From Pseudotabrizicola algicola (GTDB lineage: Bacteria > Pseudomonadota > Alphaproteobacteria > Rhodobacterales > Rhodobacteraceae): a stretch of 64,000 bases of DNA. This document shows positions 1 through 64,000 of this stretch, piece after piece. The DNA lies in assembly GCF_010915705.1 (NCBI RefSeq), contig NZ_JAAIKE010000001.1, forward strand, positions 930,001 to 994,000. Direction: 5' to 3'. The notes under the pieces are model-generated. The model made no database searches, was not told the origin of the DNA, and saw nothing but the letters and a program-made list of their open reading frames with translations. The number at the start of each line of letters is the position of its first letter. Within the stretch, counting starts at the first letter, position 1. Position numbers and translations under genes: made by a program.

Positions 1-681
1 GGTCTCGCGCACCTCCTTGTGGGCGACCAGATCGGCGAAGAAGGCCGAGCCGCATTCGGCGCGCAGCTGGACCTGACCGGCGGCCAGCCCGCCAAGGCTG
101 TCCTCGACGCTTTCGATCAGCGCCTGGCAACGCTTGCGCAGCGCACCCGAAGCGGGGCTCGCGTTGTCAAGGTCGAAGTCGACCTCGGTGGCGGGCGTGA
201 TGCCGAACTCGGTGAAGTAGTTCACCACCGTCGCCCCGTCCTTCGGATCCTTCACCACGCCTTGGATGCCGTTGAAGAGGTGGAATTCGAAGGTGGCCTC
301 GGCGTCGTTCCTGAGCCGCCCCAGCTTGCGGGCCACCTCGGTCTGCACCTGCTGGGTGGCGGTTTCCGATCCGTGGTCGCGGATTCCCTGGATTTCCGAG
401 GCCCAGAGCACATCCTGCTTCTTGAACTGCCGGACGACAAAGGCGCGCATCTCGCGGCGTTCCGGCACCTGTTGTTCATAGGCTGAACCGCGCTCGGAGA
501 ACGGGATCAGCTGCAGCGTGCCGTCCCGGCTCTCGATCACCACGGTGCGCGAACGCACGCCGCGCGGCCCGAAGAGGTTCGCGCCCGAGAGGATCGCGGG
601 CTTGAAGGGGATGTTCTCCAGCGCGCGGGTCAGTTCGATGAGCGAGAAGGCATCGGCCTCAAAAATGTCCATGGTCGCCAT
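1..681 (-). CDS. Phage major capsid protein, lambda gpE family (partial)
   Basis: The reading frame is open from the ATG at 681 to the window edge, so the C-terminal part (about a third) is missing. The translated 227 residues begin MATMDIFEADAFSLIELTRA and include the segment NAEATFEF-like RNDAEATFEFHLFNGIQG, which is typical of the lambda gpE family of coat proteins that build the icosahedral head. The start is supported by an AGGAAAC stretch just upstream. It follows the decoration protein and S49 protease in the standard lambda order, within the leftward head operon. The identification rests on the sequence pattern plus the gene order, and both agree. Confidence 0.85.
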   Translation of the reverse strand, partial: MATMDIFEADAFSLIELTRALENIPFKPAILSGANLFGPRGVRSRTVVIESRDGTLQLIPFSERGSAYEQQVPERREMRAFVVRQFKKQDVLWASEIQGIRDHGSETATQQVQTEVARKLGRLRNDAEATFEFHLFNGIQGVVKDPKDGATVVNYFTEFGITPATEVDFDLDNASPASGALRKRCQALIESVEDSLGGLAAGQVQLRAECGSAFFADLVAHKEVRET

Positions 682-705
682 GGGGGTTTCCTTTCGATGG
701 AGAGA

Positions 706-1077
706 TCAGCGCAGGAGGATGCCGAGCGCAGTCAGCGCTGCGGTGGCGGCGGCGATCTGCGGTTCCGTTGCACCCTCGGGCCAGACGAGCTCGTAGCGGT
801 TGACGATGGCCGGGCCGCGCAGGACCACGACGGCGGTGGCATCGGCGGCCGTCGCGTCGGCCGGGCCCCAGAGAATGCCGGCGGCGTTCTGGCTGCCGTT
901 CGACGCGGCCGGGGTGAGTTGCGTGAACTTCCCGCCCGTGGTGATCTTGCCCAGCACCGTGCCGGGCTCGAGCTTGCCCGCGCCGGAGGCGAGGGTGACG
1001 GTGTCACGGGTGTAGTCGCGCGAGGTTTCCCAGACGAGGAAGCCGCCCGCATGTCTGCCTTCGGTCAGCGTGGTCAT
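706..1077 (-). CDS. Phage head decoration protein, lambda gpD-like
   Basis: This 123-residue protein matches lambda gpD in size class and position. It lies between the S49 protease and the major capsid gene, and it has the repeated beta-rich, Gly/Ala/Thr-rich makeup of this family (GTVLGKITTGGKFTQL, AAGILWGPADATAADATAVV). gpD-type proteins bind as trimers on the outside of the expanded capsid and stabilise it against internal DNA pressure. It starts 7 bases after the S49 gene stop and ends 25 bases before the capsid start, which fits a single head operon. The N terminus begins MTTLTEGRHAGGFLVWE, a usual opening for this family in alphaproteobacterial prophages. Confidence 0.85.
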   Translation of the reverse strand: MTTLTEGRHAGGFLVWETSRDYTRDTVTLASGAGKLEPGTVLGKITTGGKFTQLTPAASNGSQNAAGILWGPADATAADATAVVVLRGPAIVNRYELVWPEGATEPQIAAATAALTALGILLR

Positions 1078-1083
1078 GGAAGA

Positions 1084-2088
1084 TCATCCTTTCAGCTTGA
1101 AGGTGCGTGCGATCACGTCGCCCCAGGGACGGGCGGTGGGTGTGGGCCCGGGTTGCGGGTGATGGGGGCTGATCTGCGCCTCCGCCTCGGCCCTCGCCGC
1201 AAGAAGGCTGCAGCGAACCGCATCGAGGCTGGCATCCTGTTCGAGGAAACGCCCGGCCATCTGCGGCTGTCCCGCAAGGCGGCAGAGGTCGATCACGGCG
1301 CGGGCATGGGCGATGGCGTCACGCCGGATGGCGGTTGGATCGATGCCTGTCGCCACAGGGTCGGGAGTCGGCGGTATGCCCGGCTCAGGCTTGGGTTCAC
1401 ATGGGATCGCGGGAGCATCGTCGCCGATCTCGTCGCCTATGACATCCTCGGCGGTCTCATTGCCGTCCTGATCGCTCTCAGAAGCCGGATCGGCGATGGC
1501 TTCTGCCAGCGCGGGCGGCGCGTTGCGGAACCGCGCGATGTCGAAGCTGGCTGCAATCCGCACCGGTTCGATCATGCGGGTGGCAAGCCCGGCCTCCAGG
1601 GCCGCTCCCGCATCGAACCAGGTCTCGGCCGCCATCAGGGCCGCGATCTCCTCTTCGGTGCGTCCGGACCTTGCCGCATAGCCTCGGACCATGCCGCCCG
1701 CGATCTTGTCCATGGTGTCGGCCATCTCGCGCATGTCGGCGGCGGTGCCCATGACCAGCCCCGAAGGGTCGTGGATCATCAGAAAGGCATTCTCGGGCAT
1801 GACGATCTCGTCACCCGCCATGGCCACATAGGAGGCCGCCGAGGCGGCTACGCCGTCGATCCAGACGGTGATCGTGCCGTCATGCCGCTGCAGGGCATTG
1901 TAGATCGCCACCGCATCGAAGACCGAGCCGCCCGGGCTGTTGAGGCGCAGGTCGATCGGCACCCCGTCCGGCAGTGCGCCGAGTTCCGCGAGAAATCCCT
2001 TGGCACTGACGCCATAGGCGCCGATCTCGTCATAGATCAGCACTTCCGCGCCTGTGCCCCGGGCGCGGATCGTGTACCAGCTTTTCAT
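1084..2088 (-). CDS. S49/ClpP-like prohead protease
   Basis: A 334-residue protein with a ClpP/S49 serine protease fold in its N-terminal 200 residues. Visible signatures are LRLNSPGGSVFDAVAIYNAL (oxyanion segment), DGVAASAASYVAMAGD (nucleophile Ser region) and FLMIHDPSGLVMG (His region). Such proteases mature the prohead by cutting scaffold and portal proteins. The C-terminal 130 residues are acidic then Pro/Ala rich, and may serve as an internal scaffold as lambda C/Nu3 does (inference). The start at 2088 (MKSWYTIRA) was chosen because AGGAGTGACAGG precedes it and it falls 4 bases after the portal stop; a longer in-frame extension upstream would run into the portal gene. Confidence 0.88.
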   Translation of the reverse strand: MKSWYTIRARGTGAEVLIYDEIGAYGVSAKGFLAELGALPDGVPIDLRLNSPGGSVFDAVAIYNALQRHDGTITVWIDGVAASAASYVAMAGDEIVMPENAFLMIHDPSGLVMGTAADMREMADTMDKIAGGMVRGYAARSGRTEEEIAALMAAETWFDAGAALEAGLATRMIEPVRIAASFDIARFRNAPPALAEAIADPASESDQDGNETAEDVIGDEIGDDAPAIPCEPKPEPGIPPTPDPVATGIDPTAIRRDAIAHARAVIDLCRLAGQPQMAGRFLEQDASLDAVRCSLLAARAEAEAQISPHHPQPGPTPTARPWGDVIARTFKLKG

Positions 2089-2092
2089 CCTG

Positions 2093-3619
2093 TCACTCCT
2101 GTTCGGATTGCGCGTCCGCGTCGGGCCCATCTGTTCCCGGATCGGGCAGCCTTGAGGGCGTGGCCCGCGCGCCTTGCGTCTCGCCGGGGCTGGTCCGGTA
2201 GCGGAGGCCCAATTCGGCCGACCGCCGGGCGTCGGCGGCGTTCTCGCGGTCGACCTCCTCGACATCGTAGCCCGTGGCCTCGACCACCTTGCGCCGCGAG
2301 GTGATGCCCGCCTCCATTGCCAGCACCTGCGCCTGGATGTCCTTCAACGGATCGACCCAGTCCCATCGGGGCGGGATCCACTGCGCGGCCCTGAACCGGC
2401 TGGGCGCGGCCGCAAACCCTGGCAGATCGAGCGCCCCCGCCAGCACTGCGGTTTCCATCCAGCGTGCCCAGATCGGGCGGCAGAACTGGTGCACGATGAC
2501 ACCATGCTGCAATTGGCCGATGCGACGGCGGAATTCGACCAGTTCGGCCCGAAGGCTCGAATAGTTCGCCTGCCGAACATCGCCGGTGACCAGATGATAG
2601 GGCAGTCCCAGAGAGGCCGAGACGGCGAGCAGTGTGCGGTACTGGAACGCCTCGTAACCCCCGCCCACATCGGCGGGGCTCGAGAACTTCACATCCTCTC
2701 CCGGCAGCAGGACCTGCATCGTGCCGGGCTCAAGGCTTGCAATTGCGGCACCCTCGGGGTCGGCCGCCCCTTCACCCATCATCGGCTCTTCCGGCGCCGT
2801 CTTGGTGATGAAGCCCGCGAACATCGCCGCGGTCTTCTTCCGGTCGAGTTCGGCATCATCGTACTGGTCGAGCAGGAACAGCCGCACCATGGCAGGCGCC
2901 ACATGCGGCAGGCCCCGGATCTGGCCCGCATCGATGGGCCGGTAGATGTGCAGGACGTCCCCGGCCGGCACGCGGACAGTATCCGGCACCGCCACCCGCT
3001 GGTCCGTGCTGTCACCCGGATGGCGGCGGCGGAAGTGATAGGCCACACGGCGACCGATACCGTCGAATTCGATCCCGCAGCGGATGCGGTTGCCGGAGGG
3101 CAGCACTTCCGTCTTCTCGAAGGGCAGCATCTCCGACTGCAGCAACTGCATCTGCATGGGCACCATAAGCCCGTCCTCGGGCCGACGCGTGCGCAGCCGG
3201 ACGAAGCACTCGCCTGCCACGAACATCTCGCGCGCAACCATGGCCTGCAGGCCGAAGAAGTCGGTCAGCGCGTCCGCGTCGGCCTCGTCCGTCCAGGCCA
3301 GCCAGAGCTTCTGGACATGGTCGCGAAGGCCCGCATCCTCGATCAGAGAGGACGGCTTGATCCCGTCACCGACAAGGTTTGCCGCAAAGGCCTCGCAGGC
3401 GTTCGCCGCATAGCCGTTGGTGACCACCAGTTCGCGGGCACGGGCCAGAAGACGCGGACCACCCGAGGCAACCAGCGCGTTGATGTTCTCGAGCGGCGGA
3501 TTCCAGCCCTTGAGCCGTCGCCGCGCCATGGCCCCTTCGAGCCGGGCGCGCACAGCTGCAGGGCCGCCGGTCGCACCGCCAGCGATGGGCCCGCGGCGGA
3601 ACCTGTCAAACAGACCCAT
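2093..3619 (-). CDS. Phage portal protein, lambda gpB family
   Basis: A 508-residue portal protein. It shows the lambda-family pattern VTNGYAANACEAFAANLVGDG near residue 65, the FVAGECFVRLR segment, VLHIYRPIDAGQIRGLPHVA around residue 230, and GLPYHLVTGDVRQANYSSLR around residue 355. Portal proteins form the dodecameric ring at one capsid vertex through which DNA is packaged and to which the tail joins. It sits 2 bases after the gpW-like gene and 4 bases before the protease gene, so translation is probably coupled. Length and order match lambda-type head operons of Rhodobacteraceae prophages. Confidence 0.93.
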   Translation of the reverse strand: MGLFDRFRRGPIAGGATGGPAAVRARLEGAMARRRLKGWNPPLENINALVASGGPRLLARARELVVTNGYAANACEAFAANLVGDGIKPSSLIEDAGLRDHVQKLWLAWTDEADADALTDFFGLQAMVAREMFVAGECFVRLRTRRPEDGLMVPMQMQLLQSEMLPFEKTEVLPSGNRIRCGIEFDGIGRRVAYHFRRRHPGDSTDQRVAVPDTVRVPAGDVLHIYRPIDAGQIRGLPHVAPAMVRLFLLDQYDDAELDRKKTAAMFAGFITKTAPEEPMMGEGAADPEGAAIASLEPGTMQVLLPGEDVKFSSPADVGGGYEAFQYRTLLAVSASLGLPYHLVTGDVRQANYSSLRAELVEFRRRIGQLQHGVIVHQFCRPIWARWMETAVLAGALDLPGFAAAPSRFRAAQWIPPRWDWVDPLKDIQAQVLAMEAGITSRRKVVEATGYDVEEVDRENAADARRSAELGLRYRTSPGETQGARATPSRLPDPGTDGPDADAQSEQE

Positions 3620-3621
3620 GC

Positions 3622-3837
3622 TCAGAGCCCCTTGTCTATCACGACACGGACCTGCCGCACGATCCTTCGCCCTTCGGCTGAAGCGATCTCGCGATCCAGC
3701 GCCTCCATGGCCCGGTCGATCTCCGCCACGGAGCGGTAATCCACCGTCTTTCCGTCATAGCTGACCCGGGCCACGCCCGAGGCGCGCTGTGCGGCCAGCG
3801 CCTCGCGGCGGGCGCGAAGTTCCGTGATTGTCGCCAT
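3622..3837 (-). CDS. gpW-like head-tail joining protein
   Basis: This 71-residue, mostly helical, charged protein lies directly before the portal gene, the position of lambda gpW. The pattern MATITELRARREALAAQRAS followed by a short beta hairpin (VSYDGKTVDYRS) and a second helix is typical of gpW. gpW-type proteins plug the portal after packaging and allow tail attachment. Its start is only 48 bases from the divergent start of the pRiA4b ORF-3 family gene at 3886, so their promoters must lie close together or the head operon is read through from the terminase. Confidence 0.8.
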   Translation of the reverse strand: MATITELRARREALAAQRASGVARVSYDGKTVDYRSVAEIDRAMEALDREIASAEGRRIVRQVRVVIDKGL

Positions 3838-3885
3838 GACGGCCCACCTCTATCCTGCCCGTGACCCGTCCTGACCAGGCCCGCC

Positions 3886-4500
3886 ATGACCGACCGGATT
3901 GCCCGCCTTCGCATCGAACTGCTGCATCTCGAGCCCTGCATCTGGCGTGAGCTCGAGGTCAGACTGACCACCAACCTCCGCGCCCTGCACGAAGTCATCC
4001 AGGCGGTGATGCCGTGGGAGAACTACCATCTCTATGACTTCCGGGTCGGCGACCGGGTCTATGGCGAGCCCGATCCCGAGGACGCGGTCTGGGGCCGCAA
4101 GGTCTATCAGGCCAAGGGCATGCGCCTCGGCACGCTGATCGATCGCGGCGTCACCGAGTTCCTCTACACCTACGATTTCGGGGACGACTGGCAGCACCGC
4201 GTGCTGGTCGAACACGTCGGCGCGGCCGATCCTGATACTGACTATCCGCTGTTCATCGCGGGCGAGCGCACCGCGCCGCCCGAGGACGTCGGCGGTCCAC
4301 CCGGCTTCATGGATTTCCTCGAAGCCATCGCGAACCGCCGCCATCCGCAGCACAAGGACATGGTCCGCTGGTATGGCGGTCCCTTCAACCCGGTCGACTT
4401 CGGCGAGCCCGAGATCGCGGCCCGCGTTCGTGATCTCGCCGCCCGGCGCAAGGTCTCCCTCGACGCCTTCGCGCGCAGTCGCACGCTGCGACAACAATAG
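3886..4500 (+). CDS. Plasmid pRiA4b ORF-3 family protein
   Basis: A 204-residue protein of the pRiA4b ORF-3 (IS1096 TnpR-like) family. It is recognised by IARLRIELLHLEPCIWRELE at the start, LHEVIQAVMPWENYHLYDF, the YTYDFGDDWQHRVLVE motif around residue 98, and the GGPPGFMDFLEAI segment. The biochemical role of this family is unknown; members occur on plasmids and phages. It is the only gene in the head/terminase block on the opposite strand, placed between the terminase large subunit (ends 4510) and gpW. That makes it a probable accessory insertion (moron) with its own expression. No transposase or inverted repeats flank it. Confidence 0.85.
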   Translation: MTDRIARLRIELLHLEPCIWRELEVRLTTNLRALHEVIQAVMPWENYHLYDFRVGDRVYGEPDPEDAVWGRKVYQAKGMRLGTLIDRGVTEFLYTYDFGDDWQHRVLVEHVGAADPDTDYPLFIAGERTAPPEDVGGPPGFMDFLEAIANRRHPQHKDMVRWYGGPFNPVDFGEPEIAARVRDLAARRKVSLDAFARSRTLRQQ

Positions 4501-4509
4501 TTCCGAAGG

Positions 4510-6510
4510 TCAGCCCATATAGGTTGAGCGCACCGTCCGGCGCCGCGGACCCTGTGGCATCCGAGGAAGACCCGAGGGCGTCGGTCCGCTCTCGGCGCGC
4601 ATCGCGTTCCGGTCCGGGAACTGCCGTTCCAGATCCTGCCATCGGGCTTCCGGCCAGCGATCCGCGCCCGCGATCCAGGCGGCGGCGCGGGCATAGACCC
4701 GGCAGTCCAGCGCCTCGTTCCGCTCGCGCAGCTTCTGCCATTCCAGCCGGGCGAAGCCGCGCTTGGTGCGCACCGTCACCAGCTGCTCGGCCACAAACTG
4801 CTTCAGCCATTCGTTCTCGACCCAATGCGGCAGATGCACCGATCCCGGCGGAAACGCGGCCCCTTCCGCCAGGTCTTCCTCGGTTGGACGTTCCAGCCGC
4901 AGGAAGCGATAGGTCTCGGCCTTGAAGGTCGACACCGCCACGGTCCAGAGCCGCGCGCCGCGCCGCAGGCGTTTCCCGCCCTCGGTCGCATCGACGAAGG
5001 TCGGCCCCGATACCGGGCTCGAGCGGTTGAACCCTTCGACGCCCTTGACTGGCGACACCTGTCCAAACCCCTGCGCCCGCGACCAGGAATAGACCGCTGG
5101 GGCCTCGTAGCCCGTGTCAATGGCCAGCCGTGCGATGCGCAGATGCGCGCCACGTTCATGTGGCCAGGACCGGTCCAGCAGCGCAGTCAGTTCCGACCAC
5201 GCGTCATGCCGGTCCGGCCCGCCCTCGATGACGACGTGATCGACAAGCCAGCTTTCCAGCCCTCGGCCCCACGCCCAGACATCGACCTCGATCCGGTCTT
5301 TCTGCACGTCGGCCCCGGCAGTCAGGAACAGCCCGCCCGCAGGCACCGTGCCGGATGTCCAGCGCTCGCGCCGGTCGTAGAGCCGCTGCCAGTCCGGCGC
5401 CTCCCCGGTCTCGACCCATGTCTCGCCGAGGATCGTGTTGCGGAACGCCTTGATCGCTTCATCCGACCCTTGTGCAGCGTCCCAAGCCCGCACGATCCGC
5501 TCCCAGCTCAGCCAGCCGATCGGCGAATAGAGCGCGGAGAGGTGATACCCGACCGTGGTCGGATCGGCGGCCGTGGCGGTCGCCCGCCATTCGCCGCTCT
5601 CCAGCATCGCCGTCTTGTGGTGCTCCGCGATTGCCGCGTCGCAGCCCTCGCAGTGATACTCCGCTGTCTCCGGGCGGCCTTTCTGCCAGCGCAGCCGGTC
5701 GAACTTCAGCCACTGCATCGCACCGCAATGCGGGCACGGCACGAAGAACCGCCGCTGGTCGCTGGCATCGTATTCCCGCTCAATCCGCGACAGCCCCCGG
5801 ATCGTCGGGGTCGAAACCAGCAGCACCTTGCGCCGGTGGGCGAAGGTCAGCGACCGCGCTTCCGCCAGCGTCACCGGATCGCCTTCCTCGTCGGCGGAGG
5901 CGGGATAGGCGTCGACCTCGTCGAGGAAGATGTACCGCGCCGGGGTGGACCGCAGTCCGACCGCCGAGTTCGCGCCCGTCATGATCAGGATGCCGCCCGC
6001 GAACTCCTTGGACAGCATGGTGTTGCCCGCGTCGCGGGATCGGGCGGGCTTCACCCGCTCCCGCAGTTCCGGGCTCTCGTCGATCAGCGGGTCGATCCGC
6101 TGCCGCGAGTTGCGTTTCGCCAGTTCCACGGTCGGTTGGACCGCCAGCATCGGGCCCGGCGCCTGGTGGATGGCAAAGCCGATCCAGTTGTTGCCCGCCT
6201 CGGTCGCGCCGACCTGCGCGGCCTTCATGAACACGATCCGCTGCGTGGGATCGCCCGGCGACAGCCGGTCCATGATCTCGCGCATGTAGGGCGTGCGCAC
6301 CGTACGATACCGCCCGGGTTCGGCCGAGGCGCGGCCCGAAAGCATCCGGTGCCGGTCCGCCCATTCCGAAACGGTCAGGTCGGGGTCTGGCCGCAGCCCG
6401 TTGCCCCAGGCGCGCAGGATCTCGCCCGCGCCGTCGAACTCCGTCAGCGCGTCATCTTCACCGGAAGTCGGGCCGGACCTCGGCGAGTTCGTCGAGGTGG
6501 GCGCGTACAT
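4510..6510 (-). CDS. Terminase large subunit, GpA family
   Basis: A 666-residue packaging motor of the lambda GpA family. The ATPase half contains MKAAQVGATEAGNNW (Walker A-like, near residue 95) and YIFLDEVDAYP (Walker B, near residue 190). A CPHCGAMQWLKF/CEGCD zinc-ribbon-like segment follows near residues 260-290. The nuclease half holds LTAGADVQKDRIEVDVWAWG (near residue 390), where the Asp is a predicted metal ligand. It cuts concatemers and pumps DNA through the portal. The start at 6510 overlaps the end of the small subunit by 53 bases; a later start is possible but no better ribosome binding site is evident. Confidence 0.95.
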   Translation of the reverse strand: MYAPTSTNSPRSGPTSGEDDALTEFDGAGEILRAWGNGLRPDPDLTVSEWADRHRMLSGRASAEPGRYRTVRTPYMREIMDRLSPGDPTQRIVFMKAAQVGATEAGNNWIGFAIHQAPGPMLAVQPTVELAKRNSRQRIDPLIDESPELRERVKPARSRDAGNTMLSKEFAGGILIMTGANSAVGLRSTPARYIFLDEVDAYPASADEEGDPVTLAEARSLTFAHRRKVLLVSTPTIRGLSRIEREYDASDQRRFFVPCPHCGAMQWLKFDRLRWQKGRPETAEYHCEGCDAAIAEHHKTAMLESGEWRATATAADPTTVGYHLSALYSPIGWLSWERIVRAWDAAQGSDEAIKAFRNTILGETWVETGEAPDWQRLYDRRERWTSGTVPAGGLFLTAGADVQKDRIEVDVWAWGRGLESWLVDHVVIEGGPDRHDAWSELTALLDRSWPHERGAHLRIARLAIDTGYEAPAVYSWSRAQGFGQVSPVKGVEGFNRSSPVSGPTFVDATEGGKRLRRGARLWTVAVSTFKAETYRFLRLERPTEEDLAEGAAFPPGSVHLPHWVENEWLKQFVAEQLVTVRTKRGFARLEWQKLRERNEALDCRVYARAAAWIAGADRWPEARWQDLERQFPDRNAMRAESGPTPSGLPRMPQGPRRRTVRSTYMG

Positions 6511-7054
6511 GTTTCTCCAGCACCTTCTGCATCGCGGCTGGCTCCACGGTGATCTGCTGGCCCGACGCGTCGCGGCACGAGGCCGAAAGCTCGGCCGCCA
6601 TCAGCGCCGCGGCGCGTGCAGGCCAGTTCACCCACGCGTCCCGTTCCTCCCGCGCCAGCCGGAACACCAGCGCCAGCGCGCGGGCGCGCTCGATCAACTC
6701 CCCCTTCAGCTTTTGCAGACGGATGCGCCGCTCCTGCGCCTTCAGCACCTCGTTCGCCGTCTTGGCCTGCAGGAAGGTCGTGCCGCCGCCCACCGTCGGG
6801 ACAGCCAGCCCCTGTTCGCGCAGCGTGTCGCCGACGGCGGCCACCGCCGCCTCGGGGACGGGCTTCAGCTTCGGCGCGGGTGGCTTTCGCGTCTTCGACG
6901 GGTCCGTCGTCTCGGCACGCCGGGCGTCGCTGGCGGCCGCGTTGATGCTGCCGTCCGGATAGAGGACCAGCCGCTCGGCCGTCTTCGCCTTCTGGATCGC
7001 ACCCCGCGACAGCCCGACATGCGCGGCGTACTGGCGCTCGCTCATGCCTTGCAT
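6458..7054 (-). CDS. Terminase small subunit-like DNA-binding protein
   Basis: A 198-residue protein immediately upstream of, and overlapping, the large terminase gene. It opens with a helix-turn-helix (SERQYAAHVGLSRGAIQKAK) that would recognise the packaging site, then a Pro-rich linker, then long charged helices (LKGELIERARALALVFRLAR) that probably mediate oligomerisation and binding to the large subunit. It resembles Nu1-type packaging proteins of other alphaproteobacterial prophages. The start at 7054 is backed by GGAG six bases upstream; a second in-frame ATG at 7045 is less well placed. The assignment rests on domain layout and position. Confidence 0.8.
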   Translation of the reverse strand: MQGMSERQYAAHVGLSRGAIQKAKTAERLVLYPDGSINAAASDARRAETTDPSKTRKPPAPKLKPVPEAAVAAVGDTLREQGLAVPTVGGGTTFLQAKTANEVLKAQERRIRLQKLKGELIERARALALVFRLAREERDAWVNWPARAAALMAAELSASCRDASGQQITVEPAAMQKVLEKHVRAHLDELAEVRPDFR

Positions 7055-7085
7055 CGACAGCTCCGATTACCATTCAAGATCATGT

Positions 7086-7104
7086 GCTTATCGAGTTGAT
7101 AAGC
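7086..7104. promoter_or_regulatory. Perfect inverted repeat upstream of terminase
   Basis: GCTTATC and GATAAGC flank the five bases GAGTT, a perfect 7-base inverted repeat. It lies 32 bases upstream of the small terminase start and about 60 bases before the divergent gene at 7166. It could be an operator controlling both directions or part of a packaging (cos/pac) recognition region, since small terminase genes usually sit beside that site. Neither role is shown by the sequence alone. Confidence 0.5.
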
Positions 7105-7165
7105 TTCGCGGACAGAGGGAACGTGTCTCCAGAAGGACGATGCAACTCACCACGGAGCCACCCCG

Positions 7166-7390
7166 ATGACCCGCCGCGCGACCGACAACACGAAAGCCCT
7201 CGACGCCTTCATCGCCGCGAAGACGGAGATCGACGCGATGCTGGAGCGGCTCGCCGCGCTGAGCGCGGACCATTTCGAGACCAGCCCCGACGAGATCAAC
7301 TGGGGCCATGTCGGCACCCTGAACCATTACCGCGCCAAGCTGCGCGAGATCACCGACATGGCCTTCAACGAAGGCGAACACGCCGAGTGA
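7166..7390 (+). CDS. Small hypothetical phage protein, 74 aa
   Basis: A 74-residue, soluble, largely helical acidic protein (MTRRATDNTKALDAFIAAKT at the start, then DAMLERLAALSADH and YRAKLREITDMAFNE). No family is recognised by eye beyond similarity in style to small proteins of Rhodobacteraceae prophages. A CGGAG stretch lies ahead of the ATG. It is co-oriented with the DUF3489 gene 90 bases downstream, and both run against the surrounding phage genes. It is therefore probably expressed separately from the packaging operon. Codon use and GC content resemble the neighbours. Confidence 0.65.
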   Translation: MTRRATDNTKALDAFIAAKTEIDAMLERLAALSADHFETSPDEINWGHVGTLNHYRAKLREITDMAFNEGEHAE

Positions 7391-7480
7391 GACGACCCGC
7401 TCCCGGTCCCGCCCGCCGACTGGCGGGCTCAGCCTCGTAGAAGGGCCCGCATGCCGCGCGCCCCGATACGGGAGACGACG

Positions 7481-8053
7481 ATGACCCAGCTTTCCGACAC
7501 CCAAGCCCTGATCCTGAGCGCCGCCGCACAGCGCCCCGAGCACATCGCCCTGCCGTTGCCCGAGAGCCTGCGCGGCGGAGCCGCCGCCAAGGTGGTCGGC
7601 GCAATGCTCGCCAAGGGCTTCCTCGAAGAAGTCGACGCCGACACGCGCAAGGGCGAGCCAATCTGGCGCGAGACCGGCGGCGGCCACGGCGTCACGCTGG
7701 TCGCCACCGACGCAGGCCTCGCCGCCATCGGGATCGAGCCCGAGGACGCGAACGCCGCACCCACGGGCGCGAGGGACGCGCCGACCGAGGAGCCCGCGCC
7801 GGACACCCCCACCGAACCGAAAGCTGCGCCCAAGACGCGCACGCCGCGCGAGGGCACCAAGCAGGCCACGCTGATCGCCATGCTGCGCGCGCCGGACGGC
7901 GCGACCATCGAGGAGATCATGGCCGCGACGGACTGGCAGTCGCACACGGTGCGCGGCGCGATGGCCGGGGTGCTCAAGAAGAAGCTCGGGCTCGAGGTAA
8001 CCTCGGAGAAGGTGGAAGGGCGCGGCAGGGTCTACCGGCTTCCCGCCGCCTGA
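7481..8053 (+). CDS. DUF3489 domain protein
   Basis: A 190-residue protein. Its first 80 residues resemble a winged-helix fold (LSDTQALILSAAAQRPEH, then KVVGAMLAKGFLEEVDAD). An acidic, Pro/Ala-rich linker follows. The C-terminal 65 residues form the DUF3489 module, with TKQATLIAMLRAPDGATIEE and the motif MAATDWQSHTVRGAMAGVLK. DUF3489 proteins are common on alphaproteobacterial mobile elements and are likely DNA-binding, but no target is established. The start at 7481 (MTQLSDTQ) is preceded by GGGAGACGACG; an upstream in-frame ATG at 7451 lacks such a site. Confidence 0.82.
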   Translation: MTQLSDTQALILSAAAQRPEHIALPLPESLRGGAAAKVVGAMLAKGFLEEVDADTRKGEPIWRETGGGHGVTLVATDAGLAAIGIEPEDANAAPTGARDAPTEEPAPDTPTEPKAAPKTRTPREGTKQATLIAMLRAPDGATIEEIMAATDWQSHTVRGAMAGVLKKKLGLEVTSEKVEGRGRVYRLPAA

Positions 8054-8078
8054 CACACCCGACCACTACCACTTTATA

Positions 8079-8103
8079 ACCGCCGTCCCTCTGGGGCGGC
8101 GGT
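8079..8103. terminator. Stem-loop between convergent genes
   Basis: ACCGCCG at 8079-8085 pairs with CGGCGGT at 8097-8103 around an 11-base loop. It lies 26 bases after the DUF3489 stop and 50 bases before the stop of the convergent LysR gene. There is no clear T tract on either side, so it may act as a weak bidirectional terminator or an mRNA 3' end stabiliser. Confidence 0.45.
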
Positions 8104-8152
8104 CGATCATCTGGCGATCCGCATCCGGATCGCATTCACCCTTGTGCCACCG

Positions 8153-9046
8153 TCAGCCGATCAGCGCTTTCTGCAAAGCCGGCACGTCTTCGAGGACCTG
8201 ATCCACGAAAGCAGCGACCCGAGGTGTCCTTCGCAGGTCGGGTGCCGTCAGCAGATACCAACTCCGTGTGAGCTCCTCGACAGGTGGAAGAACCTGGATC
8301 AGCACGTCTTCGGCATCCCCAAGGGTCGTCGGTAGCGGCGCGATCCCGACGCCAGCCTTCACGGCCGAGAGCGTCCCGAGCATGCTGTTGTTGCGGCTGA
8401 CGATGCGGGCATTCGGTACTGCAACCGGAAGCCATTTCGCCACCCGGTGGTTTTCCATGATCCCGTCGAAGCCGAGCAGCGCATGGTCAGCCAGATCAGC
8501 AATGCTCGTCGGGCGGCCGCGTTGCTGGACATAGCTCTTGCTGGCATAGATCGCCCAGATCGAATCGCAGATCTTTCGGCCCACGAGCGTGTCGTCCACG
8601 GGCTCGCCGGACCGGAACGCGACGTCCGCCTCACCCTTGCTCAGGTCGAGGTACCGGTCGCTGGTCACGAACTCCACCTGAAGCCCGGGATAGCGCTCAT
8701 GGAACCGGTCCAGCAGCCCCGTCGCGACGATCCGCGGTACGGTCGGCTCCGGGCAGGTGAGGCGCACGACTCCCTTCAGGTCGTGCTTCAACGCCCGGAT
8801 TTGCTGTTCAAGCGTGTGAACGGCCGTTTCTACGGCAAGCACATGATCGATCAGCGCCTCTCCAAGTTCGGTCAGTCGATAGCCGCTGGGATGGCGCTTC
8901 ATCAGCGTCAGACCGATGGCTTTCTCCAGCTCCAGCAGGCGGCGGTGGACCGTCGACTGGTTCACGCCGAGCGTCTTCGCGGCGGCGAGGGTGCTTCCCT
9001 GCCGCGACACGGCGATCAAATGGCGCAGATCTTCCCAGTCGAACAT
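8153..9046 (-). CDS. LysR family transcriptional regulator
   Basis: A 297-residue LysR regulator. The N-terminal helix-turn-helix reads LIAVSRQGSTLAAAKTLGVN and STVHRRLLELEKAIG, and is followed by the usual substrate-binding domain (GVVRLTCPEPTVPRIVATGL from residue 90). Start 9046 (MFDWEDLRHLIAV) fits the family's usual N terminus; a longer frame upstream adds 34 residues with no family similarity. It is divergent to the cupin gene, with 96 bases between the two starts. That is the classic layout for a LysR protein controlling its neighbour. Both are metabolic-type genes inside a phage replication/packaging block and look like cargo. Confidence 0.9.
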   Translation of the reverse strand: MFDWEDLRHLIAVSRQGSTLAAAKTLGVNQSTVHRRLLELEKAIGLTLMKRHPSGYRLTELGEALIDHVLAVETAVHTLEQQIRALKHDLKGVVRLTCPEPTVPRIVATGLLDRFHERYPGLQVEFVTSDRYLDLSKGEADVAFRSGEPVDDTLVGRKICDSIWAIYASKSYVQQRGRPTSIADLADHALLGFDGIMENHRVAKWLPVAVPNARIVSRNNSMLGTLSAVKAGVGIAPLPTTLGDAEDVLIQVLPPVEELTRSWYLLTAPDLRRTPRVAAFVDQVLEDVPALQKALIG

Positions 9047-9142
9047 TCTTCCGTTATGCATTTTTGCCGCGCGTTTCGCCAGAGTTGCTGCTGCCGCTGT
9101 CGCGGGCCCGCTGATAGCCTGACCACAGAGATGGAGGCTGAC

Positions 9143-9568
9143 ATGCACGAGAGAACCGATGTCGAAACCATGACCGCCGGCTTGACGGTCGGCGTGACCC
9201 GCAGCGCACAGGACAACGGCATGGCCAAGCTGACGCCGCTACACCGAGAGGTAGTAACGGGGCTGCCAAGGTCCGCAGAACAGGAGGTGCGCGTGCTGTT
9301 CGCGACCCTGATGCCGGGCGATGTCACCCCTTACCATTCCCATCGGTTCCCGGTGACGGTCTACATGATCGAGGGCGCATTCACGCTCGAGCTGGACGAT
9401 CGGGAGCCGGTCGTGATCGAGGCGGGACAAGCCTTCGTCGAGCCTGCTGGCGTGAACATGACGGGTCGAAACAGGGGCGATGCTCCCGCGCGCATGGCCC
9501 TGTTCTATGTCTGCGAGCCCGACGCGCCGTTCGCCGACCCGGTGAACCGGGATGCAGGAGCGCACTGA
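9143..9568 (+). CDS. Cupin domain protein
   Basis: A 141-residue single-domain cupin. Motif 1 is seen as YHSHRFPVTVYMIEGAFTLE (His-x-His and the later Glu are metal ligands in the family), and motif 2 as GQAFVEPAGVNMTGRNRG. In this protein motif 2 has Asn where many cupins have the third His, so metal binding may be altered. It lacks a signal peptide and is probably cytoplasmic. The start at 9143 has GGAGG five bases upstream; an in-frame ATG at 9131 is less well placed. It is divergent to the LysR gene and is its likely target. The substrate is unknown. Confidence 0.82.
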   Translation: MHERTDVETMTAGLTVGVTRSAQDNGMAKLTPLHREVVTGLPRSAEQEVRVLFATLMPGDVTPYHSHRFPVTVYMIEGAFTLELDDREPVVIEAGQAFVEPAGVNMTGRNRGDAPARMALFYVCEPDAPFADPVNRDAGAH

Positions 9569-9591
9569 ACGGTTAGGCCGATGACCAGGCC

Positions 9592-9855
9592 TCAGCCTTC
9601 CTTTGGCAAAGACTTGGTCCTCGGAATTCGAGGCGAGGATGACCGAACCCGGATAGCCTCGAACACCCGCCGCAGGGCGAAGGACCGTGCAATGCTTACC
9701 AAGGTGAACACCGCGCCCATCTTCAGGTTCTGCGCCAGCGTCGTATGCAGCCCGAAAACCGGGAAGATCACGATCTGCGTGACCACCGCGACTCCGTAGC
9801 CGACGATCACGTTGGCGACGGACTCGACCAGCGACATGAGGCGGGATTGCTTCAT
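9592..9855 (-). CDS. Small two-helix membrane protein, DUF7220-like
   Basis: An 87-residue protein with two predicted membrane segments (VIVGYGVAVVTQIVIFPVFG and MGAVFTLVSIARSFALRRVF) and a basic tail. It resembles small phage membrane proteins that occur beside methyltransferases and replication genes in alphaproteobacterial prophages (DUF7220-type, from memory). Its ATG overlaps, as ATGA, the stop of the second reading frame that runs through the cytosine methyltransferase gene. It begins 12 bases after the stop of the methyltransferase frame itself. Function unknown; the name is not certain. Confidence 0.7.
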   Translation of the reverse strand: MKQSRLMSLVESVANVIVGYGVAVVTQIVIFPVFGLHTTLAQNLKMGAVFTLVSIARSFALRRVFEAIRVRSSSPRIPRTKSLPKEG

Positions 9856-11051
9856 GTCGCCGCCTCATCCATCGGCCAGCAGTTCAACTGCCAGAGTTCG
9901 CAGCGCATGCGCCGCAACCAGCGGGACCACGCCGTTGCCACAGAGGCGAAGCCGGTCCACCCGGTGGGCCAGCCCATCAGCGCCTCGACGAACAGCGGGT
10001 TCAAGGTCCGGCGCGTATCTGAGGTATCGCGCCCAGTCATCGGCGTCACCAGGACCTGGCGGCCAAGCAGGCCGTTCACCGGGGTGTTGGCAAGGCTCGT
10101 CGCCCCGTCCTTGTGATCGCGCGCCGTCGGCGTCATCCACATCCCGGCTGCATGGGTCAGGTCTGCTGTCCGCCGGTTGCCCGCGCTCGGCTTGCATCCG
10201 TCGTTCGCCATCGGCGTCGGCCAGTCCCGCGCCATCCGGTCCAGACCCTTCTCGTCGCGCCTGTCGCCACCCCGGCTGCGGAAGCTGTCGATCTGCGGCG
10301 TCGGCCAAAGTGCTGCCGTCGTCGCCAGGTTCATCCCGTGCTGGCCTGCTTCCTGCGATGGCGTCGGCTTCGTCTGCCGGTTCTCGTTGGCGCTGGCCCT
10401 CGGCGTCGGCCAGAGGCGCAGCAGTTCCGTCCGGTTCCCGCCACTCGACCGGGTGCCAGAGCAGGCGCGCGGGGTCGGCCAGCTCGTCGCCCTCGCGGTG
10501 TGCGAGGATGAAGAGCCGCTCGCGCCGATGGGGCGCACCGACTTCCGCCGCCGTGAAGAGGCCTGCCGCAAGGCGGTAGCCCATGCGGACCAGTCCGTTG
10601 GCGACTTCGGGGAAGCCGAGGCGGAGATGATGGGCGACATTTTCGAGGAAGACGAAGGGCGGCTCGACCTCATCAATGATGCGGGCGACATGCGGCCAGA
10701 GGTGCCGCGGGTCGTCCGCGCCCCGGCGCTTGCCTGCGACGGAGAACGGCTGGCACGGATAGCGCGCAGTGACGATGTCCACCGCGCCGCGCCACTGGCG
10801 GCCGTCAAAGGTGGCAACATCGTCCCAGACAACAGCCGGATCCAGGGACGCGTCTTCCATCCGCGCCACGAGAGTGGCTGCGGCGAAGGTTTCCCGTTCG
10901 ACATGGCCCACAGCACAATATCCGGGGATGGCGATGGCGAGCCCGAGGTCGAGCCCGCCCGCGCCGGAGCAGAGGGAGAGGCCGAAGAGGCACGCATCTC
11001 CGGTTCCGGAAGCTCGTCCGGAGGGATGTAAAGCCAGGTCATGCATGTCAC
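9852..11051 (-). CDS. Possible overprinted ORF in a second frame of the cytosine methyltransferase gene
   Basis: A second frame is open for 399 codons over the whole methyltransferase gene. It reads WPTP wherever the methyltransferase frame reads LADA, four to five times. Near its end it contains LNPLFVEALMGWPTGWT, a pattern I recognise from phage proteins in databases. Its stop overlaps the start of the following small membrane gene as ATGA, which suggests translational coupling. Against it, long shadow ORFs are common in GC-rich DNA and the first half is Ser/Pro/Arg rich. It may be a real overlapping gene, a fossil of one, or a by-product of constraint on the methyltransferase. Confidence 0.35.
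   Translation of the reverse strand: MTCMTWLYIPPDELPEPEMRASSASPSAPARAGSTSGSPSPSPDIVLWAMSNGKPSPQPLSWRGWKTRPWIRLLSGTMLPPLTAASGAARWTSSLRAIRASRSPSQASAGARTTRGTSGRMSPASLMRSSRPSSSSKMSPIISASASPKSPTDWSAWATALRQASSRRRKSVRPIGASGSSSSHTARATSWPTPRACSGTRSSGGNRTELLRLWPTPRASANENRQTKPTPSQEAGQHGMNLATTAALWPTPQIDSFRSRGGDRRDEKGLDRMARDWPTPMANDGCKPSAGNRRTADLTHAAGMWMTPTARDHKDGATSLANTPVNGLLGRQVLVTPMTGRDTSDTRRTLNPLFVEALMGWPTGWTGFASVATAWSRWLRRMRCELWQLNCWPMDEAAT
9865..11046 (-). CDS. DNA (cytosine-5) methyltransferase
   Basis: A 393-residue C5 methyltransferase. Motif I is LCSGAGGLDLGL near residue 25, motif IV is PCQPFSVAGKRRG with the catalytic Cys near residue 97, motif VI is FLENV, motif VIII is APHRRERLFILA, and motif X near the C terminus is GNGVVPL. 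The region between VIII and X (residues 205-330), where the target-recognition domain lies, holds repeated LADA units and is unusually rich in Asp, Gly, Arg and Pro. No restriction partner is adjacent, so it is an orphan phage enzyme, perhaps protecting phage DNA from host nucleases. It starts 1 base after the upstream methyltransferase stop. Confidence 0.9.
   Translation of the reverse strand: MHDLALHPSGRASGTGDACLFGLSLCSGAGGLDLGLAIAIPGYCAVGHVERETFAAATLVARMEDASLDPAVVWDDVATFDGRQWRGAVDIVTARYPCQPFSVAGKRRGADDPRHLWPHVARIIDEVEPPFVFLENVAHHLRLGFPEVANGLVRMGYRLAAGLFTAAEVGAPHRRERLFILAHREGDELADPARLLWHPVEWREPDGTAAPLADAEGQRQREPADEADAIAGSRPARDEPGDDGSTLADAADRQLPQPGWRQARREGSGPDGAGLADADGERRMQAERGQPADSRPDPCSRDVDDADGARSQGRGDEPCQHPGERPAWPPGPGDADDWARYLRYAPDLEPAVRRGADGLAHRVDRLRLCGNGVVPLVAAHALRTLAVELLADG
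10213..10481 (-). repeat. GGCGTCGGCCA short repeats inside methyltransferase
   Basis: The 11-mer GGCGTCGGCCA occurs at 10213, 10297 and 10402 on the + strand, with a one-base variant (GGGGTCGGCCA) at 10471. On the coding strand each copy encodes Leu-Ala-Asp-Ala in the methyltransferase frame and Trp-Pro-Thr-Pro in the second frame. Spacing is irregular (about 70-105 bases), so it is not a simple tandem repeat. It may reflect selection on one of the two proteins, or gene conversion. Confidence 0.7.
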
Positions 11052-12412
11052 GCGGCGGACTTGCGCTTTCGCGCGGGTTCGGGTTCGGCGTCCGTGTCCA
11101 GCGTATCGGTGTAGTCGCCCAGCCGCTCGGTTCTCACCTGCGCGAAGGTCCGGCGGTCGCCGTCGAGTATCGCGTCACGCCCCGTGTCAGCCTGCCAGCG
11201 TTCAACGGCGACATCGACGTAGGCCGGACTGATCTCCATCGCGAAGACGCGGCGGCCGTTGGCTTCGCCCGCCATGATCTGCGAGCCGGAGCCGGAGAAC
11301 GGCTCGTAGCAGAGGCCGCCGCGGGCGACGTGCTGGCGCATCGGAATGCCGAAGGCGTCGAGCGGCTTCGGCGTCGGATGGTCGGGCCGGTCATCCTTGG
11401 CAAAGCTGGGCAGCGCCCATGTCGATGGCAGCGTTTCCTCGGCCACCTTCGGCGGGCGGTTCGGGCGGCGCCAGCCCATGAAACAGGGCTCGTGCTTCCA
11501 GAGGTAATGCGACCGGGTCAGAACCCCGCGGTCCTTCACCCAGATGATCTGCTGATGGACGAAGGCTCCGGCCTTTTCCCAGCAGGCTTCCAGCATCGCC
11601 TGGCGGCGCGAGGCGTGCCAGCAATACCAGGCGGCATCCTCCGTGATCGCCTCGGCGACGGCGGCGGCGATGAAACCATCGTAAAGCTCGGCCCCCTGCG
11701 AACTGTCGTCCCAGGTGGTGCCGTAGGATGCCGACCAGTCCTTGTTTCGCGTCGGGTGGTTGGAGCCGTCGTAGTCCACGAGATACGGCGGGTCGGTCGC
11801 GAACAGGATCGCCCGCTCGCCGTTCATCAGGCGGCGCACGTCGGCCGCGCTGGTGCTGTCGCCGCAGAACAGCCGGTGGTCGCCGAGGATCCACAGGTCT
11901 CCCGTCCGCGATGCCGGGTTGCGCGGCGGCTCGGGGATGGTCACCGGCGGCACGGAGCCCCCGGCGCCACCTTCTTCACCGCCGTCTTCCGCGACGAAGG
12001 CCAGCAGCTTGTCCAACTCGCCATCGGAGAAGCCAACCAGCGACAGGTCGTAGTCTTCAGCCAACAGGTCGTTCAGTTCAGCCGACAGCAGCGCCTCGTC
12101 CCAGGTGCCGAGTTCCGTCAGCTTGTTGTCCGCGATCCGGTAGGCCCGCCGCTGCGCCTCGGTCAGATGCCCCAGCACGATCACAGGCGCCTCGGTCAGC
12201 CCGAGCTGCGTCGCGGCCAGCACGCGCCCGTGGCCTGCGATCAGTTCGCCGTCGTCGCCGACGAGGCAGGGCACGGTCCAGCCGAACTCGGCCATGCTGG
12301 CGGCGATCTTGGCGACCTGGTCCGCGCCATGCGCCTTCGCGTTCTTCGCGTAAGGCTGCAGGCGCGACAGCGGCCATTGCTCGATCCGCTCGGGGGCGAA
12401 GGCGAGGGTCAT
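11048..12412 (-). CDS. ParB-domain DNA methyltransferase (N4/N6 type)
   Basis: A 454-residue fusion common on alphaproteobacterial phages. Residues 10-120 form a ParB-like nuclease domain (PLSRLQPYAKNAKAHG, and GELIAGHGRVLAATQLG with the GHxR motif). Residues 165-430 are an amino-methyltransferase: ATDPPYLVDYDG is the DPPY catalytic motif and CYEPFSGSGSQIMAGE is the SAM-binding motif. DPPY before the SAM motif indicates a beta-class N6-adenine or N4-cytosine enzyme. It is followed 1 base later by the cytosine methyltransferase, so the phage modifies its DNA in two ways. The site specificity cannot be read from sequence. Confidence 0.93.
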   Translation of the reverse strand: MTLAFAPERIEQWPLSRLQPYAKNAKAHGADQVAKIAASMAEFGWTVPCLVGDDGELIAGHGRVLAATQLGLTEAPVIVLGHLTEAQRRAYRIADNKLTELGTWDEALLSAELNDLLAEDYDLSLVGFSDGELDKLLAFVAEDGGEEGGAGGSVPPVTIPEPPRNPASRTGDLWILGDHRLFCGDSTSAADVRRLMNGERAILFATDPPYLVDYDGSNHPTRNKDWSASYGTTWDDSSQGAELYDGFIAAAVAEAITEDAAWYCWHASRRQAMLEACWEKAGAFVHQQIIWVKDRGVLTRSHYLWKHEPCFMGWRRPNRPPKVAEETLPSTWALPSFAKDDRPDHPTPKPLDAFGIPMRQHVARGGLCYEPFSGSGSQIMAGEANGRRVFAMEISPAYVDVAVERWQADTGRDAILDGDRRTFAQVRTERLGDYTDTLDTDAEPEPARKRKSAA

Positions 12413-12848
12413 GAAGGTTCCTATCGATGAAGGGGGCGGCGATCAGCGGCGTCGCGCGATGGTTTCCGGCTGGTGGAGTCCACCGGCTTCCGGCTGGATT
12501 CCGGGGTCCAGGGCATCCACCCCGGAGTCCACCAGCGAAGGCGCTGTTATTGCGTGGTTATTTCAGGTTGCGTGGTGGCTTCCGGCCGGGGTGGCTTCCC
12601 AAAAATCCGGCCCTGTCACTGGCGATGTCCCGCGCTTCGCCCGCCAGCATACGAATATCGCCAGGAAGGAACCGGAAACTGCCGTGGGCTAGACCCCGGC
12701 CGGACCCTCGCTGGATGCCGGGGTCCAGGTGGCCCCCGGCAACGCAAAGGGGAGAGCGAGCTTTCCAGCGCACTCTCCCCATCTTGCCTTCGGAATAGCA
12801 CGATCATGTTGCAGATGTCGAAGGAAAAAGTGTTGCAACACATTGGAG
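12413..12848. other. 436-base intergenic stretch with strong stem-loops
   Basis: No gene is supported here. It contains two GC-rich hairpins built from a related unit. At 12496-12530 GGATTCCGGGGT pairs with ACCCCGGAGTCC (11 of 12) around an 11-base loop. At 12717-12740 GCCGGGG pairs with CCCCGGC. The word CCGGGGTCCAGG is shared by both. Between them lie further copies of TTCCGGC. This looks like a small REP-like repeat family. It probably also holds the promoter for the leftward methyltransferase operon, whose first gene starts at 12412. Confidence 0.6.
12830..12841. promoter_or_regulatory. 12-base perfect palindrome
   Basis: GTGTTGCAACAC is a perfect palindrome lying 8 bases beyond the DUF6362 gene stop. 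A near half-site, ATGTTGCA, occurs at about 12806. Such a dyad could be the operator for the methyltransferase operon promoter downstream of it, but it is about 420 bases from the first start codon, so the role is uncertain. Confidence 0.35.
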
Positions 12849-13229
12849 TCACTGCGCATTCAGGCGCGCAGCGATCTTGGTCAGGGCCAGTTGCCAGCGA
12901 CGCCACGCGGTGGTGCGGTCGCAGCCAAGCTCACCGCTGATCTGCTTCCACGGCACACGGGCCGCTCGGGACCAGACCAGCTTGCGCTCCGCCTCCTCGA
13001 TCCAGAGCACCCAGTCGAAGGTCTGCTCGAGCCGGGTGATCGCGGCGGCCGAGGGCCAGACCCGCATCGGCTGCGGCTCCATGGCCGCGATCTCGCGGCT
13101 GGTCCGCACGATGTCGGGCCAGGTGTTGAAATAGCCCTTGGCCTTCACTGGCGGCAGCCTGCGCAGGGTACGGAACGCCTCCTCGAAATGATCGGCGACG
13201 TCGTCCGCGGTCCAGACACGATCAGCCAT
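12849..13229 (-). CDS. DUF6362-type phage protein
   Basis: A 126-residue protein with the pattern MADRVWTADDVADHFEEAFR at the start, GYFNTWPDIVRTSREI in the middle and a C-terminal helix-turn-helix-like segment (VPWKQISGELGCDRTTAWRR). That layout matches DUF6362 proteins of prophages, which are probably DNA-binding. The HTH at residues 92-112 resembles those of sigma-like or terminase small-subunit proteins. It overlaps the preceding small gene by 8 bases and belongs to the leftward operon starting at 13910 with the RuvC-like gene. Function unproven. Confidence 0.75.
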   Translation of the reverse strand: MADRVWTADDVADHFEEAFRTLRRLPPVKAKGYFNTWPDIVRTSREIAAMEPQPMRVWPSAAAITRLEQTFDWVLWIEEAERKLVWSRAARVPWKQISGELGCDRTTAWRRWQLALTKIAARLNAQ

Positions 13230-13422
13230 TGCCCACCTCCCTCACCGGAGGAAGCTTGCCATATAGCTTCTCACCCACATGGCGGACGAGTTCGCGCTCA
13301 GGCCAGGTGAGACGCGGGTCATCGAGCGAGACGGCCAGCATGCGCTGCTCGTGCCATCCGTCCCGTTTGACCTGCTCGGGATCCCGGCGCTGGCCGCCGT
13401 AGCCCTTGGGGTACAGCCTCAT
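13222..13422 (-). CDS. Small hypothetical phage protein, 66 aa
   Basis: A 66-residue basic protein (MRLYPKGYGGQRRDPEQVKR, then a helix LTWPERELVRHVGEKLYG). It overlaps the RuvC-like gene by 4 bases (ATGA arrangement) and the DUF6362 gene by 8 bases, so all three are probably translated as a coupled set. I do not recognise a family. Its conserved-looking context between two standard phage genes supports that it is real. Confidence 0.7.
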   Translation of the reverse strand: MRLYPKGYGGQRRDPEQVKRDGWHEQRMLAVSLDDPRLTWPERELVRHVGEKLYGKLPPVREVGNG

Positions 13423-13910
13423 GCCACACCCCCATTCGTCTCGATCGCCCAGACCAGCAACGCAATAGCATCGGCCTCGTTGTCGTCGACGGGGCTGAAC
13501 CCGCGGGCGCGGGCCGCTGCGATCATTGCCTCCTTGGGCGCATTGCCCTTGCCGGTCGCATGGCGCTTGATCGTACCGACCGGGACGCCCTGGTAAGGGA
13601 CGCCGCGCAGTTCACACCACGCGGTCAAAGTTGCCATCAGACCGCCATAGACATGAGCCGCGTCAGTTCCGGCGTGGCAGCGAACTTCTTCGAACCAGAT
13701 GGCCGAGATCGGGCCGGACAGCCGGTCGAGTTCCGTCAGCCAATTGGTGAAGCGCAGATAGCGCATGCCGCCGCCATCGTAGCGCCCGGGCTTGAAGCTG
13801 GCCGTGCCAGTCGTGATCAGACCGTCATGACCACGCAGGGCCCAGCCTGTCGTCGTGCCAAGATCGAGCGCCAGCATGCAGCGCGGGGTGTTGTCGGATT
13901 GGGTCATCAA
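13419..13910 (-). CDS. RuvC-like phage resolvase
   Basis: A 163-residue RNase H-fold protein. CMLALDLGTTTGWAL near residue 12 carries the first catalytic Asp, IWFEEVRCHAGTDAAHVYGG near residue 70 the Glu, and SPVDDNEADAIALLVWAIE at the C terminus the last Asp pair. This matches RuvC-like Holliday junction nucleases of phages, which resolve branched DNA before packaging. It is the first gene of a leftward coupled trio, and its start lies next to the repeat-rich AT-rich region at 14.0-14.3 kb. It is shorter than cellular RuvC (about 170-175 residues) but has all acidic positions. Confidence 0.85.
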   Translation of the reverse strand: MMTQSDNTPRCMLALDLGTTTGWALRGHDGLITTGTASFKPGRYDGGGMRYLRFTNWLTELDRLSGPISAIWFEEVRCHAGTDAAHVYGGLMATLTAWCELRGVPYQGVPVGTIKRHATGKGNAPKEAMIAAARARGFSPVDDNEADAIALLVWAIETNGGVA

Positions 13911-14029
13911 GACCTCCTCTTCGCTTTGGCGAGCGTGGCGGGAGGGCTGGCCGGTGAAGGCTGCGGTCTCGCCAGGCCCCGAAGGGTGGTCTGGTCATGT
14001 CAGGCGCGGGGCGAGCGTGCCGCCCGGCA

Positions 14030-14292
14030 GATCCTTCAAAACCGTCAGAGGGGTCGCTTGAAAGATTTCCGCCCCTAAGTGGTTGTCCTGTATATATAAT
14101 ATATAATCTTTCAATTATTCAATATTTCAATAGGTACCTCTCTCCTCATATTAAAACGCGCGCGCACGCCTAAAGGGATAAGGGGTCCTCTTGAAGGATT
14201 GAAAGATTTGAAGGATCCCTCTTTTCTATTTCATAGCATAGGCTTGACCCCACCCCTTGCTTCAAGATCGCCTTTTGATGCTTTGAAGGATC
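14030..14292. repeat. Iteron-like decamers flanking an AT-rich tract
   Basis: The decamer TTGAARGATY occurs seven times: forward at 14058, 14191, 14199, 14208 and 14283, and reversed at 14030 and 14105. The three at 14191-14217 overlap with a 9-base step. Between the clusters, 14090-14155 is strikingly AT-rich (runs such as TATATATAATATATAATC) in otherwise GC-rich DNA. The region contains no gene and sits between the primase-helicase stop and the RuvC-like start. Repeats plus a melting tract beside a primase gene suggest a phage replication origin; regulation of the RuvC operon is the alternative. Confidence 0.6.
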
Positions 14293-14297
14293 TCCGG

Positions 14298-16577
14298 TCA
14301 TCCACCCCACCTTGCCATCCTGTAGACCATGGCTTGCTTGGTCGATGACCCGCGCATGCCGGTGGTGATGTCGCCGCTCTCGATCAGGGTGAGCAGGATT
14401 TCGTCGCGATCGCGCGATTTCAACCACTGCGAGGCCCGGGTGATCTCGGATTTCGTGATCCCCTTGGCCCCGGATGAACGGATGATCTCCTTCAGTCGCT
14501 TCAGGTGGGCCTCCGTCTCGGTATCCGCGACATGCCGCTCAACCGCTTCCATGGTCCGCTGGGCGTAATGCCGCACGAAGCCGATGGCCCACTCCGCTGC
14601 CGTGATCTCGATCTCGGGCCGGGCCGGATCGCGTCCCACCGCCACGATCAGCGCGAGCTTCAGAGCGTTTTCCCCGATACGGGCGAGGATTGCGGTGAAG
14701 GCTGTACCTGCCGCTGCACGTAGTTCCTCAGTCAACTCAATGCTGAGCTGGCGGAACCGGACCCTTGCCTCCTCTGTCATCGGCACGATCATCGGGTTCA
14801 CGGCGGTGTTCTGATCGGCGGTCTTGCCGGTCAGATTGCCTTTCCTGACCCCACCGCCGGCGGCGATCAGTTGCAGCCCTTGGATCAGCGCGGGTGGTGC
14901 CTGCCGGATGCCAACGGCGATGTTTTCATCCGGATAGTCCTCGTCGCTGGGCAGGATCAGGAAGCGCGCGAGCGAGCCGTCAACGACGTTGGCCCCCTGG
15001 AGGGCACCCCAGAAGTGCAGCGGCGTCGTGGTGCCATAGACGCAAAGACAGGGCTGCACGATGTCACGCCGCTCGTTCGATCCATCCCGGTTGGCGTATT
15101 CCGCGCCGAGGAAGATCCCGCCGGCTGAGGTGTAAAGCTCGGTCATGTTGTCGAGGATCTCGGTGATGTGGCGCGGGCTGCGCTTGCGGTCTGCGGCAGC
15201 TGACAGGAACATGCCGAACTCGTCTATCTGGAAGAGGATCGCGGGCTGACGATGCAGCGCGGTCAGAAGCCCCGCGCCGGAGGCGATCTTGTTGCCGCCG
15301 AGGTGATGGGCGAGCCCGGCCTCGAAGAAGGTTTCGTTGATGATTTCACGGGCGTGGTTCTTCCCCGATCCGCTGTCCGCGATGCCGACGACATAGAGGT
15401 TCGAGCGCAGGTTGCTTTCGGTGCGGTAATTCCGCCCCATCAGGGCACCGATAGCGCAGAGGCTGGCCCCAAGCGACAAAAGCGGCTGCGGGCGCCGGGC
15501 GGTGGACAGCATGTAATCCGTCAGATCGCCCACCAATCCGTCAGGGATGGCGAGCGTGAATGGCGGTTCGGCTGGGGCCAGAGACGCTGCCGCTGTTGTA
15601 ACATCCAATCGTGCAAGCAGCCCCGCCGCCGGATGATCCCCATCCTCGGACAGACTGCCATCCAGCCGTAGGTCTGGGTCGGGCTGCCAGCCGCGCTCCA
15701 TGGCAAGATGGTAGATCGTGCCAGCGCCGATCCGGTCGGGCTTGAAGCTGGCCCAAGCCTTCATGGTGGTGGCGGGGACATCCTTCGCTGCCTGCGCCGA
15801 CCAATTGGCGAAGATATCTGCCCCGGCCTCGCCGAGCGCGCCCTTCAGGGCCATGCCGACACGCATCCAGCTGTCGTAGTCCAGCTGCGCGTTTGGCAGC
15901 CACGCGAGGGCGGCCTCTATCGCGGGCAAGGTACCAATCTGACCGTGGATGCGCGCGATGTCACCGGCTGGTGCATTGGAAGCCAGCCCGCGCTGCCGCA
16001 GGGTTTCTGGCAGTAGCGCATAGGCCTCTTCGAGAAACGCCACCGCAGCTTCGGCCGTGATTTCGGGCAAGTCGGTGATGTCGATGTCCGCCAGCCCCTC
16101 CTCGGGCCAGGCATAGGGCGCGCCGGTGTCGGGGTGGATGGCATAGGCCAGGAACTGCTGCCCGAGGCAGAGCACTTCCAGCGGATGGCGTTTGATGCCG
16201 CGGAAGGGCTCGGACGTGCGATAGACCAGCATGCGCTTCGGGGCCCTGCCAATGCGCAGGGCGGGCGTGTCACCGAGACGCTCCCTGGCGAGCCGCTCGA
16301 TCTGCAGCGCCAAGTCGGCATCGTCTTTGATGTCAATATCGACCGCAGCAACTGCGCCGCCGACAATGCCGATGCCGCAATCCGGCCAGGACGACCATGT
16401 GGACACCTCGACCTCGGTGGTGCCGCGTTCGGCATGGCGGTTCCATTCAGGGTAGTCCGCCCAAGCCCCGCGCTGGAAGCGGCCGGGCTTTTTCGTGCCC
16501 GGGCCGATGGGCAGGATGGCATAGCCATTCGTGACGAGCCGCGCGCCGAAGCGCGCCATGAAGGATGTGTCAGCCAT
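14298..16577 (-). CDS. Bifunctional primase-helicase (prim-pol plus DUF3987)
   Basis: A 759-residue phage replication protein. Residues 10-190 form an archaeo-eukaryotic-type primase/polymerase: GYAILPIGPGTKKPGRFQRG at the start and VDIDIKDDADLA with the catalytic acidic pair near residue 78. Residues 205-300 resemble a PriCT-type linker (LDYDSWMRVGMALKGALGEA). Residues 330-700 match DUF3987 helicase-like ATPases, with GIADSGSGKNHAREI as Walker A near residue 400 and ILFQIDEFGMFL as Walker B. The C-terminal 70 residues look like a winged helix. It would prime and unwind phage DNA. Its start overlaps the preceding DUF6511 stop by 1 base. Confidence 0.9.
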   Translation of the reverse strand: MADTSFMARFGARLVTNGYAILPIGPGTKKPGRFQRGAWADYPEWNRHAERGTTEVEVSTWSSWPDCGIGIVGGAVAAVDIDIKDDADLALQIERLARERLGDTPALRIGRAPKRMLVYRTSEPFRGIKRHPLEVLCLGQQFLAYAIHPDTGAPYAWPEEGLADIDITDLPEITAEAAVAFLEEAYALLPETLRQRGLASNAPAGDIARIHGQIGTLPAIEAALAWLPNAQLDYDSWMRVGMALKGALGEAGADIFANWSAQAAKDVPATTMKAWASFKPDRIGAGTIYHLAMERGWQPDPDLRLDGSLSEDGDHPAAGLLARLDVTTAAASLAPAEPPFTLAIPDGLVGDLTDYMLSTARRPQPLLSLGASLCAIGALMGRNYRTESNLRSNLYVVGIADSGSGKNHAREIINETFFEAGLAHHLGGNKIASGAGLLTALHRQPAILFQIDEFGMFLSAAADRKRSPRHITEILDNMTELYTSAGGIFLGAEYANRDGSNERRDIVQPCLCVYGTTTPLHFWGALQGANVVDGSLARFLILPSDEDYPDENIAVGIRQAPPALIQGLQLIAAGGGVRKGNLTGKTADQNTAVNPMIVPMTEEARVRFRQLSIELTEELRAAAGTAFTAILARIGENALKLALIVAVGRDPARPEIEITAAEWAIGFVRHYAQRTMEAVERHVADTETEAHLKRLKEIIRSSGAKGITKSEITRASQWLKSRDRDEILLTLIESGDITTGMRGSSTKQAMVYRMARWGG

Positions 16578-16963
16578 CAGAAGGGCACCTCGGGGGTCAT
16601 GGCGTCGAGGCGTTTGCGATCCCTGGCCGCAAGCTCACGCAGGTGGTCGCAGTATCCGGTTACGACCGCATCGATGAAACAGTCCCATTCGATCTCGGTC
16701 AGCGTGGCGAGGTCGGATTTGCCGATGCTCTCGAGGTACTCGCCGCCCATCTGGCCGCCGACGGTCATCGCCTCGGCCTCGTTCGGGGTGGGATCGATCA
16801 TGCCCTTCCTCCCATGGCAGATGTCCTGGCAGGTCCGGCTGCAGAGTTGCTTGCGGCTGGCATCGCGCCGCGGGTCGGAGACGCGGAAATCCCGGTCGAA
16901 CCAGCCAAACCCACGAGGTTGCCGGTGGCAGACGGCGCAGAGGCTGGTGTGGATTTGGGGCAT
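16577..16963 (-). CDS. DUF6511 zinc-binding phage protein
   Basis: A 128-residue protein with an N-terminal Cys cluster: CAVCHRQPRGFGWFD near residue 9 and LCSRTCQDICHG near residue 40, consistent with a zinc ribbon. The remainder is helical (EIEWDCFIDAVVTGYCDHLR). This matches DUF6511 proteins found beside phage helicase and primase genes. The first 166 bases overlap the 3' end of the SF2 helicase gene in another frame, an unusually long overlap. The stop overlaps the primase start. The strong motif identity supports that it is translated. Confidence 0.8.
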   Translation of the reverse strand: MPQIHTSLCAVCHRQPRGFGWFDRDFRVSDPRRDASRKQLCSRTCQDICHGRKGMIDPTPNEAEAMTVGGQMGGEYLESIGKSDLATLTEIEWDCFIDAVVTGYCDHLRELAARDRKRLDAMTPEVPF

Positions 16964-18534
16964 GGATCAAACCTGTGGCGGGAGACTTCGACGTAGCGGC
17001 CCGAGGGACGGACCGAGATTTCGCTGGGGCGAGCAAGACGCGCGGCTTCCGCGATGGCCTGATCGACGGTGAGCGGCACCGGGCACTCCGGGGCGCGCTT
17101 GCGCCACCATTCAGCCGCCTTCTGCCGGGCATAGCCCTGATGCTCGATGCAGACCCATTCGCTGTAGGATTTCAGCCCGCAGCTATAAGTGACCTTCAGC
17201 GAGGGCAGCCCGCCCAGCTTGTCGTGGCGGCTGTAGGAGACGCCGTGCACCGGCAGCCATTGGACCTTCGGCGACAGGACTGGGAGCGTGGCCGCCGTCG
17301 GGGCGATCTTCACCTCGCGGGCCGGGAACACATGGCCACAGTCGGGGCATTCCGTCGCCGAAAGCGCGATGATGCTGTCGCATTCCGGACAGACCTTGGT
17401 CGGGGCCTCGCCGCCACCGGCCTCGCCGGGCCGCCGAGGCCGCACCAGATCGATCGGCCCGTGGCGGCGGACATTGCCAGCGAAGTCGAGGACCAGGCAG
17501 TTTTCCTTGCCCGGGGCGAGGCGCGTGCCGCGGCCCACCATCTGCACATAGAGCCCTGCGGACTTGGTGGGGCGCAGGAGCGCGATCAGATCGACCGCCG
17601 GCGCGTTGAAGCCGGTGGTCAGCACGCCCATCGAGGCGAGCGCCCGGATTTCACCCAGCTTGAAGGCCGTGATGATGGCGTCCCGTTCGTCCTTCGGCGT
17701 GTCGCCAAAGATCGTGCGGCAGGTGATCCCCTGTCGACCAAACTCCTCGGCCACATGGCGGGCGTGCTCGACGCCGGAACAGAAGACCAGCCAGGATTTC
17801 CGCTCGCGACCATGTGCGATGATCTCGGTAACCGCGGCGCGGGTGATGGCCTCCTTATCAACGGCAGCCGCCAAATCGCGCTGGATGAAATCGCCAGCGC
17901 GAGTGCCGACCTTCGAGACATCGAGCCGCGTGGCGAGCTGTTTCGACACTAGCGGGCTCAGATATCCAGCATCGATCAGATCGCGCACCGGTGCCTCGTA
18001 GGCGATGTCAGTGAAGAGCGCGTTCTTGCCCTCATGCAGCATGCCGCTGTCGAGCCGGAAGGGCGTGGCGGTCAGCCCGATCACCTTCAACGCAGGGTTG
18101 ATCCGGGCCAGCCCATCCAGAAACCGGCGATACATGGTGCTGGTGTCGCCGGGAATGAGATGCGCCTCGTCGATCAGCACGAGATCCGTGTGGCCGATCT
18201 CAGCCGCGCGGCGGTGGATGGACTGGATGCCTGCAAACAGGATCTGCGCCCGTGCCTCGCGCTTGCCCAAGCCCGCCGAATAGATACCGGCCGGGGCCTC
18301 CGGCCAGAGGCCGATCATCTCGGCATGGTTCTGGGCGATCAGCTCGCGGACATGGGTCACGATCAGGATGCGCTGGTCGGGCCAGGCTTTCAGCACGCCC
18401 TTGATGAAGGCGGCCATGACGAGGGACTTTCCCCCGGCAGTCGGGATCACCACCAGCGGGTTGCCTTTGTGGTTCTGGAAATAGCCGTAGATCGATGTGA
18501 TCGCGGCCTGTTGATAGGGGCGCAGGGTCAGCAT
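16798..18534 (-). CDS. DEAD/DEAH-box (SF2) helicase
   Basis: A 578-residue superfamily 2 helicase. PTAGGKSLVMAAFI is Walker A (residue 32), LVLIDEAHLIPGD is the DEAH box, VIGLTATPFR is motif III, and YVQMVGRGTRLAPGKENCLV is motif VI. A zinc ribbon follows (CPECDSIIALSATECPDCGH, near residue 385). It resembles phage UvsW/RadD-type branch-migrating helicases used in recombination-dependent replication. The final 55 residues, coded over the DUF6511 gene start, are Ser/Ala/Pro rich and look unstructured, so the true functional end may be earlier. It overlaps the nuclease gene stop by 7 bases. Confidence 0.93.
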   Translation of the reverse strand: MLTLRPYQQAAITSIYGYFQNHKGNPLVVIPTAGGKSLVMAAFIKGVLKAWPDQRILIVTHVRELIAQNHAEMIGLWPEAPAGIYSAGLGKREARAQILFAGIQSIHRRAAEIGHTDLVLIDEAHLIPGDTSTMYRRFLDGLARINPALKVIGLTATPFRLDSGMLHEGKNALFTDIAYEAPVRDLIDAGYLSPLVSKQLATRLDVSKVGTRAGDFIQRDLAAAVDKEAITRAAVTEIIAHGRERKSWLVFCSGVEHARHVAEEFGRQGITCRTIFGDTPKDERDAIITAFKLGEIRALASMGVLTTGFNAPAVDLIALLRPTKSAGLYVQMVGRGTRLAPGKENCLVLDFAGNVRRHGPIDLVRPRRPGEAGGGEAPTKVCPECDSIIALSATECPDCGHVFPAREVKIAPTAATLPVLSPKVQWLPVHGVSYSRHDKLGGLPSLKVTYSCGLKSYSEWVCIEHQGYARQKAAEWWRKRAPECPVPLTVDQAIAEAARLARPSEISVRPSGRYVEVSRHRFDPCPKSTPASAPSATGNLVGLAGSTGISASPTRGAMPAASNSAAGPARTSAMGGRA

Positions 18535-19472
18535 GGCGCGGCCTCCGTTGTGCGGGCGTCGTTTGCCCAGGTCGAGCCATCGGCCATGCGGTAGGTGACG
18601 ATATCGTCGCCCGCATCGATGACTTCGCCCGGAACGAGATCGGGGGTGAAGAGATGGCGGGTGCAGGCTGCACGCTGCTCGGCGGGTGCCAGCATCCGGT
18701 CGTGGCGGGCGCAGTGCCAGCCGCCGTCAACGGGCGTCGCATGCAGGCAGGACCGGCAGGTCACAGCCGCCCCACCGCCGTCATGACAGGCGGCATGGTG
18801 ATCGCAGAAGCGGCATTCGAACCAGGTGGGGTCCTCGCTGATCCGCGCGGGCGGGTGCTGGGCGAAGATAACGCGCCCGGCCTTGTCCAAGAGGCGTTTG
18901 GCCATGGCGCTGTCGGAATCGATGCGCTCGATGTGCAGCGCGTCGGTATCCTTGCAGACCGCGACGTACAGGGCGCGGTGGATCCCCGTCAGATGCATGT
19001 AGATCTGCATCTGCGCGGCGTGCTGGGGCTTGGCCTGCACCACGCCTTTGGCGGTCAGCTCGCTGAAGCTCTTGACCCCATGGGTCTTGAATTCCAGCAC
19101 ATGCCAGGTCTTCGGGGCCTCGAGGATGCCGATGGCCACGCCATCGAGCGACCCGCCGAAATGGCCGCCATGGGCCTCGACGCGGAACTGGCGGCCGGTT
19201 TCCGGATCAACCTCGAGCACCGTCGCACCGGTGGCGCGCAGATTGCGCACGAGGCGGTCCTCCTCCAGCTGGCCGGTCTCGAAGAGGCGCAGCAGGCGGC
19301 CAGAATGGCGCGCAGGCGTGACCCAGCGGAAATCATACCAGAGTGCGCGAGCACAGGCCTTGCCGATGATGGACGCCCCGAGGTGGTCGCGGAAACCATC
19401 GCCCTGACGGGCCTCGTAGTCGGCATAGACCGCCGTCAGCGTCGGCGTGGGGGTGTCGGGAAGCTCAGCCAT
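18528..19472 (-). CDS. Cas4-like PD-(D/E)XK exonuclease with Fe-S and extra Cys cluster
   Basis: A 314-residue nuclease. GGSLDGVAIGI supplies the Asp and WHVLEFKTHGVKSF the E-x-K of the PD-(D/E)XK core, and AAQMQIYMHLTG the conserved Gln/Tyr motif. One Cys near residue 41 (IIGKACARALWYDF) plus CRFCDHHAAC near residue 220 form the four-Cys set that binds an iron-sulfur cluster in Cas4/AddB nucleases. A second Cys/His cluster follows (CRSCLHATPVDGGWHCARH). It probably resects DNA ends for the Sak4-like annealing system encoded upstream. The start at 19472 overlaps the previous stop by 1 base; another ATG lies one codon upstream. Confidence 0.88.
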   Translation of the reverse strand: MAELPDTPTPTLTAVYADYEARQGDGFRDHLGASIIGKACARALWYDFRWVTPARHSGRLLRLFETGQLEEDRLVRNLRATGATVLEVDPETGRQFRVEAHGGHFGGSLDGVAIGILEAPKTWHVLEFKTHGVKSFSELTAKGVVQAKPQHAAQMQIYMHLTGIHRALYVAVCKDTDALHIERIDSDSAMAKRLLDKAGRVIFAQHPPARISEDPTWFECRFCDHHAACHDGGGAAVTCRSCLHATPVDGGWHCARHDRMLAPAEQRAACTRHLFTPDLVPGEVIDAGDDIVTYRMADGSTWANDARTTEAAPC

Positions 19473-19834
19473 CACAGCCCCTCCCGTTCACTGCGCGCCT
19501 GCGCCTCGGCCAGAATGCCGGTCCAGGTTTCCGGATCATGGCGCTCGCGCAGAACGCCGATCAGCGCGTCCTTCAGCTTTTCGCGGCGGTGACGTCCGGT
19601 GCCTTGGGCCAGAAGTTCCGCCCGTTCGCGGCTGAGATGCCGCAGCGCCGTTCGGGCCCGGTGGAACCAGTCGGGGTCGATGGATTTGTGACCCCGCTGC
19701 CGGGCCAGATCGGCTGTCGCGATCTGGGTGCGGATCTTGGCAATGGCGTCGTCGAGTTCGATCAACCGGCGCTGATCATCAGGCAAGCCGGGGCCGTTCA
19801 CGGCCACGGGGGCCGCGTTGTTCATGTCAGTCAT
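19472..19834 (-). CDS. Hypothetical phage protein, 120 aa
   Basis: A 120-residue helical protein. A long amphipathic segment, RRLIELDDAIAKIRTQIATA, could form a coiled coil, followed by a basic helix region (FHRARTALRHLSRERAELLA). No domain is recognised. It is translationally coupled to the Cas4-like nuclease downstream and lies in the recombination operon, so a role as an accessory to that machinery is possible but only inferred from position. Codon use matches its neighbours. Confidence 0.7.
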   Translation of the reverse strand: MTDMNNAAPVAVNGPGLPDDQRRLIELDDAIAKIRTQIATADLARQRGHKSIDPDWFHRARTALRHLSRERAELLAQGTGRHRREKLKDALIGVLRERHDPETWTGILAEAQARSEREGL

Positions 19835-19899
19835 GGGAGTGTCCTCAGATGGGGTTGGGCACCGCCCCGGCCGTCAACAGGTCAGGGCGGCGCAGCGCA

Positions 19900-20397
19900 T
19901 CAGCCCTTCTTGTTCCAGGGCGCAGACGCCATCTTGGGCGGGGCCGCAGGTGTGGCGGGCGCAGCGGGCGTCGGTTTGGCTGCACGGGCCGCAACGCCGC
20001 GGTCGGGCGGCAGATAAGCGACGGCATTGCTTTCGCCGTAACCGTTCTTCGGCGGCTTGACCTTCACCTGGATCGTCATCGGGATCAGGTGCAGCTCCTC
20101 GCTGTCGCTGACATGCATCTTGCCCGTCGCGTGGCAGATGGCCGACAGCGTGCGCTGCGCGATTTCCACCGTGGTCGGGTTCGGGTTAACGAGGTTCAGC
20201 TGATCGAAGATCTTCCGCCCCTTGTACTCGCCCTCGAGGATGTCGAGCATCAGCCAGAGAAACTGGCCCATGCCGTTCTTGGTGACGCGCATCTCGCTTT
20301 CAACGATCTGGGCGCGGTATTTGCCAGCAGGCAAAAGCTCGTGGGCGGTGGTGGGTTCGACGCTGGTGGCGTCAAAGGACGTGTCGAAACGTGCCAT
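19900..20397 (-). CDS. DUF669-like single-strand DNA-binding protein
   Basis: A 165-residue protein with the DUF669 pattern: LLPAGKYRAQIVESEMRVTK near residue 22, GMGQFLWLMLDILEGEYKGR around residue 42, and IFDQLNLVNPNPTTVEIAQR. The C-terminal 40 residues are a Pro/Ala linker ending APWNKKG, like the tail of SSB-type proteins. DUF669 proteins sit beside Sak4-type recombinases and probably coat single strands during phage recombination. The Sak4-like gene is directly upstream in the same operon (21 bases), which supports this role. Confidence 0.82.
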   Translation of the reverse strand: MARFDTSFDATSVEPTTAHELLPAGKYRAQIVESEMRVTKNGMGQFLWLMLDILEGEYKGRKIFDQLNLVNPNPTTVEIAQRTLSAICHATGKMHVSDSEELHLIPMTIQVKVKPPKNGYGESNAVAYLPPDRGVAARAAKPTPAAPATPAAPPKMASAPWNKKG

Positions 20398-20418
20398 GGT
20401 CTTGTCCTTTCAAGGCGA

Positions 20419-21165
20419 TCATTCGGATTGGGGCATGGCCGCCATGAACTCTGCCCAGCTGAGGGGCAGCGTGTCCGGCAGGCCGTAACGGTTCTTGGCG
20501 AGGAAAGCGGGGCGCTCCTCGGTGTGCATGACGCGCGCACCAGACCCGAGCGCCCGGGTTACCTTCTTGTTGAAGCCGACATCGGATTTCGCGACCGAGA
20601 TCTGATAGTTGGCGAAGAGCACGACGTCCGAATGCTCCTGCAAGAGCGCCGAGGCGCGGGCCTGCAGCTTGATCACGTACCGGTCGTAGGGCTCGTGCTC
20701 GGGGCTGTCGAAGCGCTTGATGTCAGTATGAGCGATCTGGATGACCGCCATGCCCTTCTGGTCCCGGAGCGCATTCAGCTTGTCGAGATACTCGCGCCAG
20801 ATATTCAGCGCCTCGCCATAGCCCTTCCCAAAGCCGGGGGTTTCGATTGAGGCCCAGCCATTGCGTAGGCAGGCCTCGGCCCAGATCAGCGGCTCCAGCC
20901 AGTCGACGCTGTCTATGACCACCGTACCGAACGCGTGATCCTCGCTCAGCAGCGCATCGAGCGCCCCGGCCACATCCGCATAGCTTGTCGCCAGCGGAAA
21001 ATGCGGCACCTGCAGCTTGCCGAGCCCGTCCTCAGTCATGATGAAGACCGGCCGGTCGGCATCGGCCGCAAAGGTGGACTTGCCGACCCCGGCGACGCCG
21101 TGGATCAGGATGCGCGGCGGCGTCAGCGCCGAGGTCATGCGCAGGGATGCGAGAGAAATGGCCAT
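20419..21165 (-). CDS. Sak4-like RecA-fold ATPase (single-strand annealing)
   Basis: A 248-residue RecA-fold ATPase of the phage nucleotide-binding (Sak4-like) family. ILIHGVAGVGKSTFAADADR is Walker A near residue 20, and FGTVVIDSVDWLEPLIWAE is Walker B near residue 80. Length and the later pattern KLQARASALLQEHSDVVLFA match short single-domain recombinases that act with an SSB-like partner. The DUF669-like partner lies 21 bases downstream and a Cas4-like nuclease follows, giving a full recombination set. Its start overlaps the preceding gene stop by 1 base. Confidence 0.88.
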   Translation of the reverse strand: MAISLASLRMTSALTPPRILIHGVAGVGKSTFAADADRPVFIMTEDGLGKLQVPHFPLATSYADVAGALDALLSEDHAFGTVVIDSVDWLEPLIWAEACLRNGWASIETPGFGKGYGEALNIWREYLDKLNALRDQKGMAVIQIAHTDIKRFDSPEHEPYDRYVIKLQARASALLQEHSDVVLFANYQISVAKSDVGFNKKVTRALGSGARVMHTEERPAFLAKNRYGLPDTLPLSWAEFMAAMPQSE

Positions 21166-21650
21166 CAGATCGCTCCCTCGTTCAACACCAGACGGAACTT
21201 GGGCTTACCGGTCCGGACCGTGCGCGCGGGCTCAAAACCCCTGCGCCAGCTTTCCGGCAGGGCACCGTACTTGCGCTCCGAGACCGACAGCTTGGTGTCG
21301 ATGAACTCGGCCGGGTCTTCGCCAGCGGATGCGATGTTTGCAGCGATCTTGGCGAGCTTGGTCTGGTCCCAATCGATACGCTTGGGCAGTTCGGCGATGA
21401 CGGTGACGCCGCCATCCTCGAACCGGATCGTGCCAGTGTCCTTGCCAGCCTCATGGCGAAAGTCACCGGCGCGATCGGCGTATTTCAGGGAAATGGCGCC
21501 ATCGAGCCAGTCCGAGATGGACTTCGCCTGCGTCAGCTGCTCGTCCGCCATGCCTTTCAGCAGGGCGAGCTGGTCGGCGGGCAGCGCAGCGATCTGGCCC
21601 ACCGGCATGCGGTGGATATCGGCGAGGGTGATGTGATTGGAGATCGTCAT
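21165..21650 (-). CDS. Hypothetical phage protein, 161 aa
   Basis: A 161-residue protein beginning MTISNHITLADIHRMPVGQI, with the core RFEDGGVTVIAELPKRIDWD and DPAEFIDTKLSVSERKYGAL. I recall similar proteins beside Sak4/DUF669 genes in alphaproteobacterial phages but cannot name a function. Start 21650 was chosen because GGGGGATGAC lies just ahead; an in-frame ATG at 21665 lies within the neighbouring HTH gene. It overlaps the Sak4-like gene by one base, so the two are co-translated and probably act together. Confidence 0.75.
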   Translation of the reverse strand: MTISNHITLADIHRMPVGQIAALPADQLALLKGMADEQLTQAKSISDWLDGAISLKYADRAGDFRHEAGKDTGTIRFEDGGVTVIAELPKRIDWDQTKLAKIAANIASAGEDPAEFIDTKLSVSERKYGALPESWRRGFEPARTVRTGKPKFRLVLNEGAI

Positions 21651-21661
21651 GTCATCCCCCC

Positions 21662-21871
21662 TCACGCCGACATCGGCCGATGGGGTTCATGATCCGCGCC
21701 GCGGATCTGCTCGACCTCGAAGGCTTCGACATCCTCCAGCCGGTAGATCACCCGGCCGCCGAGCTTGATGAATTTCGGGCCTTCACCCGTCCACCGCCAG
21801 CGCTCCAACGTGCGGTGCGAAATGTTCCAGCGAGCCGCCAGCTCGATCTGGGAAAGGTGCCTGGTCGCCAT
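21662..21871 (-). CDS. Helix-turn-helix protein, AlpA/excisionase-like
   Basis: A 69-residue MerR/AlpA-type DNA-binding protein: LSQIELAARWNISHRTLERW is the helix-turn-helix and GEGPKFIKLGGRVIYRLEDV the wing with its typical Arg-Tyr end. Proteins of this shape act as excisionases or as activators of early phage genes. It is the first gene of the leftward recombination/replication operon, so it could control that operon. Its promoter must lie within 21872-21974, before the terminator of the next leftward unit. Confidence 0.85.
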   Translation of the reverse strand: MATRHLSQIELAARWNISHRTLERWRWTGEGPKFIKLGGRVIYRLEDVEAFEVEQIRGADHEPHRPMSA

Positions 21872-21974
21872 GTGAACCTCCTTGGGATTTCCGCGAACAC
21901 TTGCGGGATCAACATGGCGGAGGGCGTGGTAGGGCTGAGGGAGGGCACCGGTAGGGAAGCCGGTAGGAGAGTCA

Positions 21975-22007
21975 CAAAATCAAAAGGCCGCCCTTCTGGA
22001 CGGCCTT
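21975..22007 (-). terminator. Rho-independent terminator of the two-gene unknown unit
   Basis: Read leftward, AAGGCCGTCC and GGGCGGCCTT form a 10-base stem (one mismatch) around AGAA, followed by TTTTGATTTT. It lies 24 bases after the stop of the 315-residue gene. It closes that unit off from the replication operon to its left. Confidence 0.85.
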
Positions 22008-22030
22008 CGAAATGGCGATGGCTGATCGGA

Positions 22031-22978
22031 TTAGGGCTCTATCCAACAGTTTCCGTCGGCGTATTTGATGAACGAGCGCCAGTCGTCGCGCCCGCTGAAC
22101 ACCTTTGAGAATGCGTTCGTGCCGTCCTTGTAGCCCGCTTCATACAACACGGCTTCAGTCAGGCATGTTGCAGAACCTGCTTCGTACGCATCGAACAAGA
22201 CGTTCAACAGTCGCCGCTGCTTGGGGCTCTTGAAGGTGAGGGTTTCGCCGCGCAGCCAGACGATGCCGTAGTCATCCGAATGATCGATCGGGAAACGACG
22301 CTGCACTTGCCCGGGGAACACCCGCGCAGCGAGTACCTGCGGCGAGATCGTGAGCTTGGCCGGATCACCTGCAACATCCGACACATTGATGATGTGGTTG
22401 CGCTTCTGGGCGGTCTCCGGGATGCGCTCACCGGGCGTGGAGGTCAGGATAATGCGGATTTCCTCCGGCGGCTTGCGTCCGATCAGCGCCTCGAGCTGCG
22501 CCCAGCCCCTCGGATCTCCAAGCCGCCGGGCAAACCAGACGGGCGCTGGGGCCTTCGCTCCGGTAAGCTTGATGGTTCCCACGTCCCAGACAAGATCCGA
22601 GATCAAGGGCGTCGGGCGTGAGGGCCCGGCGCGCTCGAACGCCACCAGCATCTTGGCAAGGGCCAGACCGTAGTCGACCCTGCACGCCGCGATCTCCTCA
22701 TTAGCGACCTTAACCCAGCGGCCGGTGCTGTCGTGATAGCCGTATGATTTCAGCTCGGCCGACCAGGTGGCCTCGACCGGTTCATCCTCGTAATCGTCCA
22801 TCCTGGCAACAACTGGGACATGCCCGCTCGGCACCAGAAGCTTCGCTGCGAGCAATGCGTCGGTCGCACCGCGCGAGACCTGATGCAGCGCCGATGCCTG
22901 GAGAGACGTGCTGCGGGCTTCCATGGCCCGCAGCAGGAGGTCGATCGCCCGCTTACTCAAGGATGTCGCCTTCGTCAT
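22031..22978 (-). CDS. Unknown protein, 315 aa, second gene of the immunity-region pair
   Basis: No family is recognised. The N-terminal third is helical (LSKRAIDLLLRAMEARSTSL) and includes SWxAELKSYGY-like WSAELKSYGYHDSTGRWVKV. The middle has DLVWDVGTIKLTGAKAPAPV and RPEEEIRI-like KPPEEIRIILTSTPGERIPE. The last 75 residues (TFKSPKQRRLLNVLFDAYEA through FSKVFSGRDDWRSFIKYADG) look like a winged-helix domain. No signal peptide or membrane segment. It overlaps the upstream 408-residue gene by 26 bases and is followed by its own terminator. It is divergent from an XRE/ImmA pair, so it is probably repressed until induction. Confidence 0.75.
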   Translation of the reverse strand: MTKATSLSKRAIDLLLRAMEARSTSLQASALHQVSRGATDALLAAKLLVPSGHVPVVARMDDYEDEPVEATWSAELKSYGYHDSTGRWVKVANEEIAACRVDYGLALAKMLVAFERAGPSRPTPLISDLVWDVGTIKLTGAKAPAPVWFARRLGDPRGWAQLEALIGRKPPEEIRIILTSTPGERIPETAQKRNHIINVSDVAGDPAKLTISPQVLAARVFPGQVQRRFPIDHSDDYGIVWLRGETLTFKSPKQRRLLNVLFDAYEAGSATCLTEAVLYEAGYKDGTNAFSKVFSGRDDWRSFIKYADGNCWIEP

Positions 22979-24179
22979 TGTCGTCTTTCAGGATGCCCCA
23001 GAGGCGCAGATACTTCTCGCCGATCAGGCGCTCTTGCGCCGTCATGTCCTTCAGATTGCAGCCGTGCGGCATCGTGACGTTGAGGGCCAGCGACTTGCCA
23101 CGACCGCCGGAGGGGCCCGGATGGAACTTGATGGTGAAGCGTGCGCGGGTAATCACCCATTCCGGCACGTCACCTGCGTGACCGAACACATGGGCACCGC
23201 CCCCGATGTCCAGTCCGATACGGTGTTCCGCCATCTGCCAGATCGTACGGTCGGCGCCCGACATGGATTCAAGCGTGATGCGCTCCTTTGCGTCGCCGAG
23301 ATCCATCAGACGCAGTTCCTTGACTGTCACGCTGGCAATCCCGTCGGCAGGGTCGGTCGGGAAGTCGAACGGCCGCAGCAACATGCTGAGGTCGAATTCG
23401 CGCAGCGGCAGCGACTGGTCCTCACCAAGGGTGATCCCGAGCAGATCGCGCGCCATGAACCGGGTCAGATCGATCCGGTCCTCGCGGGTCTTAGCCACAA
23501 CTTCGATCACGCCAGTCGCAGCTTCATAGGTCAGCGCAGCTTCGAAGACAGGTTTCACGATCCGGCGTGACAAGGTGCTGTTGGCATCGAAGCCCAGCAT
23601 GTCCTCAGGACGCCCCTCCCGGTAGACCGCGACCTGAACAAGTTCGCATTCTTCACCATCGAGGATCACCCGGTGGCGGTCGAAGATGTCGACATGGACA
23701 TTGGGCGTCTCAAACCGAGCCCGGATTGCCGCCGTAAACGCCGCGAGCGAGATCGGGTCCTTTTTCACCTCCAGATCGGCATCGACGCCAAACCCGCTCC
23801 AGGACCGCGTCCGGCGACGTTCGTCGTTGTAGCGCACCTCTTCCGCGAGACGGAAACGATCAGGCTCCTTCAAAAAAACCCACAGCGAGCGATTGTTGGC
23901 CCCCTCCAGCGCGTCGAACACAGCGCGGTTTTGCACGACGTTCTGCAAGGCGTTCTGCCCCGGTTCATCAGCGAGAGCCGCGACACGGCCGGCATCAAGG
24001 ACGACGCGCTGCTTTTCGTCGTCGGACATGCCGTCCACGGCCTTGATCAGCGGCTCGACGACGTCCGGCTCGGGCTTGGTCCAATCGACAGGCGCGAGCG
24101 AGGTGAAAGCGCCGGCAGTGAAGTAGTCCTGCAAACGGGTAACGGGGGTCTTGCGGAGGAATGCAGCAATGGAGGTCAT
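22953..24179 (-). CDS. Unknown protein, 408 aa, first gene of the immunity-region pair
   Basis: No family is recognised. The protein is acidic and soluble. Notable stretches are FLRKTPVTRLQDYFTAGAFT at the start, a helical region around residues 50-110, ISLAAFTAAIRARFETPNVH near residue 145, DRIDLTRFMARDLLGITLGE near residue 240, and RFTIKFHPGPSGGRGKSLAL near residue 355. The Gly-rich GPSGGRGKS run resembles a P-loop by eye but is not in a normal Walker A setting. Its start faces the operator pair at 24237-24303, 60 bases away. It may be a defence, lysogeny or stress gene carried by the prophage; the sequence does not decide. Confidence 0.75.
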   Translation of the reverse strand: MTSIAAFLRKTPVTRLQDYFTAGAFTSLAPVDWTKPEPDVVEPLIKAVDGMSDDEKQRVVLDAGRVAALADEPGQNALQNVVQNRAVFDALEGANNRSLWVFLKEPDRFRLAEEVRYNDERRRTRSWSGFGVDADLEVKKDPISLAAFTAAIRARFETPNVHVDIFDRHRVILDGEECELVQVAVYREGRPEDMLGFDANSTLSRRIVKPVFEAALTYEAATGVIEVVAKTREDRIDLTRFMARDLLGITLGEDQSLPLREFDLSMLLRPFDFPTDPADGIASVTVKELRLMDLGDAKERITLESMSGADRTIWQMAEHRIGLDIGGGAHVFGHAGDVPEWVITRARFTIKFHPGPSGGRGKSLALNVTMPHGCNLKDMTAQERLIGEKYLRLWGILKDDNDEGDILE

Positions 24180-24236
24180 GCGGGGCCCTTTCTTGGCCGG
24201 GAGGAGGAGGGAATCAGCGCGGCGCGATACGCTGAC

Positions 24237-24303
24237 GTTCGATATATACCGAACAAATCGCCGAGTCTACTTGCGCGGCACATTTTTGTTCGGCATATCG
24301 AAC
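24237..24303. promoter_or_regulatory. Two palindromic operators between divergent units
   Basis: Operator 1 at 24237-24254 is GTTCGATATATACCGAAC and operator 2 at 24288-24303 is GTTCGGCATATCGAAC. Both have GTTCG and CGAAC arms, with centres of 8 and 6 bases. They lie 33 bases apart between the start of the leftward unknown pair (24179) and the XRE gene (24340). This is the layout expected if the XRE protein represses both directions. Promoter elements probably overlap the operators. Confidence 0.75.
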
Positions 24304-24339
24304 GCACGTCCTGAACCCAAGGAAACCAAGGATGAAACG

Positions 24340-24660
24340 ATGACCACGTCCCTCGGCGCGAAGATCAAGCGCCACCGCCAGGAAAAGGGATACTCCCTCG
24401 ACAAGCTCGCCGAGCTGACCGACTCGAGTAAGAGCTACATCTGGGAGTTGGAAAATCGCGATACCCGCAAGCCGTCAGGTGAAAAGCTGACACGTATCGC
24501 CCAAGCCCTCGAGGTCACGACCGATTACCTGCTCGACGAGAGCGAGGAGCCCAGTGATCAGGTGCTGAAGGAAGCATTCTTCCGAAAGTTCAGCAAGCTT
24601 GCCCCGGAGGACCAGCAGAAGATCAACCAGATGATCGACATGTGGGGGAAGAAGGATTGA
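24340..24660 (+). CDS. XRE family repressor
   Basis: A 106-residue regulator with a classic XRE helix-turn-helix at residues 5-65 (GAKIKRHRQEKGYSLDKLAE, then LTDSSKSYIWELENRDTRKP). A short C-terminal tail with EEPSDQVLKEAFFRKF follows. AAGGA lies 7 bases ahead of the ATG. The stop overlaps the start of the ImmA/IrrE gene, giving an ImmR-ImmA-type pair: the repressor holds target promoters off and the protease destroys it on an inducing signal, as in ICEBs1 (established example). The two palindromes directly upstream are its probable binding sites. Confidence 0.9.
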   Translation: MTTSLGAKIKRHRQEKGYSLDKLAELTDSSKSYIWELENRDTRKPSGEKLTRIAQALEVTTDYLLDESEEPSDQVLKEAFFRKFSKLAPEDQQKINQMIDMWGKKD

Positions 24661-25574
24661 GCCTGCCGACGACGCCGCAGAGCTGGGCTAACCGCCTGAC
24701 GAAGATCCTGTCCTTGCATCAGGCTGCGCACGGGTTGCCGCGGTTCCCCATCGATGTGGCAGCGTTGGCGCAGGATTTCTCGCAGCAGGTCTTTCCGGAG
24801 GCGCCGATTACCATTGTGAAGGGGCTTCAGCTCTCAAAGGGCGTCGAAGGCATGCTGATGCCGCACCCCAGCGGCTCTGGCGAGTGGGGCATCGTCTATA
24901 ATGAGAGCATCCGGTCTACAGGGCGGCGCAACTTCACACTGGCGCATGAACTGGGGCACTACCTTCTGCATCGGCAGACCAACCCGCGCGGCCTACAATG
25001 CACCAATCGCAACATGGCCGAATGGGATGAAGCCAGAAATAGGATTGAGGGCGAGGCCAACACCTTTGCCTCGTACCTGCTGATGCCGTTGGATGACTTC
25101 CGCGCCCAGATCAAGGGACGGGTAATCGACATCGACGTGATGACCGAGTTGTCGGACCGCTATGCCGTGTCCCTGACGGCGGCGATCCTGAAGTGGATGA
25201 CCATCACCGACAAGCGCGCCATGATCGTGGTCGGCAAGGAAGGCTTCATCGATTGGGCTTGGTCCAGCGAGCCGTTATTGAGATCCGGTGTATTCTATCG
25301 CGCACGGCAGGAAGTGACCGAGTTGCCGCCAACGTCATTGGCAGCGCAGGAAGTGGACTCGGATACGGGGCGCCACGGCCATCACCACCCGGCAGGTGTC
25401 TGGCTTGGCTCCGAGCCGGTGCGTGAAATGACCGTGTTCTCGCCCGGCAAAGAGATGTCGATTTCGCTGCTGCTCTATCCCGACCGCGTGCCATCGCGGT
25501 GGGAGATGGCCGAGCTCGAGGAAGAGCCAACACTCGACACGTTCGACAAGTTCATGGGCGACAAAGCGCGCTGA
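24657..25574 (+). CDS. ImmA/IrrE family metallopeptidase
   Basis: A 305-residue protein with the zinc protease motif in FTLAHELGHYLLHRQ near residue 97 and the third ligand region in IEGEANTFASYLLMPLDDFR near residue 133. The C-terminal half (residues 170-300) is a less conserved domain that may sense the inducing signal. TTG at 24657, overlapping the XRE stop as TTGA and preceded by GAAGAAGG, is preferred; an in-frame ATG at 24642 lies inside the XRE gene. Family members cleave the partner XRE repressor. It probably switches on the two unknown leftward genes, or prophage excision. Confidence 0.9.
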   Translation: MSLPTTPQSWANRLTKILSLHQAAHGLPRFPIDVAALAQDFSQQVFPEAPITIVKGLQLSKGVEGMLMPHPSGSGEWGIVYNESIRSTGRRNFTLAHELGHYLLHRQTNPRGLQCTNRNMAEWDEARNRIEGEANTFASYLLMPLDDFRAQIKGRVIDIDVMTELSDRYAVSLTAAILKWMTITDKRAMIVVGKEGFIDWAWSSEPLLRSGVFYRARQEVTELPPTSLAAQEVDSDTGRHGHHHPAGVWLGSEPVREMTVFSPGKEMSISLLLYPDRVPSRWEMAELEEEPTLDTFDKFMGDKAR

Positions 25575-25739
25575 TTCGCGCCCGGAACAGTCTACGTCAG
25601 CCATGGAGGCGACGGAGCGCATGCGCAGATTTGCGCGGTGCTTCTCATAAGCCGAGACTGTCCACAAGATATTGAAAGACTTGTGCTTTCCGGATTTCGC
25701 GATACCTTTTGACCATCATCCCAATCGCGAAAAGTCGCC

Positions 25740-25988
25740 ATGTCATCCACTCTCGAAGGCCCGGTTTCGGGGCCCAACCCCCTATGCCCTGAGCGCATGT
25801 CATCCGAGGCGCGCCTTGCCGAGATCGGCCGCATCCTAGCCGCTGGGGTAATGCGGCTGAACGCTGCACAGTCCAGCGGTTTATCTGTCGAGAACGGAGA
25901 CAGTTTCGTGGACTTCTCGCCCCGAAAGAGCGGTGGTCGTCGTGCAAAACGTATCCGCATCGGAGGAATTCATGAAGCATCACAATAA
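25740..25988 (+). CDS. Small protein of the integration cassette, 82 aa
   Basis: An 82-residue protein whose core, EARLAEIGRILAAGVMRLNA then QSSGLSVENGDSFVDFSPRK, matches a small protein that regularly precedes DUF2924 and recombinase genes in alphaproteobacterial elements. Its function is unknown; it may help recombination directionality (inference from position). It overlaps the DUF2924 gene by 17 bases. The next two genes also overlap each other, so the cassette is translated as a coupled set. Confidence 0.75.
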   Translation: MSSTLEGPVSGPNPLCPERMSSEARLAEIGRILAAGVMRLNAAQSSGLSVENGDSFVDFSPRKSGGRRAKRIRIGGIHEASQ

Positions 25989-26472
25989 GATAGTTTCCAT
26001 CCAACCGGGCAATGACCCAAGCCTGGACCAGACGGTGCTGTCACGCCTGGCCGCTCTGAAGGAGATGTCGGTCAAGGAGCTGAAAGCCGAATGGGAAAAG
26101 CTCATCGGCACCTCGGCACCGAACAACAGCCGGGCGTTTCTTGAACTGCGGATCGCCTATCGGCTTCAGGAACTGACCTACGGCGGCCCCGACCGGGACA
26201 CGCGGCGTATGCTGGACTTGCTGGCCGACGAGGTCGAAGGCCACGCCCGGCGCAAACATCAGATCGCCGATCCCCGCAATCCGGTGGCGGGCACGAAGCT
26301 GCTGCGCGAATGGGACGGCGTCGAGCACACCGTGACCGTGCTAAAGGACGGCTTCGACTGGCAGGGACGCAAGTTCAAATCGCTCTCCGCCGTCGCCCGC
26401 GAAATCACTGGCACCCGATGGAACGGGTACCGTTTCTTTGGCCTGCGCGAGCGCAAGCGGGAGGAGGCATGA
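25972..26472 (+). CDS. DUF2924 domain protein
   Basis: A 166-residue DUF2924 protein: VLSRLAALKEMSVKELKAEW, then ELRIAYRLQELTYGGPDRDT, and the C-terminal motif REWDGVEHTVTVLKDGFDWQ, followed by SLSAVAREITGTRWNGYRFF. The C-terminal part resembles DNA-binding modules that accompany serine recombinases. GGAGG lies ahead of the ATG at 25972. Its stop overlaps the recombinase start (ATGA). DUF2924 genes are known chiefly as companions of large serine recombinases on alphaproteobacterial mobile elements; a recombination accessory role is likely but unproven. Confidence 0.88.
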   Translation: MKHHNKIVSIQPGNDPSLDQTVLSRLAALKEMSVKELKAEWEKLIGTSAPNNSRAFLELRIAYRLQELTYGGPDRDTRRMLDLLADEVEGHARRKHQIADPRNPVAGTKLLREWDGVEHTVTVLKDGFDWQGRKFKSLSAVAREITGTRWNGYRFFGLRERKREEA

Positions 26473-27797
26473 TGCAGCTGGACAGTCGCCCGAACCGCCG
26501 CCTGCGCTGCGCCATCTACACCCGCAAGTCGAGCGAGGAAGGGCTCGACATGGAATTCAACAGTCTCGACGCGCAGCGGGAGGCCTGCGAGGCCTATATC
26601 GTCAGCCAGCGCTCCGAGGGCTGGGTTGCCACGCGCGAGCGCTATGACGACGGTGGGTTTTCCGGTGGAAATCTTGACCGGCCCGGCCTGAAACAGCTTC
26701 TTGCCGATATCGATGATGGTCTGATCGACGTCGTGGTGGTCTACAAGATCGACCGCCTCAGTCGTTCGCTGATGGATTTCTCCAAGCTGGTCGAGGTGTT
26801 CGACCGCAACGGCGTGACCTTCGTCTCGGTGACGCAGTCATTCAACACGACCACCTCTATGGGACGGCTGACGCTAAACATTCTGCTGTCCTTCGCCCAG
26901 TTCGAACGCGAGGTCATCGGCGAACGCATCCGCGATAAGGTGGCGGCCTCGCGCAAGCGCGGGATCTGGATGGGGGGCTATGTGCCCCTCGGCTACGATG
27001 TGCAGGACCGAAAGCTGGTGGTGAACGAGGCGGAGGCCGCCTCGGTGCGCCGGATCTTCGAACGGTTCATTGAGCTTGGCTCCGCTACGGTACTGGCGCG
27101 GGAACTGCGCCGTGAGGGCTTCCGCAACAAGCAGGGCACGCTGATCGACAAGGGCTACCTCTATCGGTTGCTCAATAACCGGGTTTACCGGGGCGAAGCT
27201 CTGCACAAGGGCAAGTCCTATCCGGGCGAACATGCCGCCATCATCGAAGCCGACCTCTGGGACAGCGCCCATTCCATTTTGCAGGAAAGCCCGCGCAAGC
27301 GTGCCAACAACAGCCGCGCCCAGACACCAGCGCTGCTGAAGGGGTTAATTTTCAGCGAGAACGGCGCGGCCATGACGCCAACGAGCACCAAGAAGGGGGC
27401 CAAGCTCTACCGCTACTACGTCTCAATGGATGTGATCCGGAACCGCGAGACCGGCGAGGAGACCGCGCCGATGCGGCTCGCCGCCGGAATGGTCGAGGAC
27501 GCGGTCGTGACCGAAGTGCGGCGCATCCTGCAAACGCCCGAAGTTGTCACGCAGGTGTTGGCCGCCCTGAAACGCGACGGCCTTGGGGCATACGAGGCGG
27601 ATGCCATCGCTGCTCTGCACGAGTTCAAGGCTCTCTGGTCACAACTCTTCCCAGCCGAACAGGCCCGCATCATCCAGCTTCTGGTGCGGCGCGTCACGGT
27701 CACCGCCGCTGGGCTCGAGGTCGACATTCGCCGCGAGGGGATTGCGGGCGTCATCCGCGAGATGGTGGCTCCACGCCGGATGGAGGCTGCAGAATGA
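26469..27797 (+). CDS. Large serine recombinase (integrase)
   Basis: A 442-residue serine recombinase. The resolvase domain (residues 10-160) has the catalytic Ser at about residue 21 in AIYTRKSSEEGLDMEF, plus YKIDRLSRSLMDFSKLVEVF and FAQFEREVIGERIRDKVAAS. A recombinase DNA-binding domain (residues 170-280) contains VNEAEAASVRRIFERFIELG and RGEALHKGKSYPGEHAA. The zinc-ribbon position (ALLKGLIFSENGAAMTPTST) lacks the usual Cys residues. It catalyses integration and excision at att sites. Start 26469 overlaps the DUF2924 stop; MM allows 26472 as well. Confidence 0.95.
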   Translation: MMQLDSRPNRRLRCAIYTRKSSEEGLDMEFNSLDAQREACEAYIVSQRSEGWVATRERYDDGGFSGGNLDRPGLKQLLADIDDGLIDVVVVYKIDRLSRSLMDFSKLVEVFDRNGVTFVSVTQSFNTTTSMGRLTLNILLSFAQFEREVIGERIRDKVAASRKRGIWMGGYVPLGYDVQDRKLVVNEAEAASVRRIFERFIELGSATVLARELRREGFRNKQGTLIDKGYLYRLLNNRVYRGEALHKGKSYPGEHAAIIEADLWDSAHSILQESPRKRANNSRAQTPALLKGLIFSENGAAMTPTSTKKGAKLYRYYVSMDVIRNRETGEETAPMRLAAGMVEDAVVTEVRRILQTPEVVTQVLAALKRDGLGAYEADAIAALHEFKALWSQLFPAEQARIIQLLVRRVTVTAAGLEVDIRREGIAGVIREMVAPRRMEAAE

Positions 27798-28198
27798 TCA
27801 AACCGGACGACACGATCCGCGTGCTGATCCCGTTGAAGGTGCGCAAGAAGAACGGGCGGCCGAAGATCTTGCCGCCCGCCGACTATCGACCGAGCGAGGA
27901 TCAGGCGCAGGATCCGCACATCCTGCGCGCAATCGGCCGCGCATGGGGGTGGCGGCGGCGCATGGATGCCGGTGAGTTCGCCACCATTCAGGAACTTGCC
28001 GAGGCCGTGGGACTGGCCGAACGCCATGTCAGCCGCCAGCTCAGGTTGGCATATCTGGCACCCGAGGTGCTGAAGCGGCTGACTTGCGGGCGAGAGGCGT
28101 CGGCAGTCAGCCTCTATGATCTGTGCTTTCTGGCGGGCGAAACCTGGGTGGAGCAAGTGGAGCACTCCGTCGGCAACGCATTGGCTAGAATGACGTGA
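27794..28198 (+). CDS. Recombinase-associated HTH protein
   Basis: A 134-residue protein starting in the ATGA overlap with the recombinase stop. The middle holds a helix-turn-helix, ATIQELAEAVGLAERHVSRQ, followed by LRLAYLAPEVLKRLTCGREA, which resembles the HTH and following helices of ParB-like proteins. It is a common last gene of the DUF2924-recombinase cassette. It might act as a recombination directionality or att-binding factor; this is inferred from linkage only. It is the last gene I assign to the prophage. Confidence 0.82.
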   Translation: MIKPDDTIRVLIPLKVRKKNGRPKILPPADYRPSEDQAQDPHILRAIGRAWGWRRRMDAGEFATIQELAEAVGLAERHVSRQLRLAYLAPEVLKRLTCGREASAVSLYDLCFLAGETWVEQVEHSVGNALARMT

Positions 28199-28426
28199 TC
28201 AGCCCAGAGCATTCGTTAGAGTAAGCATCAGCGGCGAGGGGTTACTTCTTAAATGCGGTCGATCAGAAGTGGGAAGGAATGGTTTAGCCGCTGTGGCCTG
28301 ACTTTGTTCTAGCCTCACGCGGCTCAGGGCAGTGATCGTAGCGCGTAGGTCATGTAAGACTGCACTCTTACAGAAATGCAGCCCTAGTCGGCCAGAGCGT
28401 CCGGCAACTTCGGACGGAGACGCGGC
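28199..28426. other. Prophage-chromosome junction region
   Basis: No gene lies here. This 228-base gap separates the last recombinase-cassette gene from bioZ and should contain the right attachment site. A stem-loop at 28353-28372 (TGTAAGA, six bases, TCTTACA) is the only clear structure; it lies after the convergent bioZ stop and could be a weak terminator. The att core cannot be defined without the left end. Confidence 0.55.
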
Positions 28427-29410
28427 TCAGTTCTGCCAAGCCATGGCGCCCCATATTGTGCCGGCACCGAAGGCTGACAGCAGGACCGGGCCGTTGTCCA
28501 GCAATCCACCCTCTGCATGGTGGCAGGACAGGGCGAGGGGGATCGTTGCAGCCGAGGAATTGCCGTGCAGTGACAAGGTACCAAGGCGCGGCGTGTTCCC
28601 CAGCCCCAGCCGCCCCGCAACTTGGTCGAGAATGCGACCATTGGCCTGGTGCGGCATCCAGAACCCAAGGTCGTATGGGTGTAAACCTGCACGTCGAAGC
28701 GCCTCCGCGCTGGAGGTCGCCATGCATTCCACCGCCCGGGCAAAGACGGCGCGACCGTTTCGCATCTGCATCCGGGCTTCGATCGGCGTGCCGGGAACAT
28801 CTGGGGTGCGGCTGCCGCCTCTTTCGATCAGGATCTCATCGTATAGCCCTCCATCAGACCCGAGGACCACCGAAAGCGGGCCTCGGCCCGGATCAGCGCA
28901 GGGCGCCACCACGACCGCCCCCGCTGCATCAGCAAAAAGCGCCCGCGTGCTGGCATCCTTGGGGTCGATGCGGCGGGATAGAATGTTGGCTGCGATCACC
29001 AGAACCGGCTGTCCCGTCAGCCGGGCATGGCCTGCTGCGAGGGCGAGAGCATGAAGAAACCCCGAACAGGCCCCTGCGATATCGACGGCGCCGCAAGACA
29101 ACCCTAGGCGATGCGCAACCAAAGGCGCCGTCGGCGGCAAGAGGTGATCTGGCGTCGACGTGGCCAGTAGCAAGAGGCCGATCTCCCTCACCTCCAAGCC
29201 CGCATTTTGCAGCGCCATGGCTCCGGCAGGCACCGCCAGATCGCTCAACGCCTGACCGGGGCTGGCATAATGCCTGGCAGAAATGCCGGTACGGGCCAGG
29301 ATCCAGCCCGGTGCCAAGCCCAGATCTGCCTCGATCTCGGCATTGGTCACCACCCGCTCGGGCAGATAATGGCCGAAGCCCGCCCAGCACAGACCGTCAG
29401 CCGAAGGCAT
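28427..29410 (-). CDS. bioZ: BioZ, beta-ketoacyl-ACP synthase III-like pimeloyl enzyme
   Basis: A 327-residue KAS III-family enzyme. VDIAGACSGFLHALALAAGH holds the active Cys, FWMPHQANGRILDQ the His, and SLHGNSSAATIPLALSC the Asn. In alphaproteobacterial biotin operons this gene is bioZ, which condenses glutaryl-CoA with malonyl-ACP to start pimeloyl-ACP synthesis without BioC/BioH (established for this family). It is the last gene of bioBFDAZ and overlaps the bioA stop. Start 29410 (MPSADGLCW) has GAGG six bases upstream; ATG 29434 is in frame but lacks one. No bioC or bioH is seen nearby. Confidence 0.9.
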   Translation of the reverse strand: MPSADGLCWAGFGHYLPERVVTNAEIEADLGLAPGWILARTGISARHYASPGQALSDLAVPAGAMALQNAGLEVREIGLLLLATSTPDHLLPPTAPLVAHRLGLSCGAVDIAGACSGFLHALALAAGHARLTGQPVLVIAANILSRRIDPKDASTRALFADAAGAVVVAPCADPGRGPLSVVLGSDGGLYDEILIERGGSRTPDVPGTPIEARMQMRNGRAVFARAVECMATSSAEALRRAGLHPYDLGFWMPHQANGRILDQVAGRLGLGNTPRLGTLSLHGNSSAATIPLALSCHHAEGGLLDNGPVLLSAFGAGTIWGAMAWQN

Positions 29411-30653
29411 CGGCAGCCTCGGCGATTGCGTCATGGCAGGCGGCCAGTTCGTCGCCCGTGCTGCAATAAGGCGGCAAGAGATAGACGGTCTGACCGATCG
29501 GCCGGATCAGGAGGTTACGGGACTGGAAGAAGCCCATCAGTTCGGGCGTAATCTCGGCCATGTAACCCTCACGGGGGGGGCCGATCTCGGCAGCGAGGAT
29601 GGTGCCAAGACTGCGCACGCCCGTCAGCCCCTTCACCCCCGCCAGTCTGCTCACGGCTTCGGCCTGAAGGGCCGAAACGGCGTCTATGCGAGACTGCACG
29701 GGTTCATCCTCCCAAATGCTGAGGTTGGCCGCAGCCGCCGCACAGGCGATCGGATTGGCGGTATAAGAGGAGGAATGAAAGAAGGTTCGGCGTCGGTCAG
29801 TGGACCAGTGGGACTGGAAGATTTCCTCGCGACACAAGGTGACTGCCAAAGGCAGATGACCGCCGGTTATGCCCTTGGACAGGCAAAGGATATCGGGCCG
29901 CACCTCGGCATGATCGCAGGCGAGAAAACGCCCAGTGCGGCCCCAGCCGGTCATAACCTCGTCGGCAATCAGAAGAACGCCATACCGGGCACAGATCGCT
30001 GCCATTTCAACCAGAACCTCGGGCCGGTAGCACCGCATCCCGGCCGCGCCCTGCACGAGGGGTTCGATCAGCAAGGCCGCAGTATCAGAGCGGCGCGCCA
30101 GTGCCTCCAGCGCGTCGATGGTCGCCTGCTCGTGGCCTTCGGAGGGAAAGGGCAGCCGATCGACGGCGAATAGCAAAGGCTCGTAGGGCTGGGTAAAGGC
30201 ACCGGTTTCGCCCGTGGACATGGTGCCGACAGTGTCGCCATGATAGCCGTTTTGCAGCACAATCACCCGATGACGGGCCTCACCGCGGTGATGAAAATGA
30301 CCAAGTGCCATCTTCAAGGCCACCTCGACCGAGGTCGACCCGGAATCGCTGAAAAAAACACGTGTCAAGGTGTCGGGCACCCGTGCCATCAAGCGGCGGG
30401 CAAAATCTTCGGCAGGCTCATGGCTGTAACCTGCGAAGATCACCTGATCCAGCCGCCCCGCCTGGTCGCGGATGGCCGCTACAATTGCAGGATGGCAATG
30501 GCCATGGGTCGTCACCCACCAGGATGAGATCGCATCGAAGACGGGCGTGCCGTCCGCATCCATCAGCCAGGCCCCCTTGGCCGAGGCGATCGGGCGCATT
30601 CGGGGAAAGAGGGCATGTTGCGTGAAGGGATGCCAGATTGGAGAATGAGTCAT
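29397..30653 (-). CDS. bioA: Adenosylmethionine-8-amino-7-oxononanoate aminotransferase
   Basis: A 418-residue class III PLP aminotransferase. It converts KAPA to DAPA using S-adenosylmethionine as amino donor, in the cytoplasm. Signatures are IWHPFTQHALFPRMRPIASA at the start, ISSWWVTTHGHCHPAIVAAI, LLIADEVMTGWGRTGRFLAC and the PLP lysine in DILCLSKGITGGHLPLAVTL. Length is normal. It lies 9 bases after bioD in the leftward biotin operon and overlaps bioZ at its 3' end. No frameshift or missing key residue. Confidence 0.97.
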   Translation of the reverse strand: MTHSPIWHPFTQHALFPRMRPIASAKGAWLMDADGTPVFDAISSWWVTTHGHCHPAIVAAIRDQAGRLDQVIFAGYSHEPAEDFARRLMARVPDTLTRVFFSDSGSTSVEVALKMALGHFHHRGEARHRVIVLQNGYHGDTVGTMSTGETGAFTQPYEPLLFAVDRLPFPSEGHEQATIDALEALARRSDTAALLIEPLVQGAAGMRCYRPEVLVEMAAICARYGVLLIADEVMTGWGRTGRFLACDHAEVRPDILCLSKGITGGHLPLAVTLCREEIFQSHWSTDRRRTFFHSSSYTANPIACAAAAANLSIWEDEPVQSRIDAVSALQAEAVSRLAGVKGLTGVRSLGTILAAEIGPPREGYMAEITPELMGFFQSRNLLIRPIGQTVYLLPPYCSTGDELAACHDAIAEAADAFG

Positions 30654-30662
30654 CTTGCCGCC

Positions 30663-31277
30663 TTAGAAATCAAAGGTGCCAGGTGGGAAGGCTGCATCGA
30701 ACTGGTCTTGGAAACACGCGGGTTCCAAGACGGGCAACATCGGAAGGCACCCCAAACGACGGACCTTGCCCATGCGCTGGATCGTCTCCTCGACCTCTGG
30801 CTGCGGATCGCCGATGAAGGCCACGCCCAGCACGGTCAGCCCCCGGCTTTCCAGCGCCATTAGCGAAAGCAAGCTGTGGTTGATTGTGCCAAGCCGCGTG
30901 CGGGCGCACAGGATCACAGGACAATTCCAGCGCGCAAAGACATCGAGCATCGTCACGCTGGCGTTCAACGGCACCATGAGTCCACCTGCGCCCTCGATCA
31001 CCAACGGCCGTGTTTCAGGAAGTTGCAAAAGCCGGTCATCGATCCGACGCCCCTCGGCTGCGGCGGCAAGGTGGGGCGAGGCCGGGAGCTGAAGGCGCAG
31101 CGTTTCTGGTAATGTTGGTCGGCCGCTCAGCCGGCGCACGACCTCGCTGTCGGTTTCACTCTCCAGCCCGGATTGTACCGGTTTCCAATAGGTCGCCCGC
31201 AGCTGGCCCGTGAGGCCTGCGGCAAAGACGGTCTTGCCGATATCGGTATCGGTGCCGGTCACGATCACGACACTCAT
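30663..31277 (-). CDS. bioD: Dethiobiotin synthetase
   Basis: A 204-residue ATP-dependent enzyme that closes the ureido ring of dethiobiotin from DAPA and CO2. The P-loop VIVTGTDTDIGKTVFAAGL is at residue 5, WKPVQSGLESETDSEVVRRL near residue 30 carries the catalytic Lys, and VIEGAGGLMVPLN near residue 93 is the second nucleotide motif. Start 31277 (MSVVIVTGT) was chosen since the longer in-frame ORF would extend into bioF; it begins 1 base after the bioF stop, so translation is coupled. Slightly shorter than the E. coli protein. Confidence 0.95.
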   Translation of the reverse strand: MSVVIVTGTDTDIGKTVFAAGLTGQLRATYWKPVQSGLESETDSEVVRRLSGRPTLPETLRLQLPASPHLAAAAEGRRIDDRLLQLPETRPLVIEGAGGLMVPLNASVTMLDVFARWNCPVILCARTRLGTINHSLLSLMALESRGLTVLGVAFIGDPQPEVEETIQRMGKVRRLGCLPMLPVLEPACFQDQFDAAFPPGTFDF

Positions 31278-31278
31278 C

Positions 31279-32409
31279 TCAGCGGTCCTCCTGCAAAAGG
31301 AACAAGGCACGGAACAGGGCGTCGAGGTCGGCGGGCGTAACGTTCAGCGTCAGCGACAGCCGCAGCCGTTCAGAGCCCTTGGGCACGGTGGGCGACCGGA
31401 TCGGTCGCAGGTCAAAGCCCTGTGATTGCAGCCGGGCCGATGCCGCCAGACATTGCAAGTCGCCCGCGATCGGGATGGGTTGGATCTGGCTGTGCGACGG
31501 CGCAAGGCCGAGACAAGACGAGCGCAAGGCCAGATCATCCATCCGCGCAAGCAGGGTTTCACGCCGCGACGGATCGGTAGCGATGTGCTCCAGTATGCCG
31601 CACAGCACCTCGGCCAGCAGGGGCGAAGGGGCGGTAGAATAAATGAAACTGCGGGCACGGTTGACCAGAAGCTCAATCAATGGCCTGGCGGCACAGATCA
31701 GCGCGCCTTGCCCGCCAAGCGCCTTGCCGCAGGTATGCAGGCTGACCAGATAGGGCTCGGCCGCCCATTCCGCCGCCAGCCCGCGCCCGCCGGGACCGAA
31801 AATGCCCGTGGCATGGGCCTCGTCCACCACCAGCATGGCGCCTGTGTCCCGAGCCAGCGCGGCGAAATCGGCAAGGGGTGCCCTGTCGCCGTCCATCGAA
31901 TACAGGCTCTCGACCGCCAACCAGACCTGCCCCTTTCCGCCCGCCAGCCGCCAGCCCAAAAGCGCATCGCGCGCCGCATCGGCGTCATTGTGGGGAAAGG
32001 ACTGCGCCTCGGCAGCGCCCAATCGCAGACCGTCCCGCGTGCTGGCATGGATCAGCGCATCGTACAGAACCAGATCGCGTTGCTGTGGCAGGGCCGCGAA
32101 AAGCCCCAGATTTGCGGCATAGCCTGACCCGAAATAGAGTGCGGCGCCGGCACCGAAGTGCTGCGCGGCTAAAGCTTCCAGCCGTTCAAAGGCTGGATGG
32201 TTGCCGCGCAACAGCCGCGCCGCACCAGCGCCAAGCGGCACGCCGCGGGCCAGAGCCTCTTGCGCCAACCGCTGCACCATGGCTGACCCAGCCAGCCCCA
32301 GATAATCATTCGAAGCGAAATCCAGCCCTTCTGCGGTCCGAAGGTGACGCAGCCGGTGGCGGGTTGCCAGACTGTCGAGCAAGCGCCTGGGAGCCTCAAG
32401 CACGGACAT
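31279..32409 (-). CDS. bioF: 8-amino-7-oxononanoate synthase
   Basis: A 376-residue alpha-oxoamine synthase that joins alanine to pimeloyl-ACP to give [20 protein letters not shown] is the typical N-terminal motif, [18 protein letters not shown] binds [23 protein letters not shown] contains the conserved Asp/His, and [20 protein letters not shown] holds the PLP Lys. The start at 32409 (MSVLEAP) overlaps the bioB stop by 14 bases. Length and motifs are normal. Confidence 0.96.
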
Positions 32410-33382
32410 CGGACGCCATGGGTTGCAGGCCAAGCCGGCCGAACAACGCAAGGTCGTCGTCGGTTTCCGGATTGTCGGCGGTCAGAAGCCTTTCGCCCAT
32501 GAATATCGAATTTGCACCGGCAAAGAAGCACATCGCCTGCAACTCGTCGCTCATCCCCTTTCGTCCGGCCGACAAACGCAGAACCGAAGTGGGCATCAGA
32601 AGCCGCGCCAGAGCCACCATCCGGACAAAGCTGATCGCGTCGACAGGTTTCGCCTGCGCCAGCGGAGTACCCTCGATCGGTATCAGCATGTTGATGGGCA
32701 CACTTTCAGGCGGTTCGGGCAGATTGGCCAAAGTGACCAGCATCGAAACCCGGTCCTCGACTGTCTCGCCCATACCGAGGATGCCGCCGGAACACACCTT
32801 GATCCCCGCTGCGCGCACCCGGGCAAGCGTATCGATCCGGTCGGCAAAGGTGCGGGTGCCGATCACCTGCGGATAATGGGCCTCGGAGGTGTCGATATTG
32901 TGGTTGTAGTAATCTAGCCCTGCGCGAGCCAGCCGTACCGCCTGATCTTCGCTGAGCATGCCCAACGTCATGCAGGTTTCCATCCCCAGATCGCGGACGC
33001 CGTGCACCATCGCCTCGATCATGTCCATGTCGCGGTCCTTCGGCTCGCGCCAGGCCGCGCCCATGCAATAGCGTGTTGCACCGCTGTCGCGGGCCTTCCG
33101 CGCCTCTGCAAGCACCTTCTCGACTTCCATCAGCTTGGTGGCCGACAGTTTCGCGCCATTGCGGACCGACTGGCTGCAATAGGCGCAATCCTCGGGGCAG
33201 CCGCCGGTCTTGATGGACAAGAGGCGGCTCAGTTGCACCCGGTTCGGATCGAAATGCGCCCGGTGCGTCAGATGCGCGCGATGAAGCAGGTCCATGAGCG
33301 GCCGATGATATACGGAAAGCGCAAACGGCAGATCGAATCTGGTCCCACCAGCAGATTTCATAGATAACAAGATATCCGACAT
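32396..33382 (-). CDS. bioB: Biotin synthase
   Basis: A 328-residue radical SAM enzyme that inserts sulfur into dethiobiotin. The CxxxCxxC cluster ligand is in [20 protein letters not shown] near residue 60. Further signatures are [40 protein letters not shown] and [20 protein letters not shown]. It is the first gene of the operon. GGAAG lies ahead of the ATG. A BioR-like box begins 28 bases upstream of the start and another lies within codons 5-9, so expression is probably repressed when biotin is sufficient. Confidence 0.97.
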
Positions 33383-33419
33383 CGAGCTTCCTTTCGAATC
33401 TCGCGCCGATTATCTATTA
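33358..33419 (-). promoter_or_regulatory. BioR-type operator boxes for the bio operon
   Basis: The known BioR box is TTATMKATAA. A one-mismatch match, TTATCTATTA, lies at 33410-33419, 28 bases upstream of the bioB ATG. A second, TTATCTATGA on the minus strand, lies within the first codons of bioB at about 33359-33368. A weaker copy, TTATCTACTA, overlaps the bioR stop at 33493. The adjacent GntR gene is the expected repressor. Confidence 0.7.
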
Positions 33420-33492
33420 TTTTGGAATCAGCGCAGGACGTTCTTGCCACGGAGCGGCAAAATCCACAATCCCGCGTGACGCCAAAGGAATA

Positions 33493-34137
33493 TTATCTAC
33501 TAAATCTTGCAGGCCCATGGGCCCGTCGCAAGTGCTTTGCCAGAACAAAGGCTGCCTGGTCCGCATCTCGGTTGCGCAGGGCAGTCAAAATCGCCTTGTG
33601 GTCGCGGTCGTCGCGCGGCTGGAACTCGACGCGAGCCGGATGCGCCTGCCGCGCGACCTGCAAAGCCTGCAATCGCAGCCTGTCAACCAGTTGGACAAGG
33701 CGCGGCAAGTGGCAATCCAGTATGAGGCCGTGGTGGAACTCGGCGTTGGCCGCCTCCCATTCTTCCGCCGTGCGGGCAAGGCTGCAGGCCCGGTCGGCCC
33801 CTTCCAGCCGCGCAAGCCAAGACGGGAAGTCCGCGCAGGCCGCCGCCGCGTGGCGCAACGCAAGGGGCTCCAGCACGGCCCGCATCTCGATGATTTCAAA
33901 TTGCGCGGCGGCATCGAAGACGGCAACCCTTACGCCTCTTCTCGGTAGAGTCTTGATCAGCCCCTCGGCTTCCAAGCGCCCGAACGCCTCGCGCACGGGC
34001 ACATGACTGGCTTGATAGTGCGCCGCGATCTCGGCCTGACCTAGCCGCGCCCCGGGCACGAGATCGCCCCCAGTGATCCGCCGACACAGATCCTGGAAGA
34101 TGCGCTCTGATAGGGTGGTTTCGGGGGACAACGGCAT
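33493..34137 (-). CDS. bioR: GntR family biotin repressor BioR
   Basis: A 214-residue GntR/FCD regulator. The winged helix spans residues 8-75 (LSERIFQDLCRRITGGDLVP, then HVPVREAFGRLEAEGLIKTL), and the C-terminal FCD domain carries the metal/ligand pocket (IIEMRAVLEPLALRHAAAAC, AEWEAANAEFHHGLIL). BioR is the alphaproteobacterial biotin regulator, usually beside bioBFDAZ, as here: it is directly upstream of bioB with the same direction. Start 34137 (MPLSPETTL) fits the family N terminus; upstream in-frame sequence is not conserved in style. Confidence 0.88.
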   Translation of the reverse strand: MPLSPETTLSERIFQDLCRRITGGDLVPGARLGQAEIAAHYQASHVPVREAFGRLEAEGLIKTLPRRGVRVAVFDAAAQFEIIEMRAVLEPLALRHAAAACADFPSWLARLEGADRACSLARTAEEWEAANAEFHHGLILDCHLPRLVQLVDRLRLQALQVARQAHPARVEFQPRDDRDHKAILTALRNRDADQAAFVLAKHLRRAHGPARFSR

Positions 34138-34571
34138 TCGCCAATATCTAGGCAATTCGCGTGCCTTACGGAAGCAAGATTTGGCCGGAGTGCCAGACGG
34201 TTCCGCAGTTTGCGTCACTTGTGCTTTTTGACCGCTTTCGATCCCGTAGCACTGTCGCATGCGGCATGCCCAAAAGGCTGCTTTCCGCCTATTACGATAT
34301 CGGGCTTCTTGACTAGCAGCTCGCTTAAAAGCGCACCACACCGCACAACTACGCCGCCTTCGGGTGTCTCTGTTCGCAGCGAAAGCAAACAAACCCGCTT
34401 CAACCGCGGCGTAGTTCAGTTCCGCCAACATTCTATAAGTACGTCATTTTTTGAATCCGTCTCGATTTAGATGAAGGGCGGATGGAAAGAGACGTGGGGC
34501 GTTCAGAGACTGATTTCGGCGGAAACGCCAGTCTCCGAAAGTCGGATGGCCTCGCTAAACCCCTTTGAAAC
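34138..34571. other. Intergenic stretch, no gene seen
   Basis: These 434 bases upstream of bioR contain no convincing ORF, RNA or repeat. The bioR promoter should lie in the left part. An AATATCTAGGCAATT stretch at about 34141 resembles a degenerate BioR box but is too weak to call. The rest is unexplained. Confidence 0.5.
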
Positions 34572-34599
34572 AAAAAGAAAAAAGGCCCCGTCAGGGACC
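34572..34599 (-). terminator. Rho-independent terminator after tRNA-Ser
   Basis: Read leftward, GGTCCC and GGGGCC pair (with one G-T pair) around TGAC at 34584-34599, followed by TTTTTTCTTTTTG. It lies 25 bases after the 3' end of the tRNA gene and is its probable terminator. Confidence 0.88.
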
Positions 34600-34624
34600 T
34601 CATCTCGGGTTTGCGATGTGCAAG

Positions 34625-34714
34625 TGGCGGACAGTGAGGGATTCGAACCCTCGAGACGGTTCCCCGCCTACACACTTTCCAGGCGTGCGCCTTCGACCAC
34701 TCGGCCAACTGTCC
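34625..34714 (-). tRNA. tRNA-Ser (anticodon GGA)
   Basis: A 90-base class II tRNA. The acceptor arms GGACAGT and ACTGTCC pair perfectly, the discriminator is G and the 3' CCA is encoded. The D arm is TTGGCCGAGTGGTCGAAGG, the anticodon loop reads CTGGAAA giving anticodon GGA for UCU/UCC, a long variable arm follows as in serine tRNAs, and the T loop is GGTTCGAATCC. It lies upstream of a strong terminator and is probably a single-gene unit. Confidence 0.97.
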
Positions 34715-34725
34715 GTGCGGGTGTC

Positions 34726-35034
34726 TTAATCGCGACTGGAGCAAAGATGCAAGAGGCGATTTCCGGAAACTGGCGGAGTATGTGCTTTGGCCAACATGGC
34801 GGCTGGAAGTGTCGGGGCGGCCTGCGCATCGACCACCTGGATATCGCGGCAGATACGGTCATGCCCGCGCCGCTCGACGCGGAAGGCCACCACATCTCCG
34901 ACCTCGACGGCTACCATCGGGTTGCGCCACGCGGTCGGGCCACTGGCAATGCCAAGTTCCTTCGAATCCTCACACCAGATGATGGCGCGAAACTCTTGTC
35001 GCGAATACCAGATCACCACACCGTTCATTGTCAT
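34726..35034 (-). CDS. Conserved small protein of unknown function, 102 aa
   Basis: A 102-residue protein starting MTMNGVVIWYSRQEFRAIIW. The following pattern, SKELGIASGPTAWRNPMVAV then EVGDVVAFRVERRGHDRICR, suggests a small beta-barrel, perhaps like a cold-shock/OB fold, but no RNP motif is visible. GGAG lies eight bases ahead of the ATG at 35034; the next ATG is two codons later. It ends 12 bases upstream of the tRNA-Ser gene on the same strand. A similar layout occurs in related bacteria as far as I recall. Function unknown. Confidence 0.65.
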   Translation of the reverse strand: MTMNGVVIWYSRQEFRAIIWCEDSKELGIASGPTAWRNPMVAVEVGDVVAFRVERRGHDRICRDIQVVDAQAAPTLPAAMLAKAHTPPVSGNRLLHLCSSRD

Positions 35035-35240
35035 CGGGCCGTCTCCTTGTCTTGCGGCGCGCCCCCAGCGCGCAGCACCACAAAAGTAAGCAAGATGCCC
35101 CGTCGCAAACAGTCGGTGATCTGTATCAAGCCTGACGCGAACCAGCATCAGGCGGAGCCGGCCTTGACGCTGTTTGGCATCAGATGGTATTGCACACGCT
35201 TTCGAACCGGCGCAGGTGCTGCGCAACCGCGGATGCTGTG

Positions 35241-36038
35241 ATGACAAGACGCCCCTCTCCCAACCCGGCCGATCTGCGGATGATTCTGGGAGATAACCTG
35301 CGGCAGCTGTGCCAGAACACCACATCCATCAGTGAATTGTGCCGCACCATCGGGGTCAACCGGACCCAGTTCAACCGGTATCTGTCCGGCACCGCCTTTC
35401 CACGCCCCGACATCCTGTTTCGCATTTGTCGGCATTTCGGCGTCGATGCGAATATCCTGCTGCAGCGGCTCGACCGGCTGCCGACTGCGCCCGTCGCCGA
35501 GGCCCAGCCCACAGGTCGCCTTGTCATCGACACCCAGCGGCCGTTTGACCATTACCTGCTGCCGGATGGAATCTACCGGTATTGGCGCAAATCCTTTCGC
35601 CAGCCGGAGAAAGCCTATTGCGGCCTTGCGCGCATCTATCGAAAGGGCAGCGAAAAGCTGTGGAAAGGGTATGATGTGCATGATGTCGCCATCCGCAGCG
35701 GCACCAAGCGCCATGCCCGCTCGACCTGCTATGAAGGCCAGTTGATCCAGCAGTTCGATGGCTTCGCGCTGATGTCACGCACGCCCTATAACGACCAGAT
35801 GAATGTCACCTATTTCGAGTACGGGCTGGATGAAATGCCCGATTATTTCAGCGGCATCTCTTTTGTCACGCGGCGCAGGCTGGCGGCGGCCAGCCGCCTT
35901 ACGGCGATTGTGATGCAGCGCCTTGGCGACAGCTGCCCGTTACGCCTTGCCGCCGCGCGCGGCTGCGGCACCCAGCCGATCGAGTCGCTGCCTCCCCATA
36001 TCCGCGGCGCCCTCGACCGGGTGCCAGACCGGCTTTGA
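35241..36038 (+). CDS. XRE family transcriptional regulator with unknown C-terminal domain
   Basis: A 265-residue protein. Residues 15-80 form an XRE helix-turn-helix (LCQNTTSISELCRTIGVNRT, then QFNRYLSGTAFPRPDILFRI). The remaining 180 residues form an unrecognised domain with many aromatic residues (DHYLLPDGIYRYWRKSF, EKLWKGYDVHDVAIRSG, MNVTYFEYGLDEMPDYFSGI) that may bind a small ligand. It stands alone, divergent from the 102-residue gene, and ends 7 bases before the convergent AlaX stop. No operator is obvious. Not phage-like in codon use. Confidence 0.82.
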   Translation: MTRRPSPNPADLRMILGDNLRQLCQNTTSISELCRTIGVNRTQFNRYLSGTAFPRPDILFRICRHFGVDANILLQRLDRLPTAPVAEAQPTGRLVIDTQRPFDHYLLPDGIYRYWRKSFRQPEKAYCGLARIYRKGSEKLWKGYDVHDVAIRSGTKRHARSTCYEGQLIQQFDGFALMSRTPYNDQMNVTYFEYGLDEMPDYFSGISFVTRRRLAAASRLTAIVMQRLGDSCPLRLAAARGCGTQPIESLPPHIRGALDRVPDRL

Positions 36039-36045
36039 CGCTTAG

Positions 36046-36765
36046 CTAGCCTGCCAGTGCCAGAATGACACGGCGGTTCTGTCGGCCCTTGTTTTCTATC
36101 TTGGTGATCTCAACCCGCCCGATTTCACCGGTGCGGGCCACATGGGTGCCGCCGCAGGGCTGCAAATCCACCTGATCCGCGCCCTCTCCGATCCGCACCA
36201 GCCGCACGCGCCCCTGCCCCGTCGGCGGCCTGACCGACATGGTCTTGACCAATCCCGGATTGGCCAGCAGTTCTTCATCGGTTATCCATGTCTCGCCGAC
36301 CGGCAGGTCGCGGCCGATAAGGGCATTCAGAACACGGGTCAGTTGCGCCAGATCGGCGGGTGGTTCGGGCATGTCAAAATCGAGCCGGCCACGCTCGGCC
36401 CCGATCTGTCCGCCCGTCACCGGCAGCGGAATCACCACGGACAGAAGGTGCAGCGCCGTGTGCATCCGCATATGCCGGTGGCGCCGCGCCCAATCCAGCC
36501 GCTGCGTCAACTCGGCGCCGACAGGCGGCAGCGCCAGCGGTTCTGCCGGAACCAGCGCGATCTGCCCGCCTTCGACCTTGACGGCTGTTGCGATCGTCAG
36601 CCGCCCCCCCGGCCATTCCACCCAGCCATTGTCCCCCGGCTGCCCGCCGCCGGTCGGGTAAAACACCGAGCGGTCCACCAATATGCCGCCCTCGGGCGTA
36701 TGCCCTGTCACCTGCGAGCGGATTTGCTGCACATAGGCATCGCCGCGAAACACCGCTTCCGTCAT
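36046..36765 (-). CDS. Alanyl-tRNA editing protein (AlaX-like)
   Basis: A 239-residue trans-editing hydrolase related to the editing domain of alanyl-tRNA synthetase. DRSVFYPTGGGQPGDNG near residue 32 is the conserved loop, HMRMHTALHLLSVVIP contains the HxxxH zinc site, and DLQPCGGTHVARTGEIGRVE has the CxxxH ligands. It removes serine or glycine wrongly attached to tRNA-Ala. Length is typical of AlaX-M proteins. It lies 3 bases after the mscS-type gene start region on the same strand but is transcribed after it, so it is probably co-transcribed with the channel and cysK. Confidence 0.92.
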   Translation of the reverse strand: MTEAVFRGDAYVQQIRSQVTGHTPEGGILVDRSVFYPTGGGQPGDNGWVEWPGGRLTIATAVKVEGGQIALVPAEPLALPPVGAELTQRLDWARRHRHMRMHTALHLLSVVIPLPVTGGQIGAERGRLDFDMPEPPADLAQLTRVLNALIGRDLPVGETWITDEELLANPGLVKTMSVRPPTGQGRVRLVRIGEGADQVDLQPCGGTHVARTGEIGRVEITKIENKGRQNRRVILALAG

Positions 36766-36768
36766 CGA

Positions 36769-39399
36769 CTAGTCTCCAGATTTATCGGGCGCTGCCTCGG
36801 CGTCGCCCGAGGTCGGGTCGATCCCCTCGCCCGGAACAACATCTCTGGCCAGAGGCCCCGGCGGTCTTTGTTCGCGCATCGCGGGCGCAGAGGCTTCATC
36901 CGGCGCGGGCGCGGCAGGTCCAGTGGCGGCAAGTCCGGTCGCGGCAAGCCCCGCCGCGGCGGGCACCTGCCGCAGCAGATCGGCAATCTCTGCCGCGTTG
37001 CGCAATGTGACATCCGACTGCGCGAAGGGAATCTCGATCCCCTCTTCGGCGAACCGCTGCGCGATCATGTGGTTGATCTCGCTGCGCACCGACAGCGAAA
37101 AGTTCACGTCGCGCAAGATCAGGCGAATCTCGAAGGACAGCGAATCCGCGCCGAAGGCCATGAACACCACCATCGGCGGCGGGTTCAGAATGGCCAGGGG
37201 CTGTGCCTCGGCGATTTCCTGCAGAATGCGGGTGACTTTGCGCGTGTCAGACCCATAGGCTACCCCCACCGGCACGATCAACCGTCCCGTCAGGTTATAG
37301 CGCGTCCAGTTCGTGACCCGCCCTGCCACCAGATCGGTGTTCGGCACGATGACATCAGTCCGGTCAAAGGTCTGGATGCGGGTCGAGCGCACCGAGATGG
37401 ACCGCACCGTGCCTTGCACGCCGCCCACTTCGATCCAGTCCCCCTCGCTCACCGGACGCTCGATCAGCAGGATGATGCCAGAGACGAAATTCGACACGAT
37501 GTTCTGGAGGCCAAAGCCGATACCAACCGACAAGGCCCCGGCGACAATGGCAAGGCCCGACAGATCGATGCCCGCCGCATTGATGGCGATCAAGCCGGCA
37601 AAGAAGATGCCGACATATCCGACGCCCGACACGAGGGCGTTGCGCGCGCCTTGGTCCAGACTGGTCCTTGGCAGGATAGAGCCGCGCAAAGCCCCCTGAA
37701 ACAGCCGCGTCACGGTGATGCCGACGCCGAACAGCACCGCAAAAAACAGGAAGCTGGTAGGCGAGATGCGGGTGTCACCCAAGGTGAAGCCTTCGCGCAA
37801 GCGCGTCCAGATCTCGGTCAGATCCGAAAGCCGTGCCCCCCAGATCAGAGCCAGCAGCGGCAAGGCCGCCAGCACCAGACCAAAGCCCACCAGAACCGGC
37901 ACCAACGCATTGCGCGCGCCATCCTCGTTGCGGGTGATCACCGCATAGATGTCGGTCACCGCCCCTTGCAGAATGTAAAGCAGGCCCAGAAGGCCGAGCG
38001 ATGTCGCTGCGGGAAACACCATCGCCTCGGCGGCGGGCACATAGCCGATGGCCGCCAGAACGGGGGCCAGAAAGCCGATAACGACAGCCCCTCGCCCCAC
38101 AAGATAGATGATGCGGTTGCGAAAGCTGACCTCGTCATCCGCTTCGGCCTCGGCCACCAGCGTCAGCCGGATCGCCCGCCCGATCCGCACCAGAACCACC
38201 GCCGCCACAAGGATCGCGGGAAAAGCCACCACGGCGCGCGAAGCCTCGCTCAGCGCCTGATGGTCCATGACCGCCGCGCGCAGCGTGTTGAGCGCAAGAA
38301 CAGCCCCGTAAAGCGCCGCCAGAAACCGCCCCTCGGCACGCGTTTCGGGGCTCAGACGCAGCGGCAGCGCATCGTGATGGCGCGGGAACACCTGCACACC
38401 CAGCCAAACCGCGCAGAACAGCAGCAGCCCCGCATAGGGCAACGCATCCAGAAGCCGCGTGCCGACAATGCCGAACATTCCCGTCAGGCCAAGCGCATGG
38501 GCCAGCGCCATGACCCCGAGCGTCGGCACCACGATTTGCCCCAAGGACAGCACCAGCGAGGCGACCAGCCCCCCGCGCGCCGACCAACGCTGGTTGATCC
38601 GCCCCACCAATCCTTCGATCAATGGCCGGCCGCGCCAGATCAGCACCACGCTGAACAAGAGCAGAAAGGCAATCAGCGGAAGGTTGTTCACCAGCGTTTC
38701 ATGCGACGCCGCCGTGCTCCAGCGCCGCTGCGTCTCGGACAAAAGGCCAAGCGCCGCACTTGTTACCGCGCGCACCGCCTCGGGCCAGTTCGCCGGGTTC
38801 AGCGGCGAGGGATAGAGCTGCAACAGCGCATCCGCCTGCTGTTCGCGCAAGGTGCGGTCAATCTCGGCGATCAGCCCGTCGGCACGCCGATAGGCCTCTT
38901 CCGCCGCGATGCCGGGCGCTTGCAGACGCACCAGTTGGTCGGTCAGCGCCGCGCGGCGACCCGCGATTTCAGGTGCCTCGGTCTGGCCTTCCTCGGGCAC
39001 TGGCCCCAAGGCCGCGATCTGCTGGCGCAGCGTGGTGATGCGAGAGGAATTGGTATTTTGCGCGACAAGAAGCGCAGAGCGCCAGTCCGCCAGTTGCGCG
39101 CGCAAGCCGTCGAGCACGGCGGCAGGGGTGTTGTTGTTCTCCAGCGCGGTTTCGGCCCGTTCGGCCACCGCTTCCCAAGCCGGATAGTCAAGCTCGGTGG
39201 CCGCCAGCGCCGCACCCGAGGCCGGCTCGGATGCAGGGGGCGCGGGCGACGGGCTTGGCTGCTCGACGGGTGGCGCGGCAGGCTGCTGAACCTCGCCCGC
39301 CGGCTCTGCCTGCTGCGCCTGCGCCAGCACGGGCAAGACCACGAAGAAAAGCGCGGCAACCGCCGCCTGCACAAACCCCAAACCGCGGCGCAGCGTCAT
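36769..39399 (-). CDS. Large MscS-type mechanosensitive channel with DUF3772
   Basis: An 876-residue inner membrane channel. It has a signal peptide ending AQAQQ, a Pro-rich linker, then a periplasmic DUF3772 domain (LDGLRAQLADWRSALLVAQN, RRAALTDQLVRLQAPGIAAE). About ten membrane segments follow between residues 250 and 620. The MscS core near residue 640 reads IGFGLQNIVSNFVSGIILLI and RTDVIVPNTDLVAGRVTNWT. Ala/Pro-rich residues end the protein. It opens under turgor stress to release solutes. It overlaps cysK by 4 bases, so the two are co-translated. Confidence 0.92.
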   Translation of the reverse strand: MTLRRGLGFVQAAVAALFFVVLPVLAQAQQAEPAGEVQQPAAPPVEQPSPSPAPPASEPASGAALAATELDYPAWEAVAERAETALENNNTPAAVLDGLRAQLADWRSALLVAQNTNSSRITTLRQQIAALGPVPEEGQTEAPEIAGRRAALTDQLVRLQAPGIAAEEAYRRADGLIAEIDRTLREQQADALLQLYPSPLNPANWPEAVRAVTSAALGLLSETQRRWSTAASHETLVNNLPLIAFLLLFSVVLIWRGRPLIEGLVGRINQRWSARGGLVASLVLSLGQIVVPTLGVMALAHALGLTGMFGIVGTRLLDALPYAGLLLFCAVWLGVQVFPRHHDALPLRLSPETRAEGRFLAALYGAVLALNTLRAAVMDHQALSEASRAVVAFPAILVAAVVLVRIGRAIRLTLVAEAEADDEVSFRNRIIYLVGRGAVVIGFLAPVLAAIGYVPAAEAMVFPAATSLGLLGLLYILQGAVTDIYAVITRNEDGARNALVPVLVGFGLVLAALPLLALIWGARLSDLTEIWTRLREGFTLGDTRISPTSFLFFAVLFGVGITVTRLFQGALRGSILPRTSLDQGARNALVSGVGYVGIFFAGLIAINAAGIDLSGLAIVAGALSVGIGFGLQNIVSNFVSGIILLIERPVSEGDWIEVGGVQGTVRSISVRSTRIQTFDRTDVIVPNTDLVAGRVTNWTRYNLTGRLIVPVGVAYGSDTRKVTRILQEIAEAQPLAILNPPPMVVFMAFGADSLSFEIRLILRDVNFSLSVRSEINHMIAQRFAEEGIEIPFAQSDVTLRNAAEIADLLRQVPAAAGLAATGLAATGPAAPAPDEASAPAMREQRPPGPLARDVVPGEGIDPTSGDAEAAPDKSGD

Positions 39400-40430
39400 G
39401 CGTCTTCAAACACGCTGGGCAAAGCCTTCGGGGCCGCGTCAAGCCAAGCCGGCACCGGCAACCCCTTTTCCTTCAGGAAAGCGGGGTTATAGAGCTTGGA
39501 CTGGTACCGGTTGCCATAATCGCAAAGGATCGTGACGATGGTATGCCCCGGCCCCATGTCGCGCGCCATGCGGATCGCTCCGGCAATGTTGATGCCCGAA
39601 GACCCTCCAAGGCAGATGCCCTCGTCCTCCAGCATGTCAAAGACCAGGGGGAGCGCCTCGGCATCGGGGATGCGATAGCTGAAATCGGGAGTAAAGCCTT
39701 CGAGATTGGCCGTGATCCGCCCCTGCCCGATGCCTTCGGTGATAGAGGTGCCGGGGCTTTCAAGCTTGCCACTGGTGTAAAAGGCATGCAGCGCCGCGCC
39801 TTCGGGATCTGCCAGCCCGATCTTGACGCCCTTGGGCTGCAACGCCATGCCGACGCCCGCCAGAGTGCCGCCCGAGCCGACCGCGCAGATGAACCCGTCC
39901 ACCTTGCCGCCGGTCTGTTCCCAGATTTCGGGACCGGTGGTTTCGATATGGGCAAGGCGGTTGGCCACATTGTCGAACTGGTTCGCCCAGATCGCGCCAT
40001 TGGGTTCGGTCCGCGCCAGCGCTTCGGCCAGACGGCCCGAATAGCGCACATAGTTGTTGGGGTTCTTGTAGGGCGCGGCAGGAACCTGCACCAGCTCGGC
40101 ACCCGCCAGCCGCAGCATGTCCTTCTTTTCCTGACTTTGCGTTTCGGGAATCACGATCACGGTCTTGAACCCCATCGAGGCACCCACCAGCGCAAGACCG
40201 ATACCGGTGTTGCCCGCCGTGCCTTCAACGATGGTGCCCCCCGGTTTCAGCGCCCCCCGCGCCACCGCGTCGCGGATGATGTAGAGCGCGGCGCGATCCT
40301 TGACCGACTGGCCGGGATTGAGGAATTCGCATTTGCCCAAAATGGTGCAGCCCGTCATCTCGGACGCGCGCTTGAGTTTGAGCAAAGGCGTATTGCCGAT
40401 GGTGTCGGCAAGATCGGAATGAATGCGCAT
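39396..40430 (-). CDS. cysK: Cysteine synthase
   Basis: A 344-residue PLP enzyme making cysteine from O-acetylserine and sulfide. IGNTPLLKLKRASEMTGC opens it, NPGQSVKDRAALYII holds the PLP Lys near residue 44, GTAGNTGIGLALVGAS is the substrate loop, and FICAVGSGGTLAGVGMAL binds the PLP phosphate. It is about 30 residues longer than typical CysK (near 310), with the extra length at the C terminus. In Rhodobacter sphaeroides cysK contributes with trgAB to tellurite resistance; here trgAB lies 17 kb away. The upstream gap to the aminotransferase has no clear gene. Confidence 0.94.
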   Translation of the reverse strand: MRIHSDLADTIGNTPLLKLKRASEMTGCTILGKCEFLNPGQSVKDRAALYIIRDAVARGALKPGGTIVEGTAGNTGIGLALVGASMGFKTVIVIPETQSQEKKDMLRLAGAELVQVPAAPYKNPNNYVRYSGRLAEALARTEPNGAIWANQFDNVANRLAHIETTGPEIWEQTGGKVDGFICAVGSGGTLAGVGMALQPKGVKIGLADPEGAALHAFYTSGKLESPGTSITEGIGQGRITANLEGFTPDFSYRIPDAEALPLVFDMLEDEGICLGGSSGINIAGAIRMARDMGPGHTIVTILCDYGNRYQSKLYNPAFLKEKGLPVPAWLDAAPKALPSVFEDA

Positions 40431-40621
40431 GATCGGCCCTCTTGTCCTTTGCCCTATCTGTAGGCAAGTCGGCGGCCAACCTCAAGCGATGGCCGCATCT
40501 GTTGCAGCAAAAGCGCCGGCGCGCACGCCAGAGCGGGCGCGCGCCGGGCCGGAAAGGGATGCCTCCGGCGCAAGTACTCCGGAAAGGTGCAGGCCAAAGC
40601 TCTGCCCCCTTCCCGCGCCTG

Positions 40622-42016
40622 TCAGGCGGCGACCAGCAGACCATCCGCCTTGAGACCGGCGTAACATTCGTCAAGGCTGGTTCTGGCCCGTGCGATCAGA
40701 ACGTCGATTTCCTCGGGTGTGATGACCAAAGGCGGCGCGATGATCATGCGGTCCCCCACATGGCGCATGATCAGATTGTTGGCAAAGCAGCGCTCGCGGC
40801 AGCGGAAGCCGACCGTTCCCTGCTCGCCGGCGAATTTCGCCCGTGTCGCCTTGTTCGGCGTCAGGGCAATGGACCCCATCAGCCCGACCAGCTTGGCCTC
40901 TCCGACCAGCGGATGGTCGGCCAGCGCGCTCCAGCGTTCCTGAAGATAGGGATGGGCGACGTCGCGCACATGCTCGATGATATGCTCCTCTTGCAGGATG
41001 CGCAGGTTCTCGAGCGCGACGGCCGCCGCAACCGGATGGCCGCTGTAGGTGTAGCCGTGGAAGAACTCGCCCCCCTCGGCGACGGTGCGGGCCACCTCGT
41101 CGCAGACGATGGAGCCGCCGATCGGCTGATAGCCCGAGGACAGACCCTTGGCGATCGTCATGATATGCGGGCGGATGCCAAAGGTTTGCGATCCGAACCA
41201 GTTGCCGGTGCGGCCAAAGCCGGTGATGACCTCGTCGGCGATGAGCAGGATGCCATACTCATCACAGATGCGCTGGATTTCCGGCCAGTAGGTGCGGGGC
41301 GGAATGATCACACCGCCCGCCCCCTGCACGGGCTCGCCGATGAAGGCCGCCACGTTGTCGGGACCGATCTGGAGGATTTTCTCCTCAAGCTGGCGCGCGC
41401 GGGCGAGGCCGAATTCATCCTCGGTCATGTCGCCGCCCTCGCCCCACCAATAGGGCTGGTCGATATGCTCGATCCCCTCGATCTTGCCGCCATGCGCATG
41501 GATCGGCTTCATCCCGCCAAGACTGCCGCCGCCCATCGTGGAGCCATGATAGCCGTTCCAGCGCGCGATCACTGTCTTGCGCCACGGCTTGCCCTTGATG
41601 TCCCAATAGCGGCGCACAAGGCGGATATTGGTGTCATTCGCCTCGGACCCCGATCCGGCAAAGAACACATGGTTCAGATCGCCCGGCGCGAGTTCTGCGA
41701 TCTTGGCCGCCAGCGCGATGGCAGGCACATGGGTGGTCTGGAAAAAGGTGTTGTAATAGGCAAGCTCTTCCATCTGGCGCGCAGCAACCTCGGCAAGCGA
41801 CTTGCGCCCGTAGCCGACGTTCACGCACCACAGCCCCGCCATCCCGTCGATGATCTGGTTGCCTTCGGAATCGGTCAGCCACACGCCCTTGCCCCGCGTG
41901 ATGACGCGCGCGCCCTTGGCAGCCAGACCATTGGCATCGGTAAAGGGGTGCATGTGATGCGCCGCGTCCAAGGCCTGAAGCTCGGCGGTTGGCAGATGGT
42001 TTGTGATCATGTTCAT
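40622..42016 (-). CDS. Class III omega-aminotransferase
   Basis: A 464-residue PLP aminotransferase of the omega-amino acid/pyruvate type. GNQIIDGMAGLWCVNVGYGR, NHVFFAGSGSEANDTNIRLV, IARWNGYHGSTMGGGSLGGM, LLIADEVITGFGRTGNWFGS and the PLP Lys in IMTIAKGLSSGYQPIGGSIV are all present. Such enzymes use putrescine, beta-alanine or similar amines; the substrate cannot be fixed. Start 42016 is chosen because AGGG lies seven bases ahead. The flanking GntR gene and a TTGATCAA palindrome upstream suggest substrate-controlled expression. Confidence 0.9.
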   Translation of the reverse strand: MNMITNHLPTAELQALDAAHHMHPFTDANGLAAKGARVITRGKGVWLTDSEGNQIIDGMAGLWCVNVGYGRKSLAEVAARQMEELAYYNTFFQTTHVPAIALAAKIAELAPGDLNHVFFAGSGSEANDTNIRLVRRYWDIKGKPWRKTVIARWNGYHGSTMGGGSLGGMKPIHAHGGKIEGIEHIDQPYWWGEGGDMTEDEFGLARARQLEEKILQIGPDNVAAFIGEPVQGAGGVIIPPRTYWPEIQRICDEYGILLIADEVITGFGRTGNWFGSQTFGIRPHIMTIAKGLSSGYQPIGGSIVCDEVARTVAEGGEFFHGYTYSGHPVAAAVALENLRILQEEHIIEHVRDVAHPYLQERWSALADHPLVGEAKLVGLMGSIALTPNKATRAKFAGEQGTVGFRCRERCFANNLIMRHVGDRMIIAPPLVITPEEIDVLIARARTSLDECYAGLKADGLLVAA

Positions 42017-42096
42017 GGCCATGCCCTTTCGGTTGAGGCAGGGCACCCAGCCCCGGCTTTGCCATAGGATATAAGCAAAGCAGGAGCCGTTCAAGG

Positions 42097-42110
42097 AATT
42101 TGATCAAATT
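42097..42110. promoter_or_regulatory. Perfect palindrome, candidate GntR operator
   Basis: AATTTGATCAAATT is a perfect 14-base palindrome, 81 bases upstream of the aminotransferase start and between it and the GntR stop. A related TGATCAAAT occurs at 42871-42879, 58 bases ahead of the GntR start, at the end of the GH43 gene. The pair suggests that the GntR protein regulates itself and the aminotransferase. Confidence 0.55.
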
Positions 42111-42153
42111 AATCGGGTCACGCGGCCAAGGCGTCTCGGGCCCCTCCACCCGA

Positions 42154-42813
42154 TCAGATACCACCCTTCGCAAGCGCGAGCTTGACCTGATCCACCCCTT
42201 GCGCGATGTCGCGCTCTATCGCATCGCGCAAGGCACCGGCATCGCCCGCGCGCATGGCGGCCAGCGCCTCGACATGGCGGTCCGGCAAGGCATCGCTGCC
42301 GAACCGCGCGCAGACAACGCGCAAGGATGGCCCGAAACGCAACCACATGGAACGGGCCATATCCACAAGAACGGGGGCGCCGGAGACTTCGTAAAGGCAG
42401 AAATGAAAGGCGTGGTTGGCTTCCAGATAGCCGGGAACATCCCCTGCCCTGATCGCCCGATCCACCGTATTGTCCAGAAGTTGTAACTGGTTGATTACCG
42501 CAGGTGTCAGATGCGCCGCCGCCATTTCGGCGAGGCGTGGCTCTATCGTGAGCCGGGCAAAGGCCACCTGCTCCAGCACCGCTTCCGTCATGCCCGGCAC
42601 GGCCACCCGCCGGTTGCCTTTGGGCTCCAGCGCGCCCTCGGCGGTCAGACGCCGGATCGCCTCGCGCACCGGCGTCATGCCCGCTCCCAGATCGGCGATC
42701 AGACCTTGAATCGTGACCGCTGCCCCCGGCTCCAGATGGCCGAACAGGATCATGTCGCGCAGACGCGCATAGGTGATTTCATGGGTCGGAATCTTCCGGC
42801 TGTCCGCGTCCAT
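42154..42813 (-). CDS. GntR family regulator (FCD type)
   Basis: A 219-residue GntR regulator. The winged helix covers residues 10-75 (THEITYARLRDMILFGHLEP, MTPVREAIRRLTAEGALEPK), and the FCD ligand domain follows with AFARLTIEPRLAEMAAAHLT, ANHAFHFCLYEVSGAPVLVD and the His-rich PDRHVEALAAMRAGDAGALR. It lies between the GH43 gene (60 bases away) and the aminotransferase (137 bases), all leftward. By operator content it more likely controls the aminotransferase than the sugar genes. Confidence 0.9.
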   Translation of the reverse strand: MDADSRKIPTHEITYARLRDMILFGHLEPGAAVTIQGLIADLGAGMTPVREAIRRLTAEGALEPKGNRRVAVPGMTEAVLEQVAFARLTIEPRLAEMAAAHLTPAVINQLQLLDNTVDRAIRAGDVPGYLEANHAFHFCLYEVSGAPVLVDMARSMWLRFGPSLRVVCARFGSDALPDRHVEALAAMRAGDAGALRDAIERDIAQGVDQVKLALAKGGI

Positions 42814-42873
42814 CAGGCCTCCCCCCGCAGTCTGTTCCCTTATGACGGGTTCGGCGCAGCAATCAAGATGTGA

Positions 42874-44445
42874 TCAAATCCGGTCGTCATATTCGAAGCG
42901 CAGCACATCGGCCTGCCATCCCTGTCCGGTCAGATCATGGGCAACGACCCCGACGAAAGCGCCGGTAAAGCTGGCATGTTCGCCCTTGCCGCCTTCATCC
43001 GAAATGATCGAGGCATCAAGCTCCGGGCCGATATCCTGACCGTTCAGCATGAAGCGCTGCGCCGCCCCCGCCACCCGCACGCCAAGCATGACCTCGCCTT
43101 CGGGGCAAGGGAAGCGCCCGTGAAAGCTCAGCCGCTCCGTCTGCCAATCGCCCAGACAGGACACGAGGCTGACAACCCGCGCCCCCGCCTCACGGGTGAT
43201 CAGCGCGGCATGGAACTTGTGCCGGTTGTAATAGGTGGTCAAACCCGCGGCTTGTTGCCAGCTTGGCGGATCGGCGCGAAAGACAGCGCCCGCGGTGTAG
43301 CTGCTTTCCTCCTGACGCCGCGCGATAAGGCACTGCTCATACCAGGACCCAAGGCTTTCCCGTCCGGTCAGGCGCAGGCATTCGCCGGTCAGGGTGAACA
43401 GGCGCTCGGGTTGCGGGCTGCGCAGCCACTGGAAGTCAAGCGGAAGGGCATGGCCCTTGAAGTCATAGACCTGCGCCTCGCGGGGCTGCCGAGGCGCCTC
43501 CAGCGGCAGGTTGGTCGGCGCCACTTGCCCGCCCGCCTTGAGCCAGAGCCAGCCGTCCCGCCACTCCACCTCGGCCAACCCCGTCTCGCGCCCCGTGGCG
43601 CAGAAAGGCCCGTTCGGTCCCGGCATGGGGCGACCGCACAAAAAGCTGTGCCAGTGCCGCCCGTCGTGACCCTCGACATACTGGCCATGCCCCATCCGCT
43701 GCACGGGATGGTCGGGGGCGAAACGGGCGGTGATGACATGCTTTTCGGGATGGGTCTCGTATGGCCCCTCGATCACCCGCGACCGCGCCAGCGTCACCGC
43801 ATGGTCATAGCCGGTGCCCCCCTCGGCGGTGGTCAGGTAATACCAGCCCTCGCGCCAGAACAGGTGCGGGGCCTCGGTCAGGCCAAGGTCGGTGCCGGGA
43901 TAGATATCGTGCTTCGGCCCGAACAGGCCGCGGTCGGGGTGCCATTCCTGCAACTCGACCCCGTCGAAACGGTCGTTGGCCGGGTTCATCCCGCTCCCCT
44001 GCCAGCGGTGGTTCCAGCGCATGTTGACGAACCACTTGCGCCCGTCGCGGTCGTGAAAGAGCGAGGGGTCGAAGCCCGAGGAGTTCACATACCACGGGTC
44101 GGACCACACCCCGTCGATCGTCTCGCAGGTGGTGATGTAGTTGTGGGCGTCCTTGAAGTTGCCGTCGAGCCGCTTCACATCCGTATAGACCAGCCAGAAC
44201 CGGCCGTCCGCCCAGGACAGGCAGGGCGCCCAGATGCCGCCGCTGTCGGGGTTGCCCCGCATGTCCAGCAGGGCCGCGCGGTTCAGCGGGCGGGCCACCA
44301 GCCGCCAGTTCACGAGGTCGCGGCTGTGGTGGATCTGCACCCCCGGATACCACTCGAAAGTGGAGGTGGCGATGTAGTAATCCTCGCCCACCCGGCAAAA
44401 GCTGGGGTCGGGGTTGAAGCCGCGCAGGATGGGGTTCTGGGCCAT
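42874..44445 (-). CDS. GH43 family beta-xylosidase
   Basis: A 523-residue glycoside hydrolase. The five-bladed propeller begins ILRGFNPDPSFCRVGEDYYI with the catalytic base Asp, SSGFDPSLFHDRDGRKWFVN carries the pKa-modulating Asp, and GLTEAPHLFWREGWYYLTTA the acid Glu. The C-terminal 200 residues form the beta-sandwich typical of the XynB-type subfamily (FDFQWLRSPQ-like LDFQWLRSPQPERLFTLTGE). It removes xylose from the non-reducing ends of xylo-oligosaccharides, or arabinose. It has no signal peptide, so it is cytoplasmic. It follows the sugar operon after a stem-loop and may be partly co-transcribed. Confidence 0.93.
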   Translation of the reverse strand: MAQNPILRGFNPDPSFCRVGEDYYIATSTFEWYPGVQIHHSRDLVNWRLVARPLNRAALLDMRGNPDSGGIWAPCLSWADGRFWLVYTDVKRLDGNFKDAHNYITTCETIDGVWSDPWYVNSSGFDPSLFHDRDGRKWFVNMRWNHRWQGSGMNPANDRFDGVELQEWHPDRGLFGPKHDIYPGTDLGLTEAPHLFWREGWYYLTTAEGGTGYDHAVTLARSRVIEGPYETHPEKHVITARFAPDHPVQRMGHGQYVEGHDGRHWHSFLCGRPMPGPNGPFCATGRETGLAEVEWRDGWLWLKAGGQVAPTNLPLEAPRQPREAQVYDFKGHALPLDFQWLRSPQPERLFTLTGECLRLTGRESLGSWYEQCLIARRQEESSYTAGAVFRADPPSWQQAAGLTTYYNRHKFHAALITREAGARVVSLVSCLGDWQTERLSFHGRFPCPEGEVMLGVRVAGAAQRFMLNGQDIGPELDASIISDEGGKGEHASFTGAFVGVVAHDLTGQGWQADVLRFEYDDRI

Positions 44446-44540
44446 GTGTATCCCTGTGTTACAAAGTATAAACAGAATAATTCCAATGCCTTGACTTGCG
44501 ATCTTAACGCTTTGTCAGCACTTTCCCATTTTCTGTCCCT

Positions 44541-44583
44541 AAATATCCCGCGGGGGGGGTCCGGGGGGCGCGAAGCCCCCCGG
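44541..44583 (-). terminator. Stem-loop with GGGATATTT tail
   Basis: CCGGGGGGC at 44561-44569 pairs perfectly with GCCCCCCGG at 44575-44583 around five bases. On the minus strand it is followed by ACCCCCCCCGCGGGATATTT. It lies 25 bases after the oxidoreductase stop. The same hairpin-ACCCC-GGGATATTT design occurs after the + strand isomerase gene at 55529. It may stop or thin transcription into GH43. Confidence 0.7.
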
Positions 44584-44608
44584 TGCCGACAGCAACGCCG
44601 CGCCGACA

Positions 44609-45742
44609 TCAGACCAGCAGCGCGCGCGCCTCGGCGATGCCAAGCGCCTCGGGGCGCGTGCAGGTGGTCGTCAGGGTCACGAACGCGCCCGACGCCCCCG
44701 AGTCGAGGCAGGCCATCATCACCTCGACCCCGTGCAGCGTGCGGTCGAGCGAGCAGCGGGCGTCGCGGCCCGACATCAGGGCCTGCACCATGTCGGCAAG
44801 TCCGGCGGTGCGGTAATTGGCCAGCGCGCCGTGCTTGGGATGCTCCTGGTTGGCGATCCCGAAAGGATGGTCCCACGGGGTGACCGCTTCGAGACTGCCG
44901 TCCTTGTGGCCGATCTCGACCGTGCCGCCGAAGAAGTTCGGGTCTGGCACATAGAGGGTGCCTTCGGTGCCATAAAGCTCGAAATGGCCGCGCTTGTGGT
45001 GCCAGACGTCCCAACTGGTCGACAGGTTGATGGTGGCCCCGCTGTGGAATTCCAGCAAGGCGTGGATGTTGGTGGGCGTCTTGACCGGAACGGTCTCGCC
45101 ATTGCGCGGCCCGTTCGAGATGGTGCGGAAGGCCTGCGCCGAACTGGTCAGCGCCCCCACCCGCCGCACGGGGCCGAGAAGGTTGATGAGATTGGCGATG
45201 TAATAGGGGCCAAGATCCAGCATCGGGCCAGCGCCGGGCAGGAAGAAGAAATCGGGGTTGGGGTGCCAGTGTTCCATCCCGTGGTTCAGGACCGCCGCGC
45301 AACCCGCCGTGATCTGGCCGATTTTCCCGTCATCGAGCAGCGCGCGCGCCTGTTGGTGCGCGCCGCCAAGGAAGGTATCGGGCGCGCAGCCCACCGCAAG
45401 CCCCTTGGACGAGGCCAGCGCCCGCAGGGTTTCCCCCTGTTCGAGCGACAGGACCAGCGGCTTTTCGGAATAGGCGTGTTTGCCCGCCTCCAAAATCCGC
45501 TTGGTGACCGCGTAATGCGCGTCGGGAATGGTCAGGTTGATGACCACATCCACCGCCAGATTGGCCAGAAGGTCATCGACCGTCTGGGCCTTCACGCCGA
45601 ATTCGGCGGCGCGGGCCTGCGCCGCCTCCATGTTCACATCGGCCACGGCGCGCACTTCCAGCCCCTTGAACAGGGGCGCAAGCCGCAGGTAGCTTGTGGA
45701 GATATTGCCGCATCCGATGATGCCCAGTCCCAGATTTGCCAT
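44609..45742 (-). CDS. Gfo/Idh/MocA family oxidoreductase
   Basis: A 377-residue NAD(P)-dependent sugar dehydrogenase-like protein. The Rossmann motif is GLGIIGCGNISTSYLRLAPL at the N terminus, AYSEKPLVLSLEQGETL near residue 90 carries the conserved E-K-P, and LDLGPYYIANLINLLGPVRR near residue 180 includes the Asp/Tyr catalytic region. Such enzymes oxidise or reduce sugars or glycosides, often at C3. It lies 3 bases after an isomerase/epimerase gene and is the last gene before a stem-loop in the sugar operon. A second member lies at 55.6 kb. Confidence 0.9.
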   Translation of the reverse strand: MANLGLGIIGCGNISTSYLRLAPLFKGLEVRAVADVNMEAAQARAAEFGVKAQTVDDLLANLAVDVVINLTIPDAHYAVTKRILEAGKHAYSEKPLVLSLEQGETLRALASSKGLAVGCAPDTFLGGAHQQARALLDDGKIGQITAGCAAVLNHGMEHWHPNPDFFFLPGAGPMLDLGPYYIANLINLLGPVRRVGALTSSAQAFRTISNGPRNGETVPVKTPTNIHALLEFHSGATINLSTSWDVWHHKRGHFELYGTEGTLYVPDPNFFGGTVEIGHKDGSLEAVTPWDHPFGIANQEHPKHGALANYRTAGLADMVQALMSGRDARCSLDRTLHGVEVMMACLDSGASGAFVTLTTTCTRPEALGIAEARALLV

Positions 45743-45745
45743 GTT

Positions 45746-46495
45746 TCAGAACCCCTTGGCAGATGCGATGGCGCGGGTTGCAAACCGCTTGTGATCGGAT
45801 GGGTTGTCATGCTCCATCACGAAATGCTTGACGCCGATGGCGCGCAGGGCCGCCATGATCGCGGGCCAGTCCACCGTGCCGTGGCCGACATCGGCCCAGC
45901 CATCCTCGTCGGTGTTCTCGCCTTTCGGCGCGATGTCCTTGACATGGGCGGCGGTGATGCGGTCCTTGTAGCGCTCGATCCATGCGAGCGGGTCGGCCCC
46001 GCCCCGGATGACCCATGCCACATCCATTTCCCATTCCAGATGCGGGCCGCCGTTGAAGATTTCTTCCTGCGGGATGGCCCCGTCGGCGGTGGGCCGGAAT
46101 TCGAAATCATGGTTGTGCCAGCCAAAGCCGTAGCCTTCGGCGCGGTAGACCTTTGCCGCCTTTTCCAGCCGCGCGCCGAAGTCGTGCCAGCCCTGTCCGG
46201 TGGTCGGGCGGTCATCGGGCATGACGAAGGGGCAGTAGAGTTTCTGCATCTTCAGCGCGCGGGCGATGGACAGCACCTTTGGCACCTCGTTTTCCAGCAT
46301 TTGCAGGCTGAAATGGCCGGTGGGCATGGTCAGGCCGGTGGCGGCGAGCCCCGCCTTTGTCGCCTCGACCGCCGCATCGTCGGCATAGAGCGCGCCATAG
46401 CCTTCGACGGCGGTATAGCCCGCCTCGGCCAGCATCTCGAAGGTGGCGGACATGGGCGGGAAGTTGCGGGACGAGTAGAGTTGATAGGAAAACAT
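45746..46495 (-). CDS. Sugar phosphate isomerase/epimerase family protein
   Basis: A 249-residue xylose isomerase-like TIM barrel. MFSYQLYSSRNFPPMSATFE begins it, the metal site is suggested by GWHNHDFEFRPTADG (His, Glu), WEMDVAWVIRGGADPLAWIE and VKHFVMEHDNPSDHKRFATR. In this family the Glu/Asp/His residues bind Mn or Zn and the enzymes isomerise or cleave keto-sugars. It overlaps no gene; it starts 14 bases after the GH2 stop and ends 3 bases before the oxidoreductase. An upstream in-frame ATG at 46519 is less well placed than 46495, which has AGGAC ahead. Confidence 0.9.
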   Translation of the reverse strand: MFSYQLYSSRNFPPMSATFEMLAEAGYTAVEGYGALYADDAAVEATKAGLAATGLTMPTGHFSLQMLENEVPKVLSIARALKMQKLYCPFVMPDDRPTTGQGWHDFGARLEKAAKVYRAEGYGFGWHNHDFEFRPTADGAIPQEEIFNGGPHLEWEMDVAWVIRGGADPLAWIERYKDRITAAHVKDIAPKGENTDEDGWADVGHGTVDWPAIMAALRAIGVKHFVMEHDNPSDHKRFATRAIASAKGF

Positions 46496-46508
46496 CGGAT
46501 CGGTCCTT

Positions 46509-48881
46509 TCAGGTGCCATAGGTGGCCGCGTGCAGGTGGCGCAGGGTGAACTGCGCCGCCCCTGCGGCGGAAGGGGTGAAGCGGATCACGCGCGGCGTGC
46601 CGGGGATCAGCGGGAAGGCGTTGTCGGAAAAGCGCCCCGGCACATCCGCCTCGAGCGCGACAAAGGGCGCGAGGGCCCCGGCGGTCAGCGTGATCCGGTA
46701 GCCGGAGTCGTCCTGCGCCACGCTTTGGCTGATCTGCGGATCGCGCAGGTCATAGGCTTTCCACGGGCGCGGGGCGAAATGGTCCGCCCCCGTGGCGCTG
46801 GCCCCGTCCGACCAGTGCCAGTGCAGGATCTCGTCGGGACCAAGGGCCGCGCGGTCGATCACGGTGCAGGGCGTGGCGCCTTTGGGGCAGAGCGTGGTTT
46901 CGGTTTCCACCAGCGGGCGCACCCGCCCTGCCATGTCGACCGCCTGCACATGCAGGCTGATGCGCAGGTCGGCCCCGGTGTCATTCACGCCCTTGAGCGC
47001 GATATGCTCGGACTCCAGCACGGCGATGACGGTGACCGGCGCGAAGAAGCGCCGCGCCATGTGGTGCAGCAGTTTCCAGTTGCCGCCGTGGTCGAGGCTG
47101 GACCACGAACACACCGGCCATGTGTCGTTGAGTTGCCAGTAGAGCGTGCCCATGCAATGCGGCTTCAGCGCCCGCCATGCGGTGACGGCGGTGTGGATGG
47201 CCAGCCCCTGCTGGATCTGGCTGAGGTAGACGAAATTCGGGAAATCCACCGGAAAGCGGAAGCTGCGGAACATGGTTTCCGCGATGCGGGCATTGCCGCC
47301 GGTGTTCTTCTGGTGGCTTTCCATCACCGGCGCGGCGATGTTCCAGTCCTGCGGGTCGGCAAACCTGGCGATGGCTGAAAGCGAGGGGTAGGACTGGAAG
47401 CCGAATTCGCTGCAAAAGCGGGGTTTGACGTCACGGTAATGGTCGAAATCGCGCCCTTCGTGCCAGACGGACCAGAAGTGCATGTCGCCCGAGGAATCGT
47501 CATGCCAGGCGTCGCCAAAGGCCATCGGGCCGGGGCTGGGGCTGGAGGGCCACCAGTTGGCGTCGGGCAGCGTGGCGCGAAGGGCGGTTTCGATGGTGCG
47601 GTTCAGCCGGTCGTAATTGACGAGATAGCGGTCGCGGTCGCGGCGGGATTCGTCGAACCATGTGAGCGCGCCGATCAGTTCATTGTCGCCGCACCAGAGC
47701 GCGATGCAGGCGTGATGGTTCAGCCGCGCGGTGACGTCGCGCACCTCGGTGTCGACTTCGGCAAGGAAATCGGGGGTCGAGGGGTAGAGGTGGCAGGCGA
47801 ACATGAAATCCTGCCAGACCATGAGGCCGAGTTCGTCGCAGAGGTCATAGAACCAGTCCGGTTCATAGCGGCCCCCGCCCCAGACGCGGATCATGTTCAT
47901 ATTGGCGTCGACCGCCGATTGCAGGAGCTCGCGGGTGGCCTGCGGCGTGATGCGGCCATGCAGCGCGTCGGCGGGAATCCAGTTGGCCCCCTTGGCAAAG
48001 ACGGGGCGGCCGTTGACGTGGAAGGCAAAGCTGCGGCCGGCGGCGTCGGGTTCGGAGGAGAGGGTCAGGTCGCGCAGGCCGATGCGGCGGGTGGCGGCGG
48101 CGGCGCCGGAGGTGACGGTGAGGGTGTGCAGCGTCTGCGCCCCCTGCCCTGCGGGCCACCACAGATCGGGCGCCTCGATGCGGAAGCCGAGCGTGGCGGT
48201 GCCGTTCACGCTGGGCGCGCTGGCGGTGAGGCCGCAGAGGGTGGCGCTGGCCACGGCTTCGGTCGTCTGGACCTGCACGGTCACGCGGGCCAGTCCCGGC
48301 TCGTGCTGCTGGGCGATCAGGATGTCGCCGATGCGCGGGCCCACCGGCTCCAGCGCGATGCGCCCCCAGAGGCCGAAGGTGGGCAGCGCGATGTTCCAGT
48401 CCCAGCCGAAATCGCATTGCGGCTTGCGCAGCATATTGCCGTGGGGGATCGGACAGTTGGGCTGGTGGTAGGGGATGGGGAAGGGCTGCGCCGCCGCCCG
48501 CGCCGCGCCCTCGGCCACCACCGAGCGGAAGGTGATGGCGATGTGGTTTGCGCCCGGCTGCAACAGGCCGGTCAGCGGCACCCGCCAGCGGCGGTGGGCG
48601 TTGGCGGCGCGCAAGACGCACATGCCGTTCAGCCGCACCTCGGCCACGGTGTCGAGACCGTCGAGCACCAGTTCCGCCTCGGCGCCGTCATGGTCGAAGC
48701 TGCGGCTTGCGGTCCAGTTGCGGTCGGCGATCCAGCGCAGGCCGTATTCGTTTTGCCCCCAATAGGGATCGGGGATCGCCCCTGCCGCGCAAAGCGCGCT
48801 GATCCCGTCGCCCGGCAGGGCAAAAGGCACATCATATTCCCCCGCCTCATCGCTGAGACGCCATGATCCGGCCAGATCCAT
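46509..48881 (-). CDS. GH2 family beta-mannosidase
   Basis: A 790-residue glycoside hydrolase of the GH2 beta-mannosidase type. The jelly-roll domain opens it (residues 1-160), WDWNIALPTFGLWGRIALEP follows, then the Ig-like domain. The barrel contains NMIRVWGGGRYEPDWFYDLC, LWCGDNELIGALTWFDESRR with the acid/base Glu, and PRFCSEFGFQSYPSLSAIAR with the nucleophile Glu near residue 520. It removes terminal beta-mannose from oligosaccharides. It has no signal peptide and is probably cytoplasmic. It starts 5 bases after the ABC ATPase stop, in the sugar operon. Confidence 0.93.
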   Translation of the reverse strand: MDLAGSWRLSDEAGEYDVPFALPGDGISALCAAGAIPDPYWGQNEYGLRWIADRNWTASRSFDHDGAEAELVLDGLDTVAEVRLNGMCVLRAANAHRRWRVPLTGLLQPGANHIAITFRSVVAEGAARAAAQPFPIPYHQPNCPIPHGNMLRKPQCDFGWDWNIALPTFGLWGRIALEPVGPRIGDILIAQQHEPGLARVTVQVQTTEAVASATLCGLTASAPSVNGTATLGFRIEAPDLWWPAGQGAQTLHTLTVTSGAAAATRRIGLRDLTLSSEPDAAGRSFAFHVNGRPVFAKGANWIPADALHGRITPQATRELLQSAVDANMNMIRVWGGGRYEPDWFYDLCDELGLMVWQDFMFACHLYPSTPDFLAEVDTEVRDVTARLNHHACIALWCGDNELIGALTWFDESRRDRDRYLVNYDRLNRTIETALRATLPDANWWPSSPSPGPMAFGDAWHDDSSGDMHFWSVWHEGRDFDHYRDVKPRFCSEFGFQSYPSLSAIARFADPQDWNIAAPVMESHQKNTGGNARIAETMFRSFRFPVDFPNFVYLSQIQQGLAIHTAVTAWRALKPHCMGTLYWQLNDTWPVCSWSSLDHGGNWKLLHHMARRFFAPVTVIAVLESEHIALKGVNDTGADLRISLHVQAVDMAGRVRPLVETETTLCPKGATPCTVIDRAALGPDEILHWHWSDGASATGADHFAPRPWKAYDLRDPQISQSVAQDDSGYRITLTAGALAPFVALEADVPGRFSDNAFPLIPGTPRVIRFTPSAAGAAQFTLRHLHAATYGT

Positions 48882-48886
48882 CGCTT

Positions 48887-49966
48887 TTAGATCCTTGTTT
48901 CCGAGCCTGCGTCGAACAGGCTGGCCTTGGACATATCCACCTTGAGATGCACCTGCGTGCCGGGGGCCATGCGCCGCTCGACCGGGACGCGGACAGAGAC
49001 CTGCGCGCCCGCCGCTTGCAGCCAGACCAAGGAATCTGCCCCCATCGGCTCGTCCAGTTCCACCACCGCCGGAAGCGTCACGCCCGGTTCGGCATGGTCC
49101 TGCACGACCAGATGTTCGGGGCGCAGGCCAAGGATCACCTTGTCACGCGTGCCGATGGTCCCGCCCTCATACCCTGCGAGCGAGAGCGAGAGATCGCCGC
49201 GGCGGAACACATGGCCGCCCTCGACGGTGGCGCCGGGCAGGAAGTTCATCGACGGGCTGCCGATGAAACCGGCCACGAACAGGTTGGCGGGGCGGTTGTA
49301 GATCTCTTGCGGGGCGGCAAGCTGCTGGATGATGCCGCCGCGCATGACGGCGATACGGTCGGCCAGCGTCAGCGCCTCGATCTGGTCATGCGTGACATAG
49401 ACCATCGTGTTTTTCAGTTGCGCATGCAGGCGCTTGATTTCCACCCGAAGCTCGGAGCGCAGCTTGGCATCGAGGTTCGACAGCGGTTCGTCGAACAGGA
49501 ACACATCGACATCGCGCACCAGAGCGCGGCCGATGGCGACCCGCTGGCGCTGGCCGCCCGACAGGGCGGCGGGCTTGCGATCGAGGAGCGGGCCGATCTG
49601 GAGGATTTCGGCGGCGCGGGCGACGCGCCGTTCGATCTCGTCGCGCGCCACCCCCGCATTCTTGAGCCCGAAGGACAGGTTGCCGCGCACCGTCATCTGC
49701 GGATAGAGCGCGTAAGACTGGAACACCATGCCGATGCCGCGCTCGGACGGCTCTGCCCATGTCACGTTCTTGCCCTTGATGAAAATCTGCCCGTCGGTGA
49801 TTTCCAGAAGGCCCGCGAGGCAGTTGAGCAGCGTGGACTTGCCGCAGCCCGACGGGCCGAGCAGCACCACGAATTCGCCTTCCGCGACGTTCAGGTTCAT
49901 GTTCTTCAGAACCGAAACAGAACCGAAATTCAGCGTCAGGTCTTTGACTTCAATCGAGTTGGTCAT
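48887..49966 (-). CDS. Sugar ABC transporter ATP-binding protein (MalK/UgpC type)
   Basis: A 359-residue ATPase. VLLGPSGCGKSTLLNCLAGL is Walker A, LSGGQRQRVAIGRALVRDVD the signature, and VFLFDEPLSNLDAKLRSELR Walker B with the D-loop. The C-terminal 120 residues form the TOBE/regulatory OB domain (VILGLRPEHLVVQDHAEPGV). It powers import by the two permeases immediately upstream. It lies 6 bases after the second permease stop. No odd feature. Confidence 0.96.
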   Translation of the reverse strand: MTNSIEVKDLTLNFGSVSVLKNMNLNVAEGEFVVLLGPSGCGKSTLLNCLAGLLEITDGQIFIKGKNVTWAEPSERGIGMVFQSYALYPQMTVRGNLSFGLKNAGVARDEIERRVARAAEILQIGPLLDRKPAALSGGQRQRVAIGRALVRDVDVFLFDEPLSNLDAKLRSELRVEIKRLHAQLKNTMVYVTHDQIEALTLADRIAVMRGGIIQQLAAPQEIYNRPANLFVAGFIGSPSMNFLPGATVEGGHVFRRGDLSLSLAGYEGGTIGTRDKVILGLRPEHLVVQDHAEPGVTLPAVVELDEPMGADSLVWLQAAGAQVSVRVPVERRMAPGTQVHLKVDMSKASLFDAGSETRI

Positions 49967-49972
49967 TCAGGG

Positions 49973-50887
49973 TCAGCCTTTCACAGCACCGGCGGCGATG
50001 CCGCGAACGAAGAGTTTGCCGGAGACGAAGTAGATGAACAGCGGGACAAGGCCGGTCAGCAGCGTGGCCGCCATGTTGACATTGTATTCCTTGACCCCCT
50101 GCACCGAGTTGACGATGTTGTTGAGCTGCACCGTCATCGGGTAGAGGTCGGGCTTGGTGTAGACCACGCCGAACAGGAAATCGTTCCAGATGCCTGTCAC
50201 CTGCAGGATGATTGCCACCACGAAGATCGGCAGGCTCATCGGCATGAGGATTTTCGCATAGATCGCCCAGAAGCCTGCGCCATCGACGCGGGCGGCCTTG
50301 AACAGTTCCTCGGGGATGGTGGAAAAGTAGTTGCGGAACAGGAGCGTCAGGATCGGCATGCCGAAGACCGTATGCACCAGCACCAGACCCCAGAGCGAGC
50401 CGTAGAGCCCCATTTCGCGGAGCAGGATCACGATGGGATAGAGCATCACCTGATAGGGGATGAAGGCCCCGAAGATCAGGATGGTGAAGAAGACATCGGA
50501 GCCCTTGAACTTCCAGAAGGTCAGCGCGTAGCCGTTCACGCTTGCCACCACGATCGACAGGATGACCGAGGGGATCAGGATGGTGACAGAGTTCCAGAAG
50601 CCGCGCGACAGGCCATCGCAATTCAGGCCGGTGCAGGCCTGTGACCATGCCTTGACCCAGGGTTCGAAGGTGATCTCGACCGGCGGGGCAAAGATGTTAC
50701 CCATGCGGATTTCGGGCATGCCCTTGAGGCTGGTCATCACCATGACCCACAGGGGCAAGAGGTAATAGAGGCTGAACACCAGCAGCGTGCCATAGATCAT
50801 GATGTTGCGGCCCGACAGCGCGCGCTTGGGCTTGGTGCCGCGCGGGACCGCATCGCTGCGGGTATAGATGGCGGTTGCGTCAACCAT
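49973..50887 (-). CDS. Sugar ABC transporter permease (MalG type)
   Basis: A 304-residue inner membrane permease with six membrane segments (IMIYGTLLVFSLYYLLPLWV, SVILSIVVASVNGYALTFWK and others). The EAA loop that contacts the ATPase is ELFKAARVDGAGFWAIYAKI near residue 210. Start 50887 (MVDATAIYT) overlaps the MalF-type gene stop by 8 bases; an in-frame ATG at 50908 lies inside that gene. It pairs with the upstream permease to form the translocation channel for an oligosaccharide. Confidence 0.94.
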   Translation of the reverse strand: MVDATAIYTRSDAVPRGTKPKRALSGRNIMIYGTLLVFSLYYLLPLWVMVMTSLKGMPEIRMGNIFAPPVEITFEPWVKAWSQACTGLNCDGLSRGFWNSVTILIPSVILSIVVASVNGYALTFWKFKGSDVFFTILIFGAFIPYQVMLYPIVILLREMGLYGSLWGLVLVHTVFGMPILTLLFRNYFSTIPEELFKAARVDGAGFWAIYAKILMPMSLPIFVVAIILQVTGIWNDFLFGVVYTKPDLYPMTVQLNNIVNSVQGVKEYNVNMAATLLTGLVPLFIYFVSGKLFVRGIAAGAVKG

Positions 50888-51773
50888 GTTTCTTGCCTCC
50901 GAATTCAAGGTAAGCCCATGGGATCAGCACGATCAGCACCGTGAGCAGCATCATGGTCGAGGCGGCGAAGCCCTGACCGAGGTTCTGCGCCTGAAACATG
51001 TAGTCATAGACATACATGGCGGGCACTTGGCTTGCGGTGCCGGGACCGCCCGAGGTTTGCGCGACGACAAGATCGTAAAGCTTGATGATGCCGGCGGCGA
51101 CGATGACGAGCGTGGTGATGAACACGGGGCGCATCATCGGCAGGATGATCTGCAGGTAGGTTTTCCATGTGGGGATGCCGTCGACGCGGGCGGCCTTCCA
51201 GATGTCTTCGTCGATGCCGCGAAGGCCCGCGAGCATGAGGCACATGACGAAGCCGGTGCCTTGCCAGAGCCCCGCGATCAGCAGGCCGTAGAGAACCAGT
51301 TTGGGGTCATTGAGCGGGTTGAAGGTGAAGCTTTCCCACCCGAGGCCCCGCACGATGGACTGGATGCCGAATTCGGGGTTGAGGATCCATTGCCAGACAA
51401 GGCCCGTCACGATGAAGGACAGGGCGAAGGGGTAAAGCATGATGGTGCGGAAGGTGTCCTCATAGCGGATCTTCTGGTCCATCGCGACGGCGAGCAGAAA
51501 GCCGATGGTGATGGTGAAGACCAAGGACAGCACCCCGTAGACCATCAGGTTTTCGATCGAGGTCAGCCAGCGCGAGTTGGACCACAGCCGTTCATACTGG
51601 TCAAAGCCGACCCAGCGTTCGCGGGGCAGCAGTTTGGAATCGGTAAAGGAATAGAGAACCGTCCAGGCGGTGCCGCCCACAAAAACAACCAGTGTTGTCA
51701 GAACCATCGGAATTGCCGCGATTTTCGCGTTCAGATTCCGCCACATGCGGTTTGTCCGCCGTGCCTCGGCCAT
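50880..51773 (-). CDS. Sugar ABC transporter permease (MalF type)
   Basis: A 297-residue inner membrane permease with six membrane segments (IPMVLTTLVVFVGGTAWTVL, VYGVLSLVFTITIGFLLAVA, MMLLTVLIVLIPWAYLEFGG among them). The EAA loop is DIWKAARVDGIPTWKTYLQI. Start 51773 (MAEARRTNR) has GGAGGGCAGGCCG ahead; the longer frame to 51827 has none. It lies 80 bases after the binding-protein stop and begins the permease pair. Confidence 0.94.
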   Translation of the reverse strand: MAEARRTNRMWRNLNAKIAAIPMVLTTLVVFVGGTAWTVLYSFTDSKLLPRERWVGFDQYERLWSNSRWLTSIENLMVYGVLSLVFTITIGFLLAVAMDQKIRYEDTFRTIMLYPFALSFIVTGLVWQWILNPEFGIQSIVRGLGWESFTFNPLNDPKLVLYGLLIAGLWQGTGFVMCLMLAGLRGIDEDIWKAARVDGIPTWKTYLQIILPMMRPVFITTLVIVAAGIIKLYDLVVAQTSGGPGTASQVPAMYVYDYMFQAQNLGQGFAASTMMLLTVLIVLIPWAYLEFGGKKHG

Positions 51774-51853
51774 CGGCCTGCCCTCCCCTTTTTTGGTGCC
51801 GTCAAGATGGCGAGAGCCGCCCGGCAAGGGGCGGCTCTGCCGTCAGATGCGGA

Positions 51854-53083
51854 TCAGAGACCTGATTTCAGGTTCGCAACCCACTGCTGATGGGCCACTT
51901 CGGGGGCCATGTCGGTCTTCCAGAATTCGACCAGCAGGTCTTCGTTCTGCTTCTGCACGTCCGGCGACCAGGCCATGTCGCCCGATGGCACGAGGTTGCC
52001 CTGGGCCAGCAGTTCGAGGCCCTTCTTCATGCAGTCGTTGGCAGCGGCCAGATCGACGTCGCCGCGGATCGGCAGCGAGCCTTTCTTGAGGTTGAAGGCC
52101 ACCTGCACTTCGGGGCTGACCAGCAGCGCGGCCAGACGCTTCTGCGCCTCTTCGACGTCGGCGCTCTTGTTCTTCGGGAAGTAGAAGGCGTCACCGCCGG
52201 TCGAGAGATAGGCGTTCAGGCCAAGGCCCGGAAGGCAGGTGTAATCGGTGCCTGCGACCTGGTTTGCGACCTGGAATTCGCCCTGCGCCCAGTCACCCAT
52301 GATCTGCCCGCCCGCTTCGCCGGTGATCACGAGGTTGGTGGCCTGGTTCCAGTCCTGCACGGTGGATTTGGCGGCCAGCTTGCGCGCATCGGCCACGGCC
52401 TGGAACACGGCGGCATATTCGGGGCCGGCGGCCACGTCCATGTTCTTCTCGACGTTCACCTGCTTCCAGACATCAAGCCCGGCCACGGCGATCGAGATCG
52501 CGCCGAAGGCAAGGTTGGACTGCCAGGGCTGGTTGCCGAGTGCCAGCGGGATCTTGCCCGCAGCTTCCAGTTGCGGCGCGGTTTCGACGAATTCGTTCCA
52601 GTTCGTCGGCACCGGAATGCCCGCATCGGCATAGGCCTTGTTCGACAGCCACAGCCATTCGGGCGAGTGGATGTTCACTGGCGCACAGTAGATGCGGCCA
52701 TCGACGGTGCAGGCATCCAGCAGCGACGGCGGGAAGACCACCTCTTTCCAGTTGTTGGCCTCGGCCACGTCGGTGAGGTCGAGCATCAGACCCGCCTCGA
52801 CCAGTTCCAGCGCCTGCTGGCCGTGGTTGAACTGGGTGGCGCCCATCGGATCGCCGCCGGTGATGCGGGAGATCATGATCGGGCGCGCGGTGCCGCCGCC
52901 CCCGGCGATGGCGCCGTCGATCCACTTGTCGCCCGAGGCGTCAAAGGCCTTGGCCAGCTCGGCGACGGCAGCGGCCTCCCCGCCGCTGGTCCACCAGTGG
53001 GTGACTTCGAGATCGGTCGCAAAAGCGGCCGCAGGCAATGCCACCGACGCAACAAGCGCCGTGGCCAGTTTCAGGGTTTTCAT
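51854..53083 (-). CDS. Sugar ABC transporter substrate-binding protein
   Basis: A 409-residue periplasmic binding protein. A signal peptide, MKTLKLATALVASVALPAAA, is followed by FATDLEVTHWWTSGGEAAAV, the usual opening of this class. FNHGQQALELVEAGLMLDLT and GEAGGQIMGDWAQGEFQVAN are typical of family 1 carbohydrate-binding proteins. It captures an oligosaccharide, perhaps manno- or xylo-, given the linked hydrolases; this is inferred from context. It is the first gene of the leftward operon, with palindromic operators 23-50 bases upstream of its start. Confidence 0.94.
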   Translation of the reverse strand: MKTLKLATALVASVALPAAAFATDLEVTHWWTSGGEAAAVAELAKAFDASGDKWIDGAIAGGGGTARPIMISRITGGDPMGATQFNHGQQALELVEAGLMLDLTDVAEANNWKEVVFPPSLLDACTVDGRIYCAPVNIHSPEWLWLSNKAYADAGIPVPTNWNEFVETAPQLEAAGKIPLALGNQPWQSNLAFGAISIAVAGLDVWKQVNVEKNMDVAAGPEYAAVFQAVADARKLAAKSTVQDWNQATNLVITGEAGGQIMGDWAQGEFQVANQVAGTDYTCLPGLGLNAYLSTGGDAFYFPKNKSADVEEAQKRLAALLVSPEVQVAFNLKKGSLPIRGDVDLAAANDCMKKGLELLAQGNLVPSGDMAWSPDVQKQNEDLLVEFWKTDMAPEVAHQQWVANLKSGL

Positions 53084-53105
53084 GCAGTCCTCCCGGTTTC
53101 TAAAT

Positions 53106-53133
53106 CGTTATAGTGATTTCTATAACGTTATAG
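53106..53133. promoter_or_regulatory. LacI-type operator ahead of the sugar operon
   Basis: CTATAACGTTATAG at 53120-53133 is a perfect palindrome with the central CG typical of LacI sites. The overlapping CGTTATAG (53106) and CTATAACG (53120) form a second inverted repeat with a six-base gap. The element is 23 bases upstream of the binding-protein start and 260 bases from the divergent LacI gene, its likely regulator. Confidence 0.8.
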
Positions 53134-53393
53134 TTTTCCCGATCAAGCATTCTTTTCGCTTGTGAACACCTTGGGGCATGTCATTGAATGGGGCGGATAT
53201 CCGGCCTCGACCCGCCGCCCCGAACCCGATACGAGAGTGAAATGCCGCAGTGCCGCACCCTGCAAAATCGCCCGCCGTGCAAGGCCTTTGCGCCTTGCGC
53301 CCGACCGGCGCGTTGTGCAGGTGCAGCAGGACCGCGCAGAGCCGAATCGCCCCGACATTGCGCCTGCCCGATTCGCCTTAGCGGAGATTTGAC

Positions 53394-54467
53394 ATGACCT
53401 CTGGCGTCGATGCCCCCCTGCCCCTGACCTCTGGCGATTCGGATCACGAGCGCCCCACGCTCAAGACCATTGCCGCCGCAACGGGGTTGGCGGTGGCGAC
53501 GGTCAGCCGCGCGCTGAAGGATGCGCCCGATATCGGCGAGGCGACGAAGCTGCGCGTGCGCGAGGCCGCAAGCCGGCTGGGCTATCGCCCGAACCGCGCC
53601 GGTGTGCGCCTGCGCACGGGAAAGACCAATGTGATCGCGCTGGTGCTGTCGACCGAATCCGATGTGATGAACCACACGTCACAGTTGATCTATTCCATCG
53701 CCAATGCGCTGCGCGGCACGGCCTATCACCTGATCGTCACGCCCTTTTTTCCCGATCAGGACCCGATGGACCCGATCCGCTATCTGGTGGAAACCGAAAG
53801 CGCCGATGCGGTGATCCTGAACCAAACCAAACCCGATGACCCGCGCGTGCGCTATATGGCCGAACGCCATTTCCCCTTTGCCACGCATGGCCGCACCGAC
53901 ATGGGGATCGAGCACAGCTATTACGATTTTGACAACGAGAGCTTTGCCACCGTCGCGGTCGAGGCGCTGGCCGCAGCAGGGCGCAAGCGGCTGCTGCTGG
54001 TCCCGCCGCCACGCAGCCACAGCTATGCCCGCCACATGATCACCGGCTTTGCACGGGCGGCGGGAGAAAACGGGCTGGCCTTCGAGGTGCTGACCACCGC
54101 CACATCGGATTCGGGCGGCACCGCGATCGAGGCGGCGGTGATCGCCCATCTGGAACAGAGCGCGGTGCGCCCTGACGGGCTTTTGTGCGGCTCGACCACG
54201 GCCGCGATGGCGGCGGTCAATGCGGCAGAGCATCTGGGCATGGTGCTGGGGCGCGACTTCGATCTGGTGGCGAAAGAGGCGATCCGCTTTCTGCACCGTT
54301 TCCGCCCCGGCATTATGGTGGTGAACGAAGATGTGCGGCAGGCGGGCGATTTTCTGGCGCGTGCCGTCGTCGCCGCCATCGAACGGCGGGACACCCCGGC
54401 GAAACAGGGATTGGAGCGCCCCGGCAAGGTGGAACGCGCCAGCGATGACAAGGGAGGGACAAGATGA
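53394..54467 (+). CDS. LacI family transcriptional regulator
   Basis: A 357-residue LacI regulator. The DNA-binding domain at residues 20-75 reads PTLKTIAAATGLAVATVSRA and DIGEATKLRVREAASRLGYR. The C-terminal sugar-binding domain follows (TNVIALVLSTESDVMNHTSQ, then VETESADAVILNQTKPDDPR). It is divergent from the ABC operon, with a palindromic operator between, and heads the rightward set of isomerase and oxidoreductase genes. It probably represses both directions until an imported sugar derivative is present. The stop overlaps the next start (ATGA). Confidence 0.93.
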   Translation: MTSGVDAPLPLTSGDSDHERPTLKTIAAATGLAVATVSRALKDAPDIGEATKLRVREAASRLGYRPNRAGVRLRTGKTNVIALVLSTESDVMNHTSQLIYSIANALRGTAYHLIVTPFFPDQDPMDPIRYLVETESADAVILNQTKPDDPRVRYMAERHFPFATHGRTDMGIEHSYYDFDNESFATVAVEALAAAGRKRLLLVPPPRSHSYARHMITGFARAAGENGLAFEVLTTATSDSGGTAIEAAVIAHLEQSAVRPDGLLCGSTTAAMAAVNAAEHLGMVLGRDFDLVAKEAIRFLHRFRPGIMVVNEDVRQAGDFLARAVVAAIERRDTPAKQGLERPGKVERASDDKGGTR

Positions 54468-55519
54468 AGGCGATCAAGGGACCGGCGCTGTTTCTGGCGC
54501 AATTCGCGGGGGATGCGGCCCCGTTCAACACATGGGACAGCATCACGAAATGGGCCGCCGATTGCGACTATGTCGGCGTGCAGATTCCAAGCTGGGACGG
54601 GCGGCTGTTCGATCTGGAGAAGGCGGCGGCCTCAAAGGGCTATTGCGACGAGATCGCGGGGGTGGCTGCGGCCAATGGCATCGCGATCACCGAACTTTCG
54701 ACCCACTTGCAGGGGCAACTGGTGGCGGTGCATCCGGCCTATGACGCGGCCTTTGACGGTTTTGCCGCCGAGGCGGTGCGCGGCAACCCCACGGCGCGGG
54801 CCGAATGGGCGGTCGATCAGGTGAAGAAGGCGCTGAGCGCGTCGAAGAACCTCGGGCTGACGGCGCATGCGACCTTTTCGGGCGCGCTGGCCTGGCCCTA
54901 TGTCTACCCCTGGCCGCAGCGCCCGGCGGGTCTGGTGGAGGAAGCCTTTGACGAACTGGCCCGCCGCTGGACGCCGATTCTGGACCATGCAGAGGAGTGC
55001 GGCGTCGATGTCTGTTATGAAATCCACCCCGGCGAGGACCTGCATGACGGGATCAGCTTCGAGATGTTCCTTGACCGCGTGAAGGGCCATGCGCGGGCCA
55101 ACATGCTCTATGACCCCAGCCACTATGTGCTGCAGCATCTGGATTATCTGGAGCATATCGACATCTACCACGAGCGCATCCGCATGTTCCACGTCAAGGA
55201 TGCCGAGCTGAACCCGACGGGGCGGCAAGGGGTCTATGGCGGCTTCCAGTCGTGGGTGAACCGCGCGGGGCGGTTCCGCAGCCTTGGTGACGGGCAGGTG
55301 GACTTCGGCGGCATCTTCTCGAAGCTGACGCAATACGGCTTTGGCGGCTGGGCGGTGGTGGAATGGGAATGCTGCCTGAAGCACCCCGAGGATGGCGCCC
55401 GCGAGGGAGCCGATTTCGTGAAGGCGCATATGATCCGCGTGACGGAAAAGGCGTTTGACGATTTCGCAGGGGCCGGCACCGACCGTGCCGCGAACCGGCG
55501 GATGCTGGGGCTGGACTGA
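54464..55519 (+). CDS. Sugar phosphate isomerase/epimerase family protein
   Basis: A 351-residue xylose isomerase-like TIM-barrel enzyme, longer than its paralogue at 45.7 kb. Metal ligand regions are GVDVCYEIHPGEDLHDGISF (Glu, His), MLYDPSHYVLQHLDYLEHID (Asp, His), IRMFHVKDAELNPTGRQGVY and WAVVEWECCLKHPEDGAREG (Glu). It is translationally coupled to the LacI gene and followed by a stem-loop, then an oxidoreductase. The pairing of isomerase with Gfo/Idh/MocA enzyme recalls pathways through keto-sugar intermediates (inference). Confidence 0.92.
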   Translation: MKAIKGPALFLAQFAGDAAPFNTWDSITKWAADCDYVGVQIPSWDGRLFDLEKAAASKGYCDEIAGVAAANGIAITELSTHLQGQLVAVHPAYDAAFDGFAAEAVRGNPTARAEWAVDQVKKALSASKNLGLTAHATFSGALAWPYVYPWPQRPAGLVEEAFDELARRWTPILDHAEECGVDVCYEIHPGEDLHDGISFEMFLDRVKGHARANMLYDPSHYVLQHLDYLEHIDIYHERIRMFHVKDAELNPTGRQGVYGGFQSWVNRAGRFRSLGDGQVDFGGIFSKLTQYGFGGWAVVEWECCLKHPEDGAREGADFVKAHMIRVTEKAFDDFAGAGTDRAANRRMLGLD

Positions 55520-55528
55520 AAGCAGGGA

Positions 55529-55559
55529 CCGGGGCTCTGCCCCGGACCCCGGGATATTT
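55529..55559 (+). terminator. Stem-loop with GGGATATTT tail
   Basis: CCGGGGC and GCCCCGG pair perfectly around TCT (55529-55545), followed by ACCCCGGGATATTT. It begins 10 bases after the isomerase stop and matches the design of the element at 44541-44583 on the other strand. As the next gene is only 30 bases further on, it may attenuate rather than fully stop transcription. Confidence 0.7.
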
Positions 55560-55588
55560 GAGAACAGATGAAGTCAGGAGGGCATGAC

Positions 55589-56758
55589 ATGGCCATCACA
55601 GCGGCACATGTGGCGCGGGCACCGCGGATCAGGTTGGGCATGGTGGGCGGCGGGCGCGATGCATTCATCGGCGCGGTTCACAGGATTGCGGCACGGATTG
55701 ACGATCAGTATGAGCTGGTTGCGGGCTGTTTTTCATCCGACGCCGAAAAGTCTCTGGCCTCGGCCGCCGATCTGGGGGTGCCGCGCGCCTATGCCAGTTT
55801 CGCCGAGATGGCGGCGAAGGAGGCGCGGCGCAAGGACGGGATCGAGGCGGTGGCGATCGTGACGCCGAACCACATGCATGCGCCGGTGGCGATGCAGTTC
55901 CTCAAGCGCGGCATCCATGTGATCTGCGACAAGCCGCTGACGCATACGCTGGCCGAGGCGAAGAAACTGGCCAAGGCGGCAGAGGCCTCGGGCGTGGTCT
56001 TTGCGCTGACGCATAATTACACCGGCTATCCGATGATCCGGCAGGCGGCGGCGATGGTGGCGGCGGGGGAGCTGGGCGAGATCCGGCTGGTGCAGGTGGA
56101 ATATGCGCAGGACTGGCTGGCCGAACCGGTGGAGGAGACGGGGCAGAAGCAGGCGGGCTGGCGCACCGACCCTGCGCGTTCGGGCGCGGGGGGCAGCACG
56201 GGCGACATCGGCACGCATGCCTTCAACCTTGCCAACTTCGTGAGCGGGCTGACGGTCGAGGAACTGGCCGCCGACCTGCAGGCCTTTGTGCCGGGGCGGC
56301 GGGTGGATGACAACGGCCATGTGCTCTTGCGCTATCGGGGCGGCGCGCGGGGGATGCTGTGGTGCAGCCAGGTGGCGTCGGGGCAGGAGAACGGGCTGCG
56401 GCTGCGGATCTACGGCACCAAGGCGGGGATCGAATGGGAGCAGGAGAACCCGAATTACCTCTGGGTCGGCCCGCTGGGCCAGCCGAAATACCGGCTGACC
56501 CGCAACGGGGCGGGTGCGGGGCCGGAGGCGGGGCGCGTCAGCCGCATCCCGTCGGGCCATCCCGAAGGCTATCTGGAGGGGTTTGCCAATATCTATGCCG
56601 AGGCCGCCCGCGCCATCATCGCGCGGCGCGAGGGCACGGCGCTTGATCCGGCGGTCACCTTCCCTGGCCTCAAGGAAGGGCTGGAGGGCGTGGCCTTTGT
56701 CGATGCCTGCGTGCGCTCGTCCTCGCGCAATGCGGCCTGGGTCAAGCTGAACCTCTGA
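55589..56758 (+). CDS. Gfo/Idh/MocA family oxidoreductase
   Basis: A 389-residue NAD(P)-dependent oxidoreductase. The Rossmann motif is RIRLGMVGGGRDAFIGAVHR near residue 15, ICDKPLTHTLAEAKKLAKAA near residue 115 holds the conserved D-K-P, and GDIGTHAFNLANFVSGLTVE near residue 205 the catalytic Asp/His. Start 55589 has AGGAGGG six bases upstream; an in-frame ATG at 55568 precedes that site. Only about 30% resemblance by eye to the paralogue at 44.6 kb, so the two probably act on different substrates or steps. Confidence 0.92.
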   Translation: MAITAAHVARAPRIRLGMVGGGRDAFIGAVHRIAARIDDQYELVAGCFSSDAEKSLASAADLGVPRAYASFAEMAAKEARRKDGIEAVAIVTPNHMHAPVAMQFLKRGIHVICDKPLTHTLAEAKKLAKAAEASGVVFALTHNYTGYPMIRQAAAMVAAGELGEIRLVQVEYAQDWLAEPVEETGQKQAGWRTDPARSGAGGSTGDIGTHAFNLANFVSGLTVEELAADLQAFVPGRRVDDNGHVLLRYRGGARGMLWCSQVASGQENGLRLRIYGTKAGIEWEQENPNYLWVGPLGQPKYRLTRNGAGAGPEAGRVSRIPSGHPEGYLEGFANIYAEAARAIIARREGTALDPAVTFPGLKEGLEGVAFVDACVRSSSRNAAWVKLNL

Positions 56759-56915
56759 CGGCAGATCGCCGCGAAGGGGGCGGCCGCCCGCCGCCCCCCC
56801 CCCCTGCCCCCTGCCCCCGCCTGCACGACCAGGCGACCTGCCGCCCCGGCTCTGCACCTTTCACAGATGCTCGCGCAGGAGGCATCCCCCTGCCGCCGCG
56901 CGAGGCGTGGCGGGG

Positions 56916-58028
56916 TCAGGACGGGGCGCGGAACCGCTCCCTTTCCCGTGCGAGCCACAGCAGGCTGAGCGCGAGGGGGGCGTTGGCGATCTCGCCGCTC
57001 TCCACAAGGGCGAGGGCCTGATCGAGGCTGACGATATGGGTGCGGATATCCTCGGCCTCGTCCGCGACGCCGAACACCCCGCCTGTCCCGTCGGGCAGAT
57101 CGGCCTGCGCGACGTAGGAATACAGAAACTCGGTCTTGGCCCCCGGTGAAGGGTAGTATTCGGCCACGCGCCGCAAGGGGCCGAGGGTCAGGCCCGCCTC
57201 TTCCTCCGCCTCGCGGCGGGCGGTCTCTTCGGGAGTCTCGCCCGCGTCGATCCGTCCGGCGATGGCTTCGAGTTGCCACGGGTTGCCATCGCCGCGCGCG
57301 AAGGGGCCTGCTCGCCACTGTTCGACCAGCAGCACGCGGTCCCGCTGCGGATCATAGGGCAGCACGGTGACGGCATCGGTGGAGACAAAGGCGGCGCGGG
57401 TGACGACCGCACTCATGCTGCCGTCAAAGCGTCGGAAACTGAGGTCATATTCCTCGACCGCGAAGAAATGCGCATAGGGCTGGCGGCGGGCGACAACCTC
57501 GACCTCGGCGGGCGGGCGGCGCAGGCTATGGGGGGCGGATGCGGTGCGCGCCCGCAAGCGGCTGGCGGCACGCACCATGATGGAGCCAAGCCGTGCCTGC
57601 AGGCGCGCGGGCGCAAGCCTGCCATATTCCGCCATCACCTCGGCGGCGGTCTCGCGGGCAAGCTCGGCATGCCCCGCCAGCCAGAGCGCGGGCTGCCAAG
57701 GGTCGCGATCGTCGGGCGCGGGGCGCAAGGCATAGGCAAGGGCGGCGACGCTGCCCGCCGCGGTGCCGACCCGCAGACGCTGCGGCGCAAGGCCGAGGGC
57801 GCGAGCGTAAAAGGCGAGCCGCGCGTGGGCCTCGGCACTCGCGCCCTCGAGCACCGCGCCTTCGACCGCCTGTCCCCTGCGGCGGCGCAGGGCGAAGGCC
57901 CCCGGCGCATCCACAGCAACACCTTCGCGGTCTGCGGCCACCGCGGGCAGCAGGGCAGCACCGGAGCCAAGGATCACATCAAGCAGCGGGCGGTGGCACA
58001 GCGGGCCGCACAGGAAAAGCTGGGACAT
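56916..58028 (-). CDS. trgB: TrgB-like protein: GGCT-like domain fused to Nudix hydrolase
   Basis: A 370-residue two-domain protein. The N-terminal 110 residues resemble the gamma-glutamyl cyclotransferase fold (LFLCGPLCHRPLLDVILGSG). The C-terminal half is a Nudix hydrolase with a perfect box of the form GX5EX7REUXEEXGU near residue 275 (GRIDAGETPEETARR start), of the ADP-ribose pyrophosphatase type. It matches TrgB of Rhodobacter sphaeroides, needed with TrgA for high tellurite resistance (established). It lies 100 bases after trgA in the same direction. Confidence 0.88.
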   Translation of the reverse strand: MSQLFLCGPLCHRPLLDVILGSGAALLPAVAADREGVAVDAPGAFALRRRRGQAVEGAVLEGASAEAHARLAFYARALGLAPQRLRVGTAAGSVAALAYALRPAPDDRDPWQPALWLAGHAELARETAAEVMAEYGRLAPARLQARLGSIMVRAASRLRARTASAPHSLRRPPAEVEVVARRQPYAHFFAVEEYDLSFRRFDGSMSAVVTRAAFVSTDAVTVLPYDPQRDRVLLVEQWRAGPFARGDGNPWQLEAIAGRIDAGETPEETARREAEEEAGLTLGPLRRVAEYYPSPGAKTEFLYSYVAQADLPDGTGGVFGVADEAEDIRTHIVSLDQALALVESGEIANAPLALSLLWLARERERFRAPS

Positions 58029-58128
58029 CCGATCCTCTATCCGGGTTCACCGGGGTTTAGCGCGCCGGCCCGTGGGGCATGACGGAGTTTCCGGCGCGGC
58101 GGCAGGGTGCCGGTTGCGCGGGCGCGCG

Positions 58129-58575
58129 TTATGGCCAGCGCCGCCCCGCCCAATGCGCCACCGCCCCCGAGAGCAGGCCGCCAAGCAGCATGACGCCGAT
58201 GATATCGGGGCGGGCCAAGGGCGGGGCCAGCACCAGAGCCTGTTCGAACACGCCCAGAAGCGCGTCGAGCGGTGTCTTGTAGCGCCCTTTCAGCGCGCGG
58301 TCGAGCATGTCGGCGCAGGCGAAGATCAGCACCACGACCACCGCGATGGTGAGCGCGGTGCGCACGCCGCTGCCCATCGCATCGACCCGCCCCCGCGCCC
58401 GTTTCGCCGCCGGCCCCATGATGAGCCAGCCGCAGATGATGCCCACGGCGACGCTGACCAGATAGAGGGCCCCGACGGGGCGGCTTTCGGGCAGGGACAG
58501 CACATAGAAATGGGCGGTCACCGCAGAGACAAGCGCGAAGGCGATGGCGGCAAACAGTTTTGCGGCGGTTGGCAT
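58129..58575 (-). CDS. trgA: TrgA family membrane protein
   Basis: A 148-residue inner membrane protein with about four membrane segments (LFAAIAFALVSAVTAHFYVL, YLVSVAVGIICGWLIMGPAA, TALTIAVVVVLIFACADMLD, IIGVMLLGGLLSGAVAHWAG). The pattern ICGWLIMG, the RALKGRYKTPLDALLGVFEQ loop and the C-terminal HWAGRRW fit TrgA proteins of Rhodobacteraceae, described in tellurite resistance. It follows cfa by 27 bases and precedes trgB. The mechanism of TrgA is not established. Confidence 0.85.
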   Translation of the reverse strand: MPTAAKLFAAIAFALVSAVTAHFYVLSLPESRPVGALYLVSVAVGIICGWLIMGPAAKRARGRVDAMGSGVRTALTIAVVVVLIFACADMLDRALKGRYKTPLDALLGVFEQALVLAPPLARPDIIGVMLLGGLLSGAVAHWAGRRWP

Positions 58576-58602
58576 CCCTTGTCCCTTTCAGCGCCACCGC
58601 GG

Positions 58603-59817
58603 TCAGGCGGGGCGTGTCACGGTGATTTGCGTCACATCGCAGTTTCCGCCGCGGAAGGCTCCGGCGCAAGAGGTAAGGTAGAAGTTCCACATCCGGCGGA
58701 ACCGCTCGTCAAAGCCCTGCCGCGCCACCTCGTCCCAGCGGGCGTTGAACACCTCGTGCCAGCGGCGCAGGGTCTGGCTGTAGCTTTCGCCGAATTCCAT
58801 CGAGGTTTTCAGCAAGAGCCCCGCGCGTTCCACCTCTTCCTTGAGCCGGAAGGGTGCGGGCAGCATCCCGCCCGGAAAGATGTATTTCTGGATGAAATCG
58901 ACGCCGCGCTTGTACACCGGCCAGCGGTGATCCGGCACCGTGATGATTTGCAGCGTGGCATGGCGCCCCGGTTTGAGCCGGTCGCGCAGGGTGTTGAAAT
59001 AGGTCGGCCAATAGCGTTCGCCCACCGCCTCGAACATCTCGATGCTGGCGATGCCGTCGTAAAGCCCGCGCTCGTCGCGGTAGTCGAGCAGCTTGATTTC
59101 CACGCGGTCCGACAGGCCCGCCTTGGCCATGCGGTCCACCGCGAAATCATATTGCGCCTGCGAGATGGTGAGCGCGGTGACGCGCAGGCCGCGCTTGGCG
59201 GCGGCATATTCGGCAAAGCCGCCCCAGCCGCAGCCGATTTCCAGCACATGCTCGCCCGGTTGCGCGCCCATCTGGTCGACCATCGCGGCGTATTTCTGTT
59301 CCTGCGCCTTTTCGAGGCTCTCCTGTCCGGTGCGGAACAGGGCGCTCGAATAGGTCATGCTGTCATCGAGCCAGAGGCGGTAGAAGTCATTGCCCAGATC
59401 GTAATGGGCGTGGATGTTCTTCTTGGCCTGACGGCGCGAGTTCGAGTGCAGCCAGAAGCGGAACCGCTCCAGCGTGCGCAAGAGGCCCATGCCGGGGAAG
59501 CCGTCCTGCACCGGATTGTTGCTGGGCATCTGCACAAGGTCGAGAAAGGCCTGAAGGTCGGGGCTGGACCACCAGCCATCAAGATAGGCGTCGCAAAAGC
59601 CAAGATCGCCTTCGCGGATCATGCGGGCGAACAGGTCGGGATTGTGGATCTCGATTTCCGCCACGGGGCCGGGCTTGGCCCCTTCCAGCCGGAACCGGCG
59701 GCCATCGGGCAGGACGAAATCCAGCCGCCCCTCCCCCAGCCGGCTGGCGACGGCATAGGCGGCAGAGAAATAGCGCGGCAGGCCGGTCTGGCCCTTGGTC
59801 GTTGTCAGAAATTCCAT
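58603..59817 (-). CDS. Cyclopropane-fatty-acyl-phospholipid synthase family protein
   Basis: A 404-residue SAM-dependent enzyme. YDLGNDFYRLWLDDSMTYSS near residue 145, HVLEIGCGWGGFAEYAAAKR (SAM site) near residue 195, SIEMFEAVGERYWPTYFNTL and QKYIFPGGMLPAPFRLKEEV are hallmark segments. It adds a methylene bridge to, or methylates, unsaturated lipid chains at the inner membrane. In R. sphaeroides the linked phr and cfa genes respond to singlet oxygen through RpoE (established), and the same linkage is seen here. It follows phr by 58 bases. Confidence 0.92.
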   Translation of the reverse strand: MEFLTTTKGQTGLPRYFSAAYAVASRLGEGRLDFVLPDGRRFRLEGAKPGPVAEIEIHNPDLFARMIREGDLGFCDAYLDGWWSSPDLQAFLDLVQMPSNNPVQDGFPGMGLLRTLERFRFWLHSNSRRQAKKNIHAHYDLGNDFYRLWLDDSMTYSSALFRTGQESLEKAQEQKYAAMVDQMGAQPGEHVLEIGCGWGGFAEYAAAKRGLRVTALTISQAQYDFAVDRMAKAGLSDRVEIKLLDYRDERGLYDGIASIEMFEAVGERYWPTYFNTLRDRLKPGRHATLQIITVPDHRWPVYKRGVDFIQKYIFPGGMLPAPFRLKEEVERAGLLLKTSMEFGESYSQTLRRWHEVFNARWDEVARQGFDERFRRMWNFYLTSCAGAFRGGNCDVTQITVTRPA

Positions 59818-59875
59818 CTTCCCTCCCCGGGGAATTGTCGTCTTTTGCTTACAGTTTCAGATACGTGGCGCGGGC

Positions 59876-61288
59876 TCAAGAGTTTCGGGCCGAATAGGCC
59901 GCAAGGGCGGTTTTTCGCCCCTCGGCCAGATCGACCAGAGGTTTCGGATAGGGCCGCGCCGGGTCCAGCGCCCAGGATTTCGGCACGGCATCGAAAAAGG
60001 ACAGCGCATCGGGGCCGGGGTTGCGGCTGAGTTCCGCGATGAAGCGGTGGCGGTATTCGGCCTTGGGGTCGAATTTTTCCACCTGTGTGGCCGGATTGAA
60101 GATGCGGAAGAAGGGTGCGGAATCGGGGCCGGAGCCGGAGGCCCATTGCCAGCCCATCGCATTCGAGGCCGGGTCCCAGTCGACAAGGCATTCGGCGAAC
60201 CAGTCGAGCCCCAGTTTCCAATGCGTCATCAGGTGCTTGGTGAGGTAGCTGGCCACGATCATGCGGGCGCGGTTGTGCATGCGGCCGGTCACATACATCT
60301 CGCGCATGCCGGCATCGACGAACGGCTCCCCCGTCATGCCGCGCCGCCAGTATTCGGCGGCCTTGCTGTCGCCCTGCCACGGGAAGGCGTCCCATTCGGG
60401 TTTCCAGTTGGCATGGGTGATGTGGGGGGTGTGGTGCATCAGGTGATAGGCAAACTCGCGCCAGACGAGTTCCTTGAGGAAGGTCTCGGCCCCTTTGGCC
60501 CCGCCGTGCAGCGCCCGCCAGCCTGCCGACCAGATCGTGCGCGGGCCGATCTCGCCATAGGTCAGGTTCTCGGACAGGCCCGAGGTGCCATCGACCGCCG
60601 GAAGATCGCGGGCGTCGGCATAGGCATCGACGCAGCGGTCGATGAAACGGTCGAGCCGGTCAAGCGCCTTGGCCTCGCCCACATGGATATGGCGGGCGAC
60701 CACGGCGGCGCCGCGCTGCATCGCGGCCCCCATGTGCCATGCGTCAAGGCTGTCGCTGGCGGGCCATGTGGCGGGCGCGGTCAGACGTTTGGGCGCAGGC
60801 AGCGGCGCGGGCACGTGGCGGTCGCGCAGCGCCTTCCAGAAGGGGGTATAGACGCGGTAGAACCCGCCGCTGCCGGTTTCCACCTCCCAGGGTTCAAACA
60901 GCAGATGCCCTGCGAAACTGCGCGCGCCGATGCCCTGCGCCTTGAGCGCGGCCTTTACGCCCGTGTCGCGCGCCACCGCCGCCCGATCATAGAGCCGGTG
61001 CCACCAGACCGCATCGGCCCCTGTCTCTGCGATCAGGTCTTGCAGCACGTCAAGCGCCGTGCCGCGCCGCAGGATCAGCCGCGCGCCCAGCGCCTCCAGC
61101 GCCTCGGCAAAGGCCCCTATCCCGAGGCCAAGCCGCCATTTCGGGGCCGCGCCGAGGCCTTCGGTTTCGGGGTCGAGGATGAACAGCGGGATCAGCGGGC
61201 GGCCTGTGCGCGCCGCCTCGGTCAGCATCGGCGAATCCGTCAGGCGCAGGTCACGGCGCAGCCAGAGGATCAGAGAGGCATCGGTCAT
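59876..61288 (-). CDS. phr: Deoxyribodipyrimidine photolyase
   Basis: A 470-residue class I photolyase that splits UV-induced pyrimidine dimers with blue light. SLILWLRRDLRLTDSPMLTE begins the antenna domain. The FAD domain has GEPFVDAGMREMYVTGRMHN, RARMIVASYLTKHLMTHWKL and DPASNAMGWQWASGSGPDSA near residue 390, including the conserved Trp/Asn positions. It is the first gene of phr-cfa-trgA-trgB, and an RpoE-like promoter lies 31-60 bases upstream of its start. Confidence 0.95.
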   Translation of the reverse strand: MTDASLILWLRRDLRLTDSPMLTEAARTGRPLIPLFILDPETEGLGAAPKWRLGLGIGAFAEALEALGARLILRRGTALDVLQDLIAETGADAVWWHRLYDRAAVARDTGVKAALKAQGIGARSFAGHLLFEPWEVETGSGGFYRVYTPFWKALRDRHVPAPLPAPKRLTAPATWPASDSLDAWHMGAAMQRGAAVVARHIHVGEAKALDRLDRFIDRCVDAYADARDLPAVDGTSGLSENLTYGEIGPRTIWSAGWRALHGGAKGAETFLKELVWREFAYHLMHHTPHITHANWKPEWDAFPWQGDSKAAEYWRRGMTGEPFVDAGMREMYVTGRMHNRARMIVASYLTKHLMTHWKLGLDWFAECLVDWDPASNAMGWQWASGSGPDSAPFFRIFNPATQVEKFDPKAEYRHRFIAELSRNPGPDALSFFDAVPKSWALDPARPYPKPLVDLAEGRKTALAAYSARNS

Positions 61289-61318
61289 CAGGCGGGGGCG
61301 CTTTCTGCTTCTTTTGCA

Positions 61319-61348
61319 TGGATACGGGCGAATGGGCCTTTCGGATCA
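61319..61348 (-). promoter_or_regulatory. RpoE (ECF sigma)-like promoter of phr
   Basis: On the minus strand TGATCC (61343-61348) is followed by 18 bases and TATCCA (61319-61324), 31 bases ahead of the phr ATG. The R. sphaeroides RpoE consensus I recall is TGATCC-N18-TAAGA: the -35 element and the spacing match exactly, the -10 only in part. phr and cfa are known RpoE targets there, which supports the call. Confidence 0.6.
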
Positions 61349-61481
61349 CCCGGCCACCCTGTGCCGGTCAACATTTAGCGAAGCCGTGCCATCCGGCAAT
61401 GGGGAAAACGGCGAGGGCGCGGCGGGGGGGCGCGGCGGGGCGGGCGCTGCCGCACCCTGCCCCGACATGCCCCTGCCCTGT

Positions 61482-62708
61482 CTAGAGCGCGCGGTCGAGC
61501 GCGGCGATCAGACGCGCAACCTCTTCGGCGCTGGTGTAATGGGTCGCGCTCAGCCGCAGCACGCCCTGTTCGAGCGAAACGCCCATCGCGGTCAGCGGGC
61601 GCACGGCGTAAAAGTCGCCGCCCCCGCAGGCAATGCCATCACGGCCCAGCGCCTGCGCCACCGGCAGCGCCGCGCGGTCCAGCGCCACCGCCACCGTGGG
61701 CGCGCGCAAGGCCGCCGCACGCGGGCCGATCAGGCGCAGGTCGTTGCGGCCCGCCAGATAGTCGAGCAAGGGCGCGATCACCGCCACTTCGGCCGCACGC
61801 ATCAGATCATGCACCGCGCGATTGCGGGTGGCGGCGTCGCCTTCGATGCCGTGCTGTTCCGCCAGCGCGTCGACGTAATCGGCCATCCCCGCGCAGGCAG
61901 CGATTTGCGCATGGTCGGGGCCTGCGGGCGTATGCCGCTTGTAGAGCACCGACTGGTTGAAGAAATGCGCCTGCCCCGGCAGTTCCATGCCGAAAGCCTC
62001 GCGCAGCACCATGATGCCCTGATGCGGGCCATAGGTCTTGTAGGCGGAAAAGAGGTAGGCATCGCAGCCGAGCGCCGCCACATCGGGAAAGCCATGCGGG
62101 GCGTAGCTGACGCCGTCCACCACCGTGCGCGCGCCTGCCGCGCGGGCCATTGCGCTGATCGCGGCCACATCGTTGATCTCGGCCACCACGTTCGAGCAAT
62201 GCGGAAAGGCCACCAGCCGCACCCGCCCGTCGGCCAGCAGCCGCGCAAGGTCTTGCGGGTCAAGGCTGCCGGTCTGCGGGTCGATCTGCCACTCGCGCAC
62301 CTCGACACCCTCGTCGGCAAGCCGCCGCCAGACGCCGGAATTCGCCTCGTGGTCCTGATTGGTGACCACGATCGCCGCATCTGCCCCGCGCAGCCAGCCG
62401 CGCACCGCCTGAGCCAGCACATAGGTATTGGCGCTGGTCGAGGGGCCGAAAGACAGCTCTCGGGTGGCGACATTCATCATCGCGGCAAGGCGCGTGCGCG
62501 CCTCGTCCATCTCGGCCCCCGCGAGTTCCGAGGACGGATAGGGCGCATAGGGCTGCACCTTGCGATGGGTGTAGAACCGCGTCAGCCGGTCCACGACCTG
62601 ACGGCAGGGAAAGCTGCCGCCCGCGTTTTCGAAGAACGCATGCGTCGACAGCACCGGGCTGTCAAAGGCCGGAAACTGCGCGCGCACAAAGTTCAGATCA
62701 AGCACCAT
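61482..62708 (-). CDS. Class V aminotransferase family protein
   Basis: A 408-residue PLP enzyme of the cysteine desulfurase/isopenicillin epimerase-like group. TRELSFGPSTSANTYVLAQA binds the PLP phosphate, DAAIVVTNQDHEANSGVWRR has the stacking His, VDGVSYAPHGFPDVAALGCD the Asp, and YLFSAYKTYGPHQGIMVLRE the PLP Lys near residue 225. No active-site Cys loop like that of IscS/SufS is obvious. GGAGG lies ahead of the ATG at 62708. It is divergent from the riboswitch-controlled Rieske gene, and may act in the same pathway; the substrate is unknown. Confidence 0.88.
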   Translation of the reverse strand: MVLDLNFVRAQFPAFDSPVLSTHAFFENAGGSFPCRQVVDRLTRFYTHRKVQPYAPYPSSELAGAEMDEARTRLAAMMNVATRELSFGPSTSANTYVLAQAVRGWLRGADAAIVVTNQDHEANSGVWRRLADEGVEVREWQIDPQTGSLDPQDLARLLADGRVRLVAFPHCSNVVAEINDVAAISAMARAAGARTVVDGVSYAPHGFPDVAALGCDAYLFSAYKTYGPHQGIMVLREAFGMELPGQAHFFNQSVLYKRHTPAGPDHAQIAACAGMADYVDALAEQHGIEGDAATRNRAVHDLMRAAEVAVIAPLLDYLAGRNDLRLIGPRAAALRAPTVAVALDRAALPVAQALGRDGIACGGGDFYAVRPLTAMGVSLEQGVLRLSATHYTSAEEVARLIAALDRAL

Positions 62709-62905
62709 GATACCTCCGCCTCTGGTGCGGCCATGCTTGACGGGGCCTTGGTCCGAACGCAAGGGGGCGCGCGCGCGCGGCACAGCCCGAGGGCGCGCTC
62801 GTGGCGCTGGGGGGCCATCCTTCGCGCGACATCGGGGCAGGTCGCAAACAGATGCCGCAGGGTCGCCGCCGCTATGCGGCATGATCGGCCCGCGATTATC
62901 TTTGC

Positions 62906-63076
62906 CGGGCAAGGTGCCGCTGGCGACAGCGGAGAATTGGGAAGCCGGTGCAAGGCCGGCGCTGCCCCCGCAACGGTAAGGGATGCGTGGCGCGACGATC
63001 ACCACTGAGGCAAGACCTTGGGAAGGTGTCGCGTCCGGGCCGCAAGGCCGGCACCCGAGCCCGGAAACCAGCCCTG
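62906..63076 (+). ncRNA. Cobalamin riboswitch
   Basis: The RNA shows GGTGCCGCTGGCGACAGCGG at its 5' side, then GGGAAGCCGGTGCAAGGCCG, the B12 box GCTGCCCCCGCAACGGTAA at 62961-62979, CACTGAGGCAAGACC, and the closing CCGAGCCCGGAAACCAGCC near 63054-63072. These segments and their order are diagnostic. A hairpin (CCACC, nine bases, GGTGG) at 63086-63104 may be the expression platform. The next gene on this strand is the Rieske oxygenase at 63180. Binding adenosylcobalamin normally lowers expression of the downstream gene. Confidence 0.93.
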
Positions 63077-63179
63077 CACGAACGGCCACCGTGGCGCGCG
63101 GTGGGGCAGCCTGCCCCTGTCGCGTTCCGCATACCACTATCACCGTTCCCGTGCGGGGAGGCATGGGACAAGCGAGGTC

Positions 63180-64000
63180 ATGATGCTCAGCCAAGGCGAC
63201 ATCCACACAGAATTCCAGTCGCGCCGATCCGGCTATTCCCTCTCACGCGCGCTTTACGTCGATCCGGACGTCTATCAGGCCGATCTGGAGACGATCTGGT
63301 ACAAGGAATGGCTTTTCGCGGTTCCGGCCTGCGAACTGGCCAAGCCGGGGGCCTATGCCACCATGCAGGTGGGGGCCTATCCGGTGGTGGTGATCCGCGG
63401 CAAGGACATGCGCATCCGCGCCTTCCACAACGTCTGCCGCCACCGCGGGCAGCGGCTGTGTTCCAAGGCGTCGGGCTCCACCACCAACCTTGTCTGCCCC
63501 TATCACCAGTGGACCTATGATCTCGAGGGCAAGCTGATCTTTGCCCGCGAAATGGGCGCGGATTTCAAGCCGCAAGACTTCGGGCTGAAGAAGGTGCATT
63601 GCGTCGATCTGGGCGGGGTCATCTACATCTGTCTTGCCGATGTGCCGCCCCCGATCGCCGATCTGGCGAAAACCGCGATGACCTATCTCGCACCCTCGGG
63701 CCTCGCCGATGCCAAGGTGGCCCATACCTCGACCATCACCGAGAAAGGCAATTGGAAGCTGGTGATCGAGAACAACCGCGAGTGCTACCATTGCGGCGGC
63801 TCGCACCCCTCGCTCTGCCGCACCTTTTCTGACAACCCGAAGATCGGCGCGATGGATGGCCCCCATTCGGCCAGCCCCGAGATTCTGGAGCATTGGGCGC
63901 GCTGCGAGGCGGCGGGCCTGCCCTCTCGCTTCGTGCATCATCCGGCGTTCCAGTGGCGGCTGGCGCGGATTCCGCTGCTGAACAATGCCGAAAGCTATAC
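63180..64000 (+). CDS. Rieske non-heme iron oxygenase, alpha subunit (partial)
   Basis: The frame is open to the window edge (about 273 residues visible). The Rieske cluster ligands are in AFHNVCRHRGQRL and LVCPYHQWTYDLEG, and the mononuclear iron region in VIENNRECYHCGGSHPSLCR. The latter closely resembles glycine betaine (GbcA) and stachydrine (Stc2) demethylases rather than aromatic dioxygenases, so N-demethylation of a betaine is the best guess. The first ATG is 63180; GAGG is better spaced for the second, 63183. It lies about 100 bases after the cobalamin riboswitch, its likely control. The missing C terminus prevents a firmer call. Confidence 0.88.
   Translation, partial: MMLSQGDIHTEFQSRRSGYSLSRALYVDPDVYQADLETIWYKEWLFAVPACELAKPGAYATMQVGAYPVVVIRGKDMRIRAFHNVCRHRGQRLCSKASGSTTNLVCPYHQWTYDLEGKLIFAREMGADFKPQDFGLKKVHCVDLGGVIYICLADVPPPIADLAKTAMTYLAPSGLADAKVAHTSTITEKGNWKLVIENNRECYHCGGSHPSLCRTFSDNPKIGAMDGPHSASPEILEHWARCEAAGLPSRFVHHPAFQWRLARIPLLNNAESY

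Follow-up and report, generated by a model that had tools for sequence, protein, structure and literature searches.

The window analysed here is the whole 64,000-nt stretch of DNA from Pseudotabrizicola algicola. Two leftward genes, encoding proteins designated A and B, lie within it opposite the genes of an XRE repressor and an M78 metalloprotease. These four genes are the control region of a prophage, flanked leftward by early genes, portal and terminase, and rightward by a serine integrase. The features of the region are as follows:

14298..21665, minus strand: remaining early genes, encoding a phrog_2480 protein and Sak4-, DUF669-, Cas4-, helicase- and primase-like proteins
21662..21871, minus strand: 69-aa xis-like HTH_17 protein, whose gene opens the early operon
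21928..21967, minus strand: array of direct repeats (four CCTMCC-type units with a spacing of 11-12 bp), to which B is proposed to bind
22008-21983, minus strand: terminator-like hairpin with a T-run, A-B operon
22031-22978, minus strand: protein B, 315 aa, which follows A in the leftward pair
22034..22300, minus strand: OmpR/PhoB-type winged helix, residues 227-315 of B, from a fold match
22953-24179, minus strand: protein A, 408 aa, which heads the leftward pair
24237..24254, A-capH intergenic region: operator 1, GTTCG-N8-CGAAC
24288..24303, A-capH intergenic region: operator 2, GTTCG-N6-CGAAC
24340..24660, plus strand: CapH-type XRE repressor, 106 aa from the ATG, matching PADLOC capH and PDB 7t5u
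24642..25574, plus strand: CapP-type M78 metalloprotease, 310 aa, matching PADLOC capP and PDB 7t5t
25933..28198, plus strand: DUF2924 protein, serine recombinase (integrase) and ParB-type HTH protein

Among the early genes, the names phrog_2480, Sak4 and Cas4 were taken from PHROGs, while the DUF669-, helicase- and primase-like products were recognized by reading the translations by eye. A sequence-only reading of this DNA had located all four control genes correctly, including the sizes of A and B and the 26-nt overlap of their coding regions. It had also described them as a self-contained unit, which is wrong, because the gene order continues in a second copy present in the same genome (over 13 kb) and in relatives, where the order of the early genes recurs as well.

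The XRE repressor matches the capH profile of PADLOC over residues 1-106 (E 3.8e-32) and PDB 7t5u (E 1.9e-16). The M78 protease, whose alignment contains the HELGH zinc motif, matches capP (E 2.5e-72) and the CapP structure 7t5t (E 1.3e-67). Judged by these sequence matches, the two proteins are members of the CapH and CapP families. Sites of the GTTCG..CGAAC type with a spacer of 2-14 nt occur five times in the whole 64 kb. Of 94 distinct A-capH intergenic regions (that of the window included), 92 contain at least one and 68 at least two; only the regions of loci L148 and L158 have none. Since the operators are retained in nearly all of these regions, they are not due to chance, and the proposed arrangement of an XRE and ImmA/IrrE pair facing A and B across two operators is both present and conserved.

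B is adjacent to or fused with A in 175 of 181 distinct A proteins. The neighbourhood was surveyed for those 162 distinct A proteins whose upstream sequence extends over 1300 nt or more. An M78 gene lies alongside unfused A in 109/162 cases: (i) 93 have divergent CapH and CapP, (ii) 5 have a divergent M78 gene only and (iii) 11 have an M78 gene on the same strand. A LexA-like gene replaces M78 in three cases, A and B are fused in 37 (36 of them without M78), and 13 have no M78 gene, LexA-like gene or fusion. Whether the pair travels with XRE/ImmA genes thus has a mixed answer, positive for most unfused relatives and negative for nearly all fused, the LexA-like and the remaining ones; the upstream regulator varies (CapHP, XRE-M78, LexA-like), whereas A-B is constant.

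The view that A and B belong to no family of known function was upheld by profile searches. Neither protein has a match at E 1 in Pfam or PADLOC, and the search of NCBIfam gave a single chance-level match, to B (E 0.33). In PHROGs, A matches phrog_37634, a family of unknown function (E 9.7e-74), all other matches of the two proteins being at chance level (0.19-0.24). A tblastn search of GenBank phages with A gave none at E 0.01, and one match was found among plasmids.

The pair had also been credited with its own terminator, which is present as a hairpin with a T-run. The terminator scan alone proves little, because it finds 5 such sites in 5 kb where chance would give 4.0; a consensus built from 81 distinct B-xis regions nevertheless shows the stem and T-run again. 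Beyond this terminator lies the repeat array, the last unit of which precedes the xis-like start codon by 62 nt. A strict three-unit form of the pattern is unique to this place in the 64 kb (two overlapping matches) and occurs on average 0.02 times in 50 Markov sequences. Among 124 distinct sequences preceding xis-like genes, 105 carry two or more phased units, and 100 of those 105 have the start of their last unit 60-63 nt ahead of the start codon. These regions come from genomes spanning more than one class of bacteria. Unit spacings are 11 or 12 bp in 217/251 cases and 22 or 23 bp in 31/251, a geometry that fits the one bound by OmpR/PhoB-type domains. PhoB is reported to bind 11-bp direct repeats (PMC2648988). 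The scan for sigma-70-like promoters found none upstream of xis, A-B or capH.

The structure model of B (mean pLDDT 88.2) predicts mixed alpha/beta domains followed by a C-terminal OmpR/PhoB-type winged helix. A Pfam search found no receiver domain in B, and B had no match in the viral fold library. Residues 1-226 gave no usable match in a list of fold matches that one domain filled. A mixed alignment of fused and separate A-B proteins, in which the rows of B were misplaced, was excluded from folding.

The array co-varies with the winged helix of B. Over 102 loci the partial correlation is 0.482, a value reached in none of 2000 permutations, while it is 0.124 for A (1 of 2000 permutations), -0.077 for the rest of B, 0.051 for xis and 0.08 for the phrog_2480 protein. 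When CapH and CapP were added (78 loci), the winged helix kept 0.465 and CapH gave -0.135. Xis, A, the N-terminal part of B, the phrog_2480 protein, CapH and CapP were thus rejected as the partner that the array follows (-0.135 to 0.124). The correspondence extends to residues 295 and 296 of B, which track array type. At one position of the recognition segment, Ser accompanies CCTACC arrays in 42/42 loci, and another residue accompanies CCTCCC arrays in 38/41, so that array type agrees with a single B residue in 80 of 83 loci; the exceptions are L021 and two loci with mixed arrays, L148 and L234. In ten independent pairs taken from the tree of A, the change in the B residue agrees in direction in an average of 9.4 and is opposite in 0.

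Physical linkage between the array and the coding end of the winged helix was rejected as the whole cause of this pattern. A neighbouring control segment (-52 to -6) behaves otherwise, tracking xis (0.531) rather than the winged helix (0.047), and the match is kept in 24 of 26 loci (some near-identical) in which the array lies at least 665 nt from B or beyond CapHP, separated and inverted loci included. In a distant subset of 44 loci, where array and winged helix correlate at 0.66, the control segment is itself correlated with the winged helix (0.336) and with A (0.451). A column test on 32 distant loci gave columns separating the array types that are scattered across all of B and some of A. 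Overall, B seems to bind the repeat array, as judged from co-variation.

The co-variation would be explained equally well if B, with A, repressed the early operon in a double-negative switch that the CapHP branch only tunes. The LexA-type and XRE-M78-type relatives carry A-B on the strand of the repressor, as expected of a pair expressed in lysogeny, and are therefore also compatible with its production in that state. In the window, however, A-B lies opposite CapH across two operators, and CapH should therefore silence the pair in the lysogen. Activators usually sit about 55-60 nt upstream of a gene, and the array ends at about this distance, which also argues against repression; we consider this explanation unlikely.

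Iteron origins consist of direct repeats near replication genes that are bound by a winged-helix protein, and the array, with B as candidate binder, shares these traits. It might thus be a replication origin, with B (and A) as an initiator made on induction; some gammaproteobacterial loci (L283, L285 and L286) even have AT-rich flanks around the array. The nearly fixed distance from the xis start codon across more than one class is promoter-like, and the 11-12 bp spacing suits binding of the PhoB type (PMC2648988), so that an origin seems improbable.

For A, the structure model (mean pLDDT 79.4) predicts a helical N-terminus followed by mixed alpha/beta domains. The top 15 Foldseek matches are kinetochore chains lettered N or L, and from these letters taken to be CENP-N/Chl4 and CENP-L, below which RdgC and RexA appear among others; TM-scores by query length are just 0.14-0.36. 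The viral fold library gave one match under E 0.001, with a poor TM-score, and a 'recombination-associated protein' at 2.4e-3. The predicted fold of A thus weakly resembles CENP-N/L, RdgC and RexA, proteins for which one common fold (RexA, RdgC, IML3, CHL4) is reported (PMC11077077). Membership of A in RdgC or RexA by sequence was rejected (hhalign probability 0.2 and 0.4 percent).

The anti-phage and superinfection exclusion roles suggested for the pair by the sequence-only reading bear on this likeness. A-B might be a RexAB-like exclusion system, or another anti-phage module, freed by CapHP, with the B-array link as a side duty. RexA is the lambda exclusion protein and also biases the lambda switch (PMC11077077), and CapHP is described as a regulator of immune operons (PMC13373217). 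In addition, four of the five A-B relatives of one clade (L084-L088) adjoin type I or III restriction genes or Cas9, and AbiE-type and RES-Xre-type toxin-antitoxin cargo adjoins B in some others. Against this, the array precedes phage early genes, stays in place when cargo separates it from B, and tracks the DNA-binding domain of B. RexB is the membrane partner of RexA, and the predicted architecture of B, mixed alpha/beta with a C-terminal winged helix, appears unlike it. As neither A nor B matches PADLOC, a defence system was rejected as first choice, and we regard exclusion as improbable, although A has a weak fold likeness to RexA. The third role suggested, a lysogeny switch, is favoured because the DNA-binding domain of B co-varies with the array before the early operon.

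We therefore propose, with a probability of about 0.6, that this region switches the prophage in two stages in response to DNA damage, the A-B pair probably being the second stage of prophage wake-up. In the lysogen, CapH would occupy both operators and hold down the divergent A-B promoter. On accumulation of single-stranded DNA, CapP would cleave CapH, as reported for CapHP elsewhere; A and B would then be made from a transcript ending at the A-B terminator. The winged helix of B would bind the four repeats ahead of the xis-like gene and presumably activate, rather than repress, the early operon with its recombination and replication genes. A may bind DNA as well, as part of one complex with B. 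The proposal is based on CapH and CapP as identified by sequence, on the conserved operators and on the finding that A is paired or fused with B, as well as on the array, which keeps a fixed distance from the gene and co-varies specifically with the winged helix.

More tentatively, A-B may be a new two-protein relay in which a protein of CENP-N/L and RdgC fold licenses an OmpR-type partner on 11-bp repeats. Any damage sensor (CapHP, XRE-M78 or LexA-like) could be plugged in upstream, and mobile elements could have reused the pair to control neighbouring restriction, Cas9 and ubiquitin-like operons. Against the proposed switch, the best array scores near fused A-B (30 loci of L179-L222) resemble background, and nothing convincing was found in relatives adjoining restriction or Cas9 genes; A-B would therefore have another role or other binding sites there.

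If the proposed switch is correct, a damage sensor known from immune operons now appears in a phage lysis-lysogeny switch, which gains a named second stage with a likely DNA target. The sensor seems to be an exchangeable part, because A-B with the array is found behind three regulators and in no fewer than two classes of bacteria. The apparent code linking protein and array, with Ser for CCTACC and other residues for CCTCCC, is directly testable with natural proteins, and A may be a phage protein weakly resembling kinetochore CENP-N/L, RdgC and RexA in fold.

Several known systems resemble parts of this region. CapH-CapP, which elsewhere regulates CBASS and further immune operons, is shared as near full-length matches of both proteins, conserved operators and an HELGH M78 protease with its partner repressor; here, however, the neighbours are A-B and phage early genes, with no known immune operon adjoining and A and B outside PADLOC. 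B resembles OmpR/PhoB regulators in its predicted C-terminal fold and its putative target, direct repeats in tandem with a period close to 11 bp, and differs in having no detected receiver domain and in being paired with or fused to A. Lambda RexA, RdgC and IML3/CHL4 (CENP-L/N) are the Foldseek matches of A, and rexA, like A, adjoins a repressor gene; A differs in its lack of profile similarity to RdgC and RexA, its extra helical N-terminus and a partner apparently unlike RexB. In the PrtR-PrtN system of Pseudomonas aeruginosa pyocins, damage removes the repressor and a second regulator acts at a conserved P-box (PMC8609362). The likeness is one of logic alone, drawn here from layout and co-variation only, in that damage lifts a repressor and a second regulator acts before phage-type genes; in the window a repressor and a protease together would form the sensor, and two proteins would make up the second stage. 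In ImmR-ImmA of ICEBs1 and TnSmu1, an XRE repressor and an M78 antirepressor likewise govern a mobile element. According to the published model (PMC10233336), loss of ImmR activates the element, whereas in the present region the A-B pair, which has a terminator of its own, would intervene as a second stage.

The sequence-only reading was right about the four genes, the overlap of 26 nt, the terminator-like hairpin and both GTTCG..CGAAC operators, but the proposed "self-contained" unit is in fact part of a prophage, whose portal, large terminase and early genes are present in the window. The features considered here are:

2093-3619, portal gene of the prophage
4510-6510, large terminase gene of the prophage
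21662-21871, minus strand, xis-like gene, the first early gene
21928-21967, array of CCTMCC direct repeats
22031-22978, minus strand, gene B (315 aa, C-terminal winged helix of the OmpR/PhoB type)
22953-24179, minus strand, gene A (408 aa)
24340-24660, plus strand, capH (XRE repressor)
24642-25574, plus strand, capP (M78 protease)
G000:C24 16072-19602, second copy of the module in the same genome (loci L002 and L003)

A-B are followed on the same strand by early genes encoding, among others, a phrog_2480 protein (p2480), a Sak4-like and a Cas4-like protein, and the right side contains a DUF2924 gene, a serine recombinase gene and a gene for a ParB-type HTH protein. The same gene order extends over approximately 13 kb of contig C24 which, with the module copy that it surrounds, is 84 percent identical. 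In L003, a putative XRE-M78-like protein of 380 aa (13435-14577), followed by a 166-aa unknown protein, was read from the sequence. The prophage also carries two DNA methyltransferase genes (9865-12412), one with a ParB-like domain. Genes resembling a biotin synthesis cluster, as read from their translations, lie to the right of the integrase (28427-33382) and are probably the chromosomal flank.

The XRE repressor matched CapH (PADLOC, E 3.8e-32) and the M78 protease matched CapP (E 2.5e-72); the solved structures 7t5u (CapH-type domain) and 7t5t (CapP), respectively, were also matched. According to the available text of two reports, single-stranded DNA activates CapP, which then cuts CapH (PMC13373217, PMC10904395). 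GTTCG-N-CGAAC operators occur in 92 of 94 distinct A-capH intergenic regions (at least two in 68), and a site search of the window revealed none upstream of the xis-like gene.

Family and profile searches placed A and B in no family of known function, in agreement with their initial description as unrecognised. A was detected in 28 of the 248 family genomes, in 9 of 385 at class level and in 30 of 398 at phylum level, the window's own genome being included in each case. B adjoins A or is fused to it (42 cases) in 175 of the 181 distinct A for which 900 nt or more of downstream sequence is available, and was undetected beside the remaining six (L073, L229, L288, L290, L291, L292). The suggested linkage of the pair to XRE/ImmA genes stood in part: of the 162 distinct A whose upstream sequence spans 1300 nt or more, 93 face CapH plus CapP, and 13 have neither M78, a LexA-like gene nor a fusion. 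The others comprise A facing M78 alone (5), M78 on the strand of A (11), a LexA-like gene on the strand of A (3; the two that were searched, in L283 and L286, both carry LexA DNA-binding and S24 domains), and fused forms (37, of which 36 lack M78). Because the distinct A were collected by similarity to A proteins, they do not form a random sample.

The stretch from the A-B terminator to the xis-like gene contains the array, a row of CCTMCC units spaced 11-12 bp. Within the 64 kb, the strict array pattern occurs nowhere else (two overlapping matches, against a mean of 0.02 in 50 Markov sequences). Of 173 loci, 96 carry it in the 220 nt that precede the xis-like gene, and the 2.05 Mb of loci contain 24 further matches at other places. 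A looser test detected at least two phased units in 105 of 124 distinct regions upstream of xis-like genes; for 100 of the 105, the distance from the start of the last unit to the start codon is 60-63 nt. This geometry is close to that reported for the target of PhoB, i.e. 11-bp direct repeats that have a core of 7 bp (available text of PMC2648988). L279 has its array past capP, before early genes and on the opposite strand from A-B. Some loci (L144, L148, L153, L157, L162, L168, L076, L233, L234) carry cargo between B and the array, namely toxin-antitoxin pairs of the AbiEii-AbiEi and RES-Xre types (family searches covered L144 and L153; the others look alike); among those inspected, the array remains with xis.

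Pairwise distances in 102 distinct loci were compared between the array and A, two parts of B, xis and p2480. The array correlated best with the winged helix of B (Spearman 0.645; 0.36-0.53 for the other proteins or parts). The partial value of the winged helix was 0.482 (matched by 0 of 2000 permutations) and that of A 0.124 (1 of 2000), counts that are not plain probabilities because the loci are not independent; the rest of B (-0.077), xis (0.051) and p2480 (0.08) gave lower values. A control segment beside the array tracked xis (0.531) and not the winged helix (0.047). The winged-helix value was 0.668 in 58 close and 0.66 in 44 distant loci, in the latter of which the control segment also tracked the winged helix (0.336) and A (0.451). 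With CapH and CapP added (78 loci), the winged helix retained 0.465, and CapH gave -0.135.

The array type (CCTACC or CCTCCC) was also compared with the residues in each protein column. Among 52 close loci, the top 16 columns all fall within the winged helix, and the best two are the adjacent residues 295 and 296 (window numbering) of the B recognition segment, each of which splits 23 and 29 loci with zero exceptions. In 32 distant loci, five B columns split the array types fully, two in the winged helix and the others elsewhere in B, so that there the column test is unspecific. Over 83 distinct loci, serine accompanies CCTACC in 42 of 42 and another residue accompanies CCTCCC in 38 of 41; L021 departs from this pattern, as do L148 and L234, which have mixed arrays. 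The array type switched at least 14 times on the tree of A, and in 10 independent pairs on this tree the residue changed in the same direction in 9.4 on average and never in the opposite one. There are 26 loci, some of them near-identical, in which the array is separated from B by 665 nt or more or lies across CapHP from it, and 24 of these match.

Other relatives are differently arranged. Fused A-B (L089-L093 and L179-L222) form a single protein of about 735 aa, with broken frames in L089 and L093; that of L089-L093 faces DUF2924 and a recombinase, and best scores in 30 loci of L179-L222 revealed no array standing out nearby. In L084-L087, A-B with a shorter B occur with a tyrosine recombinase beside a gene for Cas9, for a type I or type III methylase, or for a type III-type helicase. 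M78-A-B are all on one strand in L080-L083, L094 and L096 (preceded by an XRE gene in L081, L083 and L096), with varying large divergent genes nearby, among them one that is McrBC-like in L082 and one encoding an 1100-aa protein without a family match in L096. In L231 (plasmid CP013100.1), A-B directly precede a multiubiquitin gene, a 177-aa gene with no Pfam match and a ThiF-type gene, then a putative integrase-like gene, as read from the sequence.

We propose a switch in which DNA damage and single-stranded DNA would activate CapP, active CapP would cut CapH, and loss of CapH would allow A-B to be made, after which B, bound to the array, would turn on the early operon. Binding of B could instead repress this operon; we infer that activation is to be preferred, because CapH should hold A-B off in the lysogen and because the array precedes the gene by a fixed distance. 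Fused A-B and A-B beside restriction or Cas9 genes are not explained by this model, and may control other genes or have another role. The proposed chain from CapHP through A-B to the array has a logic similar to that of PrtR-PrtN and the P-box, as described in the available text of PMC8609362.
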